From: Westiellopsis prolifica IICB1 | Lineage (GTDB): Bacteria; Cyanobacteriota; Cyanobacteriia; Cyanobacteriales; Nostocaceae | Direction of reading: 5' to 3' | Length of the DNA stretch: 39,004 nt | Assembly: GCF_004323185.1 (NCBI RefSeq) | Contig: NZ_NAPS01000001.1 | Coordinates: forward strand, 2,266,921-2,305,924 | Shown here: one piece after another, positions 1-39,004 of the stretch | Position numbering within the stretch: position 1 is the first letter of the stretch | How the letters are laid out: every line of letters begins with the position of its first letter | Translations under genes and position numbers: made by a program | The notes under the pieces: model-generated | Seen by the model: only the letters and a program-made list of their open reading frames with translations | Database searches by the model: none | What the model was told of the DNA's origin: nothing

Positions 1-126
1 ATTAACAATGTAGGTCGATACATTAACAATGTAGGTCGATACATTAACAATGTAGGTCGATACATTAACAATGTAGGTCGATACATTAACAATGTGAGCC
101 GATACATTCGCAATGTAGGTCGATAA
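1..126. repeat. 21-bp tandem repeat array, left edge
   Basis: Six head-to-tail units of 21 bp, each starting ATTAAC, with core AATGTAGGTCGATAC. Four are identical, the fifth reads GTGAGCC in place of GTAGGTC, and the sixth begins ATTCGC and ends GATAA. The array starts at the window edge, so its true length is unknown. A related array in the same orientation sits at the other edge of the window. There are no spacers, so it is not a CRISPR array. Confidence 0.95.
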
Positions 127-454
127 ATTAGTTGTAGTTTACTCAGACTTAACTACTGTCAGAACTTAAGCAGCTAATTTAGACGATATGTCAATACATT
201 CAAGCTTCTTTTCAAATTTATAAAATTATCTAATAGATTAACTACCACCTGGTTTATTTTATAAGCAAAACTTATTGTTAGCAAGTAACTAAATTTCATT
301 ACTAATCGCCTTGAAATTCCGGTTACATCCTTTTCTTTTTCTCGTAGTATCAGAAGTGAAGCAAAATATCACAACCGACTAATCCTATAGGACTAGCCGA
401 ATTGTTTGCTTCAAGATAAATTATACTGCCGCTTGCAAAAGAGAGGATTACTGC

Positions 455-757
455 ATGGCAACTTACAAAGTTACACTCGTTAGCGAAGCTGAAGGGCTGA
501 ATACAACTATTGAGTGCGACGACGATACCTATATTCTAGATGCTGCTGAAGATGCTGGTCTGGACTTGCCCTACTCTTGTCGTGCTGGTGCTTGTTCCAC
601 CTGTGCTGGTAAGCTTGTGTCTGGTTCTGCTCCAGACCAGTCTGATCAATCATTCTTGGATGATGACCAAATGGAATCTGGATATATCCTGACCTGTGTT
701 GCTTATCCAACCGGAGACTGCACCATCGAAACCCACAAAGAAGAAGAACTCTACTAA
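455..757 (+). CDS. petF: Plant-type [2Fe-2S] ferredoxin
   Basis: This soluble one-electron carrier accepts electrons from photosystem I and passes them to FNR, nitrite reductase and other partners. The 100-residue protein is the usual length. The cluster ligands are visible: Cys42, Cys47 and Cys50 in CRAGACSTC, and Cys81 in ILTCVAYP. The protein is very acidic, with the normal EEELY carboxyl end. The ATG at 455 follows a purine-rich GAGAGG at about 440-445, and a TATACT box lies at 422-427. From memory, a petF near a sulfiredoxin gene is also found in Anabaena sp. PCC 7120 (not checked). Which paralogue it is (vegetative or other) cannot be decided here, but the vegetative type fits best. Confidence 0.95.
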
Positions 758-909
758 AACTTAGGCGCCTCACATCTACATCTCTTGCAAGAGTCATTGA
801 TGCCCTAAAAATAGGGAAAAAAGCAGGACAGACAACAAAAAAATTCTTCTTTTGCGTCTGCCCCAAGCACCTAAATTTGGCAAAAAGTCAAGTAGTATCT
901 TGGCAAAAC

Positions 910-940
910 GGCAGGAAATGCATAAAGTTGCCTTCCTGCC
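910..940 (+). terminator. Hairpin downstream of ferredoxin gene
   Basis: GGCAGGAA (910-917) pairs with TTCCTGCC (933-940) around a 15-base loop. The downstream sequence is only weakly T-rich (TTATT), so it may be an imperfect terminator or a processing hairpin of the ferredoxin transcript. Confidence 0.35.
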
Positions 941-979
941 TTATTCGCTTGATTATTGAACGCATCTAAAAATATAGAC

Positions 980-1004
980 AAAAAGCTTGTACAGCAAGCT
1001 TTTT
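980..1004. terminator. Bidirectional intrinsic terminator candidate
   Basis: AAAAAGCTTG (980-989) and CAAGCTTTTT (995-1004) form a perfect 10-bp stem with loop TACAG. A T-run ends the stem on either strand. It lies downstream of the ferredoxin gene and also downstream of the convergent SpoIID-type gene, so it could serve either. Confidence 0.5.
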
Positions 1005-1121
1005 ACCTAAATCGTAGCTGCCCTCTTTTACTAGTTTAATACTTCTACGTGAACTGGCTACACTTCCGCAATTGGAAAAAAGGGTGTGAGAGGTAATTTA
1101 TAAAGTAAAAATAAAATCACG

Positions 1122-1235
1122 GTAGGGTGTGTTAGGCGCAGACTTAAATATGATTTGTAATGAAAAATACTTGAAAAGCGCCTAACGCACCGCTATCTAA
1201 ATGGTGCGTGATAGCAAAGCCGTAACACACCCTAC
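1122..1235. mobile_element. MITE-like element with GTAGGGTGTGTTA termini
   Basis: A 114-bp element bounded by inverted repeats GTAGGGTGTGTTA (1122-1134) and TAACACACCCTAC (1223-1235). It has an internal imperfect palindrome (GCACC...GGTGC) and no coding capacity. It resembles the non-autonomous miniature elements common in Nostocales genomes. Confidence 0.7.
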
Positions 1236-1337
1236 GCGATTCAATAAGTTTAGGCTTGCAGCTCTGCACTTTCATCCTTCGCATAAGTTTGCAAACTATA
1301 GGAGTCTGATTTTATTTATGAAAAAATCTAAGTATCT

Positions 1338-1521
1338 GTAGTAGCGTGTCTAGACTAAAATGTTGCAATAAATCTCTGATTCTATCTCTGTGTTCTCTCT
1401 CTTGAAAAGCTTTGAAGTTCCCTCCGGGACGCTGCGCGAACGGAGGAAACCTCCGCTCAAACTTTTCGCTGCTTCCTCTGCGGTTTATTAATGCACTATT
1501 TTAGCCTTGACACGCTACTAC
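1338..1521. mobile_element. MITE-like element with TAGTAGCGTGTC termini
   Basis: A 184-bp element with inverted ends TAGTAGCGTGTC (1339-1350) and GACACGCTACTA (1509-1520). The complementarity continues imperfectly inward (TAAAAT...TGCA on each side). Inside is a second palindromic block with CCTCCGGGACGCTGCG followed by GGAGGAAACCTCCG. It is non-coding. Confidence 0.7.
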
Positions 1522-1597
1522 GTATATTTCAGAAATCAAATATGAGTCCTATATATGGTACAAAGTTAACACCCTACCCTCACACCCTTACATCCTT

Positions 1598-3205
1598 CTA
1601 AAAATTTCTGCTCGTTAATTTAATATTATTGTCGAGAATATGAATTTGAGTGCCAGGATAGTAAAACTCTAATATTTTTGCATTCGACCAACCTAATTGA
1701 GCTAGATTTTGTGCGCCTGTTTGACTCAAACCAACTCCGTGTCCAAGTCCACCACCAACAAAAGCGTATCCCCAAAGCCCCGGTTGACCTTTATTGAGAG
1801 GTTGCAGGTAAAATAATGTACTTACCGGAGCAAAAAAGGCACTACGAACTTCATCTTTGTATAGGTAAAATGTGCCAATTTCTGTGTCAACAGCTAGTTT
1901 GAGAATACGTCCGCTTTTGCTGCGTTCTACTACTTTCATCCCCTTGATGGTTTTAAACTTAGCATAAGGGCTATTCTTTACCTTCAGAAATTTCTGTAAA
2001 CCTTTGGTGATATCTTCTAGTTTGGTTTCTCTACGCCAGCGGAACAGATCCCACTCGCTTTCATTAAACCCCTTTTTCAGGTTGATAAATCGCTGGAAGT
2101 TGTTTTCATCTGCGAGATTTTGCCCCCGCAAGTTCCAAATATTGCTCGGAGAATCAATTATCGGTTGCAGATAAGGACGGTCATCTCCATTCCAAACGTC
2201 GCTGAAAGCAGCTGTCACACCGCCAGTGGTAGAAGAATAAAGGGCGTCTACCAACTCATCATTATATGTTAGTACCATACCTCGTGTAGTAGCGATCGCC
2301 TGATCTGTAGCGGCAGTGGCTCCCTTCAATCCATAATAAACTTGACAGTGTGTATCAGCGCATAATTGATACCCATCTGCTTCAAATCTATGTATATTTC
2401 GCAGAGCATAGGTACGAGCAATAATCGCTTGTGCTTCCATTGAGGCTTTTGGGGCTTGTGTACCTATTTCATAGGGTACTACTCCACGCAAGTATGTTTC
2501 TAAAGGCACTAAGTTTACTAAAGTGTAAGTACCATAAGCATTTGACTGTAACTGTAAACGTCCGGCGTAGAGTCGAGCATTTTGTGGTTTATTGGTTTCG
2601 TTTACCTTGATTAAATTTTTATTGCTGCTAATTTCTAAATAGTCATCACTGTAACGCTTGCCATCTATTACCCAGCTCACTCGTGGTACTTTTTGCGGAG
2701 TTTTAGTATCAATCAGTACTTTAGCTTTACCAGCAGCTTGCAAGCTTTCTAATAGTAAGCGACGTAGCAAAGGAGTGCTGTAAACATCCCGTTTTGCCCA
2801 TATTTGCCAACGTTCTGGTTGAGCGATTTCTACTTCTATACCCTTGGATTGCCAATTTTTCGCACTATCTTCGGCTGTTTCATAAGTCCGGTAAGTTCCC
2901 AGCACCACCCGTTCCTCAATTGCTGGTTCCGCTAACGGTTGCATCGTGACTTCTAATTTTATCGGTTTGTTTGTAACTAGAGTTTGTCCCTGATTATTAC
3001 CTTTTTTGAATTTTAACTGCAAGCGATCGCCCTCTGTGGGTTCAACTAGCAACTGTTCTTTTGGATGATCTCCAAAACGCTGCACAATCCCAACTCGCAG
3101 TTCTACATCATTCGCCAATCCTTGAGGACGCGATGCAGCCGTCAAGCCCAATAAACAAAATGTTGTCAGTACAGTATACGAACAACGCCAGAGCGATATT
3201 TTCAT
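1598..3205 (-). CDS. SpoIID/LytB-type secreted cell-wall protein
   Basis: A 535-residue exported protein with a hydrophobic N-terminal signal (LTTFCLLGLTAA) and a SpoIID domain in the middle and C-terminal half. Recognisable blocks are VPLETYLRGVVPYEIG, then AQAIIARTYAL, YSSTTGGVTAAFSDVW, and GGGLGHGVGLSQTGAQNLA near the end. SpoIID-family proteins cut or activate cutting of peptidoglycan glycan strands denuded of peptides; in cyanobacteria they are usually annotated as amidase enhancers. The N-terminal 200 residues are a lineage-specific extension with a SPOR-like stretch (GTYRTYETAEDSAKNWQSKG). It stands alone on the minus strand between the ferredoxin and sulfiredoxin genes. The family call is firm; the exact activity is uncertain. 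Confidence 0.85.
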   Translation of the reverse strand: MKISLWRCSYTVLTTFCLLGLTAASRPQGLANDVELRVGIVQRFGDHPKEQLLVEPTEGDRLQLKFKKGNNQGQTLVTNKPIKLEVTMQPLAEPAIEERVVLGTYRTYETAEDSAKNWQSKGIEVEIAQPERWQIWAKRDVYSTPLLRRLLLESLQAAGKAKVLIDTKTPQKVPRVSWVIDGKRYSDDYLEISSNKNLIKVNETNKPQNARLYAGRLQLQSNAYGTYTLVNLVPLETYLRGVVPYEIGTQAPKASMEAQAIIARTYALRNIHRFEADGYQLCADTHCQVYYGLKGATAATDQAIATTRGMVLTYNDELVDALYSSTTGGVTAAFSDVWNGDDRPYLQPIIDSPSNIWNLRGQNLADENNFQRFINLKKGFNESEWDLFRWRRETKLEDITKGLQKFLKVKNSPYAKFKTIKGMKVVERSKSGRILKLAVDTEIGTFYLYKDEVRSAFFAPVSTLFYLQPLNKGQPGLWGYAFVGGGLGHGVGLSQTGAQNLAQLGWSNAKILEFYYPGTQIHILDNNIKLTSRNF

Positions 3206-3394
3206 ATAAGTAGATCCGCAGCCAGTATCATCTTTAATAAATTAGACGACGAATTTCCCTTGTAGTTTAGTCGCTTTATGAGGTTATTTGGCTACTGATG
3301 TTGGCTATATTTTAAACTCTTTTAACAAAATAGTTGCAATACAAACTCATAATGACTATGATTTATATAGAGGACTGGGAAACATTTTAAAGAT

Positions 3395-3658
3395 ATGGTA
3401 AAAGTTCAAGAAATACCCTTAAATCAGATCAGGCGACCCTTACCACGCCAGAACGACCCCAACAAAGTGCAAGCCTTAATGGAATCAATTACTGAAATTG
3501 GGCAGCAAGAACCAATAGACGTGATAGAAGTGGATGGACAATTTTATGGCTTTTCTGGCTGCCATCGTTATGAAGCTTGCCAACGTTTAGGTAAAGAAAC
3601 AATTTTAGCCAGAGTCCGCAAAGCACCGAAAAGCGTGCTAATGAAGCATTTAGCGTAA
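3395..3658 (+). CDS. srx: Sulfiredoxin
   Basis: An 87-residue ParB/Srx-fold protein. Sulfiredoxin uses ATP to repair over-oxidised (sulfinic) cysteine in 2-Cys peroxiredoxins. The hallmark FSGCHRYEACQRLG is present, with catalytic Cys56 in GCHR. The N-terminal half (IPLNQIRRPLPRQ, then QALMESITEIGQQEPIDV) matches the nucleotide-binding ParB-like fold. The GCHR motif separates it from ParB and KorB DNA-binding proteins, which have GERR or similar. It lies about 100 bp upstream of a Dps gene on the same strand, which fits a peroxide-defence pair. The ATG at 3395 is the only reasonable start. Confidence 0.9.
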   Translation: MVKVQEIPLNQIRRPLPRQNDPNKVQALMESITEIGQQEPIDVIEVDGQFYGFSGCHRYEACQRLGKETILARVRKAPKSVLMKHLA

Positions 3659-3660
3659 AA

Positions 3661-3745
3661 AGTCAATTGTCCAGAGTCAAGTGTCAATTGTCCAGAGAAT
3701 TTTATATTAACCATTGACACTTGACCATTGACATTTGACACTTGA
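3661..3745. repeat. Degenerate TTGACA-type short repeats
   Basis: Clustered short repeats in both orientations: GTCAATTGTCCAGAG twice, then several TTGACACTTGACC-like units. This is low-complexity intergenic repeat sequence common in cyanobacteria, lying between the sulfiredoxin and Dps genes. Confidence 0.7.
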
Positions 3746-3762
3746 CAAACAAGGAGAAAACT

Positions 3763-4242
3763 ATGCAATCTCTACCAGTAAACATCGGCATTGACGAAAC
3801 CAACAGAGCAAAAATTGCTGAGGGATTGTCTCGTTTACTAGCTGATACCTACACCCTCTATCTGAAAACTCATAATTTTCATTGGAACGTCACCGGGCCA
3901 ATGTTCCAAACATTGCATCTGATGTTTGAGCAACAATATACAGAACTGGCCTTGGCAGTTGATTTAATTGCTGAGAGAATTAGAGCATTGGGTTATCCTG
4001 CACCAGGAACCTACAGCGAATTTGTCAAACTTAGTTCCATATCAGAAACCTCTGGAGTTCCCAAAGCTAGAGACATGATTCGCCTACTAGTAGAAGGACA
4101 AGAAGCCGTCGTCAGAACTGCACGATCTATTTTTCCTGTAGTAGAAGAAGTAAACGACGAACCCACAGCCGACTTGTTAACTCAACGGATGCAAGTCCAT
4201 GAAAAGACAGCTTGGATGTTGAGAAGTCTACTGGAAGAGTGA
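3763..4242 (+). CDS. dps: Dps-family ferritin-like protein
   Basis: A 159-residue mini-ferritin. Dps dodecamers oxidise Fe(II) with hydrogen peroxide and store the iron, and some coat DNA. The ferroxidase helix is seen in [24 protein letters not shown], and the partner acidic residues in [13 protein letters not shown]. The carboxyl end [14 protein letters not shown] is typical of Dps. I chose ATG 3763 because AAGGAG (3751-3756) is well spaced from it; the frame also opens at a TTG at 3742, but that lies upstream of this ribosome site. The short N-terminus has few lysines, so DNA binding is unclear. The upstream sulfiredoxin gene suggests a shared oxidative-stress role. Confidence 0.92.
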
Positions 4243-4254
4243 GGATTGGGGGTC

Positions 4255-4418
4255 GGGGCATGGGGCATTGGGCATTGGGGATGAATCAGTTATCAGTTAT
4301 CAGTTATCAAATTAAACTGTTCACTGTTCACTGTTCACTGATTAGTTGTCCTCCTTGTCCTCCTTGTCTCCCCACACTCCCCTTTCCCCTTTCCCCAATC
4401 CCCAATGTCCAATCCCCA
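4255..4418. repeat. Short tandem repeats upstream of GrpE-like gene
   Basis: Runs of GGGGCATTGGGCATT, three copies of CAGTTATCAGTTATC, three copies of CTGTTCACTGTTCAC and repeated CCTCCTTGTCC/CCCCAATGTCC. The coding frame of the next gene stays open through this stretch, but the repeats are normal intergenic material, so translation is unlikely to begin before 4419. Confidence 0.75.
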
Positions 4419-5069
4419 ATGTCCCAAACAGATTTCACTCAAAAGTTACAAAATTTAATGCAACGGGTAGGTGTTTCTAGTTACAAAGCACTGAGTCGTG
4501 CTGCTGGGGTTTCAGAACGACAAATTTTGCGGCTACGACGGTTGGGCGTTGAGCAAATGCGTGTAGATGTTATGCTCAAACTGTCCCAGGTACTCCAGAT
4601 ATCATTACAGGAATTAGTGGCAAGTTTTTCTGGGCAAGAATTATTACCAAATAAAGCCACATCTGAGGAATTATCGCAACAAATTACAGACTTAAAAACA
4701 GAGTACGATCGCCTGCAATTACAACTGCAACAACAGCGCTTGAGTTTGCAGCAAGAGTTCCAGCAGTCAAGTTTACAACTGCTGGAATCCTTATTATTGC
4801 AGTTTCCTACAGCAGCTTTTAAAGCGCGGGAAAATCCCCAGCTAAGTGCTGTTAACATTGTGCCGTTAGTACAAAAACCGTTAGAAAAACTTTTGCAGGA
4901 TTGGGGAATAGAAGCGATCGCATCTGTTGGAGCAGAAATACCCTACGATCCTCAGTTACATCAATTGCTCGATGGTACTGCACAACCAGGAGATATTGTC
5001 AGAGTACGCTACATTGGTTATCGTCAAGGTGACAAATTACTTTATCGAGCCAAGGTGAGTCCCCTGTAA
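4419..5069 (+). CDS. GrpE-like protein with N-terminal helix-turn-helix
   Basis: A 216-residue protein with two parts. Residues about 10-65 look like an XRE-type helix-turn-helix (SSYKALSRAAGVSERQILRL, later VDVMLKLSQVLQISLQELV). The rest has a long glutamine-rich coiled coil and then a GrpE-like beta domain (VPLVQKPLEKLLQDWGIEAI and PGDIVRVRYIGYRQGDKLL). GrpE exchanges nucleotide on DnaK. Length and coiled coil fit GrpE; the DNA-binding-like front end is not part of classical GrpE. The start at 4419 is preferred because the in-frame sequence before it is intergenic repeat. It may be a specialised DnaK cofactor or a regulator. Confidence 0.75.
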   Translation: MSQTDFTQKLQNLMQRVGVSSYKALSRAAGVSERQILRLRRLGVEQMRVDVMLKLSQVLQISLQELVASFSGQELLPNKATSEELSQQITDLKTEYDRLQLQLQQQRLSLQQEFQQSSLQLLESLLLQFPTAAFKARENPQLSAVNIVPLVQKPLEKLLQDWGIEAIASVGAEIPYDPQLHQLLDGTAQPGDIVRVRYIGYRQGDKLLYRAKVSPL

Positions 5070-5162
5070 ATAACAAAAAAATACCTACTGTTGAGACATA
5101 GAAAATTCCGGGAATACTAAGACTGATCAGACGTGATACCAATTCACATTAATCACGATACA

Positions 5163-5208
5163 TATAAATTTTGTACCAGACGCGATATATCGCGTCTCTA
5201 CAGGGTCT
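5163..5208. repeat. Palindromic repeat GACGCGATATATCGCGTC, copy 1
   Basis: An 18-bp perfect palindrome (GACGCGATATATCGCGTC) flanked by TAAATTTTGT on the left and TCTACAGG on the right. The whole block of about 45 bp recurs almost identically near 33437-33482, and the core recurs with a variant centre at 26323-26341. Confidence 0.85.
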
Positions 5209-5334
5209 GCTACCGATATTACCGAACGCAAACAAGTCGAAACTCAGTTAAAGCAACAGACAAAAGACCTAGAACCGGTTTCAGCTTCGCAACTGATGAA
5301 CCCAGTACTGCTGGGTATTTTTTTTGCTGGATAG
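5209..5334 (+). pseudogene. Relic of a PAS/PAC sensor kinase
   Basis: This frame reads ATDITERKQVETQLKQQTKD and runs on for about 20 residues to a TAG. DITERKQ(V/A)E is the signature end of a PAC (PAS C-terminal) motif leading into the kinase coiled coil. Nothing before it (a palindromic repeat abuts it exactly) or after it belongs to a kinase. I read it as a short surviving fragment of a destroyed sensor histidine kinase or diguanylate cyclase gene. A longer open frame on the same strand, 5133-5474, is out of register with this signal. Confidence 0.65.
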
Positions 5335-5686
5335 TGATTACGATGTTGGTGCGATCGCTTTCTATACCTGGGCTACTGGTTGCATGTGGTGATCTAGTCT
5401 GGTGTATGTTGTACTGTTTAAGCATTTTCCAAGGATCTATTGCTTTTGCAGCGATCGCTTATCCCATAACATAACCGATTTGTGAATTTACTATAGCAGT
5501 TTGCTATTGAGTAGAATACACTCAAATTATGCGATCGCATCAAACATATTAATAGTTGTCAACTTTCTGAGATATTCGAGAGTAGCACACACCTCATTTT
5601 GGTCAAATTGCCATTCTCTGAACCTGTCACAAGTTTGATTAACATATAATTTTAGTGAACTTACGTTTAACAAGGATTTAATCACT
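5335..5686. other. Gene-free stretch with relic and HIP1 sites
   Basis: The stretch holds three GCGATCGC octamers (one of them in TGCGATCGCATC) and no convincing coding frame, hairpin terminator or RNA gene. It probably includes further decayed sequence from the neighbouring kinase relic. Confidence 0.5.
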
Positions 5687-6406
5687 ATGCGTCATGATTT
5701 AAAAGATTTAAAAATAAGTCTTAGTGAACTACAATATTTGACGAATTTACCTGTTAATGATGAGTTAGTAATTATTATTAATCCGATCAGGAAAACACTC
5801 CAACGTTTCATAGATAAAGCAAAAGGTCCAGAGGGGGCTACTACGATCTTTATCGGCATTACTATATCATTCGTGAGCTATCTTGCATTTGATGTGCTAG
5901 CTAAAAGTTTTCTGGGTGAACCATTCATACCATCTTGGCTTTTATTTATTGTGTTTGTTGGTGTCAGTGCTGCTCTCACACAATTAATATTATATCTGAT
6001 TTGGAAGCAAAAAAATAGACTAGTTAAAACTAACATTACACCTTCCCTTCAGACCCTATTAATGGATGTTGAAAAATATAATTCTGTGATTAAAGCAATA
6101 GATATAAATGATCAAATAGAAGCAGTTGGTAATGTCGGAGTAACGATTCAAGAAAGGAGTAAGGTTATAGAAGCATTACAACTCACAAAATCTGACCTGA
6201 TACGGGCTTTAAAGACAGAAAAAATTTTGCGAGAAAATCGGAATTTTATTATTAATAATTCTGAACTATTTATGAATAATTTAGCTGCTTTAACAGCAAT
6301 GCAAGTACCGGAACAAGCGAGTGAACATGGAAGGTTATTAAATGAGGCTTTACAGATTGCTTTGGATGTTCAACATGAGATGAAACGTTTACAGGATCAG
6401 CATTAA
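5687..6406 (+). CDS. Hypothetical two-helix membrane protein
   Basis: I do not recognise the family of this 239-residue protein. There are two clear transmembrane helices, residues about 52-72 (ATTIFIGITISFVSYLAFDV) and 82-106 (PSWLLFIVFVGVSAALTQLI). They are preceded by a charged cytosolic front end and followed by about 130 residues of predicted helix rich in Lys/Glu, likely a coiled coil. No catalytic motif is seen. The start follows an AT-rich leader with AACAAGGATT about 13 bases before the ATG. It stands alone on the plus strand. A membrane-anchored scaffold is possible, but nothing in the context supports a specific role. Confidence 0.75.
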   Translation: MRHDLKDLKISLSELQYLTNLPVNDELVIIINPIRKTLQRFIDKAKGPEGATTIFIGITISFVSYLAFDVLAKSFLGEPFIPSWLLFIVFVGVSAALTQLILYLIWKQKNRLVKTNITPSLQTLLMDVEKYNSVIKAIDINDQIEAVGNVGVTIQERSKVIEALQLTKSDLIRALKTEKILRENRNFIINNSELFMNNLAALTAMQVPEQASEHGRLLNEALQIALDVQHEMKRLQDQH

Positions 6407-6888
6407 ATTTTATACATATAGCTAAATTACCTCGTAACTACTGATACCTCATAACCCATTACTAAGTGTTAAATTAACTGCCAAACAATATCTGAGATTA
6501 GTGTTATTTTTTTCAATATATTTTTAATAAAAGATAATATATTATAATGAAATAGACGCAAGCTAACTTATGCGTTTGTTTCAGATTTTTTGTGATTAAC
6601 TGTCCTATTTTCCTGTTTGTCTTCTTGTTCTCTGTAGATGGAAATGAAGAACCTTGGATCGTTAGGGAGCATCTATGAAGAACAATGAAGGCGATCGCGG
6701 CAGTGGTAGATTTAATTGCTAACCAAATGAACCAGAATCCATCTAAGTATCCATGATGGTAAAGGCTATTGTTTGGGAAGCAATAGGATTTTATTTTGGC
6801 ATTTTGGCAACAATTCGGATTGAATAAAAATTACAGTAAGTTAGCAATCCGTTCTTGCACAAAATTAGCGCGAATTGCAAAATTTCCT

Positions 6889-6914
6889 CCCCTGGTTAGC
6901 CACAGGGGTCTTTT
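6889..6914 (+). terminator. Hairpin with short T-run
   Basis: CCCCTG (6889-6894) pairs with CAGGGG (6903-6908), followed by TCTTTT. It is a compact terminator-like structure with no evident gene directly upstream; the nearest plus-strand gene ends about 480 bp earlier. Confidence 0.4.
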
Positions 6915-6929
6915 ATTGGGAATTTAACG

Positions 6930-7133
6930 AAGTAAGTCGGCACAAATAAAGTAGGGGCGTAGATGCGCTTTAGGGACTTCTAAGGCGTCTATGCGCGGCT
7001 TCTCTGAGAGTACGGTCTTTTCCCTCTATTAGTTGGGGCCATCATTTGTTATTTGTCATTGCTCATTGGTAAGAATTTTAGGCTTATTTACTTTCTGTAA
7101 CTCCCATTTATGTTTATTCAGACCGACTTACTT
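6930..7133. mobile_element. MITE with 11-bp perfect inverted ends
   Basis: A 204-bp element bounded by AAGTAAGTCGG (6930-6940) and CCGACTTACTT (7123-7133). The AATAAA that follows each end inward is also shared. There is no coding frame. The right half, reverse-complemented, matches about 80 bp near 36365-36445, which is a second, partial copy. Confidence 0.75.
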
Positions 7134-7330
7134 GTAATCAGAATTACATGATCAAATGAATACTAGAAATAGAATTAACAGCATATATTTTTCTAAGCTA
7201 ATATTTCAGATAAAAATCATAAATGTTACACAAATACTCGGTTGTTTTTGGCATTTTGGCATATGTGTAGATTTCAAAGCGAGTATTCTAGAGAAATCAT
7301 AAATCAAGTGCAAGAGTGTCAAACTACAGG

Positions 7331-7363
7331 ATTCCCGGAGATTATTCCGGGAATTTTTATTTT
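7331..7363 (+). terminator. Strong intrinsic terminator without a gene
   Basis: ATTCCCGGA (7331-7339) pairs perfectly with TCCGGGAAT (7346-7354), loop of 6, followed by TTTTATTTTT. No protein gene lies upstream on the plus strand for more than 900 bp, so it may end a small RNA transcribed from about 7200-7330. Confidence 0.6.
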
Positions 7364-7605
7364 TAGCACATGAATATTATCTTGAATATAGGTGTACGGG
7401 TATAAGGGTCTGGGAATGTAGGAATAGGCACATTTTCATAGTGACTTGAAAGTATACCAATTTAAACAGGACTTACATAACTCTTATGCACCAAAGAGTT
7501 TCCAGTCTAAAATCTAAAATATAAAATTGGATGACGTCTCCTGGGCAGCAGGTTTACCATAAAAAAGTGTTAACTAAAATAATTAACTAGCGATCGCCTA
7601 TCAAC

Positions 7606-8391
7606 ATGGAATGGAAAGAAATCTCTGGTAACTGGGTGTTGATTCCACCAAAGCCTATAGGTATAATTCATTTCCTTGGTGGTGCCTTTGTAGCTACGGC
7701 CCCACACATCACTTACCGTTTGCTATTGGAAAACATAGCCGAGAAAGGCTTTGTCATTGTTGCGACATCGTTCGTCAATACTCTCGATCATACAGCGATC
7801 GCAAAACTTGTCCTTCTCAACTTTGAACGTACTTTACTACGCTTAGAAGATAGACAAATACTAGGTAAAAAATATCTTCCTGTTTATGGACTGGGACACA
7901 GCATGGGATGCAAGCTGCATTTACTGATTGGTAGTCTTTTTCCAGTGGAGCGTGCTGGTAATATTCTCATCTCTTTCAACAATTATGCTGCACGAGATGC
8001 AATTCCCTTAATAGAACAGTTTAATTCTACTTTTAAGTTTAATTCTAATTTAACTGTCGAATTTACTCCTTCACCCTTAGAAACCCAGCAACTAGTACAG
8101 GAAAACTATAGTGTCCGTCGTAATTTATTAATTAAATTTAACGATGATACCATTGACCAATCAACACCTTTAGCTAAACTACTGCAACAGCGTTTTGGAG
8201 AAATGGTAACTACACAAATACTCCAAGGAAACCACCTCACCCCATTAGGACAAGATGTTAAATGGCAAACAGGTAAAGACTTTAATCCTTTGGATGCGAT
8301 CGGACAATGGTTCAAACAAGAAGTATATCGTGACCTACAGCAGCTCAAGCGCACTATACTTTTTTGGCTTAACCCGGTATCGCCGCTATAG
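7606..8391 (+). CDS. DUF1350-family alpha/beta hydrolase-like protein
   Basis: A 261-residue protein with the layout of the plant and cyanobacterial DUF1350 family. It opens with PPKPIGIIHFLGGAFVATAPHITYRLLLE, seen here as two adjoining pieces, with the oxyanion-like GGAF. A nucleophile-elbow motif GHSMG follows with Ser99, then FNNYAARDAIPL and, near the end, LQGNHLTPLGQD, which could supply the histidine. The fold is thus a probable serine hydrolase, but no substrate is known for the family as far as I recall. It is a single gene, followed by a MITE carrying a GC-rich hairpin. The family assignment is confident; the function is open. Confidence 0.85.
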   Translation: MEWKEISGNWVLIPPKPIGIIHFLGGAFVATAPHITYRLLLENIAEKGFVIVATSFVNTLDHTAIAKLVLLNFERTLLRLEDRQILGKKYLPVYGLGHSMGCKLHLLIGSLFPVERAGNILISFNNYAARDAIPLIEQFNSTFKFNSNLTVEFTPSPLETQQLVQENYSVRRNLLIKFNDDTIDQSTPLAKLLQQRFGEMVTTQILQGNHLTPLGQDVKWQTGKDFNPLDAIGQWFKQEVYRDLQQLKRTILFWLNPVSPL

Positions 8392-8424
8392 TAAGGGATG
8401 TGAGGGTGTAGGGGTATAGGGGTG

Positions 8425-8568
8425 TAATACCAATTATTTATGAAGATGCATAGAAAGAACCCCACCCCCAACCCCTAAGCGCAAGCGCTTAGGGGGGTGG
8501 GGTTTTCGACTGCACTTCACACAACTGAGAACCGCTATAATATGCGGCTTCACAGAAAATTGGTATAA
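8425..8568. mobile_element. MITE-like element with TAATACCAATT termini
   Basis: A 144-bp element with ends TAATACCAATT (8425-8435) and AATTGGTATAA (8558-8568), 10 of 11 bases complementary. It encloses a long GC-rich hairpin. It is related to the element at 33345-33518, whose ends read AGTAATACC. Confidence 0.65.
8460..8506 (+). terminator. GC-rich hairpin followed by TTTT
   Basis: CCCCACCCCC...CCCCTAAGCGC pairs with GCGCTTAGGGG...GTGGGG and is followed by TTTT. It lies inside a MITE just after the DUF1350 gene and could end that transcript. A degraded relative of the same hairpin is at 38699-38767. Confidence 0.5.
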
Positions 8569-8673
8569 GAGGAAATAAAATAGTTATTCATGGTTTCTCT
8601 TCCCGATCCCCAATCCCCAATCCCCAATCCCCTTTCCCCGATCCCCGATCCCTGCCTCTTGCCTTCTTAGCCT

Positions 8674-9810
8674 ATGTTTCAAATTCTAGTAATTGACGAT
8701 GACCCAGCAGTTCAGATACTGCTGAAAAGAATGCTGGAAAGACAGGGTTATAAAGTTGTTGCTGTTAACAACGGTGAGGAAGGAATTAAACAGGCTGCTA
8801 TTGGCAATCCTGCATTAATTATTTGTGATTGGATTATGCCAGGAATGAATGGACTGGAAGTTTGTCAGCGCATCAAAGCAGATCCCAAATTATCGACTAC
8901 ATTTTTCATTCTGTTAACATCTCTCGATTCGATCGCTGATCGCGTTAAAGGTTTGGATGCTGGTGCTGATGACTTTATCACCAAACCAATCGAGCATAAT
9001 GAATTACAAGCACGGGTGAGAGCAGGATTACGTCTGCATCAGTTAAGTCGAGATTTGCAAACTCAAAAACTAATTTTAGAAACTGAATTGGCAGAAGCAG
9101 CAGACTATGTGCGATCGCTCCTTCCTCCTCCAATGGTCAAACCGCTTAGTATTGATTTTTGCTTTATTCCCTCACGGCAACTGGGGGGCGATTGTTTAGA
9201 TTATTACTGGCTTGATCCTGATTATCTGGCAATTTATTTATTAGATACCGCCGGACATGGGCTTAGAGCGACTTTGCCTTCAATTTCTGTACTCAATTTA
9301 CTGCGATCGCGCGCTCTTAAAGGCCTGAATTATTATCAACCAAGTGAGGTATTAAGAGCATTAAATGATACTTTTCAGATGAACTACCAAAATGATAAAT
9401 ACTTTACTATTTGGTATGGTGTTTATAATCGTGTACAGCGTCGATTGACTTATTCTAGTGCAGGTCATCCACCTGCAATTTTATTATCTCCTAAATCGAC
9501 GAACCCTACTGAAGTTCAACTTTTGAGAACTCCAGGTATGCCAGTCGGAATGTTTCCACAGGTAAAATATGCTGATGGTTTTTGCAATATAGAAAAAAAT
9601 AGTACTCTTTATATTTTTAGTGACGGTGCCTACGAAATCACTAAGTCTGATGGTACGCTTTGGGGTTTAGATGCTTTTATCAAAATGCTGGTTCGGTTAC
9701 AGCATCCTCTAGGTTGCCAAGTTAACCAAATTATCCAGCAATTAATCGCTGTGAATCCACAAGAAGTTTTTGATGATGATCTATCTATACTACAAGTGAA
9801 TTTTAATTAA
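8674..9810 (+). CDS. Response regulator fused to SpoIIE/PP2C phosphatase
   Basis: A 378-residue signalling protein. Residues 1-120 are a receiver domain with acidic pocket DDD (8-10), phospho-acceptor Asp52 in CDWIMPGMNG and Lys104 in TKPIE. After a coiled-coil linker, residues about 150-376 form a SpoIIE/RsbU-type PP2C phosphatase: LPPPMV, then GGDCLDYYWL, DTAGHG, SSAGHPPAILL, FSDGAYE and DDLSILQV, carrying the usual metal-binding aspartates. Such proteins dephosphorylate STAS-domain anti-anti-sigma factors when the receiver is phosphorylated. A STAS gene lies convergently 109 bp downstream. The cognate kinase is not identified. Confidence 0.92.
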   Translation: MFQILVIDDDPAVQILLKRMLERQGYKVVAVNNGEEGIKQAAIGNPALIICDWIMPGMNGLEVCQRIKADPKLSTTFFILLTSLDSIADRVKGLDAGADDFITKPIEHNELQARVRAGLRLHQLSRDLQTQKLILETELAEAADYVRSLLPPPMVKPLSIDFCFIPSRQLGGDCLDYYWLDPDYLAIYLLDTAGHGLRATLPSISVLNLLRSRALKGLNYYQPSEVLRALNDTFQMNYQNDKYFTIWYGVYNRVQRRLTYSSAGHPPAILLSPKSTNPTEVQLLRTPGMPVGMFPQVKYADGFCNIEKNSTLYIFSDGAYEITKSDGTLWGLDAFIKMLVRLQHPLGCQVNQIIQQLIAVNPQEVFDDDLSILQVNFN

Positions 9811-9918
9811 ATTAATGAAATTTTAAACTTCAAAAATACCAGATTAATTTTATTTAATTAGAATTGATTAATATGTATATAATTAAGACTATTATTCATT
9901 CTAAAACTAATTGATAAA

Positions 9919-10257
9919 TTAATTCATTTGCTCCTGACTATTAATATATTTATGAAATTCATCTTGATTGGCAAAAATTTCAATAACCTTGTCCATACCT
10001 GTCAATTCAAATAAAATTCTAATCTGTTCATTAATAGAACAGATAACTAGCTTGACATCAACTGCTTGCAAAGCTTTAAAAGCTAACACTAAAGCACCAA
10101 GACCAGAACTATCCATAAACGTCACATCTTTAAAATCAACTAATACAGTCTTTGCACCACTTTCTAACCCTGTGGTAATTTTGTCGCGAAACTCCTGTGA
10201 TTTAGTAGCATCTAGAATTCCGTTTACTTGAATAACTTTGACTGAACTACTCATCAT
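9919..10257 (-). CDS. STAS-domain anti-anti-sigma factor
   Basis: A 112-residue SpoIIAA/RsbV-like protein. The motif DVTFMDSSGLGALVLAF contains the Ser50/Ser51 pair at the site where this family is phosphorylated by an anti-sigma kinase. The opening VIQVNGILDATKSQEFRDKI is the usual first strand and helix. The dephosphorylated form would bind the anti-sigma partner and free its target. It is convergent with the PP2C phosphatase gene, its likely upstream phosphatase. No RsbW-type kinase is seen in the window, so the third partner is elsewhere. The start has two adjacent ATG codons (10257 and 10254); either is possible. Confidence 0.92.
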   Translation of the reverse strand: MMSSSVKVIQVNGILDATKSQEFRDKITTGLESGAKTVLVDFKDVTFMDSSGLGALVLAFKALQAVDVKLVICSINEQIRILFELTGMDKVIEIFANQDEFHKYINSQEQMN

Positions 10258-10553
10258 TTTCCACCACTAGCATAATGTTCTAAATAGCCTGATATTACCA
10301 AGTATAATTGCTAATAATACTTGTTGCCATATTCAAGTGTTAGACCCAAAATGAGATATTTAACCCTGTTTCGTCACTTTGGGAAAATAAAAATAAGAGC
10401 CAAATTTTCAACTGTAGATAGAACAAGCATTTGAGCGTTTATTTTCTCACACAATCACAAATATCAAGATTTTTGCTAAAAGTCTTATGCTGTAAGCATC
10501 CTAGATTATTCACTTCCGAAAGTGATAAAACAGGAATTATTTGCTCCTAAAAG

Positions 10554-11285
10554 TTATCTTTGTTGTAGAGGAATCGCAACGATAAATTCTGCCCCCATTC
10601 CTGGTAAAGAGATGCACTTCAAAGATCCACCATGTTTTTCTGTAATAATCTGATAGCTAATAGAAAGTCCCATTCCTGTACCTTTACCAATAGCCTTAGT
10701 GGTAAAAAAAGGATCAAATAGTCTCTGTTTAACAGTATCTGGAATTCCTAACCCGTTATCAGCAATATGAATTATGACTTGATTGTCTGGATTTACTACC
10801 GTTAAAATACATATGCAAGGTTTTTTTGCTGTTCTTTTGTTGTCTGATAATGATTCTTCGAGGGCATCAATCGCATTTGCCAAAATGTTCATAAATACCT
10901 GATTGATCTGTCCTGGGTAGCATTCAACTGGAGGTATGTTACCGTATTCTTTAATAATTTCAATAGCTATGCGATCGCCTTGGTCTTTGAGCCGATGCTC
11001 TAGAATCATCAGCGTACTATCAATACCCTCATGAATATCTACCTCTTTCATTTCGGCTTCATCCATACGGGAGAAGTTTCGCAATGAAAGCACTATTTCC
11101 CGAATGCGTTCTGCTCCTGTATTCATTGATTTGAGCAGGATAGGCAAATCTGCGATGATAAAATCTAGCTCAATCTTTTTGATCTGTGCTTGTATCTTGG
11201 GTACAGGATCAGGGTAATATTGCCCATAAAGTTGCACTAGCTCAAGTAAGTCTTCAATATATTTAGCCGTTGAAGCTTGGGAAGA
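10554..11285 (-). pseudogene. Histidine kinase missing sensor and H-box
   Basis: The reading frame carries the second half of a cyanobacterial histidine kinase: IREIVLSLRNFSRMDEAEMK, N-box NQVFMNILANAIDALEES, G1 HIADNGLGIPD, F-box LFDPFFTTK, and G2 GKGTGMGLSISYQII. The part that should contain the H-box (HExxNP) is absent. Family-like sequence (AKYIEDLLELVQLYGQYYPD) continues upstream of the first possible start, a GTG at 11237, until a stop at 11286-11288, inside the end of the TPR gene. This indicates a deletion or frameshift fusing two genes. The stop of the TPR gene and the GTG overlap (TAGTG), so a 227-residue ATPase-only protein might still be made by coupled translation. Confidence 0.7.
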
Positions 11286-12034
11286 TTATTGATCACTTCA
11301 GCAGCTTCTTTTAATTTGTTTTCTTGAATCAAAGTCTCTGCTAGCCCTAACCTAGCAGCAGGTATAGCCGGGTTAAGCTGAATCGCTTGTTCAAATGCAT
11401 CTCTAGCGGCTTTATATTCCTCTTTTTCTAAGTAAATACAACCCAACTTAATATAAGCAAGCACAAATTTAGGGTTTAAACTCAAAGCATGATTAAGTTG
11501 CGTGACAGCTTCTGATAACTTTCCTTTGTTTTGATATGCTTGTGCCATCTGCAAGTGAGCTAGAAACATTTCCGGATTTAAGCTCAAAGCTATTCTCAAT
11601 CTCTGTATCGCAGCATCATATTGCTTTTGCTCTATAAACACTTGAGCAATACCCATCTGAGCTGGCGCAGACTTAGGATTTAAATTGAGAACATTCTCAA
11701 ATTGTTCCAAAGCATGACTCAGCTTACCTTGTTTTAAATAAACACGTCCGACATTGAGTGGAGCTTCAGCCATCAAAGGATCTATTTCCATTACTGTCAG
11801 GAAATGATCTAAAGCCTTCTGGTGATGTTTCTGTTTTAGATAAATATTTCCAGCAGCTAAATGAGCATGAACTGAGCGAGAATTAGTTTGTAGAACTGTT
11901 GTCAACTCTGCTAAAGCTTCATTGAAACGTCCTTCTTTTGCTAAAGCCGCACTCAGTTGCAATCGCTCTTGCTCAGTTAAAACTGTTGGTTCATCTTGGT
12001 TCAACCGTTTGATGCTGGGAGTAAACTTGTACAT
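11237..12034 (-). CDS. TPR-repeat protein
   Basis: A 265-residue protein made almost wholly of about six tetratricopeptide repeats of 34 residues, such as HAHLAAGNIYLKQKHHQKAL and APAQMGIAQVFIEQKQYDAA. TPRs form a superhelix for protein-protein contact. There is no enzymatic domain or signal peptide. The front end overlaps the end of the APS kinase gene by 44 bases, so translation may be coupled. The last repeat ends abruptly at NNLPKLQRL and a short tail, exactly where the neighbouring kinase frame begins, which suggests that the carboxyl end was truncated. It probably was, or is, a scaffold for signalling. Confidence 0.8.
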   Translation of the reverse strand: MYKFTPSIKRLNQDEPTVLTEQERLQLSAALAKEGRFNEALAELTTVLQTNSRSVHAHLAAGNIYLKQKHHQKALDHFLTVMEIDPLMAEAPLNVGRVYLKQGKLSHALEQFENVLNLNPKSAPAQMGIAQVFIEQKQYDAAIQRLRIALSLNPEMFLAHLQMAQAYQNKGKLSEAVTQLNHALSLNPKFVLAYIKLGCIYLEKEEYKAARDAFEQAIQLNPAIPAARLGLAETLIQENKLKEAAEVINNLPKLQRLNILKTYLS

Positions 12035-12569
12035 AACCCTTCTGTTCTAACTTAACTAAAACTTTAGATATACTTTCTTCTAAGCTTTCTAAATCAGTTC
12101 TACACTCGATATCTGCATTTAATGGTGGTTCGTAGGGGTCATCAATCCCAGTAAAGTTTTTAATTTGCCCAGAGCGAGCCTTTTGATAAAGCCCTTTAAT
12201 ATCTCTGCGTTCACATACATCTAGCGGTGCATTCACATAAACTTCAATAAAATTGTCAATACGCTGTCGCATTTCTTCGCGAACATCTCGATACGGTGAA
12301 ATCGCTGAAACCAGGACAATCACACCATTGCGAGACAGCAGACTGGCAACAAAACCCAGGCGGCGCACGTTTTCATCTCGATCTTTCTTGCTGAATCCCA
12401 AATCCTGAGTGAGATTTTGGCGCACTACGTCTCCATCTAACACTTCAACTTTGTAGCCTTGGGAACGCAGAATTTTCTCTATAGTGCTGCTAATTGTGGT
12501 CTTACCTGCACCACTTAAGCCAGTAAACCATACAGTAACACCAAGGTGCTGATGCTTACTCAATTCCAT
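11991..12569 (-). CDS. cysC: Adenylyl-sulfate (APS) kinase
   Basis: A 192-residue P-loop kinase that phosphorylates APS to PAPS, the universal sulfate donor. Walker A is GLSGAGKTT (17-25). Family signatures follow: VLDGDVVRQNL, then FSKKDRDENVRRLGFVA, SAISPYRDVREEMRQ, EVYVNAPLDVCERRD and KGLYQKARSGQIKNFTGID. Length is normal. I chose ATG 12569 because the longer open frame upstream (to 12704) is AT-rich and unlike the family. It is transcribed away from the PKS genes across a shared 393-bp region. PAPS is needed by the sulfotransferase at 33514-34419, although general sulfur assimilation is an alternative role. Confidence 0.92.
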   Translation of the reverse strand: MELSKHQHLGVTVWFTGLSGAGKTTISSTIEKILRSQGYKVEVLDGDVVRQNLTQDLGFSKKDRDENVRRLGFVASLLSRNGVIVLVSAISPYRDVREEMRQRIDNFIEVYVNAPLDVCERRDIKGLYQKARSGQIKNFTGIDDPYEPPLNADIECRTDLESLEESISKVLVKLEQKGYVQVYSQHQTVEPR

Positions 12570-12961
12570 AATATTGTTGGTAACTACCTGAATTAATAGT
12601 CTGACTTTGGAAATAATTCCAAAGTTTGATATTTTAGTGATTTTCAACACTTCTACTACGGATTTACCAAAACCTGAGTTTGAAATATATATATATTCTG
12701 GCAATAAAAATCACACATATTTTAAAGACAAAGTTTAAGTAACAGTATATACTGTACCTCCAAAAGGTTTTTGAAATTTTTAGTTTCAGTAAAGTTTCAG
12801 TTAAGTATTTATACGAAAAAACTTTCTTTTTTGGCACTTTATTCTTTTAACGGTACAAAAATTAATTTATATTTATAGTATTTAAAATTACAAAAATATA
12901 AATTATCCTATGTATTTATATGTAAATTGTATCAGCACTTACTTATTCTGAAATATATATC
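12570..12961. promoter_or_regulatory. Divergent promoter region, APS kinase / PKS
   Basis: About 390 bp, strongly AT-rich, between two divergent genes. At 12782-12801 is a direct repeat AGTTTCAGT separated by 11 bp start to start (AGTTTCAGTAA then AGTTTCAGTTA). An 11-bp period is typical of sites bound by OmpR/PhoB-type response regulators. No convincing -35/-10 pair and no Shine-Dalgarno before the PKS start could be assigned. The operator call is tentative. Confidence 0.35.
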
Positions 12962-15900
12962 ATGAGTCAATTTATCTGTTTATCTATAAGTCCTATTGAT
13001 CTTGCTCATCCTGGTATAGCTGTCGCTACCAGTCGTGCAGGTGGTATCGGTATTCTAGACACAGAATTTTGTCATCATCCAAAACAAGCAAGTGATAATT
13101 TAGACCAACTATTAGCTTTAATTAATCCTAATCAATCTATAGGGCTACGTTTATCAGCTGCTCAGGTTGCTTCTAGCCATGCACTGCTAACACGTCTGAG
13201 CAATCAACCTCATTGGTTAATTCTGTGTGGGTGGTATCCAAACACATTAGAAAAAGTTGCCGCATCACTGCCAGCAGGGCGATCGCGTCAACTATTATTA
13301 GAAATTACAGATGTCGAACAAGCTCAAGCTTTAAATTCCCACGCACAACAAATTAATATAGATGGCTTGGTGGCTCGTGGACATGAAAGCGGAGGTTGGG
13401 TAGGTGAAGACTCCGCTTTTATTTTATTACAGAAACTCTTAAGCATTCAGTCACGACCAGTCTATGTACAAGGTGGAATTGGCATTCACACAGCAGCAGC
13501 TTGTCGCGCCGCCGGAGCGGCTGGTGTAGTATTAGATGACCAACTATGGTTGATGCCAGAATCGCCCCTACCCCAGGAATGGCAACGTCATCTAAGTAAT
13601 CTCAATGGTCAAGAAGCGGTAGTATTGGGCGAAAGGCTCAATCCTGGTTGTCGTGTGTTGTCCCGTCCAGGCTTTCCAGTGATCACCAACCTACAGCAAC
13701 TTGCCGATCAAATAGAAGTTGAAAACGATGGTTCTGCTGGTGGTGTTCAAAATTGGCAGCAACAAGCGCAAACATTCATCGGTTGGGGTGAACCAGGAAA
13801 ACTTGCTTGGCCAATGGGACAAGTCGTAGGATTAGCAGCAACATTCCGCGATCGCTACTCCACAACTGGTAAACTGATTCAAACATTACTCCAACAAAGT
13901 CAAGAACAACTCAAAATCGCTCAACAACTGCGTCCCTTGGATGCCAATGCACCTTTAGCAGTATTATCTCATAGCACAGAATATCCAATAGTTCAAGGGC
14001 CAATGACACGGGTGAGCGATACCGCAGAATTTGCCAATGCAGTTTCCCAAGCCGGAGGACTGCCATTGTTAGCTTTGGCACTGATGCGTGGTTCCCAAGT
14101 ACGCAGCTTACTGCAAAAAACCCAGGAATTATTAGGTAATCGACCTTGGGGAATTGGGATGCTGGGTTTTGTTTCCCACGCCTTGCGGGAAGAACAAATT
14201 CAAGCGGTGAAAGAATTTCAGCCGAAATTTGCTTTAATTGCAGGTGGACGCCCTGATCAAGCAGCCCATTTTGAAGCCCAAGGGATTGCGACTTATATCC
14301 ATGTTCCCGCCCCACGCTTATTAAAAATGTTTCTGGAACAAGGAGCAAGACGGTTTGTATTTGAAGGTCGCGAATGTGGTGGTCATGTTGGTCCGTTGAG
14401 TAGTTTTGTTCTCTGGGAAAGCATGATCACTACTTTGTTAGCAGATGTAGAACCAGGTAAAGAATCAGACATACATATTCTTTTTGCCGGTGGTATTCAT
14501 GATGCCCGTTCCGCAGCTATGATTTCCGCTATGGCTGCACCCTTAGTAGAACGAGGGATGCGGATTGGTGTGCTGATGGGAACAGCATATTTGTTTACCC
14601 AAGAAGCAGTTACCTGTGGTGCGATCGTCCCGAAATTTCAAGAACAAGCCCTAGCATGTAACCATACAATTAACTTAGAAACCGGGCCTGGTCATGCTAG
14701 TCGTTGTGTTGTCACTCCCTTTGCTCAAGAATTTTACACCACACGACGAGAAATGCTGGCAGCAGGTAATCCACCAGAGGAAATCAAAGACACTTTAGAA
14801 AATTTAACATTAGGACGGTTACGCATAGCTTCCAAAGGATTGCAGCGCACAGCAGATGGTCAGGTGCAAACTGTGGGTGAAGGACAACAACTGACTGATG
14901 GTATGTACATGATCGGGCAAGTCGCGACTCTGCGCCATCAAGTATGTACAGTGCGGGAATTACATCAAAATGTATCGGAAATTGGTACTAAGCTGTTAAT
15001 GTCTGCATTCGTAGAACAAGATGTAGAAGAAGTCAGGACTCGTCCGTCAGATATTGCCATTATTGGTATAGGCACATTATTACCCCAAGCCCAGTATCCC
15101 CAAACCTTCTGGGATAACATTCTCCGCAAAGTCGATGCGATTACAGAAATTCCTGCCCAGCGTTGGGACTGGCGACTGTACTATGATCCTGACCGAAACG
15201 CCAGAGATAAAGTTTATTCTAAATGGGGTGGATTTCTAGAAGATGTACCTTTTGATCCACTGCGTTTTGGAATTCCACCCAAATCATTAAAATCCATTGA
15301 ACCAGTACAACTGCTGGCACTTGAGACAGTACGGCGAGCCTTAGAAGATGCTGGCTACGAATCTGGTAACTTTGACCGTGAGCATACTTCGGTGATTTTG
15401 GGAGCAGGTGGTGGAATTGCAGATTTAGGTCAACAATACGCTACCCGTTGTGAAATTCCCCGGATGGTTGGCAAAACTTCACCAGAAGTTTGGGAGCGTT
15501 TACCAGAATGGACCGAAGAATCTTTTCCTGGCTTATTATTGAACGTCATTGCAGGTCGAGTAGCCAATCGTTTTGATTTTGGTGGTCACAATTTCACAGT
15601 TGATGCTGCTTGCGCTTCTTCTTTAGCAGCTTTGGATTTAGCAGTGAAAGAACTCGAAACTGGACGTAGTAATGTGGCGATCGCAGGTGGAGTTGATACT
15701 GTTCAAAGTCCCTTTGCTTACTTGTGCTTTAGCAAAACTCAGGCGCTTTCACCACGGGGAAAATCGCGGACATTTGACAAAACAGCAGATGGAATTGTGA
15801 TTAGTGAAGGTTTAGCCGTCGTTGTACTCAAACGTCTCGCCGACGCCGAGCGAGATGGCGATCGCATTTACGGAGTGATCAAAGCCGTCGCTAGTTCCAG

Positions 15901-18586
15901 TGACGGTAAAGCTTTGGGGATGACAGCGCCTTTAAGCGCTGGACAAATGCGGGCTTTAAAACGTGCGTACAAAAAAGCTGGGTTTTCACCCAATACCTTG
16001 GGGTTATATGAAGCTCATGGTACAGGTACAGCAGCAGGAGATCAAGCAGAGCTAGAAACTGTGATCAGTATTTTAAAGGAAAATCGAGCTACTTCCAAAT
16101 CCTGTGCGATCGGCTCAGTCAAAACCTCCATCGGTCATACTAAGAGTACAGCGGGAATTACTGGTGTGATCAAAGCCGTTTTGGCACTGCATCACAAAGT
16201 CAAACCCCCACATATGAATGTTGATGCACCCCTCGACCCGATAATAGATAGCGAAAGCCCAGTGTATCTACCGAAAGAAGCCCAACCCTGGCTAGCCCAT
16301 CCCGATTACCCCCGTCGTGCTGGTGTCAGTGCTTTTGGTTTTGGCGGTACAAATTTCCACGCTGTTTTAGAAGAATATCAAGGTAATTGGCAAGCTGTAG
16401 CCCCAGGAAGTCATACATGGCCGTGGGAATTATTTGTCTTCCGTGGCGAAGACCGTTTAGCATTGGCTCAAGTAGCCAAATCATTGTTGACAGCTTTGAG
16501 TAATGGCGCAGAGCCACGTTTACAGGATCTTGCTTATAGTTATGCTCAACGCGCCCAAACGCAAAAGAACCAAAGTGCTTGTTTGACGATTGTAGCTGAG
16601 AGTTTGTCAAAGTTACGCACAGATTTGGAAATCGCGATCGCTTACTTAGAGAATCGTCACTCCCAAACCTTACCACCTCACATTCAGTTTGGTATAGCAG
16701 ACCCCCAAGCCAATCAAAAAATTGCCTTTTTGTTTCCAGGACAAGCATCACAATATTCTGGCATGGTGCGAGAAGTCGGGCTGTATTTCCATGAAATGCG
16801 TCACACTTTCGAGTTTGCAAATCGCCAATTGTGCCAGTATTTTCCGAAGTTACTTAGTGACTACGTATATCCACCCAGTCCTTACAGTGAAGACGCAGAA
16901 AAGCAAAACAATCAACTACTCATGGATACCAGTATTGCTCAACCAGCAATTGGTGCAGTGGAAGCAGGTTTTATCGATTTGGCAGCAAGGCTAGAACTAG
17001 AGCCAGTAATGGTTGGTGGACATAGCTTTGGCGAGTACGCCGCCCTTTACGCTGCGGGAGTTTTATCCAGAGAAGACTTTTTGAACTTAGCTGCAACTAG
17101 AGGACGGGTAATGGCACAAGCTTGTGCGACTTCTGTGGGAGCCATGGCCGCAGTTCAGACTAGCCGCGAAGATTTACTCTTACAACTGCGGGATTTTCAG
17201 GGAGTAGTGATTGCTAACCAAAATGCTCCCCGTCAATCGGTCATTTCTGGAGAAAAACAGGTTATTCAACAGGTAGTAAATAGTTTAAACGCTGCTGGCA
17301 TCACAGCTCGGATGTTGCCAGTTTCCGGTGCTTTTCACTCGCCTTTCGTCGCATCTGCCCAAGCTGCTTTAGCAGTGCCAATTGCTACCGTCACCATGCA
17401 TTTTCCTCGCATCCCGGTTTACTCAAACTCTACAGCTTGTCCCTACAGTGCAGATATTCATGAAATCCGTAACCAGTTAACCGGACATTTACTTAAACCA
17501 GTAGAGTTTTTGGGTCAAATTAATACTATGTATGCCGATGGAGCGCGGATTTTTGTAGAACTGGGATCAAAAAATATTCTGACTAACCTAGTTGGTCAAA
17601 TCCTTGCACAAAAAGAACATACTGCTGTGTCCTTAGATGGACAAGGGGGAGGATTGCGTGGTTTCTTGATGGCTTTGGGGATATTGTGCGTACGTGGTGT
17701 TCATATAAAGTTAACAGCTTTATTTGATGATCGTGATGTTAAAGACCTCAATCTATCCAAATTGGTCGAATTGACACGCAAACCACCTTTACCTGCAACA
17801 ACTTGGTTAATTAATGGCGGTAGTGCTAGACCACAAAATCAAACAGTTGGTTACACAGGTAAATTACCACCTTTGAATCATGCATCATTATCTGAATCAG
17901 GAAAATCTCCACTCCAAACCAAAAAACCAGAAATCCCTATGACTCAACCGGCTATGCAATCCAATTTAAATAGTAATTCATCCCCTTTTCCTGCTCCTGG
18001 AAACACACCTCAAAATCAGCCAGCGATAGGAGCAGGTATTTTGCAAGCCTACCAAGCTTACCAAGAAACTATGCGGAAGTTCTTGGCAGTTCAAGAACAA
18101 GTGATGAGTCAGTTACTGACTACAACTGCACCTTCTACTACTCCCATACCACAGCGCAGACAAGTAGAAAATCATTTACCAGCAGTCCCACAACCGGCTC
18201 CAACTTTCGCCGTTCCACCACTACAACCAGTAACCCCAGTACCAGCACCATTATCTTCTACTCAGCCCTTGAGCGATCGCACCAGTTTAACTCAAACTCT
18301 ATTGCAACTAGTGAGCGATCGTACAGGTTATCCCACAGATATGTTGGGACTTGACCAAGATATGGAAGCAGAACTGGGTATTGATTCGATCAAGCGAGTC
18401 GAAATCTTGGGAGCGCTGCAAAAAAGTTTACCCCAGTCCCTAGCGGCTAGTGTCCAAACACGCATGGAAAATTTGACCCGTGCGAAATCTCTTAACACTA
18501 TTGTTGAACAAATTCTGGCAATCTCAGCACAGGAGAACAGCCTGGGAAAGTCTCTAACTCAGTTGAGCGCATCCCACGTTACGTGA
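12962..18586 (+). CDS. Iterative PKS subunit, NMO-NMO-KS-AT-ACP
   Basis: A 1,874-residue multidomain synthase. Residues about 1-330 are a flavin-dependent nitronate-monooxygenase-like barrel with ARGHESGGWVG. Residues about 335-690 are a second such barrel with the full GRECGGHVG, resembling the trans-enoyl reductase PfaD of polyunsaturated fatty acid synthases. KS spans about 696-1140 (Cys884 in VDAACASSL, EAHGTGTAAGD, SIGHTKSTAG), AT about 1255-1560 (FLFPGQASQ, GGHSFGEYAAL, GAFHSPF). A proline-rich linker contains a helix MRKFLAVQEQVMSQLL, and the ACP is at about 1780-1850 with Ser1809 in LGIDSIKRVEIL, the form found in PUFA synthase ACPs. It opens the gene cluster. The TGA overlaps the next ATG (TGATG), implying coupled translation. 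It probably extends and reduces a long acyl chain; the product is unknown. Confidence 0.9.
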   Translation: MSQFICLSISPIDLAHPGIAVATSRAGGIGILDTEFCHHPKQASDNLDQLLALINPNQSIGLRLSAAQVASSHALLTRLSNQPHWLILCGWYPNTLEKVAASLPAGRSRQLLLEITDVEQAQALNSHAQQINIDGLVARGHESGGWVGEDSAFILLQKLLSIQSRPVYVQGGIGIHTAAACRAAGAAGVVLDDQLWLMPESPLPQEWQRHLSNLNGQEAVVLGERLNPGCRVLSRPGFPVITNLQQLADQIEVENDGSAGGVQNWQQQAQTFIGWGEPGKLAWPMGQVVGLAATFRDRYSTTGKLIQTLLQQSQEQLKIAQQLRPLDANAPLAVLSHSTEYPIVQGPMTRVSDTAEFANAVSQAGGLPLLALALMRGSQVRSLLQKTQELLGNRPWGIGMLGFVSHALREEQIQAVKEFQPKFALIAGGRPDQAAHFEAQGIATYIHVPAPRLLKMFLEQGARRFVFEGRECGGHVGPLSSFVLWESMITTLLADVEPGKESDIHILFAGGIHDARSAAMISAMAAPLVERGMRIGVLMGTAYLFTQEAVTCGAIVPKFQEQALACNHTINLETGPGHASRCVVTPFAQEFYTTRREMLAAGNPPEEIKDTLENLTLGRLRIASKGLQRTADGQVQTVGEGQQLTDGMYMIGQVATLRHQVCTVRELHQNVSEIGTKLLMSAFVEQDVEEVRTRPSDIAIIGIGTLLPQAQYPQTFWDNILRKVDAITEIPAQRWDWRLYYDPDRNARDKVYSKWGGFLEDVPFDPLRFGIPPKSLKSIEPVQLLALETVRRALEDAGYESGNFDREHTSVILGAGGGIADLGQQYATRCEIPRMVGKTSPEVWERLPEWTEESFPGLLLNVIAGRVANRFDFGGHNFTVDAACASSLAALDLAVKELETGRSNVAIAGGVDTVQSPFAYLCFSKTQALSPRGKSRTFDKTADGIVISEGLAVVVLKRLADAERDGDRIYGVIKAVASSSDGKALGMTAPLSAGQMRALKRAYKKAGFSPNTLGLYEAHGTGTAAGDQAELETVISILKENRATSKSCAIGSVKTSIGHTKSTAGITGVIKAVLALHHKVKPPHMNVDAPLDPIIDSESPVYLPKEAQPWLAHPDYPRRAGVSAFGFGGTNFHAVLEEYQGNWQAVAPGSHTWPWELFVFRGEDRLALAQVAKSLLTALSNGAEPRLQDLAYSYAQRAQTQKNQSACLTIVAESLSKLRTDLEIAIAYLENRHSQTLPPHIQFGIADPQANQKIAFLFPGQASQYSGMVREVGLYFHEMRHTFEFANRQLCQYFPKLLSDYVYPPSPYSEDAEKQNNQLLMDTSIAQPAIGAVEAGFIDLAARLELEPVMVGGHSFGEYAALYAAGVLSREDFLNLAATRGRVMAQACATSVGAMAAVQTSREDLLLQLRDFQGVVIANQNAPRQSVISGEKQVIQQVVNSLNAAGITARMLPVSGAFHSPFVASAQAALAVPIATVTMHFPRIPVYSNSTACPYSADIHEIRNQLTGHLLKPVEFLGQINTMYADGARIFVELGSKNILTNLVGQILAQKEHTAVSLDGQGGGLRGFLMALGILCVRGVHIKLTALFDDRDVKDLNLSKLVELTRKPPLPATTWLINGGSARPQNQTVGYTGKLPPLNHASLSESGKSPLQTKKPEIPMTQPAMQSNLNSNSSPFPAPGNTPQNQPAIGAGILQAYQAYQETMRKFLAVQEQVMSQLLTTTAPSTTPIPQRRQVENHLPAVPQPAPTFAVPPLQPVTPVPAPLSSTQPLSDRTSLTQTLLQLVSDRTGYPTDMLGLDQDMEAELGIDSIKRVEILGALQKSLPQSLAASVQTRMENLTRAKSLNTIVEQILAISAQENSLGKSLTQLSASHVT

Positions 18587-21123
18587 TGCAATCACACTTA
18601 GAAGCTTTACCCCCACAGCAGCTGACTTCGCTAACAGGTTTATTCTTAATTACTGAAGATGAACTATCTGTAGCTTCCCATGTTGCCACAGCATTGCAAC
18701 AAAAAGGAGCTACCACAGCCATCCTCAATACTTCCACCTTAGCTGAACCAGAAAAAATAGAACAGGCGATCGCTCAATTACGACAACTTCACGGTTCTGT
18801 CACCGGAATTATACATCTCGCTCCCCTCGCTACCATTGATCTACCCGAAACTCTCGCTGGCTGGCGACAACTCACCCAAATTCAGTCCAAAAGTCTATTT
18901 CAATTACTACATCTGTGTGCCGCTGACTTGCAACAAGCAGGACAAAAACAAATCGGTTGTGTAGTAGCAGCTTCTTTACTGGGAGGATATTTCGGTCGTC
19001 AAGGTGAAAGCGGTTCTGGTTTACCCACAGGCGGTAGTAATACTGGTTTCCTCAAAACCTTAGTAACTGAATGGCCTGGAGTTCGAGCCAAAGCAATTGA
19101 CTTTGACACCAGCCTATCTCCTACTAATATTGCCGAGCAGATTGTCAATGAGTTACTCAGTAGTGGTCGTTTAGAAGTCGGCTATCCTCAAGGCGAACGA
19201 ACCATTTTCCACACTGTAACAGCGACTTTGACAAAGGAAAATCAACCTGCACAGCTAACTCCAAACAATAATTGGGTAGTTTTAGTTACAGGTGGAGTCA
19301 GAGGAATTACTGCCGAAGTTGCTCATGATTTAGCAAAATATGGCTTAACACTGGTGATCACAGGAAGAGCCGCAGAGCCAGCAGCAGAAACCGTAGAAAC
19401 AGCAGGTATTGAAGATATCTCCGTACTGCGACGAGTATTACTGCAAAAAGCGCGGAATTTGGGTTTAACCCCAACACCAATCCAGATAGACCGACAACTA
19501 CAGAATTTATTACGCGATCGCACCATTACCAACAACCTCAAACAGTTTCGTCAAGCTGGCGCTCAGGTAGAGTATTTCGCAGTAGATGTCAGAAATGCGG
19601 AAGAATTTGGTACTGCAATTAACAATATTTATACTCGTTATGGTCGCTTAGATGCGGTGATTCATGGTGCTGGTATCATCGAAGACAAGCTCATTGCTGA
19701 CAAAAGCTTTGCATCTTTGGAGCGGGTTTTTGACACCAAAGTAGATAGTACCTTTTTGTTGTACCGCTATCTCAGACCAGAATCCCTGAAATTGCTTGTC
19801 TTGTTTAGCTCAGTTGCAGGGCGCTATGGTAATCGCGGTCAATCTGATTATGCTGCTGCAAATGAAGTGATGAATCGCTTTGCTTGGCAAATGGATCACT
19901 CTTGGTCAAATACACGGGTTGTAGCGATCAACTGGGGTCCTTGGGATACCACCGGTATGGCTTCGGAAGAAGTTAAAAAGCAATTTCGAGAACGTGGTAT
20001 AATTCCTATCCCCTTAGCCGCAGGTCGTCAGTTTTTTCTTGACGAATTATATTACGGACGCAAAGGTGAAGCCGAAGTAGTTGCAGGGGAAGGGCCTTGG
20101 GAAGCTTACGAAGGATCGGGGACAAGGGGACAAGGGGACAAGGGGACAAGGGAGACAAGGGGACAAGGGGGACAAGGGGGACACGGGGAATGGGGAGACA
20201 CGGGGAATGGGGAACGGATAAGGGCAAATAGTCCGCATCTTTTGTTACCATCTCCACCCCAGCTGCAACCCAACGGTACTGTCACCCTTGAACATACCTT
20301 TTCTCTAGCTACTGACCCCTATTTAGAAGATCATCGCTTAGATGGGAAACCTGTTCTCCCTGCGGCGGTAGCTTTGGAGTGGTTCGGTGAATTTGTCCAA
20401 TCAGCTTGGCCAGAATGGCAAGTTACAGAAGTTTGCCAACTCAGAGTTTTGCGGGGTTTTGTACTGGATTCCCAAGCAGGGAAAAAAGTTTTATTTCAAG
20501 CTCGTGCTTCTAGCCATGCTGATTCTGAATCTTTACAGGTAGCAGTAGAAATAGTTGATCCAGAACTTAATCTGCCATTTTATCGAGCTTCTGTGATTCT
20601 GCGTCCACAACTAGAAGAACCATTGGCAAGCGAAATTTTACTATTATCTTCCGGACAAAAGCTACAATCTACTGTAGCGTATGATACGTATCTGTTTCAT
20701 GGTCAACGTTTCCAGTTAATCACAGCCATTGATCGGGTAAATAATGTGGGTATTGATGCCCAGGTTATACCTAGCCGACCGACGGCGTGGTTGAACAGTC
20801 AACCTGTGGGTAATTGGTTATTTGATCCTGGTTTGATTGATGTGGCTCCTCAGTTAGGGATTGTGTGGGCGCGATCGCAACGGGGAACTACTGCTTTACC
20901 TTCCCGATTTGGTAGCGTCAAGCGTTTTGGTCAATCAATACCCCATAGCCCACTCCAGATTAGCTTGCGAGTCAATCACTTTGATAATCACAGCCTAAAT
21001 TATGATGCTGTTTTTATCGATGAAAACGGCTATGTACGCTTGTATCTCAAGGATATTGAGAGTACTTGCAACACTGCTCTGAATCGTTTAGCTATTGCAA
21101 AAAATAGTGGTCTGTCCGATTAA
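18586..21123 (+). CDS. PKS subunit, KR-DH
   Basis: An 845-residue protein. Residues about 12-210 form the structural, cofactor-free half of a ketoreductase (LFLITEDELSVASHVATAL). Residues about 225-500 are the catalytic KR: VTGGVRGITAEVA (NADPH loop), FSSVAG and YAAANEVMNRFAW with the catalytic Tyr, and NWGPWDTTGMA. Residues about 565-845 are a polyketide-type double-hotdog dehydratase with HxxxG-like DHRLDGKPVLPAA and the aspartate motif FDPGLIDVAPQ. It reduces and dehydrates the chain carried by the neighbouring ACP. The linker at about residues 510-550 is encoded by GGGGACAA repeats, normally intergenic. Start is ATG 18586, sharing TGATG with the previous gene; a GTG lies 3 bases earlier. 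Confidence 0.88.
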   Translation: MQSHLEALPPQQLTSLTGLFLITEDELSVASHVATALQQKGATTAILNTSTLAEPEKIEQAIAQLRQLHGSVTGIIHLAPLATIDLPETLAGWRQLTQIQSKSLFQLLHLCAADLQQAGQKQIGCVVAASLLGGYFGRQGESGSGLPTGGSNTGFLKTLVTEWPGVRAKAIDFDTSLSPTNIAEQIVNELLSSGRLEVGYPQGERTIFHTVTATLTKENQPAQLTPNNNWVVLVTGGVRGITAEVAHDLAKYGLTLVITGRAAEPAAETVETAGIEDISVLRRVLLQKARNLGLTPTPIQIDRQLQNLLRDRTITNNLKQFRQAGAQVEYFAVDVRNAEEFGTAINNIYTRYGRLDAVIHGAGIIEDKLIADKSFASLERVFDTKVDSTFLLYRYLRPESLKLLVLFSSVAGRYGNRGQSDYAAANEVMNRFAWQMDHSWSNTRVVAINWGPWDTTGMASEEVKKQFRERGIIPIPLAAGRQFFLDELYYGRKGEAEVVAGEGPWEAYEGSGTRGQGDKGTRETRGQGGQGGHGEWGDTGNGERIRANSPHLLLPSPPQLQPNGTVTLEHTFSLATDPYLEDHRLDGKPVLPAAVALEWFGEFVQSAWPEWQVTEVCQLRVLRGFVLDSQAGKKVLFQARASSHADSESLQVAVEIVDPELNLPFYRASVILRPQLEEPLASEILLLSSGQKLQSTVAYDTYLFHGQRFQLITAIDRVNNVGIDAQVIPSRPTAWLNSQPVGNWLFDPGLIDVAPQLGIVWARSQRGTTALPSRFGSVKRFGQSIPHSPLQISLRVNHFDNHSLNYDAVFIDENGYVRLYLKDIESTCNTALNRLAIAKNSGLSD
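20119..20218. repeat. GGGGACAA tandem repeats inside the KR-DH coding frame
   Basis: About 100 bp of degenerate GGGGACAAG units (GGGACAAGGGGACAAGGGG and variants, then ACGGGGAATGGGGA). The same type of sequence is found in intergenic gaps of cyanobacteria (compare 26170-26200). Here it is translated as a Gly/Arg/Gln/Thr-rich linker without breaking the frame. Confidence 0.9.
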
Positions 21124-21140
21124 TTTTGCTGGGCTGCAAG

Positions 21141-21169
21141 ATCCCCGACTTTTGAAAAAAGTCGGGGAT
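21141..21169. repeat. Perfect hairpin between PKS subunits 2 and 3
   Basis: ATCCCCGACTTTT (21141-21153) and AAAAGTCGGGGAT (21157-21169) form a 13-bp stem with a 3-base loop. No T-run follows. It lies in the 135-bp gap between two PKS genes and might act as a processing or stability hairpin or a weak attenuator. It is also a common dispersed cyanobacterial repeat type. Confidence 0.7.
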
Positions 21170-21258
21170 ATGTCTCCTCGTAGTACTCTGTCAACCTAAC
21201 TTTGAGGGGTAGAGTAGTAAACCGCCAAGACGCCAAGTGCGCCAAGAGAATAGGAAAA

Positions 21259-24200
21259 ATGGGTAATTTTTCTGATATTGCGATTGTTGGTATGTCTGCT
21301 TTATTTCCTGGAGCTAAGGATCTGCGTACATACTGGCAAAATATCTTAAATCAGGTGAATGCTGTTCGGGATGCTTCTGAGCAATGGGCAAAGCCTTATT
21401 TTGATCCTGAGTCAATGGCAAATGATCGTATTTACACTCGTAAAGGTGGTTTTTTAGGAGATTTGGCGGAATTTAATCCTCTAGAATTTGGGATTATGCC
21501 GAGTTCGGTGGATGGTGGGGAACCAGATCATTTTCTGGCTCTGAAGCTGGCGTGGGAAGCGCTGCTGGATGCTGGCTATATTGATCGCCCTTTTAACCGA
21601 GAAAAAACAGGTATTATTCTGGGTCGTGGGACTTATATTAATCGGGGCTACAATACGCTGTTGCAACATGGTCAGATTGTAGATCAGACGTTGGATTTGC
21701 TGAGGCAATTGCATCCAGATTTAGATGAAACTACTTTACATGAGATTCGCAAACAGCTAAAAGCTAGCTTACCACCTTTCACGCCGGAGATGGCACCGGG
21801 ATTAGTGCCGAATGTAATTACGGGTCGCATTGCTAATCGCCTCAACTTGATGGGGCCTAATTACATTATTGATGCAGCTTGCGCTTCTTCTTTGATTGCT
21901 GTGGAACTGGCGATGAAAGAGTTATTAAGCGATCGCTGTGACATGGTTTTAGCGGGGGGTGTTCATGCTTCCACACCGCCGCAAATTAACATGATTTTCT
22001 GTCAGCTGGGTGCTTTGTCTCGCAGCGATATTAAACCTTTTGACAGTGAGGCGAGTGGGACGCTGCTGGGGGAAGGTTTGGGAATTTTAGTTTTGAAACG
22101 GTTAGGTGATGCACAAAAAGATGGCGATCGCATTTATGCGGTGATCAAAGGTGTGGGTAGTTCCAGCGATGGTAAGGCTTTGGGACTTTTAGCACCGCGT
22201 TTGGAAGGGGAAGTACTAGCTCTCCAACGTGCTTATCAAGAAAGTGGTGTTGATCCGGCTACAGTCGGTATGATTGAAGCCCATGGTACAGGTATTGCTT
22301 TGGGAGATCAAACAGAGGTGCGTTCCTTGACCCAAATTTTTGGTCAACGTCAGGAGCAATTACCTAAGTGTGCTTTGGGTTCTGTGAAATCAATGATTGG
22401 TCACTGTATTCCCGCAGCTGGTGCCGCAGGGATAATCAAAACGGCGTTGGCATTATATCATAAAATTTTACCGCCAACCCTATGTGATGAAGTTAATCCT
22501 GCTTTAGAAATCGAAAAGACTCCTTTTTATATTAATACTCAGGCACGACCTTGGATTCATGGCGATCGCTCTACACCGAGAAGGGCGGGTGTCAATTCTT
22601 TTGGGTTTGGTGGGATTAATGCTCATGCGGTTTTAGAAGAGTATTCCAGCCAAGTTGTACAATCAACCAAGTTATTGCACCAACAATGGCCTACAGAATT
22701 GCTGTTGTTTTCCGGTGAGCATCGAGCAGCTTTGCTAGAGTCTATTGATCAAATTCAACAAGTTCTGCAAAATCATCCGCAAGTAACTCTGGCGGAAATT
22801 GCTTACACTCTATCAAGTCAATCTATCGCTTCCCATCGTTTGGCTATAGTCGCTAAAGATATTCCAGAATTACAGAAAAAACTGAGCCAAGCGGTTGAGA
22901 AATTACAAAATTCTGCAAAAAGCAGATTACAAACTCGCAATGGCATTTACTATGCAGAAGTTGGTGTAAATGTCAATCCTGGCAAGACGGCTTTTATATT
23001 TCCTGGTGAAGGGTCGCAATATCCTCAGATGCTGGCTGATTTGTGCCTTTATTTCCCGCAGGTACGCCAGTGGTTTGACTTCTTAGATGCGACTTTTAGT
23101 GAGAGACGGGCTTGTTTACCCAGCCAGTTAATTTTTCTCGCACCCACCAGCTTAACCCAAACAGAACGTCATCATGCCCAGCAACGATTATTTGGTATGG
23201 ATGTCGCTTCGGAAACAGTGTTTACTGCCAGCATGGCATTATACGAATTGCTATGTAATTTGGGTGTTCACTGTGATGTCATGGTGGGACACAGCACAGG
23301 CGAGAATGCAGCTCTGATTGCTTCTGGTACTGTTCGCTTGTCTGAGCGGATGGAATTGATGTCCAAAATGCGCCATCTCAATCAGATTTACCTCGATTTA
23401 GAGATGGGAAACAATATTCCCAAGGGCGCACTTTTGACGGTTGGGGCGATCGCATCTGAGATTTTGCAACAAGTATTAGATGAGTTTGATGGGCGCTTAC
23501 ATTTGGCGATGGATAATTGTCCCAATCAAGTGGTTTTATTTGGTAGTGTTAATGATATTGATGCAGTCAGCAGTAAGTTACAAGCATTGGGTGGTATCTG
23601 TACCCGTTTACCTTTTGACCGTGCTTATCACACACCCTTGTTTGCACCTGTAGGAACTGCTTTTCTGGAATTTTACAACGATTTGCAGATTAATTCTGGT
23701 TACACACCTGTTTATAGTTGTGCAACTGCGGCACTTTTTCCTGATGAACCGGAAGCAATTCGAGGGTTAGCAGCACAACAATGGTCTAGTCGGGTGCGTT
23801 TTCGAGAAACAGTTCTCCAACTTTATGAAAGCGGAGTGAAAAATTTTATTGAGGTTGGGCCTAGTAGTAATTTGACTGGTTTTGTCAGTGATATTCTTCA
23901 TGGTCGAGAACACCAAGCTATAGCCAGCAACAGTCAACGATTATCAGGTTTGGAACAGATTCAGCATTTGCTAGGACGGCTGTTTGTCAATGGGAATGGT
24001 GTGGATACAAGCGCGTTGTACTTGCACCGACAAGTTAACCTTATAAGCCTAGACTCGACAATGCAAGTTGGGGAAACGCAAAAATCTAGCCCAATTTTGG
24101 AACTGACAATGCCGATTATGCAGTTGCAACCCGATTTTGTCAATCATGTCCGGGAAAAATTGCAAACAAGCAAAAGTGAGTCTGTTTCTGATTTGGGTGC

Positions 24201-26169
24201 GATCGCACCAACCCAAGAAGACGCCCAGACACGCAGAACAAGAGACGCGGAGCCATCGCAAGAATTTGAATCACCTGGGTTGACAGATGAACTGTCCCCA
24301 TTTCCTTTTCCAGAAGAAGAAGAGCAACGCTTATCAATTGTTTTAGATCACTTTGACTTGATGCAAGAATTCCTTGATAGTCAAGCACGGGTGATGAGTG
24401 CGCTACACTCTCACCTGGCTGGTGTAGATAATGGGGTAAATGATGATTTTGTCAAGATGTCTTTAGCATTGCCAGATACCAATAATTGGCAAACATCCAG
24501 GTTTGATCAAGCTTTCCCCCTATTAGGTGAGATTCTAGAACACAATAGCCAGTATCTTTACTGTCAACGTCGCTTTGATATGCAGCGAGATATTTTTCTC
24601 TACGACCATACTATTGGCGGTCAAGTATCTCAGAGGCGTTTAGACTTGTTTCCCTTACCTGTGATTCCGTTCACTGTGAGTATGGAAACCCTAGCGGAAG
24701 CAGCAGTTTATTTGCTGGGTAAAGATAAAGTTGTAGTTAGACTTTACGACCTGCGTGGTTATCGCTGGCTAGCTCTTGATCAGGGTGAACTCACTCTCAA
24801 GATCAAAGCACAATTACAACCCCAACCAAATCCGCAAACTTGGGAAGTTAAGGTACAACTGTTTCAAGTAGGGGAAAGTAGTACTATCGATCACTTGGTA
24901 TTTGAGGGTCATGTACATCTAGGACATCAATTTCCAGCATTAATAGCACCATTACCTTTTCACCTTGAGCGACCTGCACCTTCGCGTTGGTCTGATACCG
25001 ATTTGTACTGCACTGGGATGTTTCATGGACCGCGTTTCCAAGGTGTGAAGCACATTCGCCAATGGGGTTTGCAGGGTATCGAAGCTGATTTGGAAGCGAT
25101 CGCCATTGAAGATTTCTTTAGTCACACCCAGCAGCCAGTTTTCCAAATTGATGCAGGTTTACTCGATGCTGCTGGACAATTAGTCGGGTACTGGGTTTCG
25201 GAGCAGTTTGGCACTGATTTTAATGTTTTTCCTTTCCAAGTACGGGCATTTCATCAGTATGTCTCACCCCTACCACCCAAAAGTGCAGTATTATGTCGCG
25301 GCTTAATGCATTTTACTAGTGAGTGGCAAACCGAAGCTAGCTTTGATTTTCTTGATACCACAGGTCGGGTAATTGCTCGCTTGGAAGGATGGCAAGATCG
25401 TTACTTCAGTGTGCCACACAGATATTACCAATGTCGCTTGCATCCCCAAATTGCTTATTTATCAGATCCTTGGCTGCAAGCAGAAACTGAAATGATCATA
25501 AGGCGGATTGAACCGTTCCCGGAACATTTTCTTGATGATTCTTGGAGTATTTGGAAACGTGTTTTAGCACACCTAATACTTAATGAATCAGAACGAGATT
25601 TCTGGTACAATCTACTACAAAAAAGTACAGAACGTACGAATTGGTTGATTGGTTGCATTGCTGCTAAAGATACCATCCGTCAGTGGGCAAAGCAAAACTT
25701 TAATTTGCAACTTGCTCCGATTGATATCGAAGTTATCAGCACTACCACAGGTAAACTTGTCGTCCGTTGTCCAGAATTGGAAGCGATGGCGGGAGTTTTA
25801 CCAAACATTGCCATTAGTCACGCTCAAGGTTTTGTAGTCGCTGCGATCGCGCACTCAGGAAAATCCATCGGTATTCATATCGAAGATTTTGACTCTGTGC
25901 ATACCGATCATTTAATTGCTACTACCTTCAGTGAATCCGAACTACAACAACTTTCCCCACCACAGCACAGTGACATCATTGGACTGTGGTCTGCAAAAAA
26001 AGCCGTAGCTCAAGCACTAGGTAAAGAACTGCAAAACGATCTGACCCAGTGGTTAATCACCCATATTTCCAGCGATGGACAGTGGATTACTGTTAACTAT
26101 AACAGTGAATCATTTATTGTCCAACTTTGTTATGGCGATCGCCAACTCTTGGCTATCTGTCAATACTAG
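21259..26169 (+). CDS. PKS subunit, KS-AT-DH-PPTase-like
   Basis: A 1,636-residue protein. KS is residues about 4-430 (Cys208 in IDAACASSL, EAHGTGIALGD, MIGHCIPAAG). AT is about 576-890 with FIFPGEGSQ, Ser679 in VGHSTGENAAL and DRAYHTPLF. A linker carries the helix MQEFLDSQARVMSALHSHL, paralleling one in subunit 1. DH is about 1100-1400 (YDHTIGGQVSQRR with His1117, QIDAGLLDAAGQL with Asp1303). The C-terminal 200 residues match Sfp-type phosphopantetheinyl transferases (NWLIGCIAAKDTIRQWAK, IAISHAQGFVVAAI), but key residues are changed: His1540 in GIHIED, Lys1581 and Gln1585 in WSAKKAVAQALG. Start 21259 is chosen for the AGGA just upstream and because the earlier in-frame sequence (21202-21258) is intergenic repeat. 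It completes the synthase. Confidence 0.88.
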   Translation: MGNFSDIAIVGMSALFPGAKDLRTYWQNILNQVNAVRDASEQWAKPYFDPESMANDRIYTRKGGFLGDLAEFNPLEFGIMPSSVDGGEPDHFLALKLAWEALLDAGYIDRPFNREKTGIILGRGTYINRGYNTLLQHGQIVDQTLDLLRQLHPDLDETTLHEIRKQLKASLPPFTPEMAPGLVPNVITGRIANRLNLMGPNYIIDAACASSLIAVELAMKELLSDRCDMVLAGGVHASTPPQINMIFCQLGALSRSDIKPFDSEASGTLLGEGLGILVLKRLGDAQKDGDRIYAVIKGVGSSSDGKALGLLAPRLEGEVLALQRAYQESGVDPATVGMIEAHGTGIALGDQTEVRSLTQIFGQRQEQLPKCALGSVKSMIGHCIPAAGAAGIIKTALALYHKILPPTLCDEVNPALEIEKTPFYINTQARPWIHGDRSTPRRAGVNSFGFGGINAHAVLEEYSSQVVQSTKLLHQQWPTELLLFSGEHRAALLESIDQIQQVLQNHPQVTLAEIAYTLSSQSIASHRLAIVAKDIPELQKKLSQAVEKLQNSAKSRLQTRNGIYYAEVGVNVNPGKTAFIFPGEGSQYPQMLADLCLYFPQVRQWFDFLDATFSERRACLPSQLIFLAPTSLTQTERHHAQQRLFGMDVASETVFTASMALYELLCNLGVHCDVMVGHSTGENAALIASGTVRLSERMELMSKMRHLNQIYLDLEMGNNIPKGALLTVGAIASEILQQVLDEFDGRLHLAMDNCPNQVVLFGSVNDIDAVSSKLQALGGICTRLPFDRAYHTPLFAPVGTAFLEFYNDLQINSGYTPVYSCATAALFPDEPEAIRGLAAQQWSSRVRFRETVLQLYESGVKNFIEVGPSSNLTGFVSDILHGREHQAIASNSQRLSGLEQIQHLLGRLFVNGNGVDTSALYLHRQVNLISLDSTMQVGETQKSSPILELTMPIMQLQPDFVNHVREKLQTSKSESVSDLGAIAPTQEDAQTRRTRDAEPSQEFESPGLTDELSPFPFPEEEEQRLSIVLDHFDLMQEFLDSQARVMSALHSHLAGVDNGVNDDFVKMSLALPDTNNWQTSRFDQAFPLLGEILEHNSQYLYCQRRFDMQRDIFLYDHTIGGQVSQRRLDLFPLPVIPFTVSMETLAEAAVYLLGKDKVVVRLYDLRGYRWLALDQGELTLKIKAQLQPQPNPQTWEVKVQLFQVGESSTIDHLVFEGHVHLGHQFPALIAPLPFHLERPAPSRWSDTDLYCTGMFHGPRFQGVKHIRQWGLQGIEADLEAIAIEDFFSHTQQPVFQIDAGLLDAAGQLVGYWVSEQFGTDFNVFPFQVRAFHQYVSPLPPKSAVLCRGLMHFTSEWQTEASFDFLDTTGRVIARLEGWQDRYFSVPHRYYQCRLHPQIAYLSDPWLQAETEMIIRRIEPFPEHFLDDSWSIWKRVLAHLILNESERDFWYNLLQKSTERTNWLIGCIAAKDTIRQWAKQNFNLQLAPIDIEVISTTTGKLVVRCPELEAMAGVLPNIAISHAQGFVVAAIAHSGKSIGIHIEDFDSVHTDHLIATTFSESELQQLSPPQHSDIIGLWSAKKAVAQALGKELQNDLTQWLITHISSDGQWITVNYNSESFIVQLCYGDRQLLAICQY

Positions 26170-26376
26170 GGAGCGGGGAGCGGGGAGCGGGGATAAGGGA
26201 GTGTGGGGAGATTTATCAGTTATCAGTTATCAGTTATCAGTTATCAAATTAAACTGTTAACTGATTTATGCCCAATGACAAATGACAAATGACCAATGAC
26301 CAATGACAAATGACCATTGTACAGACGCGATGAATCGCGTCTCTAATGACCAATTACCCATTACCAATTTCTCTTT
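26170..26376. repeat. Cluster of short repeats before the ACP gene
   Basis: Three GGGAGCG units, four TTATCAG units, a run of AATGACAAATGACC repeats, and the palindromic GACGCGATGAATCGCGTC (26323-26340), a variant of the palindromes at 5163 and 33437. There is no coding content. Whether the ACP is transcribed from here or by read-through is unclear. Confidence 0.8.
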
Positions 26377-26667
26377 ATGCAAGTCATAGACCTTCCTATT
26401 CAATCAACAATGATTGAGATTCTTAAAGACATTATCCAAGACTGGGATTTGGAATCAGATGAGATCACTCTTGAAACCGAGTTAGTAGCAGACCTCAGCT
26501 TTGCTTCTATCGATATCATTCATTTTGTTGTTGCTATAGAAGACCATTTCCAGCAGAAATTCGGGTTTGCTCAATTATTAATGCAGGATGGTCGCTATGT
26601 TGATGATTTGAGTGTAGGGCAAATCGTGAATTTTGTTTCTAAGCAATTAAACAGAGGGGTTTTATGA
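26377..26667 (+). CDS. Discrete acyl carrier protein
   Basis: A 96-residue carrier protein. The attachment site reads DLSFASIDIIHFVVAIEDHF, so Ser44 aligns with the phosphopantetheine serine, but the usual DSL is ASI. The acidic helices around it fit the ACP fold, and FQQKFGFAQLL follows as helix III would. It follows the PKS and overlaps the phosphodiesterase gene by 4 bases (ATGA), so the two are probably made together. It may hold the finished chain for transfer, or a separate acyl unit. An internal ATG at 26410 is an alternative start because the first lacks a ribosome site. It must be modified by a PPTase. Confidence 0.85.
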   Translation: MQVIDLPIQSTMIEILKDIIQDWDLESDEITLETELVADLSFASIDIIHFVVAIEDHFQQKFGFAQLLMQDGRYVDDLSVGQIVNFVSKQLNRGVL

Positions 26668-28259
26668 CAAAAACACTATTTATTGGCTTAGATGGCGCGA
26701 CTTTTACCGTGATCAATGAAATGACCCGCGACCTACCGGATGTAGGTGTGACGATGCCTTTTTTGAAACAATTTATGGAAAAGGGTGCGCGGGCGAAATT
26801 GCTGTCTACTCCCAATCCTTTGACTCCTCCAGCTTGGGTTTCGATTATGACTGGTCGTACTCCGGGAAATCATGGAGTTTATGATTTTATTCGCGCTGAA
26901 GAAACAGCTCAAGATGTTTACTTTACGCTATATGATGCCAGAGATATTCGTACAGAAACTATTTGGGCGATCGCTAGTCGGCAAAATTGCACTGTTGTAG
27001 CTTTAAACTTTCCCTTCACTGCTCCTCCTCTACCGATTAATGGAGCTTTAGTACCAGGTTTTGTTCCGTGGAAACATTTACGCCGCAACACAACTCCACC
27101 AAATTTATACGATCGCCTCAAGGAAATTCCAGATTTTGACCCCAAGGAATTAGCTTGGGACTTTGACCGTGAAAAACAAACTTTAGAGGTAATGACCGAT
27201 GAGGATTTAGAAAACTGGGTTCGCTATCACATCCCCCGCGATGAACAGTGGTTCCGAATCGCCGAGAAACTTCTCAAAGAAGATAATCCTGATTTAATGG
27301 CAGTATTGTTTGATGGTGTAGACAAACTCCAGCACCAAATTTGGATGTTTCTTGATCCTGCTTTGATCAGCGCTAATCCTTCTCCTTGGGAAAAACGGAT
27401 GCGGGAACTGTGTCTGGAGTATTTCCGCAAGTTAGATAGTTATATTCAACGGTTGGTAGAACTTGCTGGTCCTGAAGCTCAAGTATTTATGGCTTCAGAC
27501 CATGGTTTTACAGCTACAACAGAAGTGGTTCGCATCAATACCTTTCTGCACGAAAAAGGTTATCTAGCATGGAAGGAAACAGATGATTCCCAAGCGAGTA
27601 ACAGACGTGAATCAAGTTGGTTTGCCAATCTAGATTGGGATAAAACTCTTGCATACTGTCGTACTCCCTCCAGTAACGGTATCACAATTCGTGTTGCTGA
27701 AAAACCAGGAAATCCAGGTATTCAGCCTTCAGAATACGAAACCTTCCGGGAAAAATTAATTCGTGATTTGGAGAATTTCCGAGATCCAAACACAGGAGAA
27801 AGGATTATCCAAGCAATTCATAAACGAGAAGATGTTTATTCAGGTGCTGCTATGTATGAAGCACCTGACTTGACTTTGGTGCTACGCGACTATGGTTTTG
27901 TCTCCATCAAAAATTATCAACCTGCGGTTGAACCACGCGAGACACCAGCAGGAACTCACCATCCTGAAGGTATTTTCTTAGCAGGAGGATATGGAATTAA
28001 ATCTAACTATGAAGGAAAGCGGCAAAATGTTGTAGATGTTCCAGCAGCCTTATTATATAGTCTTAATCTTGCGATTCCAGCAGATTTTGAAGGTTATGTA
28101 CCTGAAGATTTCTTTACTGAATCTCATATGGATTTCAAACCAGTAAAAATTGGTATGTCTACCACAAGTGAAGAAATAAACTTATCAACAGATGATATTA
28201 GTGAAGATGAAAAACAACAAATTATTGCTCAATTACAAATGCTTGGCTACATGGAGTAA
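26664..28259 (+). CDS. Alkaline-phosphatase-superfamily phosphodiesterase
   Basis: A 531-residue protein of the type I phosphodiesterase / nucleotide pyrophosphatase group. The metal site is visible: Asp10 in FIGLDGA, the nucleophile Thr54 in NPLTPPAWVSIMTGRTPG, then FDGVDKLQHQIW, ASDHGF and AGTHHPEGIF. There is no signal peptide, so it acts in the cytosol. The family cleaves or transfers phosphoesters (some members act on sulfo- or phosphono-esters). Overlap with the ACP gene suggests action on an acyl-ACP-linked or phospholipid-linked substrate, for example head-group transfer or phosphopantetheine release; that is inference. The Cys/Ser nucleophile motif of arylsulfatases (CxPxR) is absent, so it is not a typical sulfatase. 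Confidence 0.85.
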   Translation: MTKTLFIGLDGATFTVINEMTRDLPDVGVTMPFLKQFMEKGARAKLLSTPNPLTPPAWVSIMTGRTPGNHGVYDFIRAEETAQDVYFTLYDARDIRTETIWAIASRQNCTVVALNFPFTAPPLPINGALVPGFVPWKHLRRNTTPPNLYDRLKEIPDFDPKELAWDFDREKQTLEVMTDEDLENWVRYHIPRDEQWFRIAEKLLKEDNPDLMAVLFDGVDKLQHQIWMFLDPALISANPSPWEKRMRELCLEYFRKLDSYIQRLVELAGPEAQVFMASDHGFTATTEVVRINTFLHEKGYLAWKETDDSQASNRRESSWFANLDWDKTLAYCRTPSSNGITIRVAEKPGNPGIQPSEYETFREKLIRDLENFRDPNTGERIIQAIHKREDVYSGAAMYEAPDLTLVLRDYGFVSIKNYQPAVEPRETPAGTHHPEGIFLAGGYGIKSNYEGKRQNVVDVPAALLYSLNLAIPADFEGYVPEDFFTESHMDFKPVKIGMSTTSEEINLSTDDISEDEKQQIIAQLQMLGYME

Positions 28260-28598
28260 AAAGTATTTTTCACGAAGTCGGAAGTAGGAAGTCATAAGTC
28301 GGAAGTAACCACTTTCGATTTATCACTTCCTATTTCCAACTTTTATCTACGGGTTACTTATTTTGTGTTGGGGTTGAAATCTCGATTAGAAAGCTGTATT
28401 TCCGATTTCCAATTTCTGACCGATAATTCCTTGATGGTACAAGAAAGCGGATTTATCCGTGGAATCAATCGGAAATCCAAAATCCAAAATTCCCAAGCCC
28501 CCGGATTGATCCGTGGGGTCAATCCAAAATCCATAGACGCGTAAGCGGCTTCTCGTAGAGTAATCTAAAATCCCAAATCGGATGACTTACTACTTCTC
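28260..28598. repeat. 340-bp gap with GGAAGT and GGATTGATCCGTGG repeats
   Basis: Contains GTCGGAAGTAGGAAGTCAT-type repeats, two GGATTTATCCGTGG/GGATTGATCCGTGG blocks, several AATCCAAAAT units and a GACGCGTAAGCGGCTTCTCG block. No terminator or gene is visible. It separates the synthase genes from the exporter-like gene, which could have its own promoter here. Confidence 0.6.
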
Positions 28599-31253
28599 AT
28601 GTATAAACCATTAGAAAACCGCTGGCGTCAAGATTTAGAAATCAAAAGAATTCCCCAAATAGGGAAAAAATCTGTATGTTATCAAGTTAAAATTCCAGAA
28701 TATAAGCAAATTTTTGAATTTGGTTTAGAAGAATATTTTCTCTGTCAATCAATGAATGGAGTAGTTACTCCTGCGGAAATTGTAGAGAAATTTAAATCGC
28801 GTTTTCAAGTTATGATTACTGAGGCAGATTTTTTGCAATTTACTCATCAAATAGCAGAGTTGAATCTACTGGAATCGTTTACAAGTACAGAAAATAGACA
28901 AAATGGTCTACAGCAAAAATTACCATTACCAGATATCAGAGAGCAAGAATCTGCTATATCAGCATCTAATTTTAAATTTTATAACAGAGAAAAGAAAAAT
29001 AAAAAAGAGCAAATTTATTTATGGTATGCTGACCACCCGCATCATTTTTTTGTCATCCTGAAAAATATTTTTCAACCTTTCAGCATATTATTTAAAATCT
29101 TAATTTGGGGATTAATACCCGGTATTCCTATTGCTTTTTTAACTTTATTTCATCATCAATTTGACTTTTGGTCTGACTATCTTGATGTCAACAAGTCATC
29201 GTCTTATCTTGCAACTTATATATTGAATCTCATTTTCGCATCTCTCACAGCTAAGGTTGCTCAGGGTGTTGTTTTGACATCTTATGGTGGCACAGTTAGC
29301 AAATTTGGTATGGTTCTCGCTGGTGGATTTTTACCCCGCTTTTATATTGATAGAGAGGCGATCTGGAACCTCCAGCGTCCAAAACAGCTGTGGACACTAG
29401 CAACTCCTGTAATCGTCAGACCTGTTTTATTTGTTTGGAGCATTTTGATATGGTACTTTCATCGTGAAACAGGAACACAATTAAGCAACTATGCACTTCT
29501 ACTTGCTCACGCTAGCTTTATAGATTTTCTACTAGATGCAAGTCCTCTTTGGCCTTCTGATGGTTATGTATGGACAGCTATTTATTTTCGCTTACCATCT
29601 GATTTATTTCAAAGGTCTTTTTTAATTTGGCAGATGCTGCTTAACCGCCGTCCTTTACCTAAATCATTATCTCATAAACAAAAACTAGGACTGCAACTAT
29701 TTTTGATCGCAGCAGTAATTTTTACATTATTAACGCTCTTTATTATTATATCTTCTACTGCCCATGGTTTAGCAGCAAACTTTTCAGGTCTTTTCGGTAA
29801 TGGTACAGGTTATATAATTTTCTTCGCCTTGTTGATGCTAGCTTTACGCCAACCAGTATCTAGATTTTGGAAAAACAAAAATAATTCATTAACAAAAACT
29901 ATGATTACATCAGCAAAAGAATCCGCATATCCAAATGAAAAAATCAGTAAATCTTGGATTAGTACAGTTTTCAAAGGACTAACTATGGTTGGTGGTGGTG
30001 TAGTTCTTTTATTACCATATCCTTACCGTTCTGGTGGTCAAATTAAATTAACAACTTCCAAACAACAGCAAATGCAAGCTGAAGTGGATGGAAAAATTAC
30101 ACGAGTTTTTTTTAAGGGTGGTGACGGTACTTGGGTAAAAGCGGGAACTGTTGTTGCGGTGATGGAATCTCCTGAAGTAAACAATGAATTTTCTAAAACA
30201 CAAGAGCAGATAAATTCTCGACAAGCCAATTTAAGAAAACAACAAGCTGAATTGAGTCAACTGCTATCTACTCCTAAAAAAGAAAATGTGGATTTAGCTC
30301 AACAGCAAGTAGAAGTTGCAAAACAACAAATGGAAACTTCTAAACAAAAAGTAAAAGTTGCCGAACAACAAATAGAAGTTTTTAGAAAATCACTTCGGAC
30401 TGCTATTAGTAAATCAGAATTTAGCATTCGCGAAGCTGACAGATTTAAGTATTTGTTACAACAAGGTGCTTATTCTCAACAACAATATGAAGATGCTGAT
30501 AGACGTGCGACAACAGAAATTAACGCAGCTGAAGAAGTTAAGCAGGATATAGAAAAAGCAAAACAAAGTTTACAAGAAGCCAAAGAAGATGTGTTAGTAA
30601 AATTACAAAATGTCAGACAAGCGGAGGCTAATTTAAAGCTAGTGAAAAGTGGTCCATATCCACAGGAAATTGAAGCCGCTCGTGAAGAAGTAATAGCAAC
30701 AAATGCAGAAATTCAACGTCTCAGACAAGAGCTAAAGTATCTTAGTAATGAAATGAGGCGTACTATATTAAAAATGCCATTTGATGGATATATTGCAACC
30801 TCAGAATTACAGCAAAAAGTGGGTAGGTATCTGGATAAAGGTGATACATTTGCCACTGTAGAAAATTCTCGTAGTGTTTATGGAGAACTACAAATACCCG
30901 AATATGAAGTAAGTGAAATTATATCTAATGGAAAGGTTGAAGTGAAATTATCTGCATATCCAAATGAACCTTTGATTGGTCGCGTAGTTTCAATTCAACC
31001 TGTGACAACAACTGATGACTCATCGAACAAAACTTCTACTAGTGCAGAATCAGATAAAACAGTAGAATTTTCAAATCCAAATTCTGGTCAAGTTGTCAAG
31101 GTAGTAGTAGAGATTCCCAAAACGGAGAAGATATTAAAAACAGGGATGTCTGGATATGCAAAAATTGAGGGTAAAACTATGCCAGTTATCCTTGCTTTTA
31201 CCCGTCCAATTGTACGATTTATCCAAATTGAAATGTGGTCATGGCTACCTTAA
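28599..31253 (+). CDS. Membrane fusion protein: M50-like domain plus HlyD adaptor
   Basis: An 884-residue protein. Residues about 1-105 look like a PqqD-like winged-helix front end. About 145-420 is polytopic membrane sequence resembling M50 site-2 proteases (SYGGTVSKFGMVLAGGFLPR, then ASPLWPSDGY), but where HExxH is expected the sequence is AKVAQ (218-222), so metal-dependent proteolysis is unlikely. A further membrane segment near 460-475 leads into an HlyD/biotinyl-lipoyl adaptor: AEVDGKITRVFFKGGDGTW, a long Gln/Lys-rich coiled coil, the second lipoyl half (KMPFDGYIATSELQQKVGRY) and a beta-barrel ending GMSGYAKIEG. HlyD parts bridge inner and outer membranes in type I export. It probably serves export of the locus product with an ABC or RND partner encoded elsewhere. 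Confidence 0.85.
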   Translation: MYKPLENRWRQDLEIKRIPQIGKKSVCYQVKIPEYKQIFEFGLEEYFLCQSMNGVVTPAEIVEKFKSRFQVMITEADFLQFTHQIAELNLLESFTSTENRQNGLQQKLPLPDIREQESAISASNFKFYNREKKNKKEQIYLWYADHPHHFFVILKNIFQPFSILFKILIWGLIPGIPIAFLTLFHHQFDFWSDYLDVNKSSSYLATYILNLIFASLTAKVAQGVVLTSYGGTVSKFGMVLAGGFLPRFYIDREAIWNLQRPKQLWTLATPVIVRPVLFVWSILIWYFHRETGTQLSNYALLLAHASFIDFLLDASPLWPSDGYVWTAIYFRLPSDLFQRSFLIWQMLLNRRPLPKSLSHKQKLGLQLFLIAAVIFTLLTLFIIISSTAHGLAANFSGLFGNGTGYIIFFALLMLALRQPVSRFWKNKNNSLTKTMITSAKESAYPNEKISKSWISTVFKGLTMVGGGVVLLLPYPYRSGGQIKLTTSKQQQMQAEVDGKITRVFFKGGDGTWVKAGTVVAVMESPEVNNEFSKTQEQINSRQANLRKQQAELSQLLSTPKKENVDLAQQQVEVAKQQMETSKQKVKVAEQQIEVFRKSLRTAISKSEFSIREADRFKYLLQQGAYSQQQYEDADRRATTEINAAEEVKQDIEKAKQSLQEAKEDVLVKLQNVRQAEANLKLVKSGPYPQEIEAAREEVIATNAEIQRLRQELKYLSNEMRRTILKMPFDGYIATSELQQKVGRYLDKGDTFATVENSRSVYGELQIPEYEVSEIISNGKVEVKLSAYPNEPLIGRVVSIQPVTTTDDSSNKTSTSAESDKTVEFSNPNSGQVVKVVVEIPKTEKILKTGMSGYAKIEGKTMPVILAFTRPIVRFIQIEMWSWLP

Positions 31254-31315
31254 TTTCTGGATATGAGTTGAAAATTTTTCTAGAAATTTAGATAAATGAA
31301 ATTTTGGAGGTAGCT

Positions 31316-31837
31316 ATGAATATCGAGCGGATTTATGGTTCGAGTAGCTTAAAGGAGATTAAACAACGACAAGAGCAAATGGAATATCGTAGACTCTGGC
31401 TGAAAACTTTAATAGATGAGATTCAACTAGAAATTGAAGCACTTCCATACTTGAAAGATCAAATAGCTCAAAAAAATAAAAAAACTACTTCGAGAGCAAA
31501 AATATTAGGATTTATCCAAGGAATAATATCTAATTCTGAAGCAGAGGTGATAGAGGAAAATAACAAGATTTATAATCGAGGCACTATGCTGGAATTTATT
31601 GATGAACTATCTGATTTAGCTTTGGAAGCTGATCTAAACTTGACAACATTAGCAGATATTGAAAAATATGAAGAAAAACTTAATTCCCGTGCATCTTGGT
31701 TGAAACATTTATTAAAGATAACAGAAAGAGAATTAAATTTTATTTCTATGGCAGAAGAGCAAGATCAAAATAATGATAATAATATTGCTGACATTAGCGA
31801 TAGCTCGAAAATGATTTTTAAAATGCTAAGTTCGTAA
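31316..31837 (+). CDS. Hypothetical coiled-coil protein
   Basis: A 173-residue soluble protein I do not recognise. It is almost all predicted helix: LKEIKQRQEQMEYRRLWLKT and neighbours give heptad patterns, as do the later segments. The tail is Asn/Asp-rich (DQNNDNNIADISD). There is no signal peptide or catalytic motif. The start is set by a strong GGAGG at 31306-31310, 5 bases before ATG 31316; a longer frame beginning with TTG at 31304 would overlap that site. It follows the HlyD-fusion gene by 62 bp, probably in one operon, so a cytosolic partner or scaffold of the exporter is possible. Confidence 0.75.
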   Translation: MNIERIYGSSSLKEIKQRQEQMEYRRLWLKTLIDEIQLEIEALPYLKDQIAQKNKKTTSRAKILGFIQGIISNSEAEVIEENNKIYNRGTMLEFIDELSDLALEADLNLTTLADIEKYEEKLNSRASWLKHLLKITERELNFISMAEEQDQNNDNNIADISDSSKMIFKMLSS

Positions 31838-31935
31838 GTTTTAATCATCAATAGTTTTATAAAAAAATATAAAATATATTCATAAAATAGAGCAAAGATT
31901 TGTTATTCCTTTAGCTATCTTATCAGGAAGTAAAT

Positions 31936-33135
31936 GTGAAGAATAAAGTTTTATTCAAAGTACCAATTGCTCGATTTTTTGCCCTATTTATGCCAATAGC
32001 TTTATTGATATCTCCGACTGTGACTGGTTGTTCTGATAAATTGAATAATAATCACGTGTTTGCTCAATCTTCGCCAACCTCACAAAGCGATCGCCCTGAT
32101 ATAGCATCTACATATATATCTAATCAGGCTTCTTACAATGTGGCGATCGCAGATAATCTAATACTCACAGATTTACGGCGTCAGCGTCAAATACCCATCA
32201 AAGTTTCTTATCCAGAAGCACAAGGCAAGTTTCCCATAATTATATTCTCTCATGGAACCGGAGCTTCCAAAGATGACTACGCTGCTTTAACCCATTTTTG
32301 GGCTAGTAAAGGATATATCTGCATTCAGCCCACTCATGCAGATTCTATTGCTTTGAAAAAGCAACAAGGAGAATCTACTAACTTTAACGAAGCTGTTCGC
32401 GAAATTCTCACCGATTCCCAAGCATGGAAAAATCGCACTGCTGATATATCTTTTATTATTAGCGCTTTGAGTGGACTGGAACTGAAAGTACCTGAGTTAA
32501 AAGGTAAAATGGATAAGCAACGTATTGGTGTGGGTGGTCATTCCTATGGCGCTTATACTGCTCAGTTGATTGGTGGAGCTACCATTGATATCCCAGGAGA
32601 AACGAAAGGCCAAAGTTTCACAGATCCGCAAGTACGAGCGATTTTGTTACTATCTCCTCAAGGAAGCGGCCAGCAGGGACTGACTCGCAACTCTTGGACA
32701 AATCTCAAGCTACCAATGATGATGATGACTGGTTCTAGAGACAGAGGCGCTCAAGGACAGGGGCCAGAATGGAAAGAGGAACCATTTAAATATTCTCCTG
32801 CGGGTGATAAATATCTGGTTTTCATACAAGGAGCCACCCACTTCTCCTTTAGTGGTAGACTTGCTCAAGGCGGAGACGAAACTCAAACTCAAGCTCAAAG
32901 GCGACCCGGTTGGAGACTACGAGAACGCTTCGGTGTTGGACAAAGTGGTGGTTTGGGGGTTCGCAGACGCTTTGGTGGCGCTCAACAACAAGAAAATATC
33001 TTCAATTATGTAAAAGTTGCTAGTGTCAGTTTTTGGGATGCGTATTTGAAACAAGATACTCAAGCTAAGAATTACCTAAAATCTGATGGATTAAAGGCAC
33101 AAAGTAATGGTGATGTTTCCATTTCTTCCAAGTAA
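31936..33135 (+). CDS. Lipoprotein alpha/beta hydrolase (PAF-acetylhydrolase/chlorophyllase-like)
   Basis: A 399-residue lipoprotein. The N-terminal hydrophobic stretch ends in a lipobox VTGC with Cys32. The catalytic triad is visible: IFSHGTGASKDDYA (oxyanion region), Ser203 in GVGGHSYGAYTAQ, an Asp in MMMTGSRDRG, and His in IQGATHFSFSG. The family hydrolyses ester bonds of lipids or chlorophyll-like compounds. Near the end is a Gly/Arg/Gln-rich insertion (RRPGWRLRERFGVGQSGG) not usual in the family. GTG 31936 is the start because AGGAAG lies just upstream; an overlapping ATG reads straight into a stop. It is the last gene before a strong terminator, placing a membrane-anchored esterase outside the cytosol in the same transcriptional run as the exporter. 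Confidence 0.85.
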   Translation: MKNKVLFKVPIARFFALFMPIALLISPTVTGCSDKLNNNHVFAQSSPTSQSDRPDIASTYISNQASYNVAIADNLILTDLRRQRQIPIKVSYPEAQGKFPIIIFSHGTGASKDDYAALTHFWASKGYICIQPTHADSIALKKQQGESTNFNEAVREILTDSQAWKNRTADISFIISALSGLELKVPELKGKMDKQRIGVGGHSYGAYTAQLIGGATIDIPGETKGQSFTDPQVRAILLLSPQGSGQQGLTRNSWTNLKLPMMMMTGSRDRGAQGQGPEWKEEPFKYSPAGDKYLVFIQGATHFSFSGRLAQGGDETQTQAQRRPGWRLRERFGVGQSGGLGVRRRFGGAQQQENIFNYVKVASVSFWDAYLKQDTQAKNYLKSDGLKAQSNGDVSISSK

Positions 33136-33297
33136 TGTTACTATAAGAACATTTAGTGATGCTATTTGCTTGATAAATCCCTTGTCACAGCATTAACACA
33201 CTAGCAACAAACTATTGGCACACCAGGGTGATATTACTTGTATTTGATTCAGTGCGATCGCACCGATCAAATACATAATTATTTTTCGTAAAAGTGG

Positions 33298-33337
33298 TTC
33301 TCTCCTGGAAATATACAGGAGAGAATTTTTTATTTTT
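33298..33337 (+). terminator. Strong intrinsic terminator ending the PKS/exporter run
   Basis: TTCTCTCCTG (33298-33307) pairs perfectly with CAGGAGAGAA (33316-33325), loop of 8, followed by TTTTTATTTTT. It lies 160 bp after the lipoprotein hydrolase stop and is the clearest terminator of the plus-strand cluster. Confidence 0.9.
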
Positions 33338-33344
33338 AGTTTGT

Positions 33345-33518
33345 AGTAATACCGTTTCTTTGTGAAGCTGCGCCAAATTTTTTAATCTCTTATTTCTTGG
33401 CTACAACCCCCAATCCAAATTGTGGGGTTTTGTAGACATAAATTTTGTCCCAGACGCGATATATCGCGTCTCTACAGGATCTGTATTTGTATCAGATTTT
33501 TTGTGAAATGGTATTACT
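33345..33518. mobile_element. MITE overlapping the end of the sulfotransferase gene
   Basis: A 174-bp element with ends AGTAATACCGTTTC (33345-33358) and GAAATGGTATTACT (33505-33518), 13 of 14 bases complementary. It carries the palindrome GACGCGATATATCGCGTC. The right end contains the TAA stop codon (33514-33516) of the sulfotransferase, so the element inserted at, or trimmed, the gene's 3' end. Confidence 0.75.
33437..33482. repeat. Palindromic repeat GACGCGATATATCGCGTC, copy 2
   Basis: A nearly exact copy of the block at 5163-5208, including the flanks TAAATTTTGT and TCTACAGG. It is nested inside the MITE at 33345-33518. Confidence 0.85.
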
Positions 33519-34419
33519 CATATCCGAATTCTTGAGCCATCTTGATAACTTCAGGGGTAAAGCCTTGATTATCTGGACGCCAAGGTAAAGCTCCCTCAAG
33601 ATGGCTAGGTTTGATGGTAGAAGCACGATAAGCAGGTGATTTGAGAAAGTTGGGGTCATTTCCTAATTGAGCGCCGTAGGGTCCCAAACAAGCATAAGGA
33701 GAGTTTTCGGGATGCAACATGACCTCATAGATTGAATCATCCCAGGAAACATTTAACCATTTGCATAGTTGTTCAAAATGTGAGCGAGGATCACTTAACA
33801 AATCTTCTCCTCGCAAACGCATTTGTTGTTGAACAGGAATAGTACTTAAAAACTCCAAAATATTGCACTGCATTTTGTACCAAGAAACTTGAGGATCAAC
33901 AGTAGGTGGGTCTGTAGAATAGTCAATAGAATTAGCAACTATAGCCATTAACCCATCAGCAGTATTCATCATGGATTTTCCTTGGGTTTTGGGATGACGC
34001 ACAAGATGCAAATAATAAGCATTGGGAAAATAGTGGCGCATCCGGTTGAGAATATCTAACTCAGTTGAGTATGCCGGACTTTTATCTACAATGCGTAATG
34101 GTGCTACTTTGCGGCTCAGTTCTAGATATACTTCTCCTGTAGTTAAATGCAGCCTAGTTAATACCCAACGCCGTGCCATTTCTACTGATAAAATAGTTTG
34201 CTCACCTGCGTAGAGTTGGGCAACAGTACGCAACAAACCATGCATTTGAAACTGACGTATCCCCTTTAATCTATCTAACAGTTGTTCCAGAGTTTCGGTA
34301 ATGAATAAATTTAGTTCTGGCATCCCGTAAGCTTCGGGATGCTGACCTAGCATAGCGCAAATCAAAGACGTAAAAGAACGTGGGGAACCCAGAATAAATA
34401 GAGGTGGAGGTACGGACAT
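33514..34419 (-). CDS. PAPS-dependent sulfotransferase
   Basis: A 301-residue cytosolic sulfotransferase. The 5'-phosphosulfate loop is PLFILGSPRSFTSLICAML (GSPRSFTS at 11-18). The 3'-phosphate motif is YYLHLVRHPKTQGKSMMN, with Arg and Ser in the expected spacing. GEDLLSDPRSHFEQLCKWLN is the family's usual late block. It would transfer sulfate from PAPS to a hydroxyl or amine; lipid, polyketide or glycan acceptors are all possible. PAPS could come from the APS kinase at 11991-12569. ATG 34419 is preferred over a GTG 6 bases earlier. It follows the sialidase-like gene by about 10 bp, so the two form an operon. The stop codon lies in a MITE end. Confidence 0.88.
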   Translation of the reverse strand: MSVPPPLFILGSPRSFTSLICAMLGQHPEAYGMPELNLFITETLEQLLDRLKGIRQFQMHGLLRTVAQLYAGEQTILSVEMARRWVLTRLHLTTGEVYLELSRKVAPLRIVDKSPAYSTELDILNRMRHYFPNAYYLHLVRHPKTQGKSMMNTADGLMAIVANSIDYSTDPPTVDPQVSWYKMQCNILEFLSTIPVQQQMRLRGEDLLSDPRSHFEQLCKWLNVSWDDSIYEVMLHPENSPYACLGPYGAQLGNDPNFLKSPAYRASTIKPSHLEGALPWRPDNQGFTPEVIKMAQEFGYE

Positions 34420-34429
34420 TAACACAAAT

Positions 34430-35764
34430 TTAATTTGGTACTACTGGTTCTCTAGAAAGCTTCAAATTATCAGTAGTAATACTATGATTCAAAGCTTGAG
34501 ATGTAGTGTCTAGTTTCAAATTATAGTAGAGTAATCTTTGTTTGCCATCCAGCACAAATTGTTGAAGAAGGGGAAGCCATGATCCTACTCTTGTTGGTGC
34601 TTCAATTCTTGGACGTGTAAATTCTGCTGATGTGTTCAGAGACTCTTTTTTGGGATGTACTAACAGTGTACTAGTAGGGAAAGTTTTACCATAATCGGAG
34701 CTTTGCAATACTCTCACAAAACTCTGTTGATTATATGAAATCAATAATCTATTATCACCTGATACAGTTGCTTGCACATAAGCAACCGAAGAATCATTTG
34801 TCAGTATTCTGGGAGTATCCCAGCTTTGATTTTGCCGATCAAATCTTAGATATAATAACTGTCCTTGATCTCGTGTGGGGACATGGATATTTTCGAGTTG
34901 ATCAACAACTACATTGAAATGACTAGCATAAGGGTCTCTATCGGAGCCTGGTTGATGCTGAAATAACAGCTGTTCTGGCCAAGGTGTAGTTAATGACCAG
35001 TCATTCATCCGATATGCCCAGTTAATTGTATCTTGATTTGTATAAACTACACCCATCCTATCTGATAATCTGACTAGCTTTGCGCTTTTTGCTCTTGATG
35101 AGTTTACTGTTCCTAGAGTTAGTCCAGTATCTTGCCATGATGCACCATTAGTAGTGCTATATGAAGTTTTTATTTCAAACTGATTTGTTGTTAAATTCTG
35201 GCGAATAAAAGCAATCCAGAAGCGATTATTATTATCTACTGCTATAGTTGCATTGCTAGCGATATAATTAGCATCTTCATAGACTACGTTTGTTTGAATG
35301 GGTTGCCAAGTCTTATTTGTTGCATTGTAATGGAGGATGGAAAAGAAGATTTTACCTGTAGGGGAACTATAAGTTATAAATAGGTTACTGTTAGACAAAA
35401 ACCCATCAGGAGTTGACTCTTCATTGGTATTACTAATTGTACTCATAGCTTTCCATGTAGCACCATAGTCAAAGCTAGAATAAAGCACCAAGCTACTATT
35501 TGTTGAATTATTACCCTCGTTAATTATTAAATGCATTCCACCATCTTCAGTCAACCACATACGTTCTTGATGTCTGTAGGAAATCATTCGCTCTGAAGAA
35601 CTCTGAAGATTAGTAACCTTCCCCGCAATAACATTCGTATTACTCTGTGAATACTTTGCTTTTTCTAGTGAAAATTTATGGTTTTTAGTTGAACTAAATG
35701 CTGGATGATAAGGAGATAAGAGTAGTAATACACTTACAAAAACTAACGTATTTTTTATTTTCAT
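34430..35764 (-). CDS. Secreted sialidase-like (BNR/Asp-box) beta-propeller
   Basis: A 444-residue exported protein. The N-terminus MKIKNTLVFVSVLLLLSPYH followed by PAFSS is a classical signal peptide. Asp-box motifs typical of sialidases and related propellers occur at SSFDYGATWKAM, YSTTNGASWQDTG and QSSDYGKTFPTS. The arginine triad and Tyr/Glu pair of true sialidases could not be confirmed, so it may only bind glycans or proteins. ATG 35764 is chosen; an upstream in-frame TTG (35785) lacks support and would put polar residues before the signal. It lies about 10 bp upstream of the sulfotransferase and is probably co-transcribed. Confidence 0.8.
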   Translation of the reverse strand: MKIKNTLVFVSVLLLLSPYHPAFSSTKNHKFSLEKAKYSQSNTNVIAGKVTNLQSSSERMISYRHQERMWLTEDGGMHLIINEGNNSTNSSLVLYSSFDYGATWKAMSTISNTNEESTPDGFLSNSNLFITYSSPTGKIFFSILHYNATNKTWQPIQTNVVYEDANYIASNATIAVDNNNRFWIAFIRQNLTTNQFEIKTSYSTTNGASWQDTGLTLGTVNSSRAKSAKLVRLSDRMGVVYTNQDTINWAYRMNDWSLTTPWPEQLLFQHQPGSDRDPYASHFNVVVDQLENIHVPTRDQGQLLYLRFDRQNQSWDTPRILTNDSSVAYVQATVSGDNRLLISYNQQSFVRVLQSSDYGKTFPTSTLLVHPKKESLNTSAEFTRPRIEAPTRVGSWLPLLQQFVLDGKQRLLYYNLKLDTTSQALNHSITTDNLKLSREPVVPN

Positions 35765-35867
35765 TTCTGGTTTTGATTCTGCCAATTTTTAGGTCTATAT
35801 AGTAGCTGCACCTATGTCAAACAATTTTGAATTTTAGATTACTGTTTGAGTAGATGCGATAGCGTCT

Positions 35868-36037
35868 ACTGATATCTTGCGCCAGATTTTCATCCCGCCA
35901 ATAAATCAATTTATTGGCTAATAGCTAAAGTCAGATAAATCTGACTAGGAAAGTGTTTGAGTCCGTTGCAACCGACTTGTGCTATTGCTGCTAAAATTTA
36001 TTCTCTGGCGGAATATGAGTAGGTGCAAGATATCAGT
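35868..36037. mobile_element. MITE-like element with ACTGATATCTTGC termini
   Basis: A 170-bp element bounded by ACTGATATCTTGCGCC (35868-35883) and GGTGCAAGATATCAGT (36022-36037), 15 of 16 bases complementary. It contains two further palindromes, GCCAATAAAT/ATTTATTGGC (35897-35918) and AGTCAGAT/ATCTGACT (35929-35946). Confidence 0.7.
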
Positions 36038-36046
36038 CAATGGAAA

Positions 36047-36169
36047 ATGGAATTGACCTTCAGGATTTATCCTCAAGCCCAATTTGTGAATGCAACATTT
36101 TGTACAAGCGATCGCACCAAAATTTCAAAACACTTAATTGATGCTGTTGCTTTATACTGCTTGATTTAG
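36047..36169 (+). pseudogene. Short orphan frame, possible gene relic
   Basis: A 40-codon frame reading MELTFRIYPQAQFVNATFC, then DRTKISKHLIDAVALYCLI to a TAG. The composition looks protein-like rather than random, and it begins right after a MITE. I do not recognise it. It may be the tail of a decayed gene truncated by the MITE insertion, or chance. Confidence 0.3.
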
Positions 36170-36364
36170 AACAGAATCTAAAATTTGCTCTTCAATGCTA
36201 AAGTTTATACCTAATTAAACAAAATTCCGCTAAAGCTTTTTTGAGAGTAATAAAGATTACATAAATATTTTGCCGATATTTGCACAGACCGTTGGAGTAA
36301 TCTTTGAACGATTCGCTACTTAGCCCGCAAATGAAACTTTTTCTGAAACAAACAAATCTGCTAA

Positions 36365-36445
36365 GTTAGTCGGCAGGAATAAACCTAACTATATTACAGA
36401 AAGTAAATAACCCTAAAATCCTTACCAATGACCAATGACCAATGA
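36365..36445. repeat. Partial copy of the 6930-7133 MITE
   Basis: AGTTAGTCGG, then GGAATAAAC, TTACAGAAAGTAAATAA, CCTAAAAT and CTTACCAATGACC match the reverse complement of the right half of the MITE at 6930-7133. It runs into CCAATGACCAATGACC tandem repeats. Confidence 0.65.
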
Positions 36446-36449
36446 CCAA

Positions 36450-36761
36450 TGACGACCCCAAGGAGTTAGCTTTATTTGCTGTAATTGACGTTAATCCTTC
36501 TAGACTCGGTCATTACTCTTTGGAGTGCGATCGCACTCTAGCTGATAAGTACCTATGCAAAATTAATTAGACATTTTTTATTCTATATCCTTGATTTGCC
36601 AAACCAAAGAGGCAAACGAGATATATAAATAATTTTGCTTAACTACTTAAAAATGATGATACTACAGGCTAATCTATGCTCAAACTGTTAGGTTATAACT
36701 CTTCTTACTACTTTGAGAATAGTTATAACCTACATTTTTATTTAGATGAATAATGCTTTAT
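36450..36761. other. Gene-free stretch with a paired inverted repeat
   Basis: AGGTTATAACT (36690-36700) and AGTTATAACCT (36721-36731) form an 11-bp perfect inverted repeat, 20 bases apart, just beyond the 3' end of the peptide gene. No T-run follows on either strand. Nothing else convincing is present apart from a GTGCGATCGCAC palindrome near 36527. Confidence 0.5.
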
Positions 36762-36911
36762 CTAATAGACATTTGGTGAATATAGAAGAAGAGCAACCCC
36801 AATCACTAAGGGAAGTAATCCACCTTTTACATTGAGTTGTTCAGTTTGAGATAATTCTTCAATGTAGCGGTTAGCTTCAGGAATATTAAGGTCAGAGATT
36901 TTTATTTTCAT
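36762..36911 (-). CDS. Small peptide with double-glycine leader (bacteriocin-like)
   Basis: A 49-residue frame. The first 31 residues are charged (MKIKISDLNIPEANRYIEEL, then SQTEQLNVKGG) and match the double-glycine leader pattern LSxxEL(x)xVxGG used by C39-peptidase ABC exporters. The remaining 18 residues, LLPLVIGVALLLYSPNVY, are hydrophobic, with no Cys, Ser-rich or Thr-rich stretch for lanthionine or heterocycle formation. Cutting after GG would release the 18-mer. There is no strong Shine-Dalgarno. It lies alone between the sialidase-like and propeller genes. No PCAT transporter is in the window, but an HlyD-type adaptor is at 28599-31253. A bacteriocin, a signal peptide, or a small membrane protein are the alternatives. 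Confidence 0.6.
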   Translation of the reverse strand: MKIKISDLNIPEANRYIEELSQTEQLNVKGGLLPLVIGVALLLYSPNVY

Positions 36912-37120
36912 AATACAAAAGAGAAAACTATACATCTAACTGTTTTAAATTAGTCTAAATAAAGCCAAGAATACAACTATATCAACTAATTTTTTGAGAC
37001 TTAATTCAAATTATTATGTCTTCGGTTGAAGTGATTTTCCAATGTGTAGAGACTAATAGGTGCAACGTCTCTACATGCCTAAAATTATGACGAAAAATTC
37101 TTAACACCAAGCGTATTGCT

Positions 37121-38602
37121 TTATAAGTCCCAGTCGAATTTTCCTTGCCAGACTTCCAATCCACCATCAGGATTATCTACATATATCCATTTTCCATCTT
37201 TTTGGACTGCTACACGCGGGCCAAAAGGATTGGCTGTTCCGATGAATAGACCATGGGGAGTGGAAATAAAGTTACGGACTCCAAAATTATAGACATTGCC
37301 AAATCCTTGTCGAGTGACTGGTAGCCAGTTTTCGCCATCAAAGCTGCGCCATACTTCAAAACCACCTTGATGCTTGACGATTTCTTCTAAACCAACTCGG
37401 TTTAGGATTCTGACTGTTTTTTCTGATCTACCTTCTAAGGAGACATAACCCATAATATCACTCCAATCCATAGTCCCTGTGTACAGCCAACCATCATGTA
37501 CTCCCATTCTCCAGAGATAGCCATTACATAGACTATTGAATCCAGCTGCTAATCCACTTAAAGGAGATTTACCATCATTGCGGATGTCTCCCATAATCAC
37601 ATCCCAAGAACCATCATGGTGAATTCTGATCAGTTCAGCACCAGCTGGGCCTATTTTGTTGAGATGATCGTAACCACCATTTTGAATGCCAGTACCCACA
37701 TATAAGGCATCTTTAAAAACCATCATGCTGGTGGCAATTTGATTTAGACTACCACGACCTGCACCGTTAGAGATCACATTAGTCCAATGATAAGGAGGTT
37801 TTCCTTCTGCTTTGGTACGCCAGATTTGGAAACCTTTATTGTTAACAGTTCCAGCATAGAGATAATCTCCGAAGGGGTATAACTCGAAAATCGTGCGATT
37901 GTCAGGATCTCCAAAACTGCGATCGCTTGCAGCATACCACTCTCCTTTGGCAGGATCGCTACTTTCATAAACTTGAGTGACTCCAGACGTATTAGGATTT
38001 CCTCCCGCTGCACCGGTGGGAGCAGTAAATAAGCGTCCCTTGAAGGGAATTAATAAGCGCAAACTGGTAATTGGTAGACCCACTAATCCGGGTTCTGAGA
38101 CAATCTCAAAGTTTTTACCCTCGACCGTACGCATGATTAGCGGGCCATTGGCACGAGACCTTGACCAAGTGCTAACGTATAATCCTGGTTCTGGGTCTGA
38201 TTTGCCTTGAAATACTGCCATCCCACGATAGCCAAGGTCACGACTGAATTCATCCCCTTCTTTACCGAAGGTCATTGGAGCCTGAAAAACTCGTTCCCAA
38301 TGTTTGATGACTGGATTGTAGCGCCAGATTTCTGCTCGCGCCCAAGTTAGTTCAAATTCTGGTGAATAAACTGTATGAGGACATTCAACAGGCCAAACGT
38401 CTATGTTCACCTGTGGCATACTATGACGGATCAGACAAAAATTGGCACGAGTTGTTCCAACATACAAGTGTCCATTAAACCAAGCCATGGAATGAGCATA
38501 AGCATTATTTCCATCGCCAAAGCCGTTTTGGCAAATTTTACGGAAGTTAGCTTCACTTAATCCGGGGTTTGGTTCTGGATGAAAAATTCGCACCTGAGTC
38601 AT
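37121..38602 (-). CDS. Cytosolic beta-propeller protein of unknown function
   Basis: A 493-residue protein built of repeated beta-propeller blades. Recurrent blade elements are HLYVGTTRANF, YLYAGTVNNKGFQIWRT, ALYVGTGIQNGGYDHL, WLYTGTMDWSD, GLFIGTANPFGP and, between them, GGFEVWRSFDGENW and GGLEVWQGKFDW. No signal peptide or membrane segment is present, so it should be cytosolic. Conserved acidic/aromatic loops suggest ligand binding, but no catalytic motif is recognised. The ATG at 38602 follows an AT-rich repeat region. It is on the same strand as the sialidase-like protein and sulfotransferase, but 1.3 kb of non-coding sequence separates them, so a shared transcript is doubtful. Confidence 0.7.
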   Translation of the reverse strand: MTQVRIFHPEPNPGLSEANFRKICQNGFGDGNNAYAHSMAWFNGHLYVGTTRANFCLIRHSMPQVNIDVWPVECPHTVYSPEFELTWARAEIWRYNPVIKHWERVFQAPMTFGKEGDEFSRDLGYRGMAVFQGKSDPEPGLYVSTWSRSRANGPLIMRTVEGKNFEIVSEPGLVGLPITSLRLLIPFKGRLFTAPTGAAGGNPNTSGVTQVYESSDPAKGEWYAASDRSFGDPDNRTIFELYPFGDYLYAGTVNNKGFQIWRTKAEGKPPYHWTNVISNGAGRGSLNQIATSMMVFKDALYVGTGIQNGGYDHLNKIGPAGAELIRIHHDGSWDVIMGDIRNDGKSPLSGLAAGFNSLCNGYLWRMGVHDGWLYTGTMDWSDIMGYVSLEGRSEKTVRILNRVGLEEIVKHQGGFEVWRSFDGENWLPVTRQGFGNVYNFGVRNFISTPHGLFIGTANPFGPRVAVQKDGKWIYVDNPDGGLEVWQGKFDWDL

Positions 38603-38646
38603 CCTCTAACAGGATTTTGGATTTTGGATTTTGGATTTGAGAAAAC

Positions 38647-38810
38647 GGAATTGATATCAAGTTCGGATAATTTAGTTATACTTCCCACAGTCATTGCACC
38701 CCACCCCCAACCCCTAAGCGCACGCGCTTATGGGCGGTTTTGACGTTAGACAAAACCGGGGTGGGGTTCTCTGGGAATTATAAGTAATCAAGCGAACCTG
38801 ATATGATTCC
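38647..38810. mobile_element. MITE-like element with GGAAT...ATATCA termini
   Basis: A 164-bp element whose ends read GGAATTGATATCAAGTTCG and, reverse-complemented, GGAATCATATCAGGTTCG. A second inner pair, TATACTTCCCA and TGGGAATTATA, is also complementary. Inside is a degraded GC-rich hairpin (CACCCCACCCCC...GGGGTGGGGT) related to that at 8460. It lies upstream of the propeller gene. Confidence 0.65.
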
Positions 38811-38931
38811 ACAGAGGATAGAATTGCAAGACATACACAGTTCCTTCAGGGACTGCGTAAGATTTGATTCTTAATAATTTTTCAACATCTGAATCAATAC
38901 CACAGGATAAAAATCAGAAAATCCTCTAGAA

Positions 38932-39004
38932 GCAGCCGATGTATTAACATTGCAAGCCGATACATTAACATTGCAAGCCGATACATTAACATTGCAAGCC
39001 GATA
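38932..39004. repeat. 21-bp tandem repeat array, right edge
   Basis: A degenerate partial unit followed by three 21-bp units (the last cut by the window edge), each beginning ATTAACATTG with core CAAGCCGATAC. It is 17 of 21 bases identical to the unit at the left edge and in the same orientation. The fifth left unit (GTGAGCCGATAC) is intermediate between the two. Confidence 0.95.

Follow-up and report, generated by a model that had tools for sequence, protein, structure and literature searches.

A PUFA-synthase-like gene cluster of Westiellopsis prolifica, linked to a free acyl carrier protein, a phosphodiesterase and a sulfotransferase, with a putative sulfated lipid product

The window, by which we mean the whole 39,004-nt stretch of DNA analysed (Westiellopsis prolifica IICB1, contig NZ_NAPS01000001.1), carries its core genes at 12962-28259. 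Pfam gives there the order NMO-KS-AT-ACP, KR-DH, KS-AT-DH-PPTase-like, free acyl carrier protein (ACP) and phosphodiesterase (PDE), as had been claimed in a first-pass annotation for all three PKSs, the ACP and the PDE (Table 1). The 4-base overlap of ACP and PDE reported there is present as an ATGA junction, and PKS1 and PKS2 overlap by 4 bases as well. The sulfotransferase (ST), the APS kinase and the hydrolase were overlooked in that annotation. About 0.7 kb beyond the window end lies an AP-superfamily gene; like the APS kinase, the HlyD-like protein, the ST and the beta-propeller, it is part of the recurrent set, which is thus larger than first described. The TPR gene adjoins the APS kinase and PKS1 in two of the compared loci (L222, L223; L denotes a locus and G a genome in our comparisons), and a TPR relative is close to cluster genes in G004, G226, G152, G206, G236, G023 and G180.

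Table 1. Genes of the window, with the evidence for each.
Feature	Position	Strand	Evidence and remarks
TPR protein	11237..12034	-	Pfam TPR; upstream of cluster
APS kinase (PAPS supply)	11991..12704	-	PF01583 220.6 bits; NCBIfam adenylyl-sulfate kinase above cut-off; divergent from PKS1
PKS1: partial NMO, NMO (FabK-like ER), KS, AT, ACP	12962..18586	+	Pfam, NCBIfam, KS motif, KS clade
PKS2: KR-DH	18583..21123	+	PF08659 134 bits, PF14765, PF21089
PKS3: KS, AT, DH, degenerate PPTase-like (ACPS-like) domain	21202..26169	+	Pfam, KS motif
Free acyl carrier protein	26377..26667	+	PF00550 21.0 bits vs cut-off 20.8
AP-superfamily (NPP-like) phosphodiesterase (PDE)	26664..28259	+	PF01663 152.8 bits
HlyD-type membrane-fusion protein, long N-terminal part	28599..31253	+	PF16576, PF13437
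Small protein	31304..31837	+	no Pfam match; matches in 6/92 loci, window counted
Alpha/beta-hydrolase (PAF-acetylhydrolase/chlorophyllase-like)	31936..33135	+	PF03403 49.4 bits
Stand-alone PAPS-type sulfotransferase (ST)	33514..34425	-	PF13469 101.9 bits
Secreted-looking protein (by eye), possibly BNR/beta-propeller	34430..35785	-	Pfam matches all below cut-off; 5/92 loci, window counted
Beta-propeller protein, no known family	37121..38602	-	no Pfam match over cut-off; predicted fold

The domain content of the PKSs supports the iterative PUFA-synthase-like set proposed earlier. In PKS1, Pfam placed the KS at residues 697-1087, with the motif DAACASS, the AT at 1256-1553 and one ACP at 1778-1830, and a motif scan found one carrier-like DSI after the AT. 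The double NMO of the first-pass annotation held in that Pfam finds two stretches in the whole protein, but a reductase profile, that of FabK (TIGR03151), is largely covered by only one of them, at about aa 339-672. FabK was the sole NCBIfam match of the NMO part of PKS1 at E 0.01, the PfaD family (TIGR02814) giving none at the same threshold. The enoyl reductase (ER) is indeed fused ahead of the first KS, although such a fusion is not new, as pfaDA fusions appear in excerpts of PMC13291983. PKS3 has a single KS with its active-site Cys, followed by an AT, and no chain-length factor; the earliest start codon of its frame is the TTG at 21202, and the true start may lie slightly downstream. The PPTase-like domain at its C-terminus was confirmed by Pfam but reads GIHIE and WSAKKA, having lost two residues of the motifs G-I/V-D and W-x-x-K-E-A, which we take to be those of Sfp-type PPTases, and the window domain is probably inactive. 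Among 78 aligned relatives D and E are both kept in 61 and not kept in 11, with gaps in 6. No FAAL domain was found by Pfam in the five core proteins.

The first-pass annotation had suggested a KS phylogeny as a check on its reading, and in it the window KSs lie outside the Hgl and Pfa clades, in keeping with that reading. Of 58 KS domains the tree holds 51; set aside were five KS/CLF domains in second position and two that are partial or doubtful. Four of the five PfaA rows in the tree exceed the NCBIfam cut-off (G348 does not), and PfaC labels follow from position beside PfaA rows. The PKS1 KSs form a clade of 11 (99/95) and the PKS3 KSs one of 21 (100/99), both separate from PfaA+HglE (7 rows, 100/99) and PfaC+HglD (5 rows, 100/99). 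The PKS1 clade is the sister of PfaA+HglE (joint branch 95/95), which stands at 100/99 without the PKS1 KSs, while the PKS3 KS falls outside the PfaC clade. Two HglE-like KSs of the same genome pair (100/96) within PfaA+HglE, away from the window KSs. On these sequences the locus represents a third PUFA-like lineage among the 'secondary lipid' synthases.

That the cluster is simply a Pfa or Hgl synthase, making a PUFA or a heterocyst glycolipid beside unrelated neighbours, is a highly improbable reading. It can draw on the matches of PKS1 (864 bits) and PKS2 (283 bits) to the PfaA model TIGR02813, whose sum is above the cut-off of 1010, which applies to one protein, and on a fused relative (G340) that passes this cut-off with its KS in the PKS1 clade. 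The gene split can explain the shortfall of the separate proteins, and the cut-off was dropped as a test against Pfa membership because it does not discriminate. Against this reading stand the separate KS clades and the layout itself. Where a Pfa synthase has a chain-length factor after the PfaC KS, tandem ACPs (4-6) and a PfaD-family enoyl reductase, the window has an AT after the one KS of PKS3, one ACP in PKS1 and a FabK-like NMO without a PfaD match. Hgl clusters have separate PfaD and PfaB genes, whereas the window has no PfaD match and a PfaB match of 20.3 bits (cut-off, 144.3). The genome also has an hgl-like island of its own elsewhere, with PfaA-, PfaB- and PfaD-type proteins over cut-off; its separate PfaD-family gene agrees with the earlier remark that Hgl clusters lack the NMO arrangement.

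Several described families come close. The window synthase is perhaps family CF-3 of Calteau 2014 (PMC4247773), which is presented in the available part of that paper as a cyanobacterial PUFA-like PKS of Gloeobacter and heterocystous strains with KSs differing from those of CF-1 (Hgl); compared by description only, CF-3 comes there with no PDE, ST or product named. The secondary lipid synthases of types A-T (Shulse and Allen 2011) are outlined in portions of PMC3098273 as Pfa-like multidomain proteins, many without a known product, and neither sulfotransferase nor phosphodiesterase occurs as a word in the main text as available. Clusters in PMC13291983, again from excerpts, have the ER fused to a PfaA-like protein and the PPTase to a PfaBC-like one, and the CLF is missing in some; they are mostly tied to PKS-NRPS genes, whereas the window has a PDE, an ST, a propeller and HlyD. 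Among the matches listed in a search of titles and abstract starts, no description of the gene set was found, and the print record may still hold one.

To follow the linkage of these genes we used 92 loci chosen for the PDE, 80 of them the best 80 of 141 by PDE similarity, a choice that favours linkage. As longest-frame gene calls are unreliable in GC-rich loci, counts were made by tblastn (1e-4), over flanks of at most about 10 kb per side, or of 20 kb and more in some genomes. PKS3 matched in 88 of these loci, the ACP in 85, a hydrolase in 85, the propeller in 57, HlyD in 39 (window counted) and the ST in 27. The PKS1 N-terminal part was found in 14 of 291 genomes of the order, a close PDE in 12 (ten more with matches of 26-29% identity left out), the propeller in 13 and a close ST in 10 (72 of 82 genomes, with weaker matches only, left out), all within the same 15 genomes that have a cluster gene; Fisher values take related genomes as independent. 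Co-occurrence of the core genes extends over cyanobacteria, proteobacteria, Nitrospira, Verrucomicrobia and Myxococcota (for these last three, in metagenome-derived or uncultured records only), and since the association recurs across phyla it is not due to chance. Within the cyanobacteria the cluster was found in Fischerella, Aphanocapsa lilacina HA4352-LM1 and Cyanaurora, which is early-branching. The Aphanocapsa strain is called basally branching in an excerpt of PMC11804610.

The pairing of PDE and ACP, for which a neighbourhood search had been proposed, was borne out across phyla. The ACP abuts the PDE upstream in 46 of the 85 loci that have both, lies downstream within 4.5 kb in 38 and 1.8 kb upstream in one, and its carrier serine (residue 44) is S in all 85 ACP matches, window counted. 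Likewise D10, T54, D220, H224, D279, H280 and H432 of the PDE, which we take by mapping to Xac NPP to be the metal ligands and nucleophile, are identical in 38 of 38 sequences, window counted. The structure model of the PDE (pLDDT 89) found its best PDB fold matches in ENPP5/6/7, phosphonoacetate hydrolase and NPP. The window protein shares with these enzymes (ENPP5/6/7, Xac NPP, PhnA) the fold and the seven positions, and differs in its sequence (identity of 12-17% among the 50 structural matches that were listed) and in its linkage to an ACP gene. To our knowledge no ACP phosphodiesterase of NPP-like fold is known. By eye, neither a signal nor a membrane segment is present at the N-terminus of the window PDE. 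An apparent PDE-ACP fusion in L126, a frame of 669 aa, was rejected, as its N-terminal part proved to be a shadow frame lying over the real PDE. The PDE gave no match in phages and matched 58 plasmid records, all below 60% identity, of which the 15 listed come from haloarchaea (25-28%, 'alkaline phosphatase family protein').

The best solved relatives of the ST are those of CurM (4gbm, E 1.2e-27) and olefin synthase (4gox, E 4.4e-23). In a tree of 47 sequences (duplicates and those below 200 residues left out; PKS-embedded STs represented by 20 fetched from about 70 genomes with such matches) the stand-alone STs group by themselves (100/100) and not with the PKS-embedded type, and their substrate may therefore differ. 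A genome-wide search of 39 of 40 genomes (L062 left out) gave an ST match at 1e-20 in 32, that of G180 inside a 2913-residue frame, and none at this threshold in G004, G205 (broken contig), G206 (decayed) and the genomes of L088, L101, L115 and L129. ST and propeller are multiplied together in L092 and G011, with three pairs in one cluster in L092. The propeller at the window end was predicted by AlphaFold2 with pLDDT 91; its best PDB matches are mostly propeller proteins and the fold search named no function. The window, L222, L223 and G205 have an APS kinase divergent from PKS1; in G004 one lies close to the ACP, and none was seen beside PKS1 in G081, G011, G226, G152, G236, G279 and G023. 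The gene matched in two of the 92 loci (window, G004), most stretches of the 80 loci ending before the start of PKS1.

Two hydrolase types account for the hydrolase matches in the PDE-chosen loci, the PAF-acetylhydrolase-like type of the window being found in 8 of 92, window counted. The gene stands directly 3′ of the PDE in L088 and after the ACP in G279. L088, of Fischerella sp. PCC 9431, has the order PKS3-ACP-PDE-hydrolase, with no PKS2 in the stretch covered and no ST match at 1e-20 genome-wide, and the usual hydrolase ortholog is absent from the Fischerella lineage. The first-pass annotation, seeing no thioesterase, had taken the PDE for the best release candidate; that argument is not supported, as 85 of the 92 loci have a hydrolase match in the vicinity of the PDE, and the alpha/beta-hydrolase is a candidate release enzyme in this lineage, the ordinary choice for chain release.

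One exceptional genome, G023, bears on both ST and PDE. Its ACP is fused to a PKS-type ST with a hydrolase gene adjoining, and it has no PDE match at 1e-20. In contrast to the stand-alone STs, this fused ST falls among the PKS-embedded ones; the one sampled member of its subclade, L168, has ACP-ST-condensation, and it falls outside the subclade of L162 and L163. The ACP-ST-hydrolase order also occurs inside the PKSs of these two loci. Both this order and the relatedness to CurM and Ols would suit a discrete olefin synthase, in which ST and hydrolase make a long terminal alkene from the beta-hydroxyacyl chain on the ACP, a conversion that CurM and Ols carry out in cis according to the part of PMC3903477 available, where ACP, a related ST and an alpha/beta-hydrolase belong to one system. 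We consider this very unlikely here: the stand-alone ST does not belong to the PKS-embedded clade, the subclade of the G023 ST lowers the odds further, the three ST-propeller pairs of L092 are a better fit to several sulfations, the usual hydrolase ortholog is missing from the Fischerella lineage, and neither PDE nor HlyD is given a role. The window also differs from that system in having ACP, ST and hydrolase as separate proteins instead of ACP-ST-TE in one, a PUFA-like synthase and no FAAL in the core five.

As a single hint, G023 points to a role of the PDE at the ACP, the ST standing as if in its place. Such a swap, the closeness to the ACP despite the flipped order, the complete active site and the N-terminus would agree with a PDE that serves as a chain-release or carrier-recycling enzyme, cutting the phosphopantetheine phosphodiester of the ACP or an ACP-bound intermediate. 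We hold this to be unlikely, given the frequent hydrolase, the best folds, which belong to enzymes for nucleotides, phosphocholine lipids and phosphonoacetate and not for ACP, and the weakness of evidence from one genome. A still bolder form seems to us quite unlikely, namely a widespread bacterial secondary-lipid pathway leading to a multiply sulfated long-chain lipid, in which an NPP-type PDE acts directly on the loaded carrier in a new offloading or carrier-resetting step and can be replaced by a PKS-type ST.

The explanation that we prefer for the whole, to which we give about an even chance, is a third-lineage PUFA-like secondary lipid synthase that has tailoring and export genes of its own, its product most likely a sulfated long-chain lipid. 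From their domains (two KS, two AT, KR, two DH, a FabK-like enoyl reductase and no chain-length factor), PKS1-PKS3 would build a long, partly reduced chain iteratively and, as the linkage suggests, hand it to the free ACP. The APS kinase, going by its family, would make PAPS, with which the ST could sulfate a hydroxyl of the chain. The alpha/beta-hydrolase would release the chain as an acid or alcohol bearing sulfate, a terminal alkene as in olefin synthase being less likely, and HlyD would serve export. Because its NPP-type active site is complete and it stays close to the ACP, the PDE is probably a cytosolic enzyme whose target is a phosphodiester connected with the ACP step; the phosphopantetheine link or a phospho-headgroup is our guess for it.

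Such a pathway would extend the secondary lipids by a lineage linked to sulfation, and would give the ACP-linked PDE and the unnamed beta-propeller family a testable job. As the strains with the core genes include Rubrivivax gelatinosus, Pseudomonas alcaligenes and Fischerella, a direct search for the product is possible.

Pfam searches of the window proteins bore out the domain order proposed in the first-pass annotation, with PKS1 (NMO-KS-AT-ACP), PKS2 (KR-DH) and PKS3 (KS-AT-DH-PPTase-like) followed by a free ACP and an AP-superfamily phosphodiesterase (PDE), whose start codon overlaps the end of the ACP gene in the sequence ATGA. The annotation had also set the cluster apart from the Hgl and Pfa systems and named ketosynthase (KS) sequences inside their known clades as a refuting outcome; in a tree of 51 KS domains both window KSs fell outside the sampled Pfa and Hgl clades, which leaves this reading unrefuted. 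The PKS1 KS belongs to a clade of 11 (support 99/95) that is sister to PfaA plus HglE (joint branch 95/95), and the PKS3 KS to one of 21 members (100/99); PfaC and HglD KSs group together in a further clade (100/99). In NCBIfam profile searches the enoyl-reductase part of PKS1 matched FabK and not the PfaD family, and neither Pfam domains nor a KS motif check revealed a chain-length factor in the window synthase. The NCBIfam PfaA model discriminates poorly in this case: the window's counterpart is split into two proteins, and a fused relative passes. Judged from its residues, the PPTase-like domain fused to the C terminus of PKS3 is decaying in place in the Fischerella lineage: both motif residues are kept in 61 of 78 aligned relatives and lost in the window and in loci L058 and L088, with the first kept in L059 and the second in L060.

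Features of the window and of related loci
Feature	Sequence	Coordinates	Strand
Response regulator-SpoIIE phosphatase, STAS protein and HATPase genes	window	8674-11237	
APS kinase	window	11991-12704	-
PPTase-like domain of PKS3	window	24700-26166	
Free ACP	window	26377-26667	+
PDE	window	26664-28259	+
HlyD-like	window	28599-31253	
Alpha/beta-hydrolase	window	31936-33135	
Sulfotransferase	window	33514-34425	-
Beta-propeller	window	37121-38602	-
Second AP-superfamily gene	L037	2646-3470	
ACP-sulfotransferase fusion	L183 (G023, C208)	14826-16121	
Dense PKS gene run	own genome, C12	150000-290000	

The host is Fischerella-like: among the best 80 of 141 PDE relatives, the named ones closest to the window PDE are from Fischerella and Pelatocladus (91-96% identity). 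The own genome carries an hgl-like island, whose PfaA-, PfaB- and PfaD-type proteins exceed their NCBIfam cut-offs, as well as a further HglE-like locus on contig C8, so that the window cluster comes on top of these. A dense PKS gene run with 14 KS matches lies separately on contig C12. The regulatory genes grouped upstream of the cluster are likely a partner-switching set. A second, sulfatase-like AP-superfamily gene stands some 0.7 kb beyond the right end of the window; it has relatives in 9 of 92 loci chosen by PDE similarity, and its L072 relative is also similar to the STM4013 family.

Earlier reports describe PUFA-like families of cyanobacteria other than Hgl, as well as pfaDA fusions and fused PPTases (PMC4247773, PMC3098273, PMC13291983), and compact hgl-like islands whose product is not known (PMC11804610). 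The kind of synthase is already known. Neither a product or function for the window lineage with its conserved companions nor an account of the conserved PDE-hydrolase-propeller-sulfotransferase set emerged from the literature searched, which does not imply absence from print.

A genome scan gave 141 sequences encoding PDE relatives; the best 80, 11 further genomes and the window make up the 92 loci. PKS3 matched in 88, in 86 cases at most 6.5 kb upstream on the same strand. ACP was found in 85: in 46 it directly adjoins the PDE on the upstream side, in 38 it lies no more than 4.5 kb downstream, and in one it is 1.8 kb upstream. Its closeness to the PDE is retained despite rearrangement of order. 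Because many loci end at 10 kb or at a contig end, the later counts are lower bounds: propeller in at least 57, HlyD in at least 39 and sulfotransferase in at least 27, 26 of which also have the propeller. Locus L088 (Fischerella sp. PCC 9431) keeps PKS3-ACP-PDE-hydrolase, with no PKS2 in the stretch examined around the PDE and no sulfotransferase match genome-wide, and is possibly a cut-down cluster. In Hydrocarboniphaga effusa, two places on one contig (L101 and L102) have identical open-frame lists around the cluster, the next frame being by eye a TonB receptor; the cluster is possibly duplicated there.

In a survey of 291 genomes of the order, among them the own genome, the N-terminal part of PKS1 occurred in 14, and 12 had the PDE at no less than 40% identity (ten more matched at 26-29%). 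The propeller was present in 13, and 10 had a close sulfotransferase, with E below 1e-50 (72 more gave weaker matches only). Close matches to all four were confined to the same 15 genomes, from eight family codes, and Fisher tests against PKS1 gave p below 1e-15 each, uncorrected for kinship. Among the exceptions, the contig of G205 stops just after PKS3, the cluster of G180 is fragmented, and G023 gave no PDE match genome-wide at 1e-20 despite having PKS1, PKS3, propeller and sulfotransferases. Decayed clusters with stop codons within the PDE match occur in G206 (L054, L055) and G248 (L056), which share genus code g54; other members, G226 and G243, have an open PDE.

The structure model of the PDE (pLDDT 89) matches NPP-type phosphodiesterases and phosphonoacetate hydrolase. 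All 38 sequences compared share the same residues at seven positions, which we take to be those of the nucleophile and metal ligands of NPP, and the enzyme is for this reason probably active. Chain release by the PDE alone, the candidate route of the first-pass annotation, is less needed, since an alpha/beta-hydrolase of either of two types matched in 85 of the 92 loci. The usual hydrolase ortholog is absent from the Fischerella lineage (best own-genome match 36% over part), whose cluster contains a PAF-acetylhydrolase-like hydrolase.

Against solved structures, the window sulfotransferase matched CurM (E 1.2e-27) and an olefin-synthase domain (4.4e-23), all others being weak. Genome-wide at 1e-20 it matched in 32 of 39 genomes searched, in G180 inside a 2913-residue frame, and not in G004, G205, G206 or the genomes of L088, L101, L115 and L129. 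Non-cluster-type matches in the 291 genomes had 26-35% identity and lay mostly in open frames of at least 1000 residues; the exceptions were cluster paralogs, at 37-41%, and one short G206 fragment. Three PKS-embedded examples were sampled, ACP-sulfotransferase-condensation (L168) and KR-ACP-sulfotransferase-hydrolase (L162, L163). Stand-alone sulfotransferases form their own clade (100/100). The only cluster sulfotransferase among the PKS-embedded ones is the ACP-fused one of G023, in the L168 and not the L162/L163 subclade: it is part of a natural fusion of free ACP (PP-binding, 23-65) and PKS-type sulfotransferase (Sulfotransfer_3, 142-359), located between PKS3, from which an unrelated beta-helix gene separates it, and the hydrolase gene. 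This fusion, in a cluster with no PDE match, suggests from a single genome that the PDE and the sulfotransferase may act at one and the same point of the pathway. The window, L222, L223 and G205 have an APS kinase gene in divergent orientation to PKS1; in seven further genomes (G081, G011, G226, G152, G236, G279, G023) the neighbourhood of PKS1 showed no such gene. Locus L092 carries three sulfotransferase-propeller pairs, the third with a small gene inside, and G011 (L040) has an additional sulfotransferase gene with an additional propeller-like gene right behind it; this joint multiplication points to a working partnership of sulfotransferase and beta-propeller.
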